Under the pieces are notes generated by a model. The model saw only the letters and a list, made by a program, of their open reading frames with translations. It searched no databases and was not told the DNA's origin. A DNA stretch of 64,000 nt from assembly GCF_016808335.1 (NCBI RefSeq), contig NC_053142.1, positions 3,113,802-3,177,801 on the forward strand, read 5' to 3'. Made by a program: the position numbers and the translations under genes. This DNA is from Panicum virgatum (lineage: Eukaryota; Streptophyta; Magnoliopsida; Poales; Poaceae). Shown here in pieces: positions 1-64,000 of this stretch; position 1 is the first letter of the stretch; each line of letters starts with the position of its first letter.

Positions 1-1256
1 GTTAAATAATTGATTTAAACTTTTGATAGCATATTAAGCACTTTACCTCTATCGGATCATCTCTAACTTGACATGTTTATCATGGTTCTACAAATTAAGT
101 TTTATATAATGTTTGATATATGAAATAATATGGACTAAATAATAATAGTTCGATAAGAAATACAATGAGAAATCAAACTATATCATCCTTGTGTATGAAA
201 TATAATGCAACACCCTAGATATTAATTATAGCTATAAGCTAGATCAAGTATTTTTTTGAAAGATTAAGATATTAAAATATGATAACAGCTTGAAAAAGAT
301 ACAAATGTGTAAGTTTTATACTAGTAATTAAGTGGTTTAGATGAAATGAGTATTTTGTTGTTCTCCATCTTATGGCTTTCTTTTCACTGTATCTCCTTTG
401 GTCAGCGCAACGCTTATCGCACTGCTTGGTTTGGCTAGCCAAGATCATCGCTCATGGTGCCTCCATGGTCCCACCACTCTAGATATATATTATATTAATA
501 AGCAAGTGTTATTATAGAAAAAAAAGAGCCACCACGTCCGTCGAGAGGGTCTAGAAATTTATACATTAATCTAAAAAAGAGAAGGATTTACAACATTGGA
601 TTTTACGAAGAAGTAATGATCTAAACTGACTCAAGAGGCCATATCATATACAATTGAAAAATATCTAATTTCATAATTAAAGAATTAAAAAAATTAGAAT
701 ATAATTATAGAGTCCATGCCGAATACAAAAAATCGTCAGACTTTCCCACCCAATCAAGACTACGCCTTATTGCACATCTAATGGAGATCAAAACAGGTTG
801 ATCCTGATAGATGGAAGTAAAATGATGGGGCATGATGATGGGTCAAAACAGCATAATATATGAATGCAAAATAATGACACAATTATTGATTGTTTTATAT
901 GCTTATTTATGTATGGGCTTCCAACAACGTCAGGGACCGTAAGAAATTCAGCACAATGATAGTAGAGATGTCTCCATATAGGTGGTGGTGGCAAAACGGT
1001 TGTACATATGCACATGTAACTTCGGAGTTGATTTGTACAAAATAGATATAATGTATATTCCGTACTCAATGATGATATAGTTTGATTTCTCATTGTATAT
1101 CTTATCGAACTATTATTATTTACTTCATATTGTTTCATATATCAAATATTATATAGAACTTAATTTGTAGAACCATGATAAACATATCAAGTTAGAGATG
1201 ATCCGATAGAGGTAAAGTGCTTAATATGCTGTCAAAAATTTAAATCAATTATTTAA
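1..1256. repeat. Foldback element with about 187-bp inverted arms
   Basis: Bases 1-187 and 1071-1256 are inverted copies of each other with only scattered mismatches; for example the left arm starts gttaaataattg and the right arm finishes caattatttaa. The 880-bp loop is AT-rich and has no convincing gene; a minus-strand reading frame at 788-1138 is composition noise. The left arm begins at the window edge, so the element probably extends further left. Long arms around a non-coding loop fit a non-autonomous DNA transposon. Class and target duplication cannot be settled here. Confidence 0.75.
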
Positions 1257-1592
1257 TCATCTTAATGACTTCAAATGAAAAACTTCAAAACTACAAAGTT
1301 GTAGATCTCGTTGAGAGCTACAATTTTTGTATAAAAATCATCTCCAACCGAGTTCATATGAAAAAGATATGATTTTTCTAAAGTCAGACCTTGTCACGCC
1401 AGCGGGGGTGGTGTGACAAGGCTGTACTGTCACGCCGGTGGGAGTGGCGTGACAAGGTTAACACGTGGAATATGAGCTGTCAGACTCCTTCCGAGCACTC
1501 CGAAGCATGCCAACATGGCACATCTTGTCACGCCAATGCATGTTGCGCGACAGCGTGTTTTTGTCACGCCACGCAGACCGGCGCGACCAAAA
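1257..1592. repeat. Palindromic GTCACGCC array, likely transposon terminal region
   Basis: An AT-rich stretch with the phrase 'acaaagttgtagatctc', common in grass transposons, leads into GTCACGCC/GGCGTGAC motifs in both orientations at about 1393, 1411, 1429, 1446, 1529 and 1570. Such clustered short direct and inverted motifs are typical of the subterminal ends of CACTA-like or Mutator-like elements. It probably belongs to the same insertion as the foldback at 1-1256, but no clear element end was found. It stops about 200 bp before the HPR3-like start codon. Confidence 0.5.
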
Positions 1593-1791
1593 TGGTTAGA
1601 TCTACAAATATATATACGTGTGGGTTATTTTTAAAATAAAATTGAAAAATAGGTTAAAAATAAAAAAAATATTCCAGCTGAGCTGACGCGAGCTCCAGAC
1701 TTTCGAGTACTCCAAAGGAATCCAGGACAGTGCGGAAGGTGTCGTCGCTGTGGCCTCGAAGCCTGCACGTCTTTGTCACTGCCGACCAGCC

Positions 1792-3281
1792 ATGGCGTCC
1801 CCCGCGGCGTCCGGCGAGGTTCAGCCCCCCATCCTCCCGGCCCTCCTCCTCTTCCGCCGCCAGCTGGACGCGTCCTTCCGCGCCGCGCTGGGCCGGCGCT
1901 ACCGCCTCCTCGACTTCTTCGCATCGGGCGAGCCCCTCCCGGTTTTCCTCGCCGGCGCCGCGGCCTCGCCGGACCCGCCCCGCGCCGCCGTCGTCGTGGG
2001 AGGCGGCGCCGTCCGCGTGGACGCCGCGTTCCTCGACGCCATCCCGTCCCTCGGATTCGTCTTCAGCACGGGCGCGGGCGTCGACCACATCGACCTCCAC
2101 GAGTGCGCGCGACGCGGCGTCGCCGTCGCCAACTCCGGCACGGTCTACTCCGCCGACGTCGCTGATCACGCCGTCGGCATGCTCATCGACGTGCTAAGGC
2201 GCGTCTCGGCGGCCGAGCGGTTCGTCCGCCGCGGCCTCTGGCCAGTGCAGGGGGACTACCCCCTCGGCAACAAGGTCCCGTCCTCGCCTTCCGGATCTTT
2301 TCTTTGACTGGACTGGAGACCTGAAGTCATCAGTCATGATGTGTCGTATGCTCCTATTTACTTTATCTATTAGCATCTTGATCTGATTTTCTTTATGAGT
2401 AAGTATAGTACAAAATTTGATGAGATCTCCACACCTGCCTGAATTTGTTTTTGGGTTAAAATGCTTAACTAAACTTCAGGACTGTTATTAAGCACTACTA
2501 ACTTGTTCATCGTGAGTGATTTAACTAGTGGAAGCACATCATTATACCATGTACATGAAAGGATGCAGATTTATACAGTTGGATTGGATTGACCTCTAGA
2601 TTAGTTATATTCGTGAATCGTGAATTAACAAAACATTTATATAATTCAGCGCTGCTGATTCAAGCACGCGTGAAGCTTTAACATTTCCATGTTCATGTGT
2701 TCCCAACTTCCATTATATGAATCTACAATAACAATATCCTACTTCAATGCTTTCAGCTAGGCTGCAAGCGTGTTGGTATCATCGGCTTGGGGAACATCGG
2801 TTCACTGATCGCGAAGAGGCTTCAAGCTTTTGGCTGTGTCATCTATTACACCTCCAGAAGACTGAGGGATTCAGTCCCGTACAAATACTTCCCTAACGTT
2901 CATGATCTTGCTTCTGAATCAGATGTGCTTGTTGTCGCATGCGCGTTGAACAAGGACACACGGCACATTGTCAACAAGGATGTTCTAGAGGCCCTGGGAA
3001 AGGATGGGATCATCATAAACATCGGTCGAGGAGCAAATGTCGACGAGATGGAGTTGGTTCAGGCGCTGAAGGAGGGAAGGATTGCAGGAGCTGGTCTAGA
3101 TGTCTTTGAGAATGAGCCCAAGGTGCCAGCAGAGCTCTTCTCCATGGACAATGTGGTAATGACGCCTCATGTTGCGGTTTTCACATCAGAGTCCAGGTCA
3201 GACCTGCGTGACACCACGATCGGTAACCTTGAAGCCTTCTTCTCCGGGAAGCCATTGCTTACGCCGGTGCTTTCCTGGTAA
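1792..3281 (+). CDS. HPR3: Glyoxylate/hydroxypyruvate reductase, HPR3-like (2 exons)
   Basis: Exons 1792-2274 and 2757-3281, with GT-AG intron 2275-2756 in phase 0, encode 335 aa. The protein belongs to the D-2-hydroxyacid dehydrogenases, which reduce glyoxylate and hydroxypyruvate with NAD(P)H, the photorespiratory bypass reaction. Visible motifs: Rossmann loop GLGNIG at residues 171-176; TSRR at 193-196 after the second strand, basic residues expected to favour NADPH; catalytic Arg252 (in GRGAN), Glu281 (in FENEP) and His299 (in TPHVA), all present with normal spacing. Length matches plant HPR2/HPR3. No targeting peptide is evident, so cytosol is likely. The ATG at 1792 was chosen because it is the first in frame and follows directly into the family N-terminus. 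Exon 1 is about 70% GC, normal for grass first exons. HPR3 rather than HPR2 is a judgement from overall similarity. It is the only intact host gene in the window. Confidence 0.9.
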
Positions 3282-3644
3282 GTCAGGCTACATTGCAGCT
3301 CAATCCATCATCTTAATATGATGTTGGAAGGTAGTGTTATTTTATTTTGGCTGCAAGATGCATGCCTACTGGATGCAGAGTGTGTCATTTGGTATTTCAG
3401 ATAGTAGCATCTCTTCGGAACCGAGAAAAAAAAACAGAATGATTCCTCGGGGTGAATTCTTCTTTCATAATCGGTATGCTTTTTGGTTATCAACAATTGA
3501 AGATCCTAAATGATAATGAAAAATAGATCTTTATTTACAGTTGTAGTGACTTGATCTTGCAATATTGTCAAGTTGTGAATCAATGGTTTTCTTCTACAAA
3601 TAGGGAAAATGTGAATAGTATATATCTTGGAAGGAAAATGGGTT
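3282..3644. other. 3' flank of HPR3-like gene
   Basis: This interval holds the presumed 3' UTR and a short spacer up to the copia target duplication at 3645. I see no second gene and no clear polyadenylation signal. The copia element lies only about 370 bp past the HPR3-like stop codon. Confidence 0.5.
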
Positions 3645-3649
3645 AGAAC

Positions 3650-4602
3650 TGTTAGATATAATGGGCTTGGCCCATTAATATTTAATAAATCAATAAAACT
3701 CTATGGTCATTAAATGCCTGGTTATTTTGAGCCGTGACAATATTGCACATTAAATGGCCGGTTAATTTGAGAAATTGAGCCGTGGCGTGGCTGGTGGGTG
3801 GTGGACAGACGTGGCTTTATTTTTGCCATTTGCTCACCTTGAGTTGGGAGTTACCAAAATTAGTGGCAATCACAGGTTTGATGATGGGAGTTTCTTGTCT
3901 TCTCCCTTACTCTACCGGCACTCCATTGCGCGACTAGAGGCTCATGGCCTTCCGCCTCCAGCAGCACGACTCCTCGCTTTCCTCCCTTCTTTGATATAAA
4001 TCGAAGAGGGCTCCTTCAGTTAAATTCTCTCTGGCAATCACCACAATCCAGCAGCACTTTGAGTTCTTCCCGTTCCGTCTGTTGCGCGCACACGAGATGG
4101 AAGAGTAGGCCTCCGGAACGTCTCCGTCCGCTGGGTTCACCTGCTCGGGTGAGGACGGCAATCACGTTTTTAGGGAGTGTCGACGGCGGCACGGCTACTC
4201 GCTTCCGTTCCTGTTCCCGATGTTGGCGGCTTTCGTTCCTGTTCCTGGCGGCACGACATCGAGCAGGCGATCGGCACTGCAACATATCTGCACGGCATCG
4301 AGCGGGACGACTACATCAACAAAGCACCATGTCGCTTTCGGGTGCTTCCGGCACTGCCGTTGGGTATGCTGATCTTATTCTCAAAGTTGCAATCTTTGTG
4401 ATTAGCGTAAACACTGTGATCGACATGCTTTATTTGAGAGATTCTACATGTCATGCATTGCTGGTTAGCACTAGTTTCATATTCATGATGTCTTTGTTGA
4501 TGAATTTGTTTGATAAGCACATATGATATCATATTCATGTATTTCTTGCTTGCATCATATTTATGGAATAAATTAAACATGAAATTGCCTAGATTTCTAA
4601 CA
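3650..4602 (+). repeat. Copia 5' LTR
   Basis: This 953-bp LTR begins tgttagatataat and ends gatttctaaca. It matches 10771-11725 with scattered substitutions and small indels of a few percent, consistent with a fairly young insertion. A TATA-like box gatataaatc lies at 3993-4002. Confidence 0.95.
3993..4002 (+). promoter_or_regulatory. TATA-like box of copia LTR
   Basis: GATATAAATC occurs in the middle of the 5' LTR and at the same place in the 3' LTR (11114-11123). Position and sequence fit the U3 promoter. Transcription has not been shown. Confidence 0.5.
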
Positions 4603-4650
4603 ATCCAAAAATGTGATTATGGGCAATTTTCCTCTGTTGGCTTTGCGAGT

Positions 4651-5580
4651 ATGTTGAAACCACCGCCGTTTGAGGGCACTCACTATGAGAGATGGCGCCA
4701 GAAAACTATTCTGTGGTTGACCTCTATGCGTTGCTTTTATGTGGTGACTGAGATGCCTGCCACTACTGTTCGAACCGTTGATGAGCAACGTCAGTTCGAT
4801 CATGATGACACCAATTGTAGAGGTGGCTTGCTGAGCGTCATTGGAGATTCTCTCATTGATGCATATATTCAGTTTCCGACTGGTAAGGCTATTTGGGATG
4901 CTCTTGAGGCCCGTTACGACATTTCTGACGCCGGTTCTGAGCTATACGTCATGGAGCAGTTCCATGACTATCGGATGGTTGAGAACCGTCCGGTAGTCGA
5001 ACAGGCTCATGAAATACAGGCACTGGTTAAGGAACTTGAGCTGTTTGGGTGTGCGCTTCCCGACAAGTTTGTGGCGGGTTGCATGATTGCAAACCTGCCA
5101 CAATCTTGGACTGACTTTGCAACTTCTCTGGAACATAAGAGGCAAGAGTTTAGCACTGCTGAGTTTGTTGGGACTCTTGATGTTGAGGACAAGGCTAGAG
5201 CAAAAGATGTCAAAGGCAAGAAGATCGTTGAGGGGAGTTCTAGCGCACATGTGGTGCAAAAGAATCATCCCAAACCACATAAAAAAAAATTTCAGCAAGA
5301 GCTTAAGCAGAAGCCCTCCACTTCTTTCAGGAAGGGAAAAAAGATGACCAAGGAAAAGATGAACTATTTCACCTATGGCAAGACTGGGCACTTTGCTAGA
5401 GAGTGTCCTGAGGCTAAGTGGAAGCCTCCTCCACAGAAATCAGTTAACATTGTTGAGACTGAAGCAGCTACTTCTGGGTATGGTAAATTTTTACCTTCTA
5501 CATTTTCAGTTTGTTATTCACCTGATTGGTGGGTTGATACCGGTGCAAATATTTATGTGTGTGCTGATTTTTTCCTTGTT
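4651..5580 (+). pseudogene. Copia gag and start of protease, defective
   Basis: The frame from ATG 4651 matches copia gag: a FEGTHYERWRQK-type N-terminus, the UBN2-like capsid region around 4850-5200, a basic linker and a nucleocapsid zinc knuckle. The knuckle is damaged: at about 5362-5374 both leading Cys of the C-x2-C-x4-H-x4-C pattern are Tyr (TAT), while His and the last Cys remain. The frame continues into the protease motif WWVDTGAN at about 5527 and then shifts near 5575-5590. The frame is open upstream into the LTR, so there is no normal leader. Confidence 0.85.
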
Positions 5581-6800
5581 TTCTTTTTACAAGGCCGGGC
5601 GGGCTGCCTCCTTGCTGATGGGGAATGGAGCGCGTGCAGCTGTTCATGGTGTTGGTACGGTCGATCTGAAGCTTACTTCGGGAAAGACCGTGCAGCTCAA
5701 GAACGTGCATCATGTCCCCTCAAAGAAGAACTTGATTAGTGGCTCCTTACTCTGTCGTGAAGGTTATAAGATAGTATTTGAATCTAATAAATGTGTTGTT
5801 TCTAAATATGGAACTTTTATTGGAAAAAGGCTATGAGAGCGGAGGCTTGTTACGCTTGTCTTTAGTTGATACTTGCTTTAAATCTGTGAACAATGTGGTT
5901 AGTAATGTTGAGACTAATATTTGGCATTCGAGGTTATGTCATGTTAATGTTGGTTGCATGTCTCGCTTAGCTAGTTTGAATTTAATTCCTAAATTTGATA
6001 TGGTCAAAAATTCAAAGTGCCATGTGTGTGTTGAAGCAAAACAACCTCGCAAGCCTCACAAGGCTGCTGCGGCGAGAGAGTTGGCACCACTTGAATTAAT
6101 TCATTAAGATATTTGTGAGATGAATGGAATATTGACCAAAGGTGGCAAGAAATATTTCATGACACTTATAGATGATTGCACTAGATTTTGCTACGTGTAT
6201 CTGTTAAAAACAAAGGATGAAGCGTTGCATTATTTTAAGATCTATAAGGCTGAGGTAGAAAACCAACTTGAAAAGAAAATTAAACAGGTGTGTTCTGATC
6301 GCGGTGGAAAATATTTCTCAAATGAGTTTTCTGAGTTTTGTGCGGAGCATGGAATTATTCATGAGAGGACACCGCCATACTCACCTCAATCCAATGGGAT
6401 TGCTGAGAGGAAGAACTGTACTCTAACTGATTTGGTTAATGCCATGTTAGAAACTGCGGGACTACCTAAGGAATGGTGGGGTGAGGCGATCTTGATAGCA
6501 TATCATGTCCTGAATAGGGTGCCCACAAAGAACAAAGAAATTACACCATTCGAGGAATGGGTGAAAAAGAGATTAAATCTCTCCTATCTGCGAACATGGG
6601 GTTGTTTGGCAAAGGTGCATTGGCCAATTAACAAGAAGCGAAAACTTGGACCCAAAATCGTTGATTGTGTCTTTCTTGGTTATGCTATACACAGTGTGGG
6701 TTATAGATTTTTGATAATAAATTACAAAATACCGGATATGTATGAGGGTACTATCACGGAATCGAGAGACGCAACATTTTTGAAGATAAAATTCCCATGA
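5520..6800 (+). pseudogene. Copia protease and integrase, defective
   Basis: After a frameshift near 5580 the protease tail and the GAG-pre-integrase zinc domain follow (H-x-H region at about 5922-5945, C-x2-C at 6019-6030). An in-frame TAA at 6105-6107 cuts the protein just before the integrase core. The core at 6120-6800 shows the DDE triad: Asp in LIDDCTRF, Asp in CSDRGGKY and Glu in ERKNC. A second frameshift near 6785 separates it from the RT part. Confidence 0.85.
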
Positions 6801-8050
6801 AAAATACACCTAGCATTTCTAGTCATGATTCTATTTCTTCTGAGGATGTCCATGAACTGATAAATAATAATGATTTTGAAACTCATGTGGAAACTCCTGA
6901 GGAGGACAATAATATAGTCACTCGAAAGAGCAAGAAACAAAGGGTTACAAAATCCTTTGGTGAGGACTTTATTATATACCTCGCAGAAAACACTCCCACA
7001 ACCATTGCTGAGGCATATTCATCCATTGATGCTGACTTATGGAAGGAAGCAGTGCAAAGTGAGATGGATTCTATTATGTCTAATGGGACCTGGGAAGTGG
7101 TTGATCATCCTTATGGATGTAAACCCGTGGGGTGTAAATGAGTGTTCAAAAAGAAAAGGAGGCCTGATGGTACAGTTGAGAAGTACAAGGCAAGGCTAGT
7201 TGCTAAAGGCTATACACAAAAGGAAGGAGAGTATTATTTTGACACTTATTCACCAGTTGCCCGACCGACCACCATATGTGTGCTAATATCCTTGGCTGCT
7301 TCACACGGTATTATCATTCATCAGATAGATGTTAAGACAGCTTTCTTGAACGGAGAGCTTGAGGAAGAGATCTATATGAATCAGCCTGATGGATTTGTGA
7401 CAAAAGGTCAAGAGGGTAAGGTGTGTAAGCTGCTAAAATCCTTATACGGCCTAAAGCAATCACCAAAGCAATGGCATGAGAAATTTGATAAAACTTTAAC
7501 ATCAGCCGGTTTTGTGGTGAATGAAGATGATAAATGTGTATACTATCGGTTCGGTGGAGGCAATGTTGTCATTTTGTGCTTATATGTGGATGACATTTTG
7601 ATATTCGAGGAATAATGTCGATGTGATCAAAGAAGTGAAGAATTTTCTGTCTAACAATTTTGAGATGAAAGACTTGGGTGAGGCTGATGTTATTCTTAAC
7701 ATTAACCTTTTGAGAGAAGAAGGAAATTGTGGGGTTACTCTTGTGCAGTCCCACTATGTGGAAAATGTGTTAAATCGTTTTGGGTACGATGACTGTTCAC
7801 CAGCTCCAACTCCTTATGACCCAAGCGCGATTTTGAGAAAAAATCGAAAAATTACAAGAGACCAACTAAGATATTCACAAATAATTGGTTCTCTCATGTA
7901 TTTGGCTAGTGCGACCAGGCCTGATATCTCGTTTGTTGTGAGCAAGCTAAGCTGGTTTGTGTCAAATCCGGGAGATATTCACTGGGGTGCTCTTGAGAGA
8001 GTACTACGCTATCTAAAAGGCACAATGAGTTATGTCATTCACTTTACCGG

Positions 8051-9722
8051 TGTAAGGATCGATGGATCAAGAGGGGGGTGAATTGGGCCTTTTTCAAATT
8101 TCTAAAACAATTAAAGCAATCTTAACCTATGCAATGCTAGTAAGACTCAATTCACCAACCGGCTAACTAAACAAACTACACAAGTTAACAAAGATATGAA
8201 ACTAAGCAAGGTAGAGCTAAGTTATGATCTCTAAGGTCAAGCACAAGAATAATTGCAAGAAAGTAAGTGCTTGAAATGAAAGAGTGGACAAGAGACAACT
8301 GGATTTTTTTCCCGTGGTGTCGATGTGTTGGCACACACTTCTAATCCACGTTGACACTCACTAAGAGTCTTGTCACCTTCCATGTCACCGAGACTTGGGC
8401 GCTCACTAAGAGTCTCCGTTCACCATCCCGGCGTGGTGGAGCTCAAGCCACGTACAAACTTCTTCGGGCTCCCACAATCCTTGGCAAGCTCCGGAAGAAA
8501 CACCTTCAATCACCAAGATCGCTTAGGTGCTGCCAATCACCAAGAGTAACAAGTTAGGGCCTTCACTTGAGAAAGAACCGATCACCAAGAACGGATGCAC
8601 GTAAGCTTCTCTCTACTCAAGTCCTTAGTCTTGCTTTTTGAAAGATTGAATGAACAAATGTGTGTAAGATGAAGCTCAAGGTGGCTCTCAATAATAGTAT
8701 GGTGTATGAATGTTGCCTGGTGTCAAGAGAGAGCAAAATGACCCATTGGAGGGGTATATATAGGCAGCTCACACGAATAGAGCCGTTGGAGAAAAGCTGC
8801 CAGAAAACTGCTTAACGTCGGTTAATCCGACGAACCTCCAATAGCCAGCGTCGGTTTAACCGATGAATGTAAACTGTCCATTTGGAAAACTAGCCGTTAC
8901 AACTTGGGCAGATTAACCGACGTATCGTCGGTTTAACCGGTGAGTGTAGTTGTTCACTGATCAACTGAAAAACCAAGTCTCTGGACAACTGCACCGACGT
9001 TAACTCAAATCCATCGTCGGTTTAACCGGTGAGTATAACTTCTGAAATCCCTGAGAAAACCAACTCACTGGACAATTGCACCGACGCTAATTTCAAACAT
9101 CATCGGTTTAACCGGTGTATAGAACTTGAAACACCATGAAAAAACCAACTCTGGACTAATGCACCGACGTTCATTTCAAACATCGTCGGTTTAACCGGTG
9201 TATAGAACCTGTCCAGACTCTGATAACTGCGTTTAACCGACGTATAGAAAAGTTGAGTCGTCGGTTAAACCGGTGTATAGACTTTTTCTGATTTTGCCTT
9301 TTCTGATTTGAGTCTTGAGTGAAATCCAAATATTCTTGAGATATAAGTTGAAAACCACTTATTTGAATTTCTTTAGAACCTGAGTGACCATAGTGTGCAT
9401 CCATTTTTAAATGACCATGTCCATGCTCAAGTTATTTGACCTTAACCCCTCTTAATAGTGCGATCACTACAAAATTATAAAACTTATACTAACCTAAGTG
9501 TCCTTCTCAACCTTACGACACTTAGGACTAGAAAGATCCTTAGTCTTGTTATATATTTGAGTTGAATACCGAGATCGCCTTTTTGAATAACGAAAATGAG
9601 GGGCCTCTTTTGACATATGACCAAATGAGCGATAATGATTCATTAAGCTGCACAAACTTATTAGTCACAATAATGGTTGTCATTAATCACCGAAACATAC
9701 CTAGAGGGCCTAGATGCTTACA
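8051..9722 (+). mobile_element. Solo LTR nested in copia RNase H
   Basis: The insertion starts TGTAAGGATC and ends GATGCTTACA (TG...CA, inverted TGTAAG/CTTACA). The 5-bp duplication ACCGG is present at 8046-8050 and 9723-9727. It is 1,672 bp with no coding domain, primer site or second LTR, so it is best read as a solo LTR left by recombination. A strong TATA-like run gtatatatagg lies at 8753-8763. Downstream of it, about 8810-9280, there are at least six copies of a CGTCGGTTTAACCGGTG-type motif. The GAGGGGGG(T)GAATtGGG head resembles those at 12838 and 15261. Confidence 0.88.
8753..8763 (+). promoter_or_regulatory. TATA-like box of solo LTR
   Basis: GTATATATAGG is followed by the same agccgttggagaaaagctgcc phrase also seen after the TATA-like run at about 16025 in the related LTR fragment. 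Conservation of this block between two copies supports a core promoter. Confidence 0.5.
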
Positions 9723-10217
9723 ACCGGGTATCCAAGGGTACTAGAAGGTTATTGTGATGCTAATTGGATTTCTGATGCTGATGAGCTGTATGTCACAAGC
9801 GGATATGTGTTCCTGCTTGGAGGTGGCGCTGTTTTCTGGAAGTCTTGCAAGCAGACTATCTTAACGAAGTCTACAATGGAAGCAGAACTAACGGCATTGG
9901 ATACTGCTGGCGCTGAAGCCGAGTGGCTACGTGAGCTCCTTATGGATTTGCCGGTTGTTGAGAAACCTATACCGGCTATATCCATGAACTGTGACAACCA
10001 AACCGTGATAATAAAGGTTAACAGTTCTAAGGACAATATGAAATCTACAAGGCATGTGAAAAGGCGCCTGAAGACTGTCAGAAAATTGAGAAACTCCGGA
10101 GTAATATTATTGGACTATGTCTATACATCTAATAATCTGGCAGATCAGTTTACTAAGGGTCTATCACGCAATATGATAGAAGGTGCATCGAGAGAGTTGG
10201 GCTTGAGACCCACTTGA

Positions 10218-10770
10218 AACCATTCCATAGTGGTAACCTGTCCTTTGTGATCGGAGATCCCGTGAATTAGGGTGGCGAAACAAGCTAGTGGATGGCTGAG
10301 GGAGAGACTCCTTAGAATAAAGTCTAGCTCAATTGAGATGCATTGTCTCTCCAATACTGCTAGGGAGGTTGATTAAATTCTTAATGTGATCCGAGTGGCT
10401 TGAAAAAGCAGGGATGTTGTCCTACAGGGCATTCTAAAAGGAACACACCTATATGAGTTCGATTGCTAGTCATAATCTATGAGATGTGGCTAATCTCTAG
10501 ATACTCATGAAAAAAGGCTAGGAAGTATGACTTATAAGCTTCAAACAGAGGGAATGCTCTTTGCAGCCTAGTATCAGTTAAGGATTTTAGCGAAACTCAT
10601 CTCACACAAAACTGTCAATTCAAGGCTTTGTCCATTGATCAGTTGTGGCTGAGTGTAGCTATTATTATAGATGGATGTTCAACTTAACAGTCTTCATCGA
10701 AATACTGGTATATAAAAGGATTGTGGTTATGAGAACTTTCTTGCGTTGTACCCTAGAGTTTGGTGTGGAT
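10218..10770 (+). other. Copia 3' untranslated region
   Basis: The region between the RNase H stop and the 3' LTR has no open frame of note. The last bases before the LTR (gagtttggtgtggat) are a poor polypurine tract. Confidence 0.6.
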
Positions 10771-11725
10771 TGTTAGATATAATGGGCTTGGCCTATTAAT
10801 ATTTAATAAATCAATAAAACTCTATGGTCATTAAATGGCTGGTTATTTTGGGCCGTGACAATATTGCACATTAAATGGCCGGTTAATTTGAGAAATTGAG
10901 CCGTGGCGTGGCTGGTGGGTGGTGGACGGACATGGCTCTATTTTTGCCATTTGCTCACCTTGAGTTGGGAGTTACCAAAATTAGTGGCAATCAAAGGTTT
11001 GATGATGGGAGTTTCTTGTCTTTTTCCTTACTCTACCGGCACTCCATTGCACGACTAGAGGCCCATGGCCTTCCGCCTCCAGCAGCACGACTCCTCGCTT
11101 TCCTCCCTTCTTTGATATAAATCGAAGAGGGCTCCTTCAGTTAAATTCTCTTTGGCAATCACCACAATCCAGCAGCACTTTGAGTTCTTCCCGTTCCGTC
11201 TCTTGCGCGCACACGAGATGGAAGAGTAGGCCTCCGGAACGTCTCCGTCCGCTGGGTTCACCTGCTCGGGTGAGGACGGCAATCACGTTTTTGGGGAGTG
11301 TCGACGGCAGCACGACTACTCGCTTCCGTTCCTGTTCCCGACGTTGGCGGCTTTCGTTCCTATTCCTGGTGGCACGACATCGAGCGGGCGATCGGCACTG
11401 CAACATATCTGCACGGCATCGAGCGGGACGACTACATCAACAAAGCACCATGTCGCTTTCGAGTGCTTCCGGCACTGCCACTGGGTATGCTGATCTTATT
11501 CTCAAAGTTGCAATCTTTGTGATTAGCGTAAACACTGTGATCGACATGCTTTATTTGAGAGATTCTACGTGTCATGCATTGCTGGTTAGCACTAGTTTCA
11601 TATTCATGATGTCTTTGATGATGAATTTATCTGATAAGCACATATCTGATATCATATTCATGTATTTCTTTCTTACGTCATATTTATGGAATAAATTAAA
11701 TATGAAATTGCCTAGATTTCTAACA
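10771..11725 (+). repeat. Copia 3' LTR
   Basis: This 955-bp LTR starts tgttagatataat, ends gatttctaaca and is followed at once by the target duplication AGAAC at 11726-11730. Confidence 0.95.
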
Positions 11726-11730
11726 AGAAC

Positions 11731-12059
11731 TGAGGAGTAGCTCATCCCATAGCCTGTAAACTCAATCCAGTCGCGGTCGTAGGTGTTTATCAATAGTCAG
11801 GGAACTTCTTTTCTAGATAACAAAGAATTCAGGATGCAACGTAATTATTTGCATGGTCATCCAGATGAGTAGCCTATGTAGAATTGCTGTTTGCACGATA
11901 GGATCGAATCATATAACAGGTCTCAGAATCATGCTTTCGTTAGAATGCATAGTAAAAGTTAAAAATAACATTGTAGAGGTTGAAACTTATAATATTGATT
12001 ATCCTAATTTAGTATACTTTTCTACTAAAAAAATTAGTATACTTTTTTAAACTTGAGCT
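11731..12059. other. Unassigned intergenic DNA
   Basis: AT-rich sequence between the copia target duplication and a minus-strand copia remnant. No gene, element end or repeat was recognised. Confidence 0.4.
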
Positions 12060-12670
12060 CACTCATGCGCATTATATTCATTTCAACTCACAATTTGGAC
12101 AATGTTTCATTATAACCTGATCGTTTCATTTCAACTCCCTCATGCACATTGATGGAGTTCATTGCTACAAACTCCACCTTGACATGAATTCCATCTTGTA
12201 GCAATGAAGTATCATCAATGAACTCACTTTAATAATAAATAATCACCAACGCCAAAAGTCACTGGAAATTGAACTTTACCACAAATTAAGCTTGAGCATA
12301 ACTCAAACTTAGCTACAGGAACATGCTTAGTCCTCATATCAGCGGGATTTTCATGAGTACTTAATTATCTTGCATACTTTAACATCACCTTCAGCAACAA
12401 CGCCTCGAATAAAATGATATCTCGCATCAATGTTCATTGTTTTTTGATGAAACATCTGATCTTTAGTAAGATAAATAACACTTTGACTATCACAATGTAT
12501 AGTAATGCAAGAAGAAATCTCGCAAAACTCCGAGTATAAACCTCTCAATCAAATAGCTTTTTTACAACATTCAAAAATAGCCATATATTCAGCTTTAGTG
12601 GTGGATAAAGCAATAGTAGCTTACAAACTTGCTTTCCAACTAAAAACACAACCACCAATGGTGAAAACAT
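12060..12670 (-). pseudogene. Copia RNase H and pol tail remnant, minus strand
   Basis: Read on the minus strand, 12670 to about 12260 encodes a decayed copia RNase H: ALSTTKAEYMAI near 12600, then IHCDSQSVIYLTKDQM, DARYHFIR and NPADMRTKHVPVAKFELC. The frame is broken in several places (for example near 12540 and 12340). The sequence after the pol end, down to about 12060, fits a 3' untranslated region. It differs from the copia element at 3650 and is a fragment of another family. Confidence 0.75.
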
Positions 12671-12675
12671 AACCT

Positions 12676-12837
12676 GTGAGACACCACCTCTTAACCAAGA
12701 AGGATATTAAGCCACGACTCATCCGTTGGATCCTACTCCTCCAGGAATTTGACTTGGAAATCAAAGATAAGAAAGGAGCAGATAATGTGTGGCAGATCAT
12801 CTTTCAAGAATGCAAGTGCAAGGATCAGACTTTGAAG
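12676..12837 (+). pseudogene. Ty3/gypsy RNase H fragment
   Basis: A short plus-strand piece encodes [18 protein letters not shown] followed by KDKKGADNV, the end of a Ty3/gypsy RNase H. The next expected residues (VADHLS) are found one base out of frame, so a single-base deletion lies at about 12788. It stops where LTR-like DNA begins at about 12838. Confidence 0.7.
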
Positions 12838-13365
12838 GACCGGGATAGGCGACCAGAGAGGGGGGAGCGAATAGGAGCCCTCAAAAAATTCTCCTCGAGA
12901 GAATAAAGCCTGTCTCAAATTCACCTCTCTTTTAACCACCAAGGTGACACAAGACAACTCGTGACAAGCTCATCCTAGAAACGGTTAGAGAAAGCTCGAC
13001 GTAAAGTGGAAAACACGCGAAAAGTAATTTACTCGACCAAGACACAAAACGAAGCAGAAGCAATGAATTAGCAAAGTGCCAAAAAACTTACACTTAATCA
13101 AGTATACGATGAAATAACCATGATTAGCACAACTGGAAGTCAAGCGGAAGCCAAACTTATCCAAAAGACCGATCAAGAAACTTACAACAAAAATTAGAAC
13201 TAATTACTATAAGAGAGTCATCTTAGCTAAGCTTGAAAAGGCCTAAAAATAATTAGCAAGATCAAGTACTAATTAACTCAAAGTAATAACTACACAAGAA
13301 ACTGACCATAATTAGCAAGAGAAAAAACTAATTATTTTTGCTTAAACAGGTGAGCAGGAATTAAA
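12838..13365. repeat. LTR-like segment, disrupted
   Basis: Starts gaccgggataggcgaccag, then a G-run and gcgaataggagcc. This layout resembles the heads of the solo LTR at 8051 and the LTR fragment at 15261. The remainder, up to the Helitron at 13366, is AT-rich and non-coding. Ends were not resolved, and the continuation past the Helitron was not recognised at 23052. Confidence 0.35.
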
Positions 13366-13559
13366 TCTATACTATAAGAAACGAAAACAATTGAAATAAC
13401 CTCCCACCAAAAAAACTTACCCCCACCCTTTCACAAAAGACTACTAGTCACGACGAAAACTAACTAACGACGAAAACAACGTTTCCGCGATGTTTCTTCC
13501 TTCCGCGGCCTTTTTTTTCTCACCGCACCTCTCCGCTTACCCGCCGCGATACCCACCCC

Positions 13560-14235
13560 GCTGATCACTCCCTCTTCACCGCATCCCACCCGAGGTACGG
13601 CTGCGTCCTCCCTCGGCGCCACGGACGGGCATACGCGCTGCCGCCGAACGGACTCCCTGCTGCTTCAGCTCCCTGCAGCTCTCCTCTGCCGCCGCGTCCC
13701 TCCCTTGCGACGTGGGCAGGATCTCCCTGGTTGTCATCAGCCGCCGCATCCATCGCGGATCGAGCCGGTGGAGTCCGAGCTCTTCTCAAAGCAGACCCTC
13801 CCCCTTCCCCACTCCGCCACCCGGGCCTGCGGACCCTGGACATCAGAGCCAGGGACGATTCCTCGCCATCGCCGTCGATCGAGGCCCTGAACGTCGCCTG
13901 TGGCCGCGTCGTCCGCCTTGTCCCGTCCTGCGCCGTTTCGATCCCCCACCGCCGCCGCCTTCGTCCCGATCCGGCGGCGGGGATCGATCTTTCGCGCTTC
14001 CCCGAGACGACCGCCTTCGCCCAGCCGGATGGCTTGCCATCTGTGGGCTCCCGGGGCACCTCTCACCACGTGTTACGCGCGCACGCCGGTGCCCTCATCT
14101 CCAACCGCAGATTCGGCCGCCGTTCCGCGAGCTGCCGAGCTCCACCTCTTCGAAGCCGAGGCCTCCCTTCCGGCGCCTTCATGGATTCGCCATTCGCCGG
14201 GTCGTCGCCCGCGGCGAGCACCACCACCAGGTACG
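13560..14235 (+). other. GC-rich first-exon-like block in Helitron
   Basis: This block is far more GC-rich than its surroundings and open in several frames, so frame length alone means little. An ATG at 14180 opens a Ser/Thr-rich peptide beginning MDSPFAGSSP and runs into a good donor (CACCAG|GTACGC, exon end 14229). It looks like the 5' end of a captured grass gene. Parent gene not recognised. Confidence 0.35.
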
Positions 14236-14579
14236 CCCGCCCCCTTCTGTTCCCTTCCTGCCATTGAAACCGAACACTCCAAACCCTAATGAAGCCATTT
14301 GTAATCGGAATCGGATCTGACCCAATCACGAATATAGGCATGATACCTATCAACTTTGAGTTTTTGCAGCTCCAGTTTTGCTGATAATGGTTTGAATTGT
14401 AATCTTGTTTTGTGACCCGTATGAGTTGTCTGTACTGTTGCTGTTTCTAGCCGCTGGTCTAATGTGCTCGTTGATATGCCTCTGAGATGTGGTGCGGTAG
14501 CTTTTAATTCACGAGTGCTTGGGTCGACCTAGGTGTGTCAACAACAAGCGGGGTTCGTCAGGAATGAGGAGCCGAGGAC

Positions 14580-14660
14580 ATGTGGGAGCAGCAGCACAAT
14601 CTCGGCACCCAAAAGATATACTCTCTCTGCTCCGAGCTTGACATTCTGTTTTTCCTTAAG
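14580..14660 (+). pseudogene. ABC1/UbiB-like kinase exon fragment
   Basis: The 27-codon stretch MWEQQHNLGTQKIYSLCS... ending FFLK, followed by GTTGGT, resembles the N-terminal exon of plant ABC1 (aarF/UbiB) atypical kinases, where W-E-x-Q-H, KIY-x-x-CS and FFLK recur. The expected LGG before FFLK is altered. In the same frame upstream, 'QE' is followed by TGA at about 14564, so the copy is broken. No other ABC1 kinase domain (ATP-binding or HADPHPGN region) was found nearby, so it is probably a lone captured exon. The family call rests on remembered similarity. Confidence 0.45.
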
Positions 14661-15097
14661 GTTGGTGTACTTCTTTTGGACAGTATCTTGCATAGGTACA
14701 TCAGTGCTTTCTACCATCCTACTAATGTTGGCCTGTGTATATGTTTTTTTTTTCCTGTATTTTAACTTAACATCGCATACTTGCCTGGGAGGCATCACTT
14801 ATCAAATTCACCAATGATCACACACAAATGCTTATCAAATTAAGTAGGCATCATATTGCTGAAGTTTTTGTGCAAAGATCATGCTGAAGAAGCTCTAAAG
14901 TTATTACGAGTTGCTTCCCGTTTTTATATAGACAGAACCAACTTCCTGTTTACTTCGTGTTTTCCTCTTTCCCTAGGGAAGTGTCGTTTGAGCGAAAACT
15001 GGCACTAAGCACTGGCTGTTATTGGATCATTTGATTCAGTTGTCAAAAACTGGCTTCAGCAAGGCAACACAGCCGTTGGATGAAATCTATGCATTCT

Positions 15098-15216
15098 GGG
15101 CATGTTTGGATGGCGTCCTAGAAACTTGCCTGTGCCAGGCAGTGCATCCAGGCGACGATTTCGTCAGCTTGGGGCCAGGATCGCTGCCTGGTCCAGGGTC
15201 GCATCCAAACAAGCCC
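15098..15216. mobile_element. Small MITE (119 bp)
   Basis: Terminal inverted repeats GGGCATGTTTGGATG (15098-15112) and CATCCAAACAAGCCC (15202-15216) match at 14 of 15 positions. TCT flanks both sides (15095-15097, 15217-15219) as a possible 3-bp target duplication. It resembles the GGGC-TGTTTGG MITEs common in grass introns. Superfamily not assigned. Confidence 0.75.
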
Positions 15217-15260
15217 TCTTTGCAATATTGAGGCTTCCTGCTGTGGATAAGAAAGCAGGT

Positions 15261-16510
15261 TGTAAGGATCACCGGGTGTCCGACCCTAGAGGGGGAGGGG
15301 TTGAATAGGGTCGCTAATCGCTTTTTAACCTATGGCTCAAACTACTTGCATAAGATAAACCTAACACGTCCTACACATGCTAGTTATGACTAAGGTTTAT
15401 CTATGCTACTCTCTACTTACCCCTAAAAGACTTGCAACCTAGCCAAACCTAATCAAACCAACTAGGAAAGTAAAGGTACGCTAGATAGAGTAAATGCGGA
15501 AACGTAATACGGTAAGTAAAGAGGTAAGTGCAAGAGGGATGCAAACTCCCGAGTAGACACGGTCATGTAACGTGGTTCGGCACAAACGCCTACGTCCACG
15601 GGACACCGAGGCTCTTCCGATCACGTCTTGCACTACGCCACCAAGGCGATGCCGGCAAGCAATGGCAAGTGCCCACAAGACACTAAGTCTCGTGCACCGC
15701 CACCGTCTCTCTCGGTCACCCGGCCGAAATCCACTACGGAGCTTCTCCACCAAGGAGGGGGCCTCCTCTTCCCCCGCACAAAGTGTCGTTGCCACTCCAC
15801 ACCAAGACGGAGGGTCACACGACGGATCACAAGTTGCTTGCCGCAGCAAGGCTTTCACTCAAGTTAGTTCTCTCAAGAACTAAGCCTAAACAAGCACTAA
15901 GCACTCTCACAAGTGTGCTTAAGCCTATATGATATACAATAAAGCACTATGGTGGTTGGATATGATCTTTGGCTCTTGTATTCTTCCTTGGTCTCCAGCA
16001 CTCTCAAATGACCCGGCCTTGGGGGTATATATAGGTAGCATAAACAAATATAGCCGTTGGAGAAAAGCTGCCAGATAACTGCGTAACGCCGGTTAATCCG
16101 ACGTACCCCAAAAGCCATCATCGGTTCAACCGGTGTATGTAAACTGCTATTTGAAAAACTAGCCGTTAGCAATCAACCGGTGTATTGCCGGTTTAACCGA
16201 TGTAATCAACCGGTGTATGTAATATTAGCGTCGGTTTAACCAGTGAGTGTATCTTCTTCACTTTCCTCCAAAAACCACCTCTGGACAACTGAACCGATGC
16301 AATTGACCGATGCATCGTCGGTTCAACCGGTGTAGGTATTTTCCTCGGTCTTCATCTGCCAATGCACCGACGTATATAACTTCCGTAGCGTCGGTTCATC
16401 CGGTGTAAAACCCTAGCCCGCAGACCTTCTCTGTGATTGCACCGGTGAGTTCATTTTGCCCTACGTCGGTTTAACCGATGATAGCAAAATGCCTCAATTC
16501 TTGTCTCTTG
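15261..16510 (+). mobile_element. LTR fragment related to the 8051 solo LTR
   Basis: It starts TGTAAGGATC, as the solo LTR at 8051 does, then has a GAGGGGGAGGGGtTGAATAGGG head. A TATA-like gtatatatagg lies at about 16025, followed by agccgttggagaaaagctgcc. From about 16085 to 16490 it carries a series of CGTCGGTTTAACCGGTG-type repeats. No matching ...CTTACA end was found, so the 3' part seems lost. Upstream parts differ enough from 8051 to be another subfamily. The right boundary is approximate. Confidence 0.6.
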
Positions 16511-19500
16511 GACCGATGATAGCATATGGTATCGTTCTGAAGGAGAAATTGTGGCCACTGATTGCTCAAAATGAACCCTCGTTGATCTCCTTACAGTTGG
16601 TAATTCTATTGTTCTTTGAATTTTCATCAAGATTAGTTTGTTATCCAGCAAAATGACAGGAGAAGTGGATGTAGTTCAACATCTCATGGACCTTTTTCTT
16701 TACTTTTTAGCATCTGATGAGTTGGTACATTATGGCACCTACTTTTATATAAATTGTGCTTGGGGAATTTAGTGATTAGTGGTCACAAAACTCTGGTACC
16801 TTAGTGTAGTCATTGGCATTAGATTTTCTGCTTTTTAAGATCTTTCGATGCTACCCCGAAACTGAAATTCTTTGTATTAAGGTTTACTTAACACCTTTTT
16901 TTCACCTGGCAGCTTCCCAAACTAGCAGATGATGACTGCTTAGCTGCCATGGATCTTCTTCAAGCACTGCGTGTAGAACATCTCGTCAGGTCTAGCTCTA
17001 GCCTTTGCCTCATTAAACTGGGGTTTATGTGTGACCTTTTTTTATGTCCTTTAGATTAATCAGTACCCTCTTATCAAAATGGTGGTGGATGTAGATGGGC
17101 TCACAAGTAGGTTAATAAATACTATTAACTTTGTCGATACAATCATTCTGCATAACTTGGAAGGATCACCTTCTTGTAAATAACCAAATAGTTCTGTATA
17201 TGACATATAGATGATATCAAGACTGCTAATATATGTTGGCAGACTTTATTTTATTTACATTTACAGGTGAGGCTGTGCAAACCTTTGGACTCCATTATTG
17301 TTTACTGGCACAATTGGAGGATACATGGTTACAAGAGAACGGTACCCAGTTTCCATTTCTATCTTTTGTATTAAATAATGATTCGGCTTTGGTATAGCCA
17401 TCTCTCTATTGTTGAAACTGTTCTGTGCAATGTACTATTATCTGAATTTGCATCTATTGGGTTGATAAGGGGAGAGCCATAGTTACTGAAAATGATAATA
17501 TTCTATTCTTCACTCTTTGCCGAAATATAATGACATCGACATGGTGGGCGATAGTAATAAGATGGCAGGACTGCATATGTAGTCATATAATGAAAAGTTC
17601 TAGCTGGTGAAAGAGAATTTGTATGATTAAAAGATTTATTTTGTTTGGGCGTGGCACATGAGGTTGGGTAGCCTGTGCTTCATTCTGTTTTTTTAGAAAA
17701 AGGAATTGTTAAAAGGAATCTGTGATTCTATCTGTGCTTCCACTGATATTATTCTTGAATTATAACAGGTGCAAGGGAAGTACTTGCTCAAAAGTTCTCC
17801 ATTCTAGCTTCAAAACAGTTCCAACTCACAATAGTAAAAAACATACTCTTATTTTCCCTTTTCATATTCATATATTAAGTAAAGGTTTTTATTTCCAGAC
17901 TGGGCTATGTGACATGGCAGTAATATATAGCCAAACAGTTCAGCTGTTGAAACTTAGTGTTTGGCATTTGATTCTGCACCTTATGGAGTATATATGTAGT
18001 TTATTTATTAGCATCCAGATGAAGTCATCTACATAAGTACACTAAATTTACATGATAGATAGACTGGTGTAATCCTTTTATTTGTTTTTGTAGAGAAGAC
18101 TAAAATTAGGGATGACTTCTGACATCGAAATTTTTGGCTGTTATGCTAGGCATCTACTGTTCCATAAGACTTTTGTTATTTTTTTGATTTTGAACAGTTC
18201 AAACTCATCATTGCAGCTTGGAGGGCTGAGTCGTGCAACAGACAAGAGCATCTTCCAAGCTATTGATTTCCTTTTGGTTGTATTCCTATATAGCTGCTCC
18301 TTGATAGAGTGAGTGTATAACTTCTCTTGTTTGCGTGAAAAGCATATATACGTTTGCCTTTATTATTGATCTGAGTATATCATGATCCACTTATCATTTT
18401 GCTCCCACGCTAGGATTGATTTCAATACTTGATGTAGTCTAATAGCATTTGTAAAACATACAGTAGGATTTCATGATCTTTTTCTTATGCAAACCAAGTG
18501 AATAACAGTATTGGCCTCATTTTTATATGCTCTATTCGATCTTGTGATCTCAACACATATTTTCTTATGCTAATTTTATATGCTCCATTTGATCTTGTGA
18601 CATTTTTTTCCTTCATCTTTCGTCCGTCGTCGGGACCCCGCCCCCGTCATTATGGGAAAAAACCACTTTTAAAACTTTGACTACAATACATTCACCTCAC
18701 ACATTAGCTAAAAAACAAAGTAGCAGATTGATATAACTACAGTGAACTTTGGGCAAAGTATGATCTACATTCTTTCAGGTGCCATCTCTACTATTCTGAT
18801 TTGTTGTATGCTGCTCCAGGTGTTGGTGATATAAGCTCTCGATAGATAGAAAAGATCAACATGCTCCAGGTATGCATCCCTTTGTTTGTTTCTCATACTT
18901 ACCTCTGACTGTTGTGAGGGAAATAGGGAGTCATATGTCTTGATCATGTTGTTCAAAGGGTGCTCTTGGCCAGTCGATTATCCATTCCCCTCTCATCCGG
19001 GATTCTGCTGAAGGAAAACTATGCTGCTGAATTTGACAACAAGCAGGTCAGATAGCTGACAAACACTTGTGTTTTCTTGAACTATTGAGGTTATAAATAG
19101 TTTCACGAGTGATTTATTCTTTGGGGGCAACACCAAAATGTCCCAAGTTTCGCTTGCAATTCTAAGGTGTGCACACTTACTAGATCATAAAAAATAAAAA
19201 GAACTATAAGATAGATATTACAAGCTGTTTCAGTTAACTACATTTGTTCTGAGTTCACACACCGATCATTGTCATGTCTTGAATAGGAACCTAAGTTGAT
19301 ATAACAAATTGTGGAGAAAATTAGTTACAGTACTTTCTATGCATTTTCCTGCACTTGATCTCAGTACAAGAAAATTTAGGATGAAAGTATCTGATTTATC
19401 AGTATACCGATTCATCAGTATATATTAGTTTGACTCCAGAATATTAAAGTCTATGTGCATTTATTTGATTGAGTTATGCTTTTAACTATTACATATTAGT

Positions 19501-20829
19501 GACTATCCACATTCTGGCCACCTAGACTCTAGCTGAATGATAAAGCATTTTTTTTGGGGGGTGGGTGCATGAAAAGGAGCAAAAGGCAAAGGATATGAAG
19601 TAGGGCAGAATGAGGCTACTCTGCCCATCGGACGGGCCGACAGGCTACTCCTTTCCAGCACTCTGCCGCCCGCTACGTATCTCTATTCCGTTGGCTGGAA
19701 CTTTCTCGGCGCCTCTGCTCTCCCATTTCCTTTATTTCCTTTGTGGATCCTCGCGCTTCTTCCAGACGAAGATCCTTCCGTCCTCTGACTCGCACTTAGA
19801 GCAAGGCTTATAACCTCGCCTACTTGCCGGCGAAAAGGAGCTCCAGCTCAGATGGGTGCTGCCTATTTTATTCAGCAGCTGTAGCTCATTTATTGCATGA
19901 AAGCGACGGGTAACCAATTGAAAGCCAAAGGAGCGGCGCTGGCAAACTCAAATAGTGCATGCGCCCGCTGAATGTCGCCGTCTCGCCAGACGCCCGCTAC
20001 CTTCTCTCTCATGCCTTCTCTTTCTTCCACATCAGTATTTCGCCCGCTCGGCGGTCATTATAATACCTGCTCTTACGCTTCCAGCCGCGCTGACCGACGC
20101 CCAACCTGCCGGCGCCTCCTCCCGCCTTTCAGGCCCTCGCCCCTGGCCACGGTACACCTCTTCTACCTTGGGTAAAGTACGAGTTGTACCCTGCTGCTTG
20201 TATTACTAGATCCATCCGTATCAATTTGTGATTCTCCCCTCTCACGCGTTAATACATCCGGCTCATGTCTTGTTCAATTTACTTAGGGATCCAGGTCTTG
20301 CAACGCTGCTTCAGTGACTGCCATCCCCTGACTGGTGGTTCTGCAACTTTTTCTATTTACTTAGGGAACTAGGTCTTGCAATGTTGCTTCAGTGATGGCC
20401 ATCCCTGTCTGCTAGTTTTGCAACTGCTCGTCTCCTGTTAGGGTAATCTGCCCCATGGTGAATCCTACATACTTTGCTAGAGTATTATTTATATATACTG
20501 TTCTTTACTGATGTTCACTCCAGAACAAAGTAAATAAAAAAAGAACAAGCCAACTTCTCTTCCCTATGCTAACTGCACATTTTTCCTTCCTTTTTTTTTC
20601 ATTTTACCAAATCTGATCCTAATACTCATAGATCTACAAAGATATAATAATGCATTCCTGTTGCCAAGAAAGTTTACCATATCATCTATGGGAGCTTGCA
20701 GAACCATTCATAGTTAGAGCCCCATTTAATACGTTGAGATATCAAGTAGAAGTAACCACGTTTTCCTATTCGATTCTGCTATGCAGATTTCAGTCGCTGC
20801 TGTCTTTGGTCACAGTTCTGCTTAGAGAC
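16511..20829 (+). other. Helitron interior with short exon-like pieces
   Basis: Mostly AT-rich, intron-like DNA. Small open stretches flanked by splice-like sites include 16513-16600 (VLKEKLWPLIAQNEPSLIS, then GTAATT), 16913-16989 (LPKLADDDCLAAMDLLQ..., CAG before and GTCTAG after), about 17268-17340 (AVQTFGLHYCLLAQLEDTW), 18205-18309 (LGGLSRATDKSIFQAIDF) and about 18958-19046 (VLLASRLSIPLSSGILLKE). They do not join into one frame, and I do not recognise the parent genes. 19600-20210 is a GC-richer block with no convincing product. Confidence 0.35.
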
Positions 20830-21262
20830 ATGGTTTTAAATAGCGGGCTATGATAAATAGCGGCATATTTTTTCCCGAGGCTAAGAGGCTATAGCGGGCT
20901 ATAACAAATAGCGGTTTACTACTAAACCATAAAAAATACAAGTAATAAATACACAAAAATATAGTAATTAGCGAATTTCATAAACATAAATATGTTTCTA
21001 GAGCTATGAGAACATTACTTAAGTTGATAATGCAATAAAAATTATATAATCAAATATTTATTTGTCCAAAAGACCAAAACAGTAGCACTAAGCTAAGGAT
21101 AAAGGCTATAGCGGAGCTAAAGCTATGCTATTTAGCGCGGCTATAGCCCAATTTAGCATCCATAGCTGTCATAGCGGCACAAATACAAATTGCGTAGCGG
21201 GAACCCTCTAAAAAGGCTATAGCGGAGCTATAGCGAGGCTATAGCCCGCTATTTAAAACCAT
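20830..21262. mobile_element. Foldback DNA element with TAGCGGG repeats
   Basis: A perfect 22-bp terminal inverted repeat ATGGTTTTAAATAGCGGGCT(AT) lies at 20830-20851 and 21241-21262. Inside, the subterminal motif GGCTATAGCGG/GCTATAGCC recurs at least eight times in both directions. The 433-bp length, no coding capacity and subterminal repeat clusters mark a non-autonomous DNA transposon, hAT-like in style. No convincing target duplication was seen. Confidence 0.75.
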
Positions 21263-22950
21263 GGACCACTGGATATCATCTCCTTACATTAGCAGGTTTG
21301 GTCTAAAATTCCAATTCCATTTAACCAAAAGAAAAAAAAACATATACCTCCTGTTCGCTTTGGTTGCTACCTTGCAATTTGTTGCTGCTATGCTTGTGAC
21401 GTATACACGGCTAATTCAGTACCCTCCTCCCTCTATTTGTTTTTTAGTGACAAATTGCTTGCTCCAGCGAGGACCAGACTGAGTCATACAGCTTTTCTGG
21501 ATCGACATTTCTGCCCCTGGTAATAATAATACAAAATTGCCGATCTCCTTAATTGGCTCTTCATATTATCTATAGGTTTCTTTGTTACTGTGCTGGTAAA
21601 TAGAAATGTCTAATTTATGGCTAATTTGCACGTATTTACATTCTGCTGTATTAAGCCATAGTCCATATGGTCATACAGTTATATCTTCACAATAGTTGCT
21701 TAAAAAAAATTGGCACCAATAGCAGGCATATATTGTCTCCTATTTACAGACTATATCTTACAACCCTATCTGCTCAAATCACCATGATATATGCAAAAAT
21801 TATCTCTTTCCTACGCCCTTCAAATTGGAACCCCTATGCTAAATCAGGATGATGAGATGGAAGCAGCTTTGGCAAGACTACAACAAGCCATTATAGCAAA
21901 ACCAATAACATCCCTCCCACCTGTACCAACTACAGATGTTAAAGCCATGTTTAAACACCATTATCGTGCATCACCCCAGCCAGTAGAAATGTCCTATTTT
22001 CCACCAGACTTCATCCTGCAATTCAATGATAAATGAAGCTATGACACAATTCTTAGCTACCAAGGATCTTAGACTACAACTAGCCATTAGAGCTATATTT
22101 GAAGGTTAGCTGCAGATTTTCCTTTTTCTCTAAAAAAATGAGAAAAGAACATACTCCTCTCTCTCTGGTTATATCAATATGTACTATAGAATAGTTGAGA
22201 CATGAGACAAATCTACGTCCACTGCAGCTGAAACTGAAGATGGAAGAAAGGTGAACGACCCGCCCACCTTCAATGGCTACACATATTCAGGTGAAACTTC
22301 AGACGATGAAGACCCAAATGACGCCTACTATTATGCAGGTAAGCAGATTTTTCATCAAATGTAGCATTCAACACCAATTTACAATGCATAAACTATATTG
22401 ATACCTAAATTGTATCTGGCACAATTTCAAGACTCAGATCGCGAGCAAAGAACTGGTAGCTTAATGCGCCAGGTACGTATCTGAACTACATATTTAAAAT
22501 CTACTGCTTTTTTCCAAAAGATTCAAAAGAAAAAAAAACACAAACCCGATGTTGACCTATTACTTTGCTAGGTTAGAATCTCAAGATCTTCGCACATGAA
22601 GCAAATAGTGAACAGAAACGTTCTCAGGAATCATCTTCTGCATCTATGTGTTTGTATGTGTGTGTATACAACTATGTACGTATGTGTGTCTGCATGCCAT
22701 GTAACTGTGTATATCAAGATGTATGTAACCAAACTGTCAGCACACTATGCAAATTCTGGATGCTTCTTATTTGTAACTACTTATCTAACATCCCATTACC
22801 TGTGCCAAATATGATACTACTCTACACAAATCAGATATAAATAATTTCTACTACCTTATACAACTGGATATCTCATTCTCCACAAATATTCATCGTATAA
22901 TATAGACTACAACTTCATATCAATCATACAAAAATCTACACGATGGCGAG
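21263..22950 (+). other. Helitron interior, unrecognised exon-like pieces
   Basis: Contains an open stretch at about 21836-22036 starting MLNQDDEMEAALARLQQ and ending in ILQFNDK-stop, and another at about 22230-22338 (EDGRKVNDPPTFNGYTYSG..., acidic tail, then GTAAGC donor). They are plausible exons of one or two captured genes but match no family I can name. The remainder is AT-rich. Confidence 0.3.
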
Positions 22951-23025
22951 CCAAGGCGCGTGCAAAGTACTCATTGCAACTAAAATTTAGTGTGGTTATT
23001 TGTTTATAACACTATTCTTTAACAC

Positions 23026-23051
23026 GTCCGTGCCGCACGGGCACCTACTAG
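23026..23051 (+). other. Helitron 3' terminus: hairpin plus CTAG
   Basis: Stem 23026-23032 (GTCCGTG) pairs with 23036-23042 (CACGGGC, one G-T pair) around loop CCG. It is followed by acctaCTAG at 23051 and a flanking T. This matches the expected termination structure for rolling-circle transposition. Confidence 0.75.
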
Positions 23052-23139
23052 TAAACGTGAGATGAACAAAGAAATTTGCTCACTGTGCTGTCCCGTCGAC
23101 TTGCTCTTGGGCTGCTCCAGCGGTGGGTAGCTAGCCGGG

Positions 23140-23783
23140 CGTTTTTTATTTTTATATTTTTAAAATCATTTTTTACAGAAATATATTTTCGGTTTCATAA
23201 TTTACAGATTTATACCCCTACCACCCGGCTGCGGGGCGGCCGGCCCGCGACCGGGCGGTAGGGACCTTAATGTAAATAAAATTTATTTTTAATCGTATTT
23301 TGGCCCTTGGGGGAGGCTGCCGCCCGGCAGCTGGGTGGCAGGTACCCGCCGCCCGGTGGTGGGGCGGTAGGCCTACCCGCCGCCCAGCAGGAGGGCGGCA
23401 GGCCCTTCCCGCAGGTTAAATCTTGACGGTCAGTGCGGCATTAGATGTGGTTTTAAATATTTTGGATAGAAATAAAAAATATTAGTAAAGTAGATGAATA
23501 TGAAAAGTATAACTTAGCAATTCATACACATACGCAACTGAGAACGAAATAGGTGATGCATGAGAACGAAATAAGTATAACATGACGACATGTCCATAAT
23601 AAAAATACAGAAACAACTAAAAGCTCATACACATACGCAACTGAGGACCATACAAAGAGCTTCTAGTTGTTTCTGTACAAAGAGCTTCTAGTTGTTTCTG
23701 TATTTTTGTTATGGACATGTCGTCATGTTATACTTATTTCGTTCTCATGCATCACCTATTTCGTTCTCAGTTGCGTATGTGTA
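23140..23783. repeat. Long hairpin element, left part (split by Tat element)
   Basis: From cgttttttattttt at 23140, the sequence is the inverse of 45628-45859, except for about 150 bp of CCGCCCGG-type repeats at 23270-23430 absent on the right. An inner pair of arms, 23525-23634 and 23675-23783, is nearly perfectly complementary. Joining the pieces across the Tat element gives a hairpin of roughly 880 bp. It is non-coding, probably a foldback or MULE-type non-autonomous element. Confidence 0.7.
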
Positions 23784-23784
23784 T

Positions 23785-24868
23785 TGTCGGTACCCTGTAA
23801 TAGGGATACCCACTTCTACTGCAACAAGGCAAGGCTCGCGTTGTCATCCGTAACTACGCGGTAAAGGGCAGAGCAGCCGGGCCCCATGGGTCAGGCCCTT
23901 ACCTCATCGGGCCAACGGCCCCGGACCCGCTTAGGGACGGGTCCGGAGACGCCACGTGTCCCTGAGGAGGGGAAGCTCCGAGCCGATAGCCGAGGCCACG
24001 GACCCCCCCATAGGGGTCCGGGACCTCCCGCGTCCATCCGGGCCTCCCACGCGCGTAGAACCAACATACCGCCGGGTGGGGGGGGGGGGGGACCGGAGCC
24101 GCCACGCGTCCCGCAGGCGCGGGCGCAGGCACGAGTCTTCCACTGGAAGACTCGCCCACCAACCGCATTCAATATGGGTGATTGAGGCGTGCTCTGCTGC
24201 CGCGGCACGCGGGGCAGACTTTGTCAGTCCTCACTGTAGATCGCGTATTACCGAGGTACACAGTGAGGCCGCCTGCGCCGCACCCGCGCAGAGCCCGTCT
24301 GTCGCATTAATTGGATACGACGGCACGACGCTTTTCCATCATGCCGCCTACGCCGCAAGCTACACGGCCCGTTCAGCTACGTGGCAGGCGACGCCGCAAG
24401 CTACGCCAGGCGTTGTTTCGACGAGACATCGCCTGGACATGATGAACGGGAGATTCCAGGAGCAGGCAAGGAAATCCAGGAGTGAGATCTCCTCCGCCTG
24501 CAAAGCCATAATGTATGGATAGTATGTTATCTTGTACTACATTGTTGGGCCCACCTGTCGGGGATCCAATGGCCATGTACGCGCCTCCCTTGAGATATAA
24601 AAGGGAGGCACTCGCTCTACAAGACAAGCTCTCCAGAGCACACTCAGACGCACGCTGGACTGAGCTCCAAGCTCTTCAGACTCAAGCAATACAGTACACA
24701 GTGGACGTAGGGTATTACGCTCCGGCGGCCCAAACCACTCTAAACCGGCTGTGTTCATCGTGTTCTTGAGTGAGATGGAACTAGTCGCTAGCTAACCCCC
24801 GAGTACTCACCCTCTGGGCTTAGGCGGGTGCATTCCGCCACCCGGCTGTGGTTTGCCACACCACGACA
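23785..24868 (+). repeat. Tat 5' LTR
   Basis: This LTR matches 44541-45622 with scattered differences. It contains a long G homopolymer near 24074-24092, a perfect 11-bp-arm inverted repeat at 24132-24154 (CGAGTCTTCCA c TGGAAGACTCG) and a TATA box at 24594. Confidence 0.95.
24594..24602 (+). promoter_or_regulatory. TATA box of Tat LTR
   Basis: ATATAAAAG sits in cctcccttgagATATAAAAGggaggc. The same box is at about 45349 in the 3' LTR. Placement about 270 bp before the LTR end fits a U3/R boundary promoter. Confidence 0.6.
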
Positions 24869-24890
24869 TTTGGCGCACCAGGTAGGGGCA
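24869..24890 (+). other. Putative primer binding site of Tat element
   Basis: Directly after the 5' LTR comes tttggcgcaccaggtagggg. A TGGCGC... start right after the LTR is usual for plant gypsy primer sites. The matching tRNA was not determined. Confidence 0.55.
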
Positions 24891-24926
24891 CTTTAGCTGG
24901 TTCCGGTTCATCTCTTGCTCGTCTCC

Positions 24927-26690
24927 ATGGTTCGGGTGGACGACGTGGAGATGACAGAGGGCGTGGCGTCCTCCACGCGACACGCCTCTCGTGTTCCTGC
25001 TCCAGGGGCAACCGTGCCTGTGGAGTAGCCACCGTCGGCGGCGGTGCGCGCTGCTCGTCGGCAGGAGTCAGGGCGCCCGTCAAGGGCCCCCTCCCAATCT
25101 GCGATCGGCGGAGCGCTGGCGGCAGCTAGGGAGTTGCTTCGCAATGCTCCGGCTGCTGCAGCCTCGCTAGACGCCCTGAGGCAGTGGCGGGACGACGTTG
25201 ACCGTCTCCTCCATCTGGCTCAGGTCTCCCCCAGTTCTGCAAAGACTGGGCTACGACCTCCGCCTGGCAATGCTGTGGTACCCTACCACCGGCGCCAGGG
25301 CGGTGCGTCGGCATCCGTGCGCTCCCCCACAGTGAGGGGTGCACGAACAGAAGACCTGCGGGCAGAGCTCAACCCCAGGCGCGCGGGTGAGGACGCCCGC
25401 ATCTCTGTGGAGAGGGCGCGAGAGCACCGTCTCAACATTGAGGGCCGCAACCTCAACGCCGACTTGGACGTGGCGGCACCCAAGCCTCCGGTGAACGCCC
25501 GGATACAGGCGGGCGCCCCGGTGGCTGGGGTGGGCTGCGCTGCGCTGGCAGAGCACCTCCGCGCAGTGGCATGGCCATCCAAGTTCCGTCCGCACCTGCC
25601 GGAAAAGTACGACGGTACCACTAACCCGTCGGAATTCCTGCAGGTATATGTTACCGCCATCACAACAGCTGGTGGTAACGACGCCGTTATGGCGAGCTAC
25701 TTTCATGTAGCCTTGACCGGGCCAGCCCAGACTTGGCTCATGAACCTCACTCCTGGGACGATTCAGTCCTGGGAGGAGCTCTGTGCAAGGTTCACAGCGA
25801 ACTTTGCCAGTGCATACCAGCAGCAAGGTGTGGAGGCACACGTCCACGCCGTGAGGCAAAAACCCGGAGAGACACTCCGGGCATTCATCTCGCGCTTCAC
25901 CAAGGTACGGGGTACCATTCCTCGTATCTCCGATGCATCTATTATCACTGCTTTCCGTCAGGGGGTACGTGACGAGAAGATGCTCGAGAAGCTGGCGACG
26001 CACGAGGTGGAAAGTGTTACAATGCTTTTCTCCCTGGCAGACAAGTGTGCCAGGGCCGCTGAGGGCCGCGCATGGCACTCAACCCCCCAAGACGGAGACG
26101 CCAAAGCTGGTGGCTCCGGATCTACCACTCAGGGCGGTGGCAAGAAGAAGAAGAACAAGAACCGGAGTCGCGGAGAGCTGCAACCCAAAGGTCCAGCCGT
26201 TGCAGCAGCAGCACCAGCAGCTGCGGCAGCGGCTGGGGGCCAGAACACGCATGACAAACGTCCGCGCCCGCAGGGTGGTAGCGGAGGCTCATGCCCAGTG
26301 CATCCCACCGCTCGCCACAGCGCCGCTGACTGCCGCGAGATCCAGAAGCTCGCGAAGCGGCTCAGTGGGCGGCGTGAGCAGTCCTCAAAGGACAGCTCAC
26401 CCCCTCCTCGACAGCGGCCTGCTAAGGAGAAGGCCTCCGACTGCGGGACCGCTGCCGGGGAGAATGAGCTGGGGTACCAATCCCCCGCTCGGGAGCTAAA
26501 GGCCGTGTACCACGATGACAACTCCGACTCCGACAATGACGACCGCCGCAAGAAGCTGTACGTAATGTACGGTGGAAGCTGGGAGCTTGTCTCCCGGCGG
26601 GACGTGAAGACCCATCGCCGAGAGGTCCTTTCGGTGAAGCCGGGGGTCCCGAAGGCGGCGCCGCACCAAAGGTGGATGAACACCACCATC
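24927..26690 (+). pseudogene. Tat gag, interrupted by a TAG
   Basis: ATG at 24927 (ccATGg) opens MVRVDDVEMTEG and is cut by TAG at 25026-25028; the same frame then runs to 27240. The capsid (Retrotrans_gag) domain lies around 25590-26080, with LPEKYDGTTNPSEFL at its start, QTWLMNLTPGTI, and FISRFTKVRGTI near the end. A Lys/Ala-rich linker and a Cys/His-containing segment (CPVHPTARHSAADC, about 26293) follow. Gag and pol share one frame through protease and RT, so a single polyprotein is implied. Confidence 0.85.
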
Positions 26691-27242
26691 TCTTTCGGGC
26701 CATCCGACTGCCAGGAGAATATGGCTGGGGCTGGTGTACTACCTCTAGTCACCGCCCCTGTCATATCCAACGTCAGGCTCTATCACGTGCTGATCGACGG
26801 TGGGGCTGGCCTCAACGTCATCAGCTATGCAACGTTCAAGCAGCTGCAGATCCCGGAGTCCAAGCTGACTCCCTCTCGCCCATTCTCTAGAGTGGGCCCA
26901 CATCCGGTGTTCCCTCTGGGGAGCATCACCCTGCCGGTCACGTTCGGGACCGAGGAGAACTTCCGCACAAAGAGCGTCCAGTTCGATATAGCGGAGGTGA
27001 ACCTCCTGTTCAATGCCATCATTGGCCGGCCGGCTCTCTACCGCTTCATGGCCATTGCCCATTTTGGGTATTTGGTCCTGAAGATGCCTTCCCCTGCCGG
27101 TGTCCTCACCGTGCGGGTTGACCGCACCGCTGCCATCACTGCAGTTGAGAGACTGCATACTCTAGCGGCAGAGGCTGCCCGTTCCGAGGAGGACCCGTCC
27201 ACCTCACAACCCAGGGCGCCTGCAAAGGCACCTAGAGTTTAG
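26691..27242 (+). pseudogene. Tat aspartic protease
   Basis: In frame with gag, LIDGGAGLNVIS (about 26791) is the retropepsin active-site region in the Tat style (D-G-G in place of D-S/T-G), and the IIGRPALYRF region supplies the second conserved strand. TAG at 27240-27242 closes the frame. The next codons continue into RT in the same frame. Confidence 0.8.
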
Positions 27243-28950
27243 CCGTCTGATCCGGACGATGTTCCCGTGAAGACGGTGCAGATCGTAGCGGACTCCTCCA
27301 GGACTACCCGCATCGCGGGAAACCTGGAGGAGAAATAGGAAGACGCGCTCATCACTTTCCTCCGGGCAAATGTCGACGTGTTCGCCTGGGAACCATCACA
27401 GATGCCCGGGATCCCCAGGGAAGTGATTGAGCACCATCTGAGGATCTACCCCGATGCCACGCCGGTGCGTCAGAAGCCTTAGAAGCAGTCCGTGGAGCGG
27501 CAGAACTTCATCCGTGAAGAAGTCCGCAAGCTGCTACACGCTGGCTTCATCGAGGAGGTCCACCACCCCGAGTGGTTGGCCAACCCGGTCGTCGTCCCAA
27601 AGGCCAACGGGAAGCTTCGGATGTGCATCGACTACACCAGCCTCAACAAGGCATGTCCTAGAGACCCCTATCTTCTTCCACATATCGATCAGATCGTGGA
27701 CTCCACCTCCGGGTGTGACCTTTTGTCTTTCCTAGATGGATACTCTGGTTTCCACCAGATTCAGATGTCTAGAGAGGATAGGAAGCATACTGCTTTTGTA
27801 ACAGTGGATGAGCTTTATTGCTATATTGTCATGCCATATGGTCTGAGGAATGCCTTACCCACGTTTGTACGAGCTATGAACAAAACTTTCTATAATCTAG
27901 TCAGAGATATTGTTGAGGTGTATGTTGATGACATTGTGGTCAAGACTAATGTAGGGTCAACACTAGTTGAGGACCTGTCCCTCGTCTTCGACCGGCTGCG
28001 CACCACGCGCACGAAGCTGAATCCCGAGAAGTGCATCTTCGGCGTCTCGGCAGGGAAGCTGCTAGGTTTCCTGGTCTCACATCGAGGCATCGAGGCAAAC
28101 CCAGCCAAGATCAAGGCGATCGAGGCGATGAGGCCTCCTGGCCGCATCAAGGATGTCCAGAAGCTTACTGGATCTCTCTCCGCTCTTAGCCGCTTCATAT
28201 CGAGGCTGGCTGAGAGGGCCCTCCCCTTCTTCAAACTATTGAGGAGGTTCGGTCCATTCTCTTGGACCGAAGAGGCTGAACAAGCCTTCCAGGAACTAAA
28301 GGAGCACCTCACCTCACTGCCAGTATTGGTGGCTCCAGAGCCAGGTGACACGATGTTTCTGTATCTTGCTGCATCTGCAGAGGCGGTTAGCATGGTGCTA
28401 GTCGCCGAAAGGACGGAGCAAGCTCGCCAGGGGGACACCAGGGTCTCTTCGGCCAAGGATGGTGAGCCAGACCCCAGACGTGGGGGTCCAGCGGCCACTC
28501 CTCAGTCTGAAGGTCCGGACCCCGGACAATTGGGTCCGGAGGAGCCTTGTCCAAGTGGGAACCTAGAACCGCTGCGGGCCCAAGGACCTGACGTGGTGGA
28601 TAAAGGTGAGCCTCACCCGGTTGCCAGGGTCCGGACCGTCCAGAAGCCGGTCTACTACGTCAGTGAAGTCCTCCATGAGGCGAAGGCTAGGTATCTTGAG
28701 ACGCATAAGCTTATCTATGCCATACTTATTGCGTCCAGGAAACTGCGCCATTACTTTCAGGCACACCGAGTTGTCGTGGTGACCTCTTACCCGCTAAGAG
28801 CGATCCTGCACTACTCCAACGCCATGGGCAACATCGCCAAGTGGGCGGCAGAGTTGGCTGAGTTCCAACTGGACTTCCAACCTCGCCATGCAGTCAAGAG
28901 CCAAATCCTGGCTGACTTCATAGCTGAATGGACTCCTTCCCCAAGCAATT
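27243..28950 (+). pseudogene. Tat reverse transcriptase and first RNase H
   Basis: Same frame as gag. TAGs at 27336-27338 and 27480-27482 precede an open run from 27492. RT motifs: LRMCIDYTSLNKACPRD, LDGYSGFHQI, MPYGLRNA and catalytic YVDD at 27921-27932. The connection and RNase H follow, with DTMFLYLAASAEAVS, then an insert rich in Pro/Gly/Asp (about 28420-28630), then VYYVSEVLHEAKARY and ILADFIAEW. The Asp expected in the first RNase H motif is not obvious in LYLAAS, so this domain may be degenerate. The frame is lost at the G6 run 28953-28958. Confidence 0.88.
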
Positions 28951-29772
28951 TTGGGGGGTCCGGACTTCAACGCCAGACCCCCGGAGCCGGAAATCAGGAC
29001 ACCAGCCTTCACCGAGCCCCACTGGACAGTCTTCTTCAATGGGCCCGTCCGCAAGAAGTGGGCTGAAGCTGGTGTGGTCCTCATCGACCCCAGCGGAGAT
29101 CAGCTGAAGTACATGGTGCACCTTGAGTTCAAGGCCACCAACAACATGGCGGAGTACGAAGCTCTGATCTTTAGCCTGACACAAGCCCTGTCTCTAGGGG
29201 TCCGGCAGCTTCTGGTGATGGGGGACTCTCAGCTAATCATCAAGCAGGTCCGAGGGGATTGCAGCTCAAACAATCCCCAGCTCGCGGCATACCTCATCCA
29301 CGTGAGGAAGCTCGAGAAGGACTTCGACGCCTTGGAACTGCAACATGTTCCCCGCGAACTCAACTCAGCAGCAGATGATCTCTCCGCGAGAGCATCTACC
29401 TGGGCACCCATGCTTGAGGGCGTCTTCGAAAGACGGCTGCTGAGACCTACCGCCCAGCCTGCTGAACTGGGTGAAGGGGATGAAGCTAGCTCCTCAAAGC
29501 TAGCGGTCCCGGCGGCATTCCACCTGTGGTGCCCGCCCTGGGTTGTGAGCTCCATCGAGGATCTTGGAGACCTCGTAGAGCCACTTCCACCTGCTCAGGG
29601 AGCTCCCGATGCATGGATCTTCGAGATCCGGGGCTACCTGAAAGACAATATCCTCCCTGATGATGATGTGTCTGCTGAGCGCATAGTACGATTGGCTAAA
29701 CGCTACACGGTGGTAGAAGGGGATCTCTACCGCCGTGGCGCCAATGGTATCCTCATGCGGTGCATTTCCTAG
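28951..29772 (+). pseudogene. Tat second (archaeal-type) RNase H and linker
   Basis: In the +1 frame after the G-run, the sequence TVFFNGPVRKKWAEAGVVL, MAEYEAL, VMGDSQLIIKQV and NSAADDLSARA is the extra RNase H typical of Tat elements. The first catalytic position reads N (AAT, 29038-29040) where the family has Asp, so the domain should be inactive; Glu of AEYEAL and the two later Asp remain. TAG at 29770-29772 separates it from integrase in the same frame. Confidence 0.8.
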
Positions 29773-30845
29773 GGAGAGGGCCGCGAGTTGCTTGCGGAGA
29801 TCCATGGAGGCGAGTGTGAAAGTCATTCCTCATCTCGCACGCTTGTTGGTAAGGCCTTTCGGCATGGCTTCTACTGGCCGACAGCACTCCAGGATGCGGC
29901 TAAGCTGGTAAAGTCCTGCAAAGCATGCCAGTTCCATGCAAAGCAAATACACACACCGGCTCAAGCTCTGCAAATGATCCCACCCTCATGGCCATTCGCC
30001 GTATGGGGCGTGGATATCCTGGGGCCGTTCCCCCAGGCCGTCGGCGGGTACCGGTTCCTCTACGTCGCCATCGACAAGTTCACAAAATGGCCGGAGGTTA
30101 GCCCTGTGGTAAACATCACTAAAAAATCAGCAGTCGCATTCCTCAAGTCCATTGTGTGCAGATTTAGCGTCCCAAACCGCATCATCGCGGACAACGGGAC
30201 CCAATTCAAGAGCAGACTCTTCCAAGAGTACTGCGAGGACTTCGGCATCCAGCTATGCTTTGCGTCCGTAGCACACCCCCGGAGCAATGGATAGGTTGAG
30301 AGAGCGAATGCAGAGATCCTCAGGGGACTCAAGACCCGCACCTACAACTGCTTGAAGAAGCATGGTGCCAAATGGGTTGATGAGCTTCCGTGCATACTAT
30401 GGGGCAACCGGACCACACCCAGCCGAGCCACCGGGGAGACTCCATTCTTCCTATTCTACGGGGCTGAAGCATTCCCCCAGAAATTCACCTGGGCTCACCA
30501 CGGGTCCAGGCTTTTGACGAATCCATGCAGGAACAACTGCGGTGCGACGATGTGGACTTCGTTGACGAACAAAGGTGGCGAGCAGCAATCCGAAATGCAC
30601 GCTACAACCAGGCGCTTAGGCGCTATCATCAACGGTTCGTGCACAGTAGGGAGCTCCGGGCTGGCGACCTCGTCCTGAGATGGATCCTGAACCGAGCAGG
30701 GCTCCACAAACTCTCCCCCAGCTGGGAGGGGCCCTTCAAGGATACAGAAGTATGCCGGCCCGGATGCGTTCGCCTCGCCACAGAAGATGGGGTGCCGCTG
30801 CCCAACCCATGAAATATAGAGCATCTACGTAAGTTTTACACTTAG
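29773..30845 (+). pseudogene. Tat integrase, broken
   Basis: The zinc-binding H-H-C-C domain (IHGGECESH ... CKACQ) is at 29800-29930. The core has Asp in GVDILGPF, Asp in IADNGTQF and Glu in VERAN, with D-35-E spacing. TAG at 30292-30294 lies two codons before that Glu, at the invariant NGQ position. A frameshift near 30480 moves the C-terminal part to another frame (30525 on, RAGDLVLRWILNRAG). TGA at 30810-30812 precedes the final stop at 30843-30845. Confidence 0.88.
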
Positions 30846-32293
30846 GCGGAGCGGGGAAATAAATTTTTTCTTTGTAATAAGATAGAATCAGCGTGCGGCC
30901 CAGAGCGGTTGGGGTCTGCCCTTGTAAACCCGGCCTCTGGCATCATCGCACCGTCGGCTAGCATTAACGCGCGGACCAGAGCGGTTGGGGTCTGCCCTCA
31001 TAAACCCGGCCTCTGGCATCCATCGCGCAAGCCATGTATATCAAGTTGCAAAGGAAAGATTTTCTCCCAGTTCTGTCTTTGTGTCAAAATTTAATTCCAC
31101 ATTTCGATTCTTGAGATTTTACTTTTCTAATCCCCGCGCGGACTTCCACCCTTGTCGCTATAGCTAAGATCTGTATTGAGTTGCTGGATTGCTGTACAGG
31201 TCTGGACCCTCTTGCTGCTGGGAGAGGGATCCGAACCCCTAGGGACCTGCTCTGGAGAGGGGGTGCTTGTTTCCTGGGGTGGTCCGGAGTCCTGTGTAGT
31301 CGCTTAGCCGGTTCCATACCCAAAGCCTACACACTTCACCACCCTGTCACGAGTGCTCTAGTACCTGGAGCTGGGAAATTAGGGGTCCGGACCCCGTTCC
31401 AGCTCAAGAGTTGGCTTCCTAAGTCCTACACGGCATGTCCTGCTCCATATCTCAAAGGATCGAGTACGACAGAATGACCTCACCCTCTGCTAGGAAGGGT
31501 CTGGAGCGTCAGAGCCAGGTCCGGTAAAGTCGTGTTGTCTCCTGGAGTGGTCCGGAGCCCTGTGTAGCGCCTTAGCCTGGTTCTGCACCCTAAGCCTACA
31601 TACTCCACCACTCTGTGACAAGCATTGAACTATCTGGACCTGTGCATTCGGAGCTCCGGACCTCGTACTAGCCTGGGGGCCGGTCCAGAATAGGTCCCGC
31701 AGGCCTGCTACTAAGCTGTAACTTTGAGTGGTATGCAGGTGAAGCCTTGACTGGTGGTAGCTAGTCTCAAATCATTGAGCCTACCTACCAGGGGGTCCTA
31801 GCATCCGCTTTAAGACTTCGTGCAGATCGAGGTCCAGTCTCTATGGTAGACAGACTCAAAACAGCTGAGCCTGTCTCCTAGGGGGTCCGGGGCGTTTGTT
31901 TTGATCCAGACACCAAGGATCAATCCTGCATGCGTCAAACAGCTAAGTTACAGTATCATTACTACCATACAAGTGAGTTGATTCTCCTCTCTGTAGTTCT
32001 TTCTGCTACACAGGGAATAAGGCACTCGCTCGGCTTGCAATCTATGCTACACCTACGCCCAAGAATGCTTGCTCAACCTTATACGGGGGTCCGGAGTGTC
32101 TTCTGCAGCTCCGTTGGCAGATAGGTCCTCACAACTGAACCTATCTGCCAAGGGGCCAGGACGCCGGGGTGCTGCATACCGCAACCACAGCAACTGACAA
32201 ACAACTAAGTTGAAATTTTCCTTTATTAAAGTTTCAACTAGTACAATGTTTGTTACATAACGCAAAAAAAAAAACAAAGGTACAATGTCTAGC
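30846..32293 (+). other. Repeat-rich spacer between Tat pol and antisense ORF
   Basis: Non-coding. A 44-bp unit (cagagcggttggggtctgcc...) occurs at 30901-30944 and 30977-31020, 76 bp apart. A block of about 100 bp with gtgTAGcGCCTTAGCC-like sequence occurs at 31271-31372 and 31541-31643. Between 31740 and 32165, short self-complementary boxes alternate with GGGGTCCGG (for example ggcagataggtc ... acctatctgcc at 32113-32149). On the minus strand AATAAAG near 32222-32228 lies about 70 bp past the antisense ORF stop and could be its polyadenylation signal. Confidence 0.6.
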
Positions 32294-33761
32294 TCAGGAG
32301 TATGCAGGCTCCCGCTTGAAGTAGGCGGCTACGAAGTCGACGACCTCCCGCACGCTGTCTCGAGCGGTGGCCTCCGTCTCCACCACTGGACCATCGACCA
32401 CGGGGGCTAACGAGATGGCCGGGTCGTGGCTCCGAAGGCAGGTCAGGATGTGCTCCGCCACCATCCGGATCAGCTCGCGGCCCTCGGCTTCGAGCTGGCC
32501 AGCAAGGACCGGCTCCAGACGCCGGAGCCTATCCGAAGCGGAGTTCAACACTGGGAGGGCGTCAGCCATCGAAGCTGGCGGCTCCGCCACTTGGATTGGG
32601 CTCATTCCAAGTGGCACCAGTGCTAAGCTCGCTTCGGTCGCCCAGTCAGCGATTCGCTGGGCCCCAACGCGCTGGTCCTCCTGCAGCTTCTGGACCGCCT
32701 CCTGCACCCGGGTGTCCAGTGCTGCCTTGGCCGCCTCCACCTCGCGGGACCTCTCCTCGAGCTGGGCCGCCTTCTGCGCTGCCCACTCCTTTAGCTTCTT
32801 GAGGGAGTCGTGCTGACGCTCAAGCTACTTCTCCATGTTGGTGGCGTGGGATTCCCGCCTATCGAGGGGCTTCCTATCCCCCTCCAGCTCCGACTCGGCA
32901 GCAGGCAGCTTGCTGGCCCTCTCCTGCAGCTGCTCGCGCCATCCTTGCAGATTGGCAGAGAGATTGTCGAGCTCCTGCTTCCGGACCTCGAGACCCTACC
33001 TGCGAGTCTTAAGCTCGGACCGCTGGGCTGCGAGGCGAGTCTCAAGCTCGGACCGCTGGGCCGCGAGGCGAGTCTCAAGTTCGGACCGCTACGCCGCGAG
33101 GCTAGCCACCTCATTAGAAAAAGTCTCTTCCCGCTGCGCCAGGGCTTTTTCCTGGCTCGCTACTGCGAACTCTCGGTCGAACACCTTCTGAAGATTGGCT
33201 CAGTAGGCCTCTTGGTCGGCCTTGAGTTTGGACCAAGCTTCCACAGCATGGGAGGCTTCAGCCTTCGTGTGCGCCTCCAGGCAGGTGTGCTAGTCGGAGA
33301 GGCGCTGGCGTTCGCTCTCCAGGGCAGCCCACTCCCGCCGGAAGGCCGCCTCGGCGGAAGAGGTTGCCTCCACTATCGACTGCCGGACCTAGACCAGCAC
33401 CCGGGGGAGGGGAGCCGCTTCCTCCTCCGGGGGACCCTGCAGGAGCTGCCTACTAAAGACCTCCTCCAACTCCTCCTCTGCTATAGGATCAGAGCTGGAG
33501 GTAGGAACTTCCAGTGCAAGCATCGGGACTTCCAGTGCAATCCGGTGTCGGCGCAATTGTCGCCGTAGCCGGGGTCTCAAGGGCCACCGCGTCGGGTGCG
33601 GATGTGCCCAGCACTGGCGCATCTAGCACTAGCGCACCCACCGCTGCCGCGTCGGGTATGGCCACGTCCGGCACTGGCGCATCAGCCGCCGCCGCGTAGG
33701 ATACGGCCGCGCCCGACACTGGCCCATCAGCCGCTGCCGCGTCGCATGCGGCCGCGCCCGG
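32294..33761 (-). pseudogene. Tat antisense ORF, C-terminal part
   Basis: On the minus strand, in the same codon phase as the N-terminal part at 42590-43915, this encodes an Ala/Asp-rich repeat region (33600-33761), then a long Glu/Arg/Leu/Gln-rich coiled-coil-like region, and a C-terminus ending FKREPAYS-stop at 32294. A 33-bp tandem repeat at 33002-33100 encodes an 11-residue unit (SELETRLAAQR). TAGs lie at 32825, 32996, 33089, 33290 and 33389, and TGA at 33200. The role of this ORF in Tat elements is unknown. The 5' LTR of the Tekay insertion begins at 33762 inside it. Confidence 0.75.
33002..33100. repeat. 33-bp tandem repeat inside antisense ORF
   Basis: Three units start at 33002, 33035 and 33068 (gcgagtct[t/c]aag[c/t]tcggaccgc...), with a partial fourth. 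The period is a multiple of three, so the antisense frame is kept and an 11-residue amphipathic repeat results. Confidence 0.85.
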
Positions 33762-36700
33762 TGTAACACCCTAAGTTAAATTTCAATATTTAATAATAAA
33801 ATTAATTGGCTTTATTTAATTTTCTAGGATTTAATTTGCTTAGTCTTGCATTTAATCCAATTTTGTTTCATAAGTAATTAAAATTTTCTCTAGGTTTAAA
33901 CTTGTTGTTGCATTCATGCTGGTGCATGGCTTTATTTTATTTGAATGCATAGGAGTTGAATTCAAATTTTAGTTTGAATTCAAATAGATTTAAGTGGTGT
34001 TTGAAATAGAAAAGAGAAAGGAAAATAGATAAACCAAACCGGACCCAAAACCTAGACAAACCAACCCGGCAACCCGAAGCGGCCCAGCCCGCGTTTCCTT
34101 TCCTTCCCTGGCAGCCCACCTTTTCCCCTCACAGCCCAAGCCAGCTCCTTTTCTTTCCTTCCGCGCGACCCGTGCTCCTCTCCTCCGCTTCAGCCCAGCA
34201 TCGCCGCACGCGTCACCCCGCTCCGTAGCAGCTCCCGCTCCGGCTCAGCCGCGTTCGTGCCCGTGCGGCTGACCAGTGGGCCCCGCTTGTCAGCGTCACC
34301 CTCCCGCAAACCGCGCGCGTGTCGTCTCCAGCGTGGCCGTTCCCCAGCGCGCGGCATGGCCCAGCTTTCCTCTCCACGCTCAGCCCGGACCTGCATGGCA
34401 GCCTGGCTCACGGGATGCGGATAAAATCGGCGTTTCTCCGGAGCCTGGTTTCAGTAATGCAAGATGTTCGCAAGGTGTGAGGTGAAAAAGCTTGTGCGCA
34501 TGCAAATATAGGTAACCAATCAGCATCCGTCAGCAGCTAGGCTAGTTCAATGCAGTGATCCAATCAGGATGGCGTTGCATGCGTTGAGCCTGGGCAGTGG
34601 GAGCCTGGCTCGCAGGCACCGGCCAGGCTCTGCCCAAACGAGAACCAATCAGGCCTCGTCTTCCCCGCGCCCCTGCCTCCGCGTTCCGTGTCCTGTGCTC
34701 GCTCGGCCCCGCTGCCAGCTCGGGCCCACACACCAGCGCCCCGCTCCCCGCACGCGCGTTCGCCGTTGGCCGCACCCCGCTGACAGGCCGAACCCACACG
34801 CCAGGCCCGTCTTTCTCGGCCGCGCAACACCCGCGCAGCAACAGCCCCGGCCGCGAATCACGCCGGGATCACGCCCGCAGAGATCCCCGGCGCCCTTCTT
34901 TTTAGACCCCGGCCTTCCCCCACTGCGCCCATCTTGACACACCACCACGGCCGCCGCCCAGAACCCCAGCACGCCGCTGCCCTTATCCTGCTCCAAGTAG
35001 CAGCAACAGCCCCTCCTTCCCCGTGATCGACATGCGCAGCAGCAAGCCGTCGCTCTCCTGCTCCAAGCACCATTGACTCCTCCCTCAACCTCCAGCACCC
35101 CAATGCGTGACCCCGGCCAGGGCTCCCCAACGGCGGCGTGACGGCTCCCCGCTACAGCTTCCCTCAGCGTGGCGCCCATTCCTCGGCATTGATGCGCGGG
35201 TGCCGTCCCTCCTGACTGCCACCGCTAGCTCCTCCCGACGCAGCCCAGGCCACCGGACTTCAACGAGTTTATCCGTGGAGTCCAGAAGCTCGGGGAGCCT
35301 CTGCAGGGACCACCTCTGCGAGCTCTGCGTCGACCTTGCCGCCAGAAGGAACCGCCGCCGCTCGACGTCGCTCATTGTTGCCGTTCCAGAAAGTCCCAGT
35401 TCAAGCTCTCCACGTCCCGCGATCAGTCCGCGCCGTCGCAGCTTCCCCCAGTGCCCTAGGTGAGATCCCCATGCCGAGAGCTTTCCGTTTTGCCGCTTCC
35501 GGGCGTTTTCCGTGGAGCGTAGAGCGATCTAGGGTTGTAGTATAGAGCTCTGGACACACGTTCATGGAGCCTGCGTTCATCATGTTCTGGTCCTGTTCGT
35601 TGCCATCCAGAGGTAGAAGAAGGCCTGTGAGCCCTTGGATCTAAGATCTACGGTCCATATTAGATGTGATGCATACCCCTTCGTGTGGACCCGGTTCACC
35701 GTAGACCACAGTTCTTTCTTCTCTGGTCCATGGATCCTATAGACTGAGTTCACAGTATAGTACACAACATATCTCCACATGAAGGCTGCTGTATAGATGC
35801 ACTTTTGCAATTCAGACCCTGTCCTTAATTGATATTGCGGCACAACTTTTTTGTGTCATGCTAATATTGCCTTCTAGCTCCCGAATACTTTGTTAATCAC
35901 TGTTTTGACCCTAAACCTTGTACGTAAGACACCCCAGAACATGTTCTGATGCAAAGTTTCGGGTTACTATTCATGCTACAGTATGCCCATTACAGTTTAA
36001 TCCCTGTGATTTGCGCAGTATTTCAGATAAACCCTTGTATCTTATAATGCTTATATCTTTTTATTTATAGCTCCGTTTTTATTGGTTCTTGCGTCCACGC
36101 GATCGTTGTAACGCGTAGAATAGTTCTAGCTTAGTTTTGTTTGCTGTTCTTATGTACTGTTGTACTGTTTCTTAGTGTTTTCTCTTGTTTGCATGTATGT
36201 ATATGATTGTGGACTTGTTTTGGCGTTGCGATCGTGAGTAGATGTTGAGCTACCAGAGAAGCATCAGTACCAGTGCTAAGAGCCATCTTTAGAGTAGTTT
36301 GAGCAGCAGGAGAACTTTTGAGGAAGGCAAGTATAACATGAACAACACCTATCACTTTAAATACATTTTCATACTGCATTTTAATACTGTATGCCTATAA
36401 GGACTTTCCTAGCCACTTTATATCCTTTATATATATCCTTTGGGTTGCATTTTGGTTAGTTGTGCTAGGTGCCGTGCTATAACACACTTGGTCCTTTTTA
36501 ATTAATTTGATTAATGGTATATGCAACTTAATTCTGAGAGTGGCCCTCTGTGTGGCTTGAGTGGCTCACGTCTCGTTAAAATTGGTTTTGTTAGAAATAT
36601 GGTTTAGGGGGCCAGCACGGTGCTTAGTGCTTGGTTGGCCACTCTCCATAAGGATCGGTTCGTAGAGCGACAACCTGGGACAACAGCGCTACCACAAGAC

Positions 36701-37672
36701 TGGAATGAGACGGTCTTGGCTTACTAATTAGATCTTTTTGGTTTGGAGTAACTTACCTGCGGGGCAAGGGTGGTAAGCTTCAATGGTCCCTGCTCCTCCG
36801 GCTTGGTCTGTGCTACGTGCTTGTACCCCTGGAGGTGGGCCCCATCGTCGCCGATCTAACTCTTCGCGGTTACGCCTTACCAACGAGATTCTTTGTAACG
36901 GCCTCGTAGTGAGTTTGCTAGTCATCTCACCTAAGGAAGTGTGATGAACAATTGGTGTAGCTCACGACTTGTGGGTAAAGATGTGCAACCTCTGCAGAGT
37001 GTAAAACTAGTATACTAGCCGTGCTCACGGTCATGAGCGGCCCAGATCCTCCTTTTGATTAGTGGGGTTATCTCCTTCCGACGAGGGAGGTGCCTCTCGG
37101 GGTTACCTTGGTGGTTTCAGTTTGGTTCTCAGTAGTAACATGATTAATTTTGATTAATTACTATGTAACTGGGTTTATGGTAATTTATCAACTTGTAGTA
37201 AATGGCTTTAATAAAATTTTGGCAATACTTAAAAGCTAATGCAGTTGAGTCAGCCAACCTTAGAGTCTCATAGTTTGTGTTATACTTGTTGAGTACAAGT
37301 TGTGTACTCACTCTTGCCTCTTCTCTACTTTTTCCTCTTGGATACTCTACTGCTGCTCAGTTCCTGCCGACACGAGGGAGTTCGCTCAGTGCTACTAGGA
37401 CTACGAGGACTTCTAGGCATTCGTCTCCCAGTCGACGTCCCTGTGGCGCCCTGCTCAGCTTCGGAGAGTTTTTATCGTATTTTGTACTTCGCTTCGGCTG
37501 TATCAGACATTTTGTCATTAATATAATAAATAACATTCGTACTCGCTTTATTATATCTTTTTACCTGATATGTGTTGTGATATACTATTCATTCTGTTGT
37601 ATATATGTGTGACTTGATCCTGGCACGTATATGATTGCTCGGTTTATGTCCTTTTATAAACCGGGTGTTACA
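33762..37672 (+). repeat. Tekay-1 5' LTR (3.9 kb)
   Basis: Very long LTR, matched base for base with few differences by 39758-42570 and more distantly by the LTR at 55463-59157. The GC-rich middle (about 34150-35470) gives many long frames on both strands that are composition artefacts. Confidence 0.93.
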
Positions 37673-37675
37673 GAG

Positions 37676-37688
37676 TGGTATCAGAGCC
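37676..37688 (+). other. Primer binding site of Tekay-1
   Basis: TGGTATCAGAGCC begins 3 bp after the LTR end and is complementary to the 3' end of initiator tRNA-Met. The identical site is at 59161 in Tekay-2. Confidence 0.85.
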
Positions 37689-38881
37689 GTATCGACTGTA
37701 GGACGAAAGCCTAGATAGAACTGGTCGAGTTTTAAGCCTTCTCTCTCAGCCTTGTCTGCTGAAACTATTTTGCTATTACATTCCTTGAAATTCTAAGATT
37801 TTCACTCGTCCTGCCTTGATTTCTTTCTAAAGAATTAGTTTCCGTAGATTCTGGCCTGAAGTAAGTCGACTGACCATCATAGGTATAAGCTAGATGACCC
37901 CTTTATAATAACACGATAGAACGTTCTGCGACGCGTTGTGTTAGTCGAGTTGTGTGTTAAACTCGGCTAAAGTGTAGAATTTGTATGCTTGTTATTATGC
38001 AAATGTTTGATTTGGATTTTTTTGGTTGATTGCATAGTGTAGTTGTTAAACTTGTTCAAATGTAAATCATCTCTTAAGATAAATTTGAATTAATTAATAA
38101 AATGAGTTAGATCGTTGGGGGTAAAACCATCCAGTCTATCCTCCCTACCTTATCATGCCTTGGGCTTCTGTCTTGCTTGTTGAGAAGAAGGATATCGCGA
38201 AGAGGATGTGACATTCCAGGATTCACCGACGAGGACGTCGGTTTCTGTAAGGGGGTAGGGATGTGACACCCCGGCCTACAGATTGTACATGGGAATTCGA
38301 TAATCTCTCAGACGAGGCAGAAGAGTTATTCTATAGTTCTCTTTTTCGGGTTTATGTGACATCTATCTGGAGTTAGCAGCAGTGATGCATGGGTAGCGTT
38401 GTCCAAATAAGATAGAACCTTATATAGTGAGGTTTTCTCTCTTCTTTGACCTTACCAATCTACGCTTCCTTTTATCCCAGCTCAGATGTCGGCAGAACAA
38501 AAAGGCCTTGAAGATAGTGTAATGGGTGATGGTGTTCATGCAACAGTCTCCGTGGAGTAGCCGATGACGTTACAAGATTAGTCTTCGCAAACAACATACC
38601 ATCCGAAGAATGGTGAGAAAGCTTGCCCGTGTTGCCAATTCTACGGCGTCCCTTGTCGTCAAGTTCGCGCGACTGAAGATGAAGCTACAACTAGGAGGAA
38701 CCAGAGGTTGTTCTCCAGTACAAAGAGAAAGAGGTCTCGTCAAGAGCAGCTAGCAGATGATTCCCTTTTCCTTGATGGTCCATCGTTCGATGAGCTATAG
38801 ACCATCCAGAAGAGAAAGGATCATGAGTGCTCTAGAGATACACAGGTAAAGAACCAAGCACTCTATGATTATGTTGATGGG
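37689..38881 (+). other. Tekay-1 leader and unexplained insert
   Basis: 37689-38190 matches the leader of Tekay-2. From about 38205 the two differ. At 38251-38275, gtaagggggtagggatgtgacacccc looks like another element's purine tract joined to an LTR start. At 38485-38880, short frames such as KACPCCQFYGVPCRQVR and a Lys/Arg-rich run are not Tekay gag. The gag capsid present in Tekay-2 at 59728-60560 is absent. Confidence 0.5.
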
Positions 38882-39712
38882 TTGACTATCACTATGAATG
38901 TGATTCAGCCACGCAGCCACAAGGAGTCCAAAAAGCAAGCAGCAGAAATGATGCAAGATGGGATGTTAAGTTCACAGGGAGGTCAACCAAGTAGCCCCAT
39001 TCACCACCACCGCATGTGCTACAAATGCGGGCAAAAAGGTCATTATGCCAAAAGTTGTCCACAAAAGCGCCTGTCACCGGCTCCACCAGCACCTCAGGCT
39101 CCACGGCAGGCAGGACAGCAGGGGCGCCCAGCCCAACCCAGGGCGCCACGACAGGGGAAGGTGAACCACGTGACGGCCGAGTCAGCGGCCGAGGCTCCTA
39201 ACATGGTTATTGGTACATTCATGGTCAACTCTTATCCAGCTACGGTGCTTTTCGATACCGGTGCTACTCATTCTTTCATTTCCAAGTCATTTGCTGAGCA
39301 GCATCGTATACCAGTTTCTTGTATGAGGACAGCTATGGTAATTACCTCACCTGGGGGCCAGATACACACATGCTCTATATGCTCCAGAGTTAGTATTGTC
39401 ATAAGGGGGGCAGAATTCTGCACTGGTTTGATCATCATTGATTCCTCGGGGATAGATGTGATTTTGGGCATTGAGACCCTTACTAGATGGGGAGTCCGTA
39501 TTGATTGTGCTCAGCGGACAGTTCACTTGTCAGCATCTGATGGCCAAGAGGTGACAGTCAGTGCTACAGAGCCTTCTGGTTTTCTTCATCAGATAGAGGC
39601 TAGACCCACGGATGGTATTCGCGTGGTGTCAGAATTCTCGGATGTCTTTTCGGAGGACTTGCCAGAAGAAGGAAGAGGAGTTGATGAAGACATATCCGGA
39701 CCTCTTTGCTAG
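38882..39712 (+). pseudogene. Tekay-1 gag zinc knuckle, protease and pol stub
   Basis: Open for 276 codons. A CCHC knuckle CYKCGQKGHYAKSC at about 39018-39059 is intact. The retropepsin VLFDTGATHSFIS at about 39247 keeps DTG. The frame then follows the start of pol (FSDVFSEDLP) and jumps after about 39663 to out-of-frame sequence that matches the end of pol just before the purine tract. This shows an internal deletion of RT, RNase H and integrase. At 39590-39592 it has CAG where Tekay-2 has TAG. Confidence 0.85.
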
Positions 39713-39757
39713 CCAGCCCAGAATCTCGGGATGAGATTCCTATAAGGGGGTAGGATT

Positions 39758-42590
39758 TGTAACACCCTAAGTTAAATTTCAATATTTAATAATAAAATTA
39801 ATTGGCTTTATTTAATTTTCTAGGATTTAATTTGCTTAGTCTTGCATTTAATCCAATTTTGTTTCATAAGTAATTAAAATTTTCTCTAGGTTTAAACTTG
39901 TTGTTGCATTCATGCTGGTGCATGGCTTTATTTTGTTTGAATGCATAGGAGTTGAATTCAAATTTTAGTTTGAATTCAAATAGATTTAAGTGGTGTTTGA
40001 AATAGAAAAGAGAAAGGAAAATAGATAAACCAAACCGGACCCAAAACCCAGCCAAACCAACCCGGCAACCCGAAGCGGCCCAGCCCGCGTTTCCTTTCCT
40101 TCCCTGGCGGCCCACCTTTTCTCCTCACAGCCCAAGCCAGCTCCTTTTCTTTCCTTCCGCGCGACCCGTGCTCCTCTCCTCCGCTTCAGCCCAGCATCGC
40201 CGCACGCGTCACCCCGCTCCGCAGCAGGTCCCGCTCCGGCTCAGCCGCGTTCGTGCCCGTGCGGCTGACCAGTGGGCCCCGCTTGTCGGCGTCACCATCC
40301 CGCAAACCGCGCGCGCGTCGTCTCCAGCGTGGCCGTTCCCTAGCGCGCGGCATGGCCCAGCTTTCCTCTCCACGCTCAGACCGGACCTGCATGGCGGCCT
40401 GGCTCACGGGATGCGGATAAAATCGGCGTTTCTCCGGAGCCTGGTTTCAGTAATGCAAGATGTCCGCAAGGTGTGAGGTGAAAAAGCTTGTGCGCGTGCA
40501 AATATAGGTAACCAATCAGCATCCGTCAGCAGCTAGGCTAGTTCAATGCAGTGATCCAATCAGGGTGGCGTTGCATGCGTTGAGCCTGGGCAGTGGGAGC
40601 CTGGCTCGCAGGTACCGGCCAGGCTCTGCCCAAACGAGAACCAATCAGGCCTCGTCTTCCCCGCGTCCCTGCCTCCGCGTTCCGTGTCCTGCACTCGCTC
40701 GGCCCCGCTGCCAGCTCGGGCCCACATACCAGCGCCCCGCTCCCCGCACGCACGTTCGCCGTTGGCCGCACCCCGCTGACAGGCCAAACCCACACGCCAG
40801 GCCCGTCTTTCCCGGCCGCGCAACACCCGCGCAGCAACAGCCCCGGCCGCGAATCACGCCGGGATCACGTCCGCAGAGATCCCCGGCGCCCTTCTTTTTA
40901 GACCCCGGCCTCCCCCCACTGCGCCCATCTTGCCACACCACCACGGCCGCCGCCCAGAACCCCAGCACGCCGCTGCCCTTATCCTGCTCCAAGTAGCAGC
41001 AACAACCCCTCCTTCCCCGTGATTGACACGCGCAGCAGCAAGCCGTCGCTCTCCTGCTCCAAGCACCGTTGACTCCTCCCTCAACCTCCAGCACGCGATG
41101 CCCCTGCGAGGCGCTCGACACCCCAACGCGTGACCCCGGCCAGCGCTCCCCGACGGCGGCGTGACGGTTCCCCGCTACAGCTTCCCTCAGCGTGGCGCCC
41201 CTTCCTCGGCGTTGATGCGCGGGTGCCGTCCCTCCTGACTGCCACCACTAGCTCCTCCCGACGCAGCCCAGGCCACCGGACTTCAACGAGTTGATCCGTG
41301 GAGTCCAGAAGCTCGGGGAGCCTCTGCAGGGACCACCTCCGCGAGCTCTGGGTCGACCTTGCCGCCAGAAGGAACCGCCGCCGCTTGACGTCGCTCGTTG
41401 TTGCCATTCCAGGAAGTCCCAGTTCGAGCTCTCCACATCCCGCGATCAGTCCGCGCCGTCGCAGCTTCCCCCAGTGCCCTAGGTGAGATCCCCATGCCGA
41501 GAGCTTTCCGTTTTGCCGCTTCCGGGCGTTTTCCGTGGAGGGTAGAGCGATCTAGGGTTGTAGTAGAGAGCTCTGGACACACGTTCATGGAGCCTGCGTT
41601 CATCATGTTCTGGTCCTGTTCGTTGCCATCCAGAGGTAGAAGAAGGCCTGTGAGCCCTTGGATCTAAGATCTACGGTCCATATTAGATGTGATGCATACC
41701 CCTTCGTGTGGACCCGGTTCACCGTAGACCACAGTTCTTTCTTCTCTGGTCCATGGATCCTATAGACTGAGTTCACAGTACAGTACACAACATATCTCCA
41801 TGTGAAGGCTGCTGTATAGATGCACTTTTGCAATTCAGACCCTGTCCTTAATTGATATTGCGGCACAACTTTTTTGTGTCATGCTAATATTGCCTTCTAG
41901 CTCCCGAATACTTTGTTAATCACTGTTTTGACCCTAAACCTTGTACGTAAGACACCCCAGAACATGTTCTGATGCAAGTTTTCGGGTTACTATTCACGCT
42001 ACAGTATGCCCATTACAGTTTAATCCCTATGATTTGCGCAGTATTTCAGATAAACCCTTGTATCCTATAACGCTTATATCTTTTTATTTATAGCTCCGTT
42101 TTTATGGGTTCTTGCGTCCACGCGATCATTGTAACCCATAGAATAGTTCTAGCTTAGTTTTGTTTGCTGTTCTTATGTACTGTTGTACTGTTTCTTAGTG
42201 TTTTCTCTTGTTTGCATGTATGTATATGATTGTGGACTTGTTTTGGCGTTGCGATCGTGAGTAGACGTTGAGCTACCAGAGAAGCATCAGTACCAGTGCT
42301 AAGAGCCATCTTCAGAGTAGTTTGAGCAGCAGGAGAACTTTTGAGGAAGGCAAGTATAACATGAACAACACCTATCACTTTAAATACATTTTCATACTGC
42401 ATTTTAATACTGTATGCCTATAAGGACTTTCCTAGCCACTTTATATCCTTTATATATATCCTTTGGGTTGCATTTTGGTTAGTTGTGCTAGGTGCCGCGC
42501 TATAACACACTTGGTCCTTTTTAATTAATTTGATTAATGGTATATGCAACTTAATTCTGAGAGTGGCCCGTTTGAGGGGCTCACGTCTCC
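39758..42590 (+). repeat. Tekay-1 3' LTR, truncated
   Basis: Follows the 5' LTR closely to gagagtggccc at 42569; a short shared ggctcacgtctc may extend the match to about 42588. The last 1.1 kb of the LTR is missing, and Gln-rich antisense-ORF sequence follows. A 22-23-bp insertion near 41098-41120 separates it from the 5' LTR. Confidence 0.9.
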
Positions 42591-43915
42591 TGCTGTTGTT
42601 GTTGTTGCTGCTGCTCCCGTGGCTGCCGCTGCTGCTGTTGCTGCCAGAGGGAGCCATCTCTCGGCGGTGATGGTGACGGCGCGGTCACCCCGGAGGACCC
42701 GCGAGGGCCGGAGGCCCGGGAGCTACCCTGGCCCGCGTCCTCAGCGGTCGTCTAACGCTTCACGGCGGACTCCGTGACTGGGGTCCCGTCACCCCTGTGT
42801 AACCTGTGCCGGCCTGCTTCTCCCGACGATGCGCCAGAGCTGCTCCGGGCCTGACTGGGACCACTCGTGGCGACGCTGCCGGCCACGGCCTGCTTGCCCT
42901 TGGCAGTGGGGCTGGACCCCGTGGCGCTCGACATGGCTTGTTCCCCGGACGCACCAGGGATCCGGAGCCCACGGTTCTTGTCACCTCCAGTCTGGTGCGC
43001 TGCCAGCCCACCGTTGTCGAGTGTCGGCAGGGTAGCCAGCACTGCGGTCCTTAGGCGTGAGTCCTCGTAGAGGGGGACGACACCCTGAGGGAGGATCAGG
43101 TGCTCCGGGTTGAAGATTTCCCCGGTCACCGCCCGCACCAGGACCTCCAGGGCTTCCTGGGTCAGGTCGCTCCCCTCTCCGCAGTGGGTCCTGCTGCAAT
43201 CATTGAGACCGGCCAAGCTCCAAGCAGGGCGCGGCCACTGCTTCAGGGGAGCGATCCGGCGCTTCAGGAAGTCCCCGAGCACATGCAGCGATGTTAGGCC
43301 GGTCTCCGCCAGCGACCGGATCTTGCCCAGCACGGGGTCGAAATCCGGAGGCAGGGACGGCTTGGCCCTCCAGGATAGGCGGTTGGAGGCGGCCCCCCCG
43401 CTCGGCATGACCAGGCGCTCGTTGGCTTCGGTTGTGGCGATCACCCACTCCCTGCGCCACTCCTCCCACTTCCCGCCGACGAGTCCGGGGATGTACGTGG
43501 TCCGCAGGTCGCTTCTCGACTAGAAGTAGTACGCCCCCACTTCGTCTTTGCCCTTCCCGGACTTCACCAGGACGAAGAAGTGGCGGAAGAGGATGACGTA
43601 GGGCCGCACCCCCAAGAACATCTCGCACAGGTGCACGAAGATGGCCATCAGGAGGATGGAGTGCGGCGTGAGGTGTTGAAGCTGGAGGCCGAAGTCTTCC
43701 AGCAGCAGCTTGAAGAATGAGGAAATCGGCAGCCCCAAGCCGGTGGAGATGTGCAAGATGAACAGCACAAACTCCCCGGCACGCAGGTTGCCAAGGGGAA
43801 GCGAGCCTACTCGAATCCCCCAAGCAGTCTCCTGTGCACTCCACCCAAGCAGGCGGCGCACAGTGTTCAGCTCCTCCTCAGTCTGGAAACGGCGGGGACG
43901 ACCAAGGGTTGCCAT
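42590..43915 (-). pseudogene. Tat antisense ORF, N-terminal part
   Basis: Minus-strand ATG at 43915 (MATLGRPRRFQTEEELN) opens a protein resembling the 'putative gypsy type transposon' domain (Pfam Transposase_28) found in grass Tat elements, with the conserved-looking LGLPISSFFKLLLEDFG and LCEMFLGVRPYV segments. A TAG at 43520-43522 interrupts it; the same phase continues through IATTEANERLV to a TAG at 42752-42754 and on into a Gln-rich run (about 42590-42655), where the truncated Tekay LTR cuts it. With 32294-33761 this implies one ORF of roughly 900 codons. Function unknown. Confidence 0.8.
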
Positions 43916-44540
43916 TTCGCTACGGAGGCGGGGAGCAATCTACGCAGGAAAGTAAGGTGTGAGGAGGCTCGAAGGCAAAGGGGCGCAAAGGTTGGGAGGA
44001 AGAAGGCGAATGCGGGAAAGTAACCGCGGTATGCGGTTCGTCCCTTTATGAAGCCTAACCCAACAGGCGCGCCTCGAAACCGTCGCTGGAACCCAAGCGA
44101 CGCCCGCAACTGGTGTTAACCGCCCAGTCCATGACAAGGGGGCCCAGGCCCGCCTGTCAGGGAGGGCGGGTAACAAGCAAATGTGCGAAAAGGCGGGATC
44201 TGAACCGTCGCCTGCGTGCGAAGCGAGGCGGAAGCTGAGCTGACGTGCGCACATTAAGTGCTGGCTTGACCAAGCTTTTCGGAAACTGCGCCGGTGATAA
44301 ATATCCCGTTAACTCCGGCTGCAACAATGCTGAGCATCGCGCGCGTGACTAGGTGAACCACTGTGCGTGGGGGCCACGAGTCAGTAAGCCGTTGCGATGT
44401 GACGAGGTAGCAACAACCCGATGGGTGGTCAAAGCCGGTCAAGACCCCTGCAGTAAGAGGCTTCAAGTTATGCAGAGCCAAGTCGCAGTAGTGGCCCCAC
44501 CCGCGGGTTCGTACCTCCCCGAGGAGGGCCCGGGGGCCAC
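43916..44540. other. Spacer between antisense ORF start and Tat 3' LTR
   Basis: No plus-strand gene. It should hold the promoter and 5' UTR of the antisense ORF (no TATA box is obvious) and, at 44521-44540, gaggagggcccgggggccac as the polypurine tract before the 3' LTR. Confidence 0.5.
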
Positions 44541-45622
44541 TGTCGGTACCCTGTAATAGGGATACCCACTTCTACTACAGCAAGGCAATGCTCGCGTAGT
44601 CATCCGTAACTACGCGGTAAAGGGCGGAGCATCCGGGCCCCATGGGTCAGGCCCTTACCTCATCGGGCCAATGGTCCCGGACCCGCTCCCCGATCAGGGA
44701 CGGGTCCGGAGACGCCACGTGTCTCTGAGGAGGGGAAGCTCTGAGCCGATAGCCGAGGCCTCGGAGCCCCCATAGGGGTCCGTGACCTCTCGCGTCCATC
44801 CGAGCCTCCCACGCACGTAGAACCAACATACCGCCGGGGGGGGGGGGGGGGTCTGGAGCCACCACACGTCCCGCAGGCGCAGGCACGAGTCTTCCACTGG
44901 AAGACTCGCCCACCCACCGCATTCAATGTGGGTGATTGAGGCGTGCTCTGCTGCCGCGGCACGCGGGGCAGACTTTGTCAGTCCTCACTTTAGACCGCGT
45001 ATTACCGAGGTACACAGTGAGGCCGCCTGCGCCGCACCCGCGCATAGCCCGTCTGCCGCATTAATTGGATACGACGGCACATCACTTTTCCATCATGCCG
45101 CCTACGCCGCAAGCTACATGGCCCGTTCAGGTATGTGGCAGGCGACGCCGCAAGTTACGCTAGGCGCGGTTTCGACAAGACAGCGCCTGGACATGACGAA
45201 CGGAGGATTCCAGGAGTAGGCAAGGAAATCCAGGAATGAGATCTCCTCCGCCTGCAAAGCCATAATGTATGGACAGTACGTTATCTTGTACTACATTGTT
45301 GGGCCCACCTGTCGGGGACCCAACGGCCATGTACACGCCTCCCTTGAGATATAAAAGGGAGGCGCTCGCTGTACAAGACAAGCTCTCCAGAGCACACTCA
45401 GATGCACGCTGGACTGAGCTCCAAGCTCTTCAAACTCAAGCAATACAGCACACAGTGGACATAGGGTATTACGCTCCGGCGGCCCGAACCACTCTAAACT
45501 GGCTGTGTTCATCGTGTTCTTGAGTGAGATGGAACTAGTCGCTAGCTAACCCCCGAGTACTCACCCTCTGGGCTTAGGCGGGTGCATTCCGCCACCCGGC
45601 TGTGGTTTGCCACACCACGACA
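44541..45622 (+). repeat. Tat 3' LTR
   Basis: This LTR starts TGTCGGTACC and ends CCACGACA. It keeps the hairpin (44886-44908) and TATA box (about 45349) of the 5' copy. The target duplication TGTAT follows. Confidence 0.95.
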
Positions 45623-45627
45623 TGTAT

Positions 45628-45859
45628 GAATTGCTAAGTTATACTTTTCATATTCATCTACTTTACTAACGTTTTTTATTTCTATCCAAAATATTTAAAA
45701 CCACATCTAATGCCGCACTGTCGCACTGACGGTCAAGGAGGGCGGCAGGGGGCCGGCCGTCCCGCAGCCGGGCGGTAGGGTTATAAATCTGTAAATTATG
45801 AAACCAAAAATATATTTCTGTAAAAAACAATTTTGAAAAATATATAAATAAAAAAACGC
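45628..45859. repeat. Long hairpin element, right part
   Basis: This is the inverse of 23140-23530 up to aaaaaaacgc at 45859, and it lacks the CCGCCCGG repeat block of the left arm. With 23140-23783 it forms the element the Tat insertion entered. Confidence 0.7.
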
Positions 45860-46814
45860 GTCGGCCGGCCTGGTGCTATCTTGGGCCACGCGTAAGTTGC
45901 AACTCCCCACCTGCTGGGCTGCCCGCCACGAGCTGGGCCTGCATGCACGCGCACGGGCTGCCTGCTGGGCTGGCCGCGGGCTCGTGTGGCCTGCTGGCTG
46001 CTGAACGGGCAGCTGCTGGCACCTGCGCAGCGTGGGAGCCGCGAGCGCCGCCGCCTGTGTGGTCACGCATCTGAGAGCAGGGCTAATAACCCAGCTAGCC
46101 AACCGGCTGCATGTGCTGCCAGGGGCAATATTGGAACTGAGGGTTCCAAGACAAAACCTGTCTTAATTAAGGGTGTTCTAATTCTCTTAGGCTTCTTTGA
46201 CTCGGGCGGGCCTTCGGAGGTTCCTAAGTAGAAAGACTTTGTGGATGAATCCACAACTGATGGTGCTTTAGGTTTATCTGATCCGCATGAGCCTAAACCA
46301 AGTGGTTTATCTTAGAGTGCTAGCCGCAGCTTCATTTCGAATAGCAATAACGCTTTCTCTTTCTTAGCGCTCCACCCCGCGGGGAGCTCTGGGTATCACA
46401 TTTCTGAAATTTCTTATTCGAGAGTGTGATTCGGCATAACCATAAGAAGTAGCTGTATTGTAGGCCGGACTAGTAGAAGTGGTGAGGTACCAGGGGGAAG
46501 ATGGATTTCGTGCCGAACCTGGTAAACGAACGGAATTAAGATGTGCGCGCACTTCTTCTCAAAAGAACTGCTAGACAGGCGGACCATCGCCCAAAGTCTA
46601 AGCAGATCAGTCTGCAAAAGTGTGCTTCGAGCCGATGACAGTTGAGCTTTCCAGCTTATCCGCTCGCCGCTGGGTGCCGCTGGGTGCATGCTGGCGGTTG
46701 AGGTTATGGGGCTCGTGTGCAGAGATTAAAACACCTGTTTGAGCCGGCTGGAGGTGAAACGTCGACTTACTTCTCTTTCCTCACTTCTCTCTCCTCCACG
46801 TAGCATTCAGCCTG
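45860..46814. other. Unassigned DNA, partly gene-like
   Basis: 45880-46100 is GC-rich with repeated CTGCTGGGCTG. 46100-46790 has balanced composition; one plus frame reads SEVPK, then KDFVDESTTDGALGLSDPHEP (46213-46305), and later ALHPAGSSGYHISEISYSRV (about 46370), with stops between. It could be a decayed coding or organelle-derived stretch. I cannot identify it, and it is not part of any element defined here. Confidence 0.3.
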
Positions 46815-46819
46815 CTTAC

Positions 46820-47561
46820 TGTAACGACCTGACCCGGGGCAACGGCTAAGATCTACTCTACACGTTGAGTAAATCAGACTTGCTAAATAACTCTCTTGCG
46901 CTTTCGTCCTCGCTTCGTGCAAAAGGTTGCAACCGGAGTTATTCAACCGAGCTACAGTAACCACGGGATTCGTCCCGGCCCATCTAGCCCGTTCTGTTAC
47001 AATCACCCACCCTTTAGGATTCGACGCCCCCGTTGAATCATCGAACCAACTTAAATACCACCAGGATCTCCTATCTTGGCCACGTCCCATACGTCTAGTG
47101 CTAACGGTCCCATATACCACGTCCGTGCGTCCAGTGCCAACGGTCCCTGTGCCACGTCCGTGCGTCCAGTGCCGGCGCATCCCCGATGCCCGCGCATCTA
47201 TGCCCACACGCGCCCGTCCACATGCCGGTGGCATCTGCGACCATGCGCCCGTGCTCATGCACGCGCACTTATGCCCGTATGTGGCATGAAACCGCGAGTC
47301 GGCTCTGATACCACTGTAACGACCCAACCCGGGGTAACGGCTAAGATCTACTCTGCACGTTGAGAAAATCACACCTGCTAAATAACTCTCTTGCGCTTTC
47401 GTCCTCGCTTCGCGCAAAAGGTTGCAACCGGAGTTATTCAACTACCCTGGGCCTGGTATTTAAGCTGGCTCGTCCCGCTCTCAACTTCCAGTTTGGGACT
47501 ATACTCCCGCCGCTACAGTAACCCGGGATTCGGCCCGGCCCATCTGGCCCATTCTGTTACA
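46820..47561 (-). mobile_element. TRIM element, 742 bp, minus strand
   Basis: Two short LTRs (46820-47001, 182 bp; 47315-47561, 247 bp), each TGTAACGACC...TTCTGTTACA on the plus strand, flank a 313-bp non-coding interior. On the minus strand the primer site TGGTATCAGAGCC (complement of about 47301-47313) follows the LTR at 47315, and aaagggtgggtgat precedes the other LTR as a purine tract. The target duplication CTTAC is perfect (46815-46819, 47562-47566). The downstream LTR has lost about 65 bp. The interior has repeats of an about 38-bp cacgtccgtgcgtccagtgcc unit. This is a terminal-repeat retrotransposon in miniature. Confidence 0.9.
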
Positions 47562-47623
47562 CTTACAGCACACTATAATACTTGCTCTGACTGCTGCTGG
47601 CTGCCGCCGCCACTGTCGGCATA

Positions 47624-48116
47624 GTTCCGCTAGGCGCCGACTAGGTGGCGATTAGGCACGCCTAATCGCGAGTCGAAGGGTTAGCACCTCGCCTATGGGG
47701 TGTAGGCGAACCCATAGGCATCGGCAGCTCGTCGGCGGCGCCGATGAGGGTGGAGGAGCATCCGGCGGAGGTCACTGGTGGGGGAAGAGGAGCTGCGTTT
47801 GGCGGCAGGCGCAGGTGCGAGCGGCGGCAGGCGGCGGCTGGTGCGTGCGGGATAGGGAGAGATGCGAGAGAGGTAGACGGGATGCGGGAGAGAGGGTATG
47901 AGGGTTTAGTTGGGCCTTGAAATGGGCCTTCAAATGGGCCTTTTCAGTTTCTCCCTTTTCGTGACCACTCATCTCCTTTTTTGTTTCTTTTAAGTATTTA
48001 TAAATGTATTATTCATCATCTAGAAAAACGCCTAGCAACACTTAAGCGTGATTACTCCCGACTAGGCGTTAGGCTAAGGGTCAGCACCTAGAATCCGCCT
48101 AGTGCCTAGCAGAACC
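47624..48116. mobile_element. DNA element with CTAGGCG terminal motifs
   Basis: The ends are imperfect inverted repeats: gttccgctaggcgccgacta at the left and tagtgcctagcagaacc at the right, with further TAGGC/GCCTA motifs inside both ends (gattaggcacgcctaatc; gactaggcgttaggc). The GC-rich middle gives a plus frame with no recognisable domain. Probably a non-autonomous DNA transposon. Confidence 0.5.
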
Positions 48117-48228
48117 TTGGCTGTCAGTCTTGCCCCCGCGAGCACTTCGCGCGTGGCCACCGCCACGAGCCACTTGGCCGCGAGAATCGCCGGTGTGGCC
48201 GCTAGCAGCACGCCTGTGCCGTGGTAAG

Positions 48229-49693
48229 TGTTGGTACTTTGCAACATCACGAATAAAATCCGCAAGTACATGGATACCGCTGTAGCTTTCACCCAAGAGT
48301 ATTCCAGGGTATCGTATCCACTGGAGAACGTGAGTACACTATCTACGGGTTCAGGATGTCCAAGGACACACACACTGGTGTAGGAGGATAGGGAGAGAGG
48401 ACTTTCTAAGATCTAGAATCTATGTTTAGAAGAAGAGATCACGTCGCCGTTATACTTCGAGCAACTGGTTTCGACCGGCTCATACAAGTCGATAGCTCCA
48501 ATAATACGTGCTCTATCCAATATCCGAACGTGGAGGATTACTAGAGCTCGAACAGGGTTGTCACCACCTTCCGGATACCTCTACAAACCGTGGGACTATC
48601 AGATAACTGAGTGGCATAGTCCAGCCTAGACACCACGTCTACGTTGTTCCCTGCTAACTCTAGAGGCGATCAGGGTTATCCATTTCTATCCGGAGCCCAA
48701 CTCTAGAGTCAAATGCTACTCTCTAAGCATACACTCAACTTATATAAGGCAGAGATAATAACTTGCAACAAAACTCTAATCTAAATAAGGAAGTGTCGAA
48801 CACTTTCAACCGAATAAGCATCCGTCGAGGTACAAGCGGAGAATAGCGCCGACAAACCCGACACTTCCCCCAACTCCTCCTCACTCTCTTGTAGAGGTAT
48901 AAATTGGAGAAGAGCACCGTTACTGGCGCCCCTCCTGATTACCTCTACCCCTCTCCCCTACTAAACACAAGCTAGAGAGGCTCTACACTTGGAGGTGAGT
49001 GATGTGTGTCTTCATTTGGAGCCCCTCCCCTTGTATTTATAGGAGGAAACCGCCCTCATCTCGCCTGGGAATGAAGCCAAACCGCCATTGAGGGCCAACC
49101 ACACCTCACCATGTGTCACTGAGAGTTGGTGGGGCTCGTGGGCTGCCACCACATGGTCGGCCGACCGTGGGCTGGACCGGTTTGGCCCGGTCTTTGGTCA
49201 GATGGCTGCTACGTGGGCCCCCATATCATATATATGGGTAAGGGGCTGTCTTGATTCGGTTTGGTAGCTCTGGTGGACCTGTAGATCCTCGTGAACACGC
49301 CTGATTCGTCGAGAAGATTTTACTTCGGATCGATGACGTGTCACCTTGCTCATGGGCTGCATTCTCTTCTCATTTCCAAGCATAAGCAACCTGCACATAA
49401 ATGTACACTAACACTTTATGGAATTTATTAGCAATAACTCCTAACACCAGTGTTGACGCTCGTCTTTCATATGCTCATGCAGGAGCTGATGGATTGCTCT
49501 GATGGTCGGGTTTGTATCTTGATGCTTGAAGCATGTTTTACCTGCATTTCTGCATGAATTTCAATATAGTAATATTTCTAAGAGGAAACGTGAAATTGGC
49601 TCTTTCTGGATAATATAGGCAGGTATGAGACTTTATTCTCATGATTTCAGGCTCCAGGAGATGCTTGAAATGAGTCGTTAACGAGCGTCAACA
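48229..49693 (-). mobile_element. Solo LTR, minus strand
   Basis: Read on the minus strand it starts TGTTGACGCTCGTTAACGAC and ends AAAGTACCAACA. The target duplication GTAAG is perfect (48224-48228, 49694-49698). It is 1,465 bp with no coding domain. TATAAATAC lies at about 49033-49041 (minus), followed by aaggggaggggctcc. The head and TATA region are shared with the solo LTR at 53446, so both belong to one family. Confidence 0.85.
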
Positions 49694-49698
49694 GTAAG

Positions 49699-49947
49699 CA
49701 TGCGGAGCGCCGCCGCCATCAGTGAGCCGCCTGCAGATGGGCGTGCGTTGCACCTCCAACGGGCGCTATTATATGTCGCTTCGGGTGATGGTTCCGCAAA
49801 CCATTGCTTCAAGCGGACAACTATTGCATAATATTTTGGGTTGTAATTGGGCCTAATTATTGAGATTGACTGTTTCCACAAATCATAAAAAGATTCTGCG
49901 CATGTAGATTTCAAAATTAAAAATGTCATAAGTACTAAATTGAGCAT
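49699..49947. other. Flank of solo LTR, possible gene scrap
   Basis: Once the solo LTR is removed, 48117-48228 and 49699-49760 become contiguous GC-rich DNA that can be read on the minus strand as MAAALRMLTT... followed by a stop. This may be a scrap of a host coding region. No family was recognised. The rest is AT-rich. Confidence 0.25.
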
Positions 49948-52240
49948 CAAAATTAAATTTGAATTACACCATAATTTTTCTTATGATAAGATCTTAAAAC
50001 AAGACCACACTTACCTATGATTGTACGATATTTTATAAAAGTTTTTTTTATAAATTTTCAGTAACTAAATTCATCTACTAGGAATAAATATTTTAATAAC
50101 ACGAACAAATGATTATTTTTTGCAAACAAAATAATTAATCGTATAAATAATAATGTACAACGAACAAAATATTATATACACACGAACATTTGATTGTATA
50201 GGATAAATATTGAAAAATGAATATCACGAACAAATAAGTTAACATCATGGAACAATTTAATCTACAAACAAACAAATAATTTGAAATAACGAACAATTTA
50301 GATATACAAAATATAAATATAAATAAGAAGGAAACTAAATAAAAGAGAAGGAGCTAAAGGAAGAAAAAGGAAAGAAAACATGAGAGGAGTGATTGCATGT
50401 GCAACTGCAGTACTGCAGTAAGCATGCATGTGCACGCGACAGTAAGCACAAAAAAGCATGCAGCAGGGCACAAAAGCACATGCAACAGGAGCACAAAAGC
50501 GAAACATACATGCTACAGGAACACAAAAGCTTACAATAGCTTTGGTAGTACCTGAGGTTCTGGGTTCGACTCCCTTTGGGAGTGAATATTCTAAGATTTA
50601 ACGACGTTGTGCATTCAGTGGTAGGCGATATTCCCGTCGACAGCGAGGCGTCTGTGGTGACTTCGTCAATCTCGCGGATTTGCTGGCTTAGTCTTCAAAG
50701 ATGCTCATAGAGGTAGGGTTTTGCGTACGTGTATTCATAGGGGTGTGAGTGAGCATGCGTTGTGAGTGTCGGAGTTGTACTGTGTGATCTAAAAAAATCT
50801 TACGCAGTAGGAACACAAAAAGCGAAGCATGCACGCGCATGCAGCAAGAGCACAGAGCGCATGCGCTCTAGCGTGTGGGCCTGGGTCTAGCGCAAAAAAT
50901 AGAAACGGCCCAATTAAAAATTCAATTGACCACATGGCGATGGAAGCGTACTTTGTAATGCGCGCGATGTATAGTCGTGCAGCCCTCCGGCTGCCTGGTC
51001 CGCCAGGGTTATATATCGCCCGAGCGATGAGGTCTGTTTCCATTGCCTGTACAAAATCGACTACTTGGCATCGCACATTGGGCCGACTAGAATAGTTTCG
51101 GCCCATAAAAGTTTATACCGTTACAGCGACATTTATTGCCCACTCACATGGGATATGCATGCTGCAATTAAGTTATTTTGCTTGTGCTTTTGTTGTACGT
51201 GTGGAGAGTAAGCAGCAGGATCTATTGACTTCGCGTCTTCACGAACCATTTCAATGTTTTTCTTTTTGTTTTCTCCTCCTTTTATTTTATTTTATTTTAT
51301 TTATTTATTTTTTCATGACCGACGCTCTAAATAAGTTCGTTATTCCCTTCTTTTTTTTCCTTGTCCTTTTCTATTTATTTCCTTCCAATTGTTATTTTTT
51401 TCAGTTTTCTTCTCTAGTTCTCTCTCAAAACTCAAGCTAATATTTCTTGTACTTTTTGGTTATCTATTTCTTATTTGCCATGTGCACATATCTTGTATGA
51501 TTTATTAAATTAATTAACTATAAACTGATTTATTAAATTTATATGCTAACTTGTGCACATATTCTGTATGTCTGTTGTATAATATATTTCTATACATTTT
51601 CATTTTCTCTTTTTCTTTTACTTTTCAATTATTCTTGGATGTATTATTTTATCTGTTTGTAATTTATCTTCTACACAATTTGTATAATTTATCCATATTT
51701 CTAATAACTGTTCTTTAATAATAATTTATTTGTCATGTGTTTGTTTCAATGTATTTATATTTATTCTTTTAATTCGTATAATTTGTTCTTGGGATATTAC
51801 TTTTTTGTTCGATGAGTTCATATAATTTGTTCTATGCATAAAATATTTTGTTCCATGAGTTAGTATAATTTACTCCAGGTACACATATATTTGTTCTGTG
51901 CGTTTATATAATTTGTTCATAGTACTAAATTATTTGTTCGCCTTGTAGACTAAATTTTTCGGCGATGTTGACTCTTTTATTTGTAATATTCATTTTTCAT
52001 TATTATTCTGCAATCAAATGTTTGTCATGTTTATTTTTTTGTTCGTTATACATTATTATTTGTTCATTATATGTATTTTTTGTTCGTACATATAATTATT
52101 TTTTTGTAGAATCTAAAATTAATTATTTAGTATTAGCGAAAATACTTTTAAAAAATATCGTGTAAACATAGGCAAGTGTGGTCTTGTTTTGAAGATCTTG
52201 TCAAAAGAAAAAATAATGGTATAACCCAAATTTTTTTTGG
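49948..52240. mobile_element. DNA transposon with GAACAAA/TTTGTTC arrays
   Basis: The outer arms are inverted: ttacaccataatttttc...gatctt at 49964-49993 mirrors gaagatctt...gaaaaaataatggtataa at 52190-52232, and the match extends inward. Next to the arms are arrays of GAACAAA-type motifs (six between 50102 and 50290) and, in inverse form, TTTGTTC (about ten between 51785 and 52095). Such arrays are typical transposase binding zones. The middle holds a SINE and no transposase, so it is a non-autonomous element. Exact ends are uncertain. Confidence 0.6.
50528..50800 (+). mobile_element. tRNA-derived SINE (Au-type)
   Basis: A polymerase III B box GGTTCGACTCC at 50562-50572 is followed by the Au-SINE body (agtgaatattctaagattt; ttcccgtcgacagcgaggcg; ggtgacttcgtcaatctc; atagaggtagggttttgcg) and a short A-rich end at about 50790-50797. 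The A box region (tagctttggtag) is degenerate. Au SINEs are shared by cereals and a few other plants. Confidence 0.85.
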
Positions 52241-53445
52241 ACGCATGATTTAATAGTTATAGCTTTTTTTAATTTGCATGCATGTGGGTGATGTTATAGT
52301 GGGTATGCATGCAGATTTTTCTGATTCAATATACATGCGCTATTGCTACGATGGGCCATGCCAATGGCCAGTTAATTCGGTGAGTTGGCAGATTAATCAC
52401 GGCTATCTTCAGGAGATGGGTGTGGATTGGGGAAATCATCGCTTCAAGCGATGGTTAATCGTGCCCTGCCTTGTCTGAGCTTGCCTGTGCGCCTCGCGGG
52501 GCAGCTGCTGGTGCTGGCACGCGAGAGCAATCTGACCTGCAAGAACAAACGAACAAACAGAAAAAGGAACGAATGTTTTAAAACAAATTTCTCCATCAAA
52601 CCTCCGTGAATCGAAATAAAACTTGAGCTACTGATTCTTGTTTTCTAGACCCAGCAGATCCAACGAAATGATTGCGATAAGATGGAGTAAATTTCGCGAA
52701 TCAAAAATCACACGAAAATACACCTGAAAATAGCGAAAAAAGCTCGAGATTGATAGGATGAACACAAGATTCAACTCAAATCAAAAGTTCAGAGTGCACG
52801 AGTAGGGAAGAGCCTCCTTTCTCATGAATTCGTAGTACAAATCTTTCAAAAAACTATCTCAAATTCCTAACCCTAGGTGTAGAAGGGGAGGGGAGAAAAG
52901 AGAGGAACGGGGGAGAGAGAGAGGAGGGGGCACACGTCCAAGCCCAAAAGCCCCACGTGATCATCCATCCACCCCTTCTTCTTATCCTCTAATTCCTCCA
53001 CTAGAAAGATAAAAATACCCCTACTTAATTAATTAATGTACGTGCTCACACTGGGACAAATTTGTCCATCTTTTTGTAGAAGCCACAGACGGATACGCCG
53101 CCTTTACAACTTTGCTTCGCCTCGACGCAAGCTTCGCAATGGCGCCACGCGCCCTCCGTCCGAACATTGACCGCGTCAAGTCCGCCCCCAGTTTTGAAGC
53201 CCAAATTGGTCATACCTATCTCCCCCAATTTTGAGGCCAAATCGGTCAAACCCTCTCGCACGCCGCCGCACAACGTGACGGACTTCCGATTTTGAGGCAA
53301 AACCGTTCAAACCGCCGATGTCGACGTGTATCCGACCTCCCGCCGAGTCTTGATGCCTTCGAGTTGTTCGCACGCGCCCGCCGCATGGGCCGCCTACTTG
53401 ACTCGCCATCGTCCTCGCCGATTTGTCTGACGCCGTCTTCATCAC
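52241..53445. other. Unassigned DNA, probably old retrotransposon sequence
   Basis: 52241-53040 is mixed AT-rich DNA without a gene. 53050-53445 is GC-richer with repeated 'ccaattttgaggccaaatcggtca' phrases (about 53190, 53225, 53290). Removing the solo LTR makes it contiguous with 55266-55462, which looks like LTR DNA. No coding domain was seen. Confidence 0.35.
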
Positions 53446-55265
53446 TGTTGACGCTCACTAACGACCATTTCCAGGCGTCAACTTGATCAAAAAATCATGA
53501 GAGTTTACATTTCTTACACGCATCTTTATCCAATAAAGTCCCTAAACCACACTTCACCTTCTAGAAAATGCAAGTTGTGTTTTTGAGCTAATATGCAGGT
53601 TGCAAGCACACTTTGGCCCAATATAAAATCACAAAAAATATCAGAGCGTCAATTCAAGCTCAAATGGACCAAGTATAGCCCAAGAACTCAGTTCAGACCA
53701 CCCAAGACGAGCCAAGACCAACGGTGTTCGGACAAGGCTGCCCTGGACAGCCCACACGAAGAAGTTGGGGGCGGTTGGAGCCCCTGGGCCGTCGGCCGAC
53801 CACCCTGGTCGGCCGGCCAGGCCCGTGGGCCCCACCACCTTAACCAAGCCACGTGTCGCCTCCCTGTTGGTCCCTTAGGTCGGTTGCAAGGGTCTCACCC
53901 CCGTGGCTCCCTTCTATAAATACAAGGGGGGTAGAAATTAGAACACACACACACCCCTCACCACATTGTAACGTCCCGCCTCCCCGAGGCCGGGCCCGCT
54001 TACATCTGGCTGCTTTCTAGGACATAGACTGCCCTCACAGACCAACATCAGTCTTTCCAGCACACTTTGTCCTCACTCGTGCGCACTCGGGAAGAACTTT
54101 CCGGCCGGTCACCCATCCCCAAATTGCTCCGGGCCAAGCACGCTTAACCTCGGAGTTCTTTAAAGACCGGCTTCTGGAAAAGAAGTTGCAACTTATTGGT
54201 ATGAGTATCCGATTAATCCTATTAAGCCCTGGGCCAGGGTGTCACACACACTCATCTTTCTTGCTTATCTTGCATAGTCTTTAGGCTTAGTGGAGTTTAG
54301 GAGAAGTCTAGGAGTCATCGAGTCGCTGAAGTTGCTCGAGAGTTCTGGTGTGGGTTCATCTCTAGCTCTCTCTTGTAATATTCGGTTGTTTGTAATAGAA
54401 TTAGACTATGGTTATCGATATATGCTTGAAGTATGTTCTGAGTTATCGGATATATGCTTCTTGATCATGTTGCATTATTGTTCAATGCTTGCATTGCATG
54501 ATCGCCCTGTGCTTGCGATGGTTAACATATCGACCTTAGAACTCTATCAACTGCTCCAGTATTTGTATGTTTGCTCTAGTGTGATGTCTGTCCATCCGGA
54601 GGGTGGGGGCCCGCGCGGGACACTAGAGTATCGCTTACTAGTGTAGACATGGTGTCTAGATTAGCTAAGAGTTGCTAGATGTCAACTATACCCACGGTTT
54701 GTAGAGGTAGCCGGCAGGTGGTGATAGCCCTGTTCGAGCTCTAGTAATCCTTCACGTTCGGTATGGGGGGTAGGAGGTGCATAAAGCCGCCGGGGTGTAC
54801 GGGCTCCTCCCGTTACTTCGATGGTGGTCTCCCTATTGTGTAGTTTAATATCTGATGATCTAACCATAAGATGGCATAGATATAGCTAGCCTATCACAGT
54901 TGACTCAAGCTCTAACTTCTTCCTTGCTCCCGGCCTAAAGCATCTTTTCCTTTCTTTTATTTATTTATCTTGAGGGTAGTTGTGTGTGTGTCACACTACC
55001 TCCTACCATGTTATCTATCTTACCCCTGTTTATGCAAGAGACTATCCAATCTAGATAAAATTCATCAACTAGTCTATATCTCCTCATTCACCGCCTTCCC
55101 TGCGGAAATATAAATGACACCCCGGTATACTCCCAGATAAAATGCTACAGTGGTATTCCGTGCGTTTGCGGATTTATTCGTGGTTCATGAAATACCTGCC
55201 ACCCCAATTGGCGTTTGCGGGCGTCATCACTGTTTTCCCGGTGGTGACACTGGTAGGCGCCAACA
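53446..55265 (+). mobile_element. Solo LTR, plus strand
   Basis: Starts TGTTGACGCTCACTAACGAC and ends GTAGGCGCCAACA, with the perfect target duplication ATCAC (53441-53445, 55266-55270). It is 1,820 bp with no gag or pol. TCTATAAATAC at 53913-53923 is followed by aagggggg, matching the minus-strand solo LTR at 48229. A longer, better preserved member of that family. Confidence 0.88.
53913..53923 (+). promoter_or_regulatory. TATA box of TGTTGACGCTC LTR family
   Basis: TCTATAAATAC occurs here and on the minus strand at about 49033-49043 in the sister solo LTR, both followed by an aaggggg run. Conservation in two copies supports a core promoter. Confidence 0.55.
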
Positions 55266-55462
55266 ATCACCATGTACTCTTGATCTTCTGTGCACCATGT
55301 AGACCGCCCATGTATCTGCCGGGCCTCCTCGAGTCCCTCGGTCCAAGCCTTCTCGCATTCACCCTTCACCGTCTTGGTCCCTCGGCATGAACCTTTCGCT
55401 TCACCAAGCCTACTCGCATTCATCCTTCACCACAGTCCTTCAGCATGAATCTTTCGCCTGAC
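55266..55462. other. Remnant of an older LTR element
   Basis: Repeated phrases (tcgcattcacccttcacc at about 55352; tcgcattcatccttcacc at about 55411; ggcatgaacctttcgc and agcatgaatctttcgc) suggest old LTR or internal-region DNA. It was split first by the solo LTR and then by Tekay-2. Its family was not identified. Confidence 0.35.
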
Positions 55463-58400
55463 TGTAACACCCTAATTTAAATTCCAGCATTTAATAATAA
55501 ATTTATTTGGCTTTATTTAAATTTCTAAGGTTTATTGTGTTTAGTATGGCATTTAATCTAATTTTTTTGCTCCCTAAGTAATTAAAATTTATCATAGGGT
55601 TAAAATGTTTGTGCATTCATGCTGGTGCATACTTTTATTTGGTTGAGTGCATAGGAGTTTGAATTCAAATTTCATTTGAATTCAAATAGTTGGTGTGGAG
55701 TTTGAAAGAGAAAAGAAATAGAAAGGAAAGAAGAAGAAAAATAGAAACCCCAACCAGCCCAAACCCCAAAAGCAACCCAGCCCAGCTCCCCTTTCCTTCT
55801 TTCCCCGCGGGCCCAGCAACTCCCCGGCCCACTTCCCTTCCCTCGGGTCCAGCCCGATCCCTCCTCCTTCCCTCCCACGCACGGCCCGCTCTCCGCGCCG
55901 AGGCCCAGCAAACGGCTCAGCCCGCGCACGCGCCGTTCGGCTGATAGGCATGGCCCACTTGTCGGCGTGTTCTTCTTCCTCCTTCCTTTCTTCCCCCAGT
56001 GCCCGAGCTTATTTTCTCTGCTCCGCCCGCTCCCTCGCTGCTTCGTGGGCCTCCCGGATCCTGCAGGGACCACCGACCAGCCACGTCGCACACGCCTCGA
56101 CCTTGCAGAAGGTGCACCGAGCCAGATCACGTGGACGCCGGTGCACGATCCGTTTCCCCCGCGCGGTAACAACCCGCCCAAATCCCCGGACACCCCCTTT
56201 AAACGCACCCCGGCCCTTCCATGCGTCCCACCTCGCCACATCGCCGCCGCCTCTACACCACGCCACCACCACTACGGCACCGCAGCCACCTCGCCCTGCC
56301 CCGCCATTGCGGTGCAGAGCCCTGCGCCAACACGGCCATGCTGCGCCACCGCCTCCCGGCTCCTGCAAGGCACCGTCGTGGCTTCGCCTTGATTCCAGGA
56401 GCCTCACCATGCCCGCAGTCCCCAATCCAAGCCCTGCAGCACCGGGAATTGCTCCGGAGCGCAACGCCGGTGAGTTTTGTACGTCACCGCAATTGCTCGC
56501 CGCCGTGGAAACTCGGGCCGCCCTGACCCCGTTGCAGCCCCCACAGGTCCACCAGGTGTTGAAGTACGGTTTCCAGAAGCCCAGAGGGGCGCTCCATCGG
56601 CCGGACCCCGAGCCCCGCCCGTGTGCCGCCACTCGCCATCGACGCCAGCCTCCCTGCACGGCTATGCAGCTCGATTTCGAGCCTCGGTAACCATCCACAC
56701 AGCCTCCCCGTCCTTTTGCACTAGATCCAGTGGCAAGTAGGTCACCCCGGGGACCGGAACACCAATCGTCGGTGACGCCCACCGCAGCCCCTCCGTGGCG
56801 GATGCCCTGCACCGCTGCACAGCCTCGCGCCGGCCTTGCCCAGGCTTGTGTTGGCCTTGCGCACGCGCACGCACCCTTTGGCACCTAGACCTGAACCTAG
56901 AACGGCACGAACGCCGCACGCCGGTGAAGTGCCACCGCGCAGAGCCGCCGCCGTCCCTGTCGGCGCCGCCCAGAGCCCTACCGAGCCCCGAAAACGCCTC
57001 AGGTGGATTACACATGGTTCGTAGACCATCCTAGACCCAAGCGCTGGTCCGTTTAACCCCTGGAAGGCCGGAATCAAGGAAGTCCGGCGAGTTTCCGCGT
57101 GGCACCGCCGCAGGATTTGGTTGCCGACGATGCCCCGCCGCCGCCCGCGCGCCCAAGCGTCCCTGGCCGCCCGATCCCGCACGGACGCCCAAGATTAGGT
57201 CCAGCTCCACTCAAATCCGGACCGCTAGATCCAGAGTGGATGGTCTAGATTAGAAGATACCCCTTTGGCCTGGCTGTTTTGCTAAAGACACCCTGGGCTT
57301 TCTCTGAATCAACCCGCAGTCCACCTCTATTCAAAAGAAATTGTTGTTTAGTCCAAAATTTAGCGCCCAGCCCCCTGAGCTTTTTAAATATAGAACCCGC
57401 CATCCTAGCTTGGTAATTTTGCGAGTTAGACCCTAGAACTACCCTTTAATTACAGTTAGGCCCTCTGTTTTTGCCCAGAACCCCCTGTAGCTCAGTTTTT
57501 CTAGCAGAAAAGACTCTGGACCTTGTTTTTGCTCTAGTTTTTGCCTTCTAGCTCCGTTTTAGGCGTTCTTTATGTCCACGCGATCGTTGTAACGCGTAGA
57601 ATAGTTCCAGCTTAGTTTTTCTTGCTGTTTTTATGTATTGTTGTACTATTTATTAGTTTATGCTATTGTTTGCTTGTATGCTTATTGTTGTGCATTGTTT
57701 TTTGGCCATGTGTTCGTGAGTAGACATTGATCCATCTGAGGAGACCCAGTACCCGTACTCAGAGCAGCCGTCTTCTGACTAGTTTGAGCAGCAGCAGGAG
57801 CAGTACGAGGAAGGCAAGTATAATATGAACAACACCCATCACTATTAAATACATTTTCATACTGCATTTTAATACTGTATGCCTATAAGGACCTTCCTAG
57901 CCACTTTATATACTTTATATATATATCCTTTGTGTTGCATTTTGGTTAGTTGTGCAAGGTGCCACAATATAACACACTTGGTCCTTTTTAATTAATTTTA
58001 TTAATGGTTTATGCAACTTAATTCTGGGAGTGGCCCTCTGTGCTTCGTGCTTGGGTGGCTCACGTCTCGTTAAAATATGTTTTGTTAGAAACTTGGTTTA
58101 GGGGGCCAGCACGGTGCTTAGTGCTTGGTTGGCCACTCTCCATAAAGACCAGTTCATAGAGCGACAACCTGGGACAACAGCGCTACCACAAGACTGGAAT
58201 GGGACGGTCTTGGCGTAATAATTAGGTCTTTTTGGTTTGGAGTAACTTACCTGTGGGGCAGGGGCGGTAAGCTTCTATGGCCCTCGTGCTGAGTGGCCTC
58301 GTCTGTGCTTCGTGTCTTGATGCCCACTAGACTTACTCCATAGTCGCCGATCCACCCTCGCGGTTACTCCTTACCAACGAGATTCTTTGTAAAGGCCTCG

Positions 58401-59157
58401 TAGTGAGTTTGCTAATCATCTCACCTAAGGAAGTGTGATGAACAACTAGCGTAGCTAACGACTTGTGGGTAAAGATGTGCAACCTCTGCAGAGTGTAAAA
58501 CTAGTATACTAGCCGTGCTCATGGTTATGAGCGGCCCAGATCCTCCTTTTGATTAGTGGGGTTATCTTCCTTTGACGAGGCACGTTTCCCCGGGTGGCTT
58601 GGTTCGTTTTGGTTCTCAGTAGTAACATGATTAATTTTGATTAATTACTATGTAACTGGGTTAATGGTAATTCATCAACTTGTAGTAATTAGCTTTAATA
58701 AAATTTTGCCAAGGCTAAAAGCTAATGCAGTTGAGTCAGCCAACCTTAGAGCCTCATAGTTTGTGTTATACTTGTTGAGTACAAGTTGTGTACTCACTCT
58801 TGCCTACTCTACTCTTTTTCCTCTTGGGGATACTCTACTGCTGCTCAGTTTCTGCCGACACGAGGGAGTTCGCTCAGTGCTACAAGGACTACGAGGACTT
58901 CTAGGCGTTCATCTCCCAGTCGACATCCCTGTGGTGCCCAGCTTCCGAGAGGCTTCGTTTATGTTTTACGTTTCCGCATACTCTGTACCAGACATTTTGT
59001 CATTATTGTAATAAATAACATTCATACTCGCTTTATTATATCTTTTTACGTGATATGTGCTGTGATATATTGTACATTCTGTTGTATATACGTGTGACTT
59101 GATCATGGCACGTATATGATTGCTCGGTTTATGTCCTTTTATAAACCGGGTGTTACA
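55463..59157 (+). repeat. Tekay-2 5' LTR
   Basis: It shares the ends and the AT-rich 3' half with the LTRs at 33762 and 39758 (for example gggggccagcacggtgctta) but is clearly diverged in the GC-rich middle, so it is a different subfamily copy. The long frames on both strands at 55690-57180 are composition artefacts. Confidence 0.93.
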
Positions 59158-59160
59158 GAG

Positions 59161-59173
59161 TGGTATCAGAGCC
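59161..59173 (+). other. Primer binding site of Tekay-2
   Basis: TGGTATCAGAGCC begins 3 bp after the LTR end and is complementary to initiator tRNA-Met, as at 37676. Confidence 0.88.
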
Positions 59174-59727
59174 GTATCGACTGTAGGACGAAAGCCTAGA
59201 TAGAACTGGTCGAGTTTTAAGTCTTCTTCCCTCTCAGCCTTGTCTGCTGAATCTATTTTGCTATTATACTCCTTGAATTCTAAGATTTTCACTCGTCCTG
59301 CCTTGATTTCTCTCTATAGAATAGTTTCCGTAGATTCTGGCATGAAGAAAATCATCTGACCATCATATGTGTAAGCTAGATAACCCCTTTATAATAATAC
59401 GATAGCACGTTCCGCGACGCGTTGTGGTTAGTCGAGTCGGATGTTAAACTCGGCTAAGTTGTGAAATTTGTATGCTTGTTATTATGCTACATGTTTGATT
59501 TGGATTTTTTAATGATTGCATAGTTTAGTAGTTAAATTTGTTTAATGAAAATTAGTTTTAAGTAAAGTTAATTAATTAATAAAACGAGTTAGATCGTTGG
59601 GGGTAAAACCATCCACTCTATCCTGTCTACTTTATCATGTCTAAGTCTTTCTCGCAGAAAAATATCGTATCCATCTGAATTTATTTCTGCAATATCCTTA
59701 CTCATGAAATCTTTTGTCCAAATTCAG

Positions 59728-60936
59728 ATGGTGAACACCAGGCGTGGTTCTGACCAGCAGGGGCAGAACAACCAGGGTACTGGGATCCCGATGCCTCCGC
59801 CTCTGACCCCGGAGCAGTACTTCCACCTCCAGATGCAGATGATGGCTACCCTGAACAACACTGTTTAGGCACTTCAGCAGGCTCACACTCAGCCTCCGCC
59901 TCCTCCACCGCTGCAGCCCCGCGACAGGCGTGCTGAGTTCCTGAGGGGTCACCCGCCGACGTTCTCTCACATGTCCGACCCTCTTCAGGCTGATGACTGG
60001 CTCCGTGCAGTGGAGCGCCAGCTGGACATCACCTAGTGCGATGATCGGGAGCGAGTCTTGTACGCAGCAGGATAGCTGCGAGGGGCAGCTTTGGACTGGT
60101 GGGAGTCCCACCCAGTTCAGGACCGCGAGGCTCTCACCTAGCTCCAGTTCCGGGAGCGGTTCCGTAGCCACAACGTCCCCGCGGGCGTTATGAAGACGAA
60201 GCAGAAGGAGTTCCTTGCACTGAAGCAGGTAATCTCAGAAATAATCATTCAGCATTTCCTTTGGAGCTAATACCCCTTTGATCTATCTTTCTGATTCATG
60301 AATTAATGTTTCAATATCTATCTGTCTTTTTCACTTCAGGGGACTATGACGGTCACGGAGTATCGTGATCATTTTCTGCAGCTTGCTCGCTACGCCCCTG
60401 CTGAGGTTGCGGATGACCGCAAGAAGCAGGAGCACTTCATGGAGGGCCTTGAGGACTACCTCCAGTACGCGCCGCTCAACCTCCACTTCGATGACTTCAA
60501 CCATCTAGTTGACAGCGTGCTCAACACTGAGCGCAAGCACCTAGAGATGGAGGACAAGAAGAGGAAGATTGTCCCCGTTGCTTCCGGCAGCAACACCCGT
60601 CCTCGCCTCCAGCCGCCTCAGCAGTACCAGCAGCAGCAGTACCAGCCTCCCCAACAGTACCAGCAGAGGCCGCAGCAGTACCCGCCTCGACAGCAGCAGC
60701 AGGCAGGTCAGGGCCCGAGGTTACCGGCACCTCCGGCTCGTGCTGCTCCACCAGCTCCGCCAGCACCTCAGGCTCCATGGCAGGCAGCTCCTCCTGCCGG
60801 ATAGCAAGCTCAGGGACCCCCTAGCACCTGCTATCACTGCGGCCAGCCGGGGCACTACGCCAACTCTTGCCCCCGGAAGGCGCAGGCGGGACAGCAGGGG
60901 CGCCCAGCTCAGCCCAGGACGCCAGCACAGGGTCGG
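59728..60936 (+). pseudogene. Tekay-2 gag, with amber stops and a candidate intron
   Basis: ATG at 59728 opens MVNTRRGSDQQGQ. The frame is interrupted by TAG at 59866, 60034, 60073 and 60139, each where the phrase calls for Gln. The capsid domain spans roughly 59940-60540 (FLRGHPPTFSHMSDPLQAD, ALDWWES, FLALKQ|GTMTVTEY, FMEGLEDYLQ). 60229-60339 is a GT-AG interval whose removal joins LKQ to GTMTV exactly in frame. A Gln/Pro-rich linker, TAG at 60802 and a CCHC knuckle CYHCGQPGHYANSC at about 60832-60873 follow. Confidence 0.88.
60229..60339 (+). other. Candidate intron in Tekay-2 gag
   Basis: GTAATC...TTTTTCACTTCAG, 111 nt, AT-rich and with a pyrimidine-rich stretch before AG, lies between two halves of the capsid domain. 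The flanking codons ...FLALKQ and GTMTVTEY read through without gain or loss once it is removed, while inside it the gag frame meets stops. Splice use is inferred only. Confidence 0.6.
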
Positions 60937-62778
60937 GTGAACCATGTGACGGCAGAGTCAGCGGCCGAGGCTCCTAACGTGGTTATTGGTACGTTCATGG
61001 TCAACTCTCACCCCGCTACAGTGCTTTTCGATACCGGTACTACTCATTCTTTCATTTCCAAGTCATTTGCCAAGAAGCATGGTATACCAGTTTCTTGTAT
61101 GAGGACAGCTATGGTAGTTACCTCACCTGGGGGCCAGATTCATACATGTTCTATATGTTCCAGAGTTAGTATGATCATAAAGGGGGTAGAATTCCGCACT
61201 GGTTTGATCGTCATTGATTCCTCGGGGATAGATGTGATTTTGGGCATGGAGACCCTTACCAAATGGGGAGTCCGTATTGATTGTGCTCAGCGGACAGTTC
61301 ACTTATCGGCATTTGATGGCCAAGAGGTGATAGTCAGTGCTTTAGAGCCTTCTGGATTTCTTCATTAGATGGAGGCTAGACCCACGGACGGTATTCGCGT
61401 GGTGTCTGAATTCCCGGATGTCTTTCCGGATGATTTGCCAGGTATGCCGCCTGAACGCGACATCGAGTTTTCTATTGATCTCTTGCCTGGCACTGCTCCT
61501 ATTGCAAAGCGGCCCTACCGCATGGCACCTATAGAGCATGAAGAAGTCAAGAAGACTATTGATGAGTTGCTAGCCAAGGGCTATATCCGTCGCAGCTTCT
61601 CTCCTTGGGTTTTTCCATTGTTGCTAGTAGATAAGAAGGATGGCTCGAAGAGAATGTGTGTCGATTATCGGGAGCTGAACGCAGTTACTATCAAGAACAA
61701 GCATCCACTGCCCCGTATTGAGGATCTCTTTGATCTGCTTCGAGGTGCTCGTATATTCTCGAAGATTGATCTGCGTTCGGGTTATTTTCAGCTGAGGATC
61801 CGTCCTGGGGATATTCCGAAGACGGCATTCACCTGCAAGTACGGGCTATATGAGTACACAGTCATGTCCTTCGGATTGACTAATGCCCCGGCTTTCTTCA
61901 TGCATCTGATGAACATGGTCTTCATGGATTATCTCGATGTCTTCGTGGTGATTTTCATTGATGATATTCTGATCTTATCCAAGACGGAAGAAGAGCATGA
62001 GGAGCATCTAAGGCTCGTGTTGCAGAGATTGAGAGAGCACCAGCTATATGTCAAGTTCAGCAAGTGCGAGTTCTGGATTGATGAGGTTCCATTCGTCGGT
62101 CATGTTATCTCTCAGGGAGGCATTGCTGTTGATCCGAGCAAGGTGAAGGATGTGCTCGAGTGGGAGACACCACAGACAGTGAAGGAAGTCAGATCATTCC
62201 TGGGCTTAGCTGGATATTATTGGAGATTCATTGAGATTTTCTCCAAGATCGCGAAGCCTTTGACTTCTTTGCTAGAGAAGAATGCGGCATTCATATGGAC
62301 TGATGAGCGTCAGATGGCCTTTGATGAGCTGAAGAAGAGGTTGACTACGGCGCGAGTCCTTACTCTGACAGACCAGAGCAAGAGGTTCACGGTGTATTGT
62401 GATGCTTCGAAGGATGGTCTTGGTTGTGTTCTGATGCAGGAGGGCAGAGTGATTGCTTATGCTTCACGGCAGTTACGTCGGCATGAGCTGAACTATCCCA
62501 CTCATGATCTTGAGTTAGCCGCAGTTGTGCATGCTCTGAAGATTTAGAGGCATTACTTGTATGGGCAGCAGTGTGATATCTACACTGATCACAAGAGCCT
62601 CAAGTATATTTTCACACAGAATGAGCTGAACATGCGGCAGAGGAGATGGTTAGAGTTGGTCAAGGACTATGACCTGGAGATTCACTATCATCCGGGTAAG
62701 GCCAATGTTGTGGCAGATGCTCTGAGCAGAAGAAGCTATGTCAACATGGCCGTTGCTTTCCAGATGCCTCCAGAGTAA
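60937..62778 (+). pseudogene. Tekay-2 protease, reverse transcriptase and RNase H
   Basis: Same frame as gag. Protease VLFDTGTTHSFIS at about 61021. TAG at 61366-61368, where Tekay-1 has CAG. RT from about 61500: [39 protein letters not shown] and catalytic FIDD at 61954-61965, a variant of YxDD usual in gypsy elements. RNase [17 protein letters not shown], then TAG at 62545 replacing the Trp before RHYLYG, then [10 protein letters not shown] and [12 protein letters not shown] at 62776-62778 precedes integrase. Confidence 0.92.
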
Positions 62779-64000
62779 TGCGAGGAGTTCGAGCAGTTGA
62801 GTCTTGGTTTCTTGCATCATACTTCGAGTGCAGCATTCGAAGCAGTACCCACTCTAGAGGCAGAGATCCGGCAGCATCAGAAGGAAGATGAGAAGCTGCA
62901 GGAGATCCGTGAGTTGCTCAAGAAGGGCAAGGCTCCTCATTTCAGAGAGGATGATCAGGGTGCCTTGTGGTACAAGAACAGGATCTGTGTGCCAGATGTG
63001 AAGGATCTCCGGAAGTTGATTCTGAGTGAGGCTCATTATACAGCTTATTCTATTCATCCGGGCAGCACGAAGATGTATTATGATCTCAAGGAACGTTTCT
63101 GGTGGTATGGGATGAAGCGTTCAGTGGCAGAGTACATGGCTATTTGTGACACCTGTCAGCATGTCAAGGCTGAGCATCAGAGGCCAGCGGGTCTGTTACA
63201 GCCTTTGAAGATTCTAGAGTGGAAATGGGAAGAAATCACTATGGACTTCATTATTGGATTGCCTCGTACTCAGAAAGGGTACAACTCTATATGGGTAGTA
63301 GTGGATCATCTGACGAAGGTTGCCCACTTCATTCCAGTGAACACTACTTACTCCGGTGCTAGACTTGCAGAGTTGTACATCTCTCGGATTGTCTTCTTGC
63401 ATGGTGTGCCCAAGAAGATCATATCTAACAGAGGATCTCAGTTCACTTCACAGTTCTGGGAGCAGCTCCATGATTCGTTGGATACGAAGCTGCGCTTCAG
63501 TACCTCCTATCATCCTCAGACAGATGGGCAGACGGAGAGGACCAACCAGGTGTTGGAGGATATGCTGAGAGCTTGTGCCATTCAGTATGGTACTAGTTGG
63601 GATAAGTGCCTGTCGTATGCTAAGTTTTCATACAACAACAGCTATCAGGCCAGTCTGAAGAAGTCCCCCTTCGAGGCATTGTATGGCAGAAAATGCAGGA
63701 CTCCTCTCTATTGGGATCAGATTGGTGAGAAGCAGCTCTTTGGCCCTGATATCATAGAAGATGCAGAGCAGATGGTTCAGGCTGTGCGAGAAAATCTGAG
63801 AATTGCACAGAGCAGGCAAAAGAGCTATGCAGATGGCAAACGGAGAGACCTGACTTTCAGTGTTGATGATTATGTGTACCTGAAGGTGTCTCCGATGAGA
63901 GGAATCCGTAGATTTAATGTCAAGGGGAAGTTAGCACCTCGGTATGTTGGTCCATTCAAGGTGCTAGAGAGGAAATGCGAAGTTGCTTATCGCCTGGAGT
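62779..64000 (+). pseudogene. Tekay-2 integrase, partial at window end
   Basis: The N-terminal zinc domain (H in SEAHYTAYSIHPG, C-x2-C in ICDTCQ) is at about 63025-63160. In the catalytic core Asp in TMDFIIGLP and Glu in QTERTNQ are present, but the second Asp position is Asn (AAC at 63427-63429, ISNRGSQF). The GPY/F-like C-terminal region (LAPRYVGPFKVLER) is reached at about 63930. The chromodomain and 3' LTR are outside the window. Confidence 0.9.

What the first reader, a model, noticed from the sequence alone, without database searches (positions are those of the whole stretch)
13366..23051. 9.7-kb Helitron with all three structural hallmarks and captured exon-like cargo
5' A|TCTATACTAT, a 3' hairpin (23026-23042) and CTAG|T are all present, and the enclosed DNA has several short splice-flanked open stretches and an ABC1-kinase-like exon rather than a transposase. 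This fits a gene-capturing, non-autonomous Helitron that may be undescribed in this species. The ends are seen in the sequence; the capture of host pieces is inferred.
Basis: partly seen in the sequence, partly recalled or inferred. Interest (0 to 1): 0.75.

Follow-up and report, generated by a model that had tools for sequence, protein, structure and literature searches.

The report
Gene-capturing switchgrass Helitron, mosaic cargo
This is a 9.7-kb rolling-circle jumping element in what is very probably the switchgrass genome; it carries broken pieces of several unrelated plant loci and sits in a site that is still empty on the matching chromosome of the other subgenome.

Summary
The window lies in a 1.13-Gb grass assembly, very probably switchgrass. 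The homeologous site on C16 is empty: flanks 13306-13365 and 23052-23105 join there, 112/115 identical, without target-site duplication. Other loci share the ends, starting at 13366 or stopping at 23051, but not the interior.

No Rep-helicase was found, so it is taken as non-autonomous. Parts of the cargo are traced: 14463-14801 to the ABC1-kinase gene on C5/C14; 14908-17031 to a gene-like locus on C9/C18; 14188-14448 to another C9/C18 pair; 21836-22337 is a decayed gene whose relatives carry DUF4283. It is a mosaic: 17105-19060 is 94% identical to a C1 copy, and the last 398 bp are 98% identical to a C17 locus; neither shares more in what was compared. A 1.26-kb repeat and a MITE interrupt the C9-type fragment.

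A well-supported new copy of a known kind. Less ordinary: 13 of 21 copies carry a GC-rich block 200-800 bp from the 5' end, in about nine unrelated sequence groups.

The parts
13366..13578 (+). Helitron 5' terminal region shared with family copies (first 69-213 bp)
   Evidence: 20 of 20 fetched loci match from about 13366; similarity ends at 13434 to 13578 depending on the copy
13560..14240 (+). GC-rich block after the 5' end (GC 0.69 in 200-bp windows 13566-14165); donor mostly unidentified
   Evidence: in 13598-14187 only short matches, within 13834-14064, at 78-91%
14188..14448 (+). Fragment matching a homeologous pair C9:57573408 / C18:67208542 at 88%
   Evidence: part of it (14185-14368) also matches 15 other loci at 73-80%
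14463..14801 (+). Captured ABC1K fragment: end of intron 1, exon 2 (14533-14660, splice sites kept, frame broken), start of intron 2, then sequence from beyond exon 3
   Evidence: blocks 77-83% to the C5 and C14 genes; C11:54744105 matches 14447-14891 at 93%
14908..17031 (+). Captured fragment of a gene-like C9/C18 locus, interrupted by two insertions
   Evidence: 14908-15097 (73%), 15217-15261 (89%), 16522-17031 (93%) to C9:9297850-9298900
15098..15216 (.). MITE-like insertion with inverted ends (GGGCATGTTTGGATG) and TCT at both sides
   Evidence: the donor locus has a single TCT at the site (by eye)
15262..16521 (.). Inserted grass repeat with CCGGTG-type internal repeats, absent from the donor locus
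   Evidence: parts match L047 (C10) at 96% and window 8736-9031 at 73%
17105..19060 (+). Interior segment 94% identical to a stretch on C1; pieces at 68-97% in further loci
   Evidence: C1:36064231-36066119
20829..21263 (.). MITE-like unit with perfect 23-bp terminal inverted repeats
21836..22337 (+). Decayed gene whose relatives carry DUF4283: N-terminal part with an in-frame stop and a one-codon gap, middle missing, C-terminal part; a further DSDRE piece near 22431 seen by eye
22654..23051 (+). 3' segment 98% identical to a C17 locus whose upstream sequence differs
22964..23051 (+). Family 3' terminal region
23026..23042 (+). 3' hairpin GTCCGTG-CCG-CACGGGC, 9 bases before the end
   Evidence: commonest family form CACGTGC-GTGCC-GCACGTG

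Best explanation
A non-autonomous Helitron of a multi-copy family. A Rep-helicase supplied in trans nicks at the TC 5' end, copies one strand to the hairpin and CTAG 3' end, and inserts it between host A and T (mechanism inferred from the Helitron class). Its interior was assembled from DNA-level fragments, introns included, of at least three host loci plus a DUF4283-type gene, and its 3' segment is shared with another family locus. It entered this site after the two subgenome progenitors split (order of capture steps is inferred).
For: Exact empty homeologous site without duplication. Loci share only the ends; 18 of 22 examined 3' ends, window included, finish in CTAG|T. No RepHel domain in the ten stop-free forward pieces scanned, and no stop-free frame over 267 aa in the element. 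Donor loci with introns retained. Mosaic joins at 22654 and between the C1-like segment and the 3' part.
Against: The hairpin is weak alone and differs in register from the commonest family form. No full-length second copy of this exact element was found, so transposition with the present cargo is not shown; the genome searches scored only part of the candidates. 19050-20820 was never searched (no answer). 13598-14187 has no clear donor.
Confidence: 0.95

Rival explanations
1. A decayed ordinary gene or gene cluster lies here, and the Helitron-like ends are coincidental.
For: Splice-flanked exons in sense orientation.
Against: Pieces map to C5/C14 and to two places on C9/C18; the homeolog lacks the whole 9,686 bp exactly.
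Confidence: 0.01
2. The C16 homeolog lost the element by precise deletion, so it is older than the subgenome split.
For: The captured ABC1K piece is only 77-83% identical to the C5 and C14 genes, so the cargo may be old.
Against: Loss exact to the base, restoring A|T, is unlikely; cargo age does not give insertion age. Flank distance is 0.04-0.09.
Confidence: 0.03
3. Cargo was inherited from an older multi-gene Helitron lineage, and this copy captured nothing itself.
For: C11 and C1 stretches share parts of the cargo at 93-94%.
Against: No locus with the same set of pieces turned up (candidates partly scored); 21270-22653 had no close copy. Compatible with the main account apart from timing.
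Confidence: 0.35

Closest known systems
Non-autonomous gene-capturing maize Helitrons (helA/helB; PMC3288121, passages read)
   Same: CTAG 3' ends, gene fragments in most copies, stepwise capture, related copies sharing ends or blocks but not whole interiors
   Different: Different species; here a repeat and a MITE sit inside one captured fragment. Terminal sequences were not compared
Lolium GIGANTEA-fragment Helitron Lp-psGI.1 (PMC2702305, passages read)
   Same: 7.5-kb non-autonomous grass Helitron, 5'-TC, CTAG|T, A|T site, 16-bp hairpin, fragments of several genes, sequences with the uninterrupted site
   Different: Different hairpin sequence and cargo
Rice Mothra Helitrons (PMC4683698, passages read)
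   Same: Non-autonomous copies with shared ends; a putative mother element with an RPA-like gene. A locus here with the same 5' end has an RPA-C ORF (L018)
   Different: Mothra is about 2 kb, tandem-repeat rich and high copy

Membership tests
Helitron (rolling-circle DNA transposon) | 5' TC end | tested here: met
Helitron (rolling-circle DNA transposon) | 3' CTRR end with hairpin about 10 bp upstream | tested here: met
   hairpin weak alone
Helitron (rolling-circle DNA transposon) | Insertion between A and T without target-site duplication | tested here: met
   Empty homeologous site
Helitron (rolling-circle DNA transposon) | Terminal sequences shared with dispersed copies whose flanks are unrelated | tested here: met
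   (flanks after CTAG compared by eye)
Autonomous Helitron | Rep-helicase gene | tested here: not met
   No stop-free frame over 267 aa; no such Pfam domain in the ten forward pieces scanned
Gene-capturing Helitron | Fragments of unrelated host genes with donors elsewhere | tested here: met
   ABC1K: ten exon-wise matches each on C5 and C14, two of ten at each with a stop inside, perhaps intron edges. C9/C18 locus: 1,051 bases read, full gene not read
Helitron (rolling-circle DNA transposon) | Actual mobility, circular intermediate | not testable with these tools
   Needs bench or population data

The most novel reading that the evidence does not exclude
This Helitron family repeatedly acquires GC-rich gene 5' ends (promoter and first exon) just behind its own 5' terminus, so each copy carries a ready promoter reading into its mosaic cargo; with exchange of 3' ends this would make the family a promoter-first exon shuffler.
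Probability: 0.25. Interest if true: 0.6.

Novelty: new member of a known kind. Interest (0 to 1): 0.33.

Why it matters
It is a base-exact Helitron with an empty homeologous site, located donors and visible join points in a polyploid crop, hence a good test case for stepwise capture and end exchange. [quoted passage not shown] The kind of element itself is long known.

Tried and rejected
Pfam scan of ten forward stop-free pieces gave nothing credible; its E 0.003 hit (polysaccharide deacetylase) lies on the piece that matches the DUF4283-type proteins far better. PDB searches were empty or chance. A homolog search restricted to the first 60 residues of the exon chain found nothing; the ABC1K link came only with real ABC1K proteins. 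At E up to 10 many of those proteins also gave weak hits elsewhere in the window (for example 116 rows in the bin at 61,600), so the count of hits proves nothing; the E-values do (3e-7 against 0.04 for the next place). Rfam: no match. L051 (C5:61.11 Mb), taken at first for the donor of 17101-18454, shows no clear gene and holds a Helitron 3' end, so I dropped it as parent. No RepHel-bearing family member was identified; of ten ORFs from relatives, L018 had RPA-C, four were retroelement-like, one MuDR, one had a weak odd match and three none. That the C9/C18 locus looks like GCN1 is recalled only; Pfam and PDB did not confirm it. In one search rows whose match ended before query base 70 were dropped before the count of 22. 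Literature: the 3' end string was in 0 papers; 'Helitron' with 'switchgrass' gave 31 papers, of which I saw 12 titles and abstract starts; some searches were broader. I make no claim that the family is unpublished.

Full report
Setting. The window is C7:3113802-3177801 of a 1,129,937,113-base assembly. C1 is 56,991,866 bases, close to the 56,994,302-base contig of a Panicum virgatum protein named PVAP13_1KG355405 (P0004), and C7/C16, C5/C14 and C9/C18 behave as homeologous pairs. Switchgrass is therefore very likely; the name itself is inferred.

Ends. The 3' hairpin folds at 23026-23042 but is unremarkable against shuffles. What proves the ends is comparison. A query with 99 bp of upstream flank matched 20 of 20 fetched loci from 13353-13371 on (the loci had been chosen by a 5' match, where 40 of 53 candidates were scored). 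A query with 60 bp of downstream flank gave 40 matches, 40 of 129 candidates scored: the window, two matches to flank only, and 37 others, of which 35 stop at position 169-179, where 172 is base 23051; the other two stop at 158 and 189. Of 22 examined 3' ends, 18 (window included) end in CTAG|T and go on into DNA that looks unrelated by eye; 4 (L015, L042, L044, L045) have a mutated end. The commonest family hairpin is CACGTGC-GTGCC-GCACGTG; this copy has changes on both arms and pairs in a shifted register.

Empty site. L033 (C16:4352042) matches window 11930-13366 at 91% and then continues at 23052 without a gap: 112 of 115 columns across the joined flanks. The same homeolog runs on to 23138 and then 45863, so the 22.7-kb LTR nest beside the Helitron is a separate insertion, also absent there. 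Substitution distance of the five collinear blocks is 0.036-0.086; a sixth, 71-bp inverted block elsewhere is 0.12. The published progenitor split is about 6.7 million years (PMC7886653, passages read), which bounds the insertion.

Family structure. Against all other loci held at that point, at E up to 1e-8, the element matches only in 13366-13578, in 22654 or 22964 to 23051, and in three places inside the inserted repeat at 15262-16521. Three of 20 loci fetched by their 5' end (L015, L022, L027) also have the 3' end 7.1-8.8 kb downstream in the same orientation, and L020 a partial one (at most 10 kb was fetched). So copies share ends and differ inside.

Cargo. (a) ABC1K: the 120 plant ABC1K proteins listed (best 120 of 567) match 14574-14666, best E 3e-7 in the 64-kb window, next best place 0.04. 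The genome has the multi-exon gene on C5 and C14, ten exon-wise matches each, two of ten with a stop inside. The captured stretch runs from intron 1 through exon 2 (14533-14660 against a 129-base exon; 106 identical of 136 aligned columns, 15 of them gaps) into intron 2, and then to sequence from beyond exon 3, so exon 3 is missing. Splice dinucleotides remain; the reading frame is broken. (b) 14908-17031 corresponds to a C9 locus with counterparts on C9 and C18; exon-like and intron-like parts are collinear, at 73%, 89% and 93% in three blocks (1,051 bases read). The gaps between blocks are a MITE with TCT at both sides where the donor has one TCT and a 1.26-kb repeat; that they came after capture is inferred. 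Resemblance of this locus to GCN1 is from recall. (c) 14188-14448 matches a C9/C18 pair at 88%, and part of it 15 further loci at 73-80%. (d) 21836-22337 is a decayed copy of a gene whose relatives carry DUF4283; 18 other loci match parts of 21850-22514 at 70-83%. (e) 17105-19060 is 94% identical to C1:36064231-36066119. A C1 3' end on the same strand lies about 4 kb further; that it ends the same element is inferred. The 1.5 kb before it shares only the final 80 bp with the window. (f) The last 398 bp are 98% identical to C17, breaking at a GT-rich stretch at 22654; about 6 kb upstream on C17 show no further match, and no 5' end of the searched form was seen there. ABC1K, C9-type and DUF4283 pieces lie in sense orientation to the element.

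Reading. A mosaic, non-autonomous Helitron: insertion and foreign origin of the pieces are shown by sequence; rolling-circle movement with a trans-acting Rep-helicase, and the capture route, are inferred from the class. Stepwise capture of this sort is described for maize (PMC3288121, passages), and a close parallel exists in Lolium (PMC2702305, passages).

Side observation. Of 21 copies (20 fetched plus window), 13 have GC above 0.6 at 200-800 bp from the 5' end; of 552 control 600-bp windows further in the same loci, 9.2% do. At the nucleotide level the 13 blocks fall into about nine groups: L009/L016/L018/L027, L020/L025, and seven single ones, of which L014 resembles L013 and L022 has 126 bp in common with L015. 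The eight other copies (L010, L012, L013, L015, L017, L019, L023, L024) miss the cut, though L010 lies at 0.59 and L012, L015 and L017 have a later block. Copies are not independent and control windows overlap, so I give no p-value. It may mean that gene 5' ends are captured next to the Helitron 5' end, or that an old family segment diverged.

Verdict. It is a new, well-documented member of a known kind.

Noticed in passing
L009-L028 and window 13566-14166: 13 of 21 family copies have a GC-rich block 200-800 bp from the Helitron 5' end, in about nine unrelated sequence groups.
   Followed up: partly
L018:6451-7686: A locus with the same Helitron 5' end carries an ORF with Rep_fac-A_C (E 2.6e-23), as in RPA-bearing plant Helitrons.
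   Followed up: partly
L030 / C17:39968112-39968512: Locus sharing only the last 398 bp (98%) with the window element; join at a GT-rich stretch.
   Followed up: yes
23139-45862: 22.7-kb LTR-retrotransposon nest next to the Helitron, absent from the C16 homeolog; repeats 23785-24869/44541-45623 at distance 0.055.
   Followed up: partly
3650-11726: Copia-type LTR element upstream, repeats 3650-4603 and 10771-11726 at distance 0.033.
   Followed up: no
33762-42589: LTR pair 33762-36574 / 39758-42589 at distance 0.024.
   Followed up: no
L051:1474-2054: Very long simple-repeat tract with an inverted Helitron 3' end at its edge.
   Followed up: no
20829-21263: MITE-like unit with perfect 23-bp inverted ends inside the Helitron; no clear target duplication seen by eye.
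   Followed up: no
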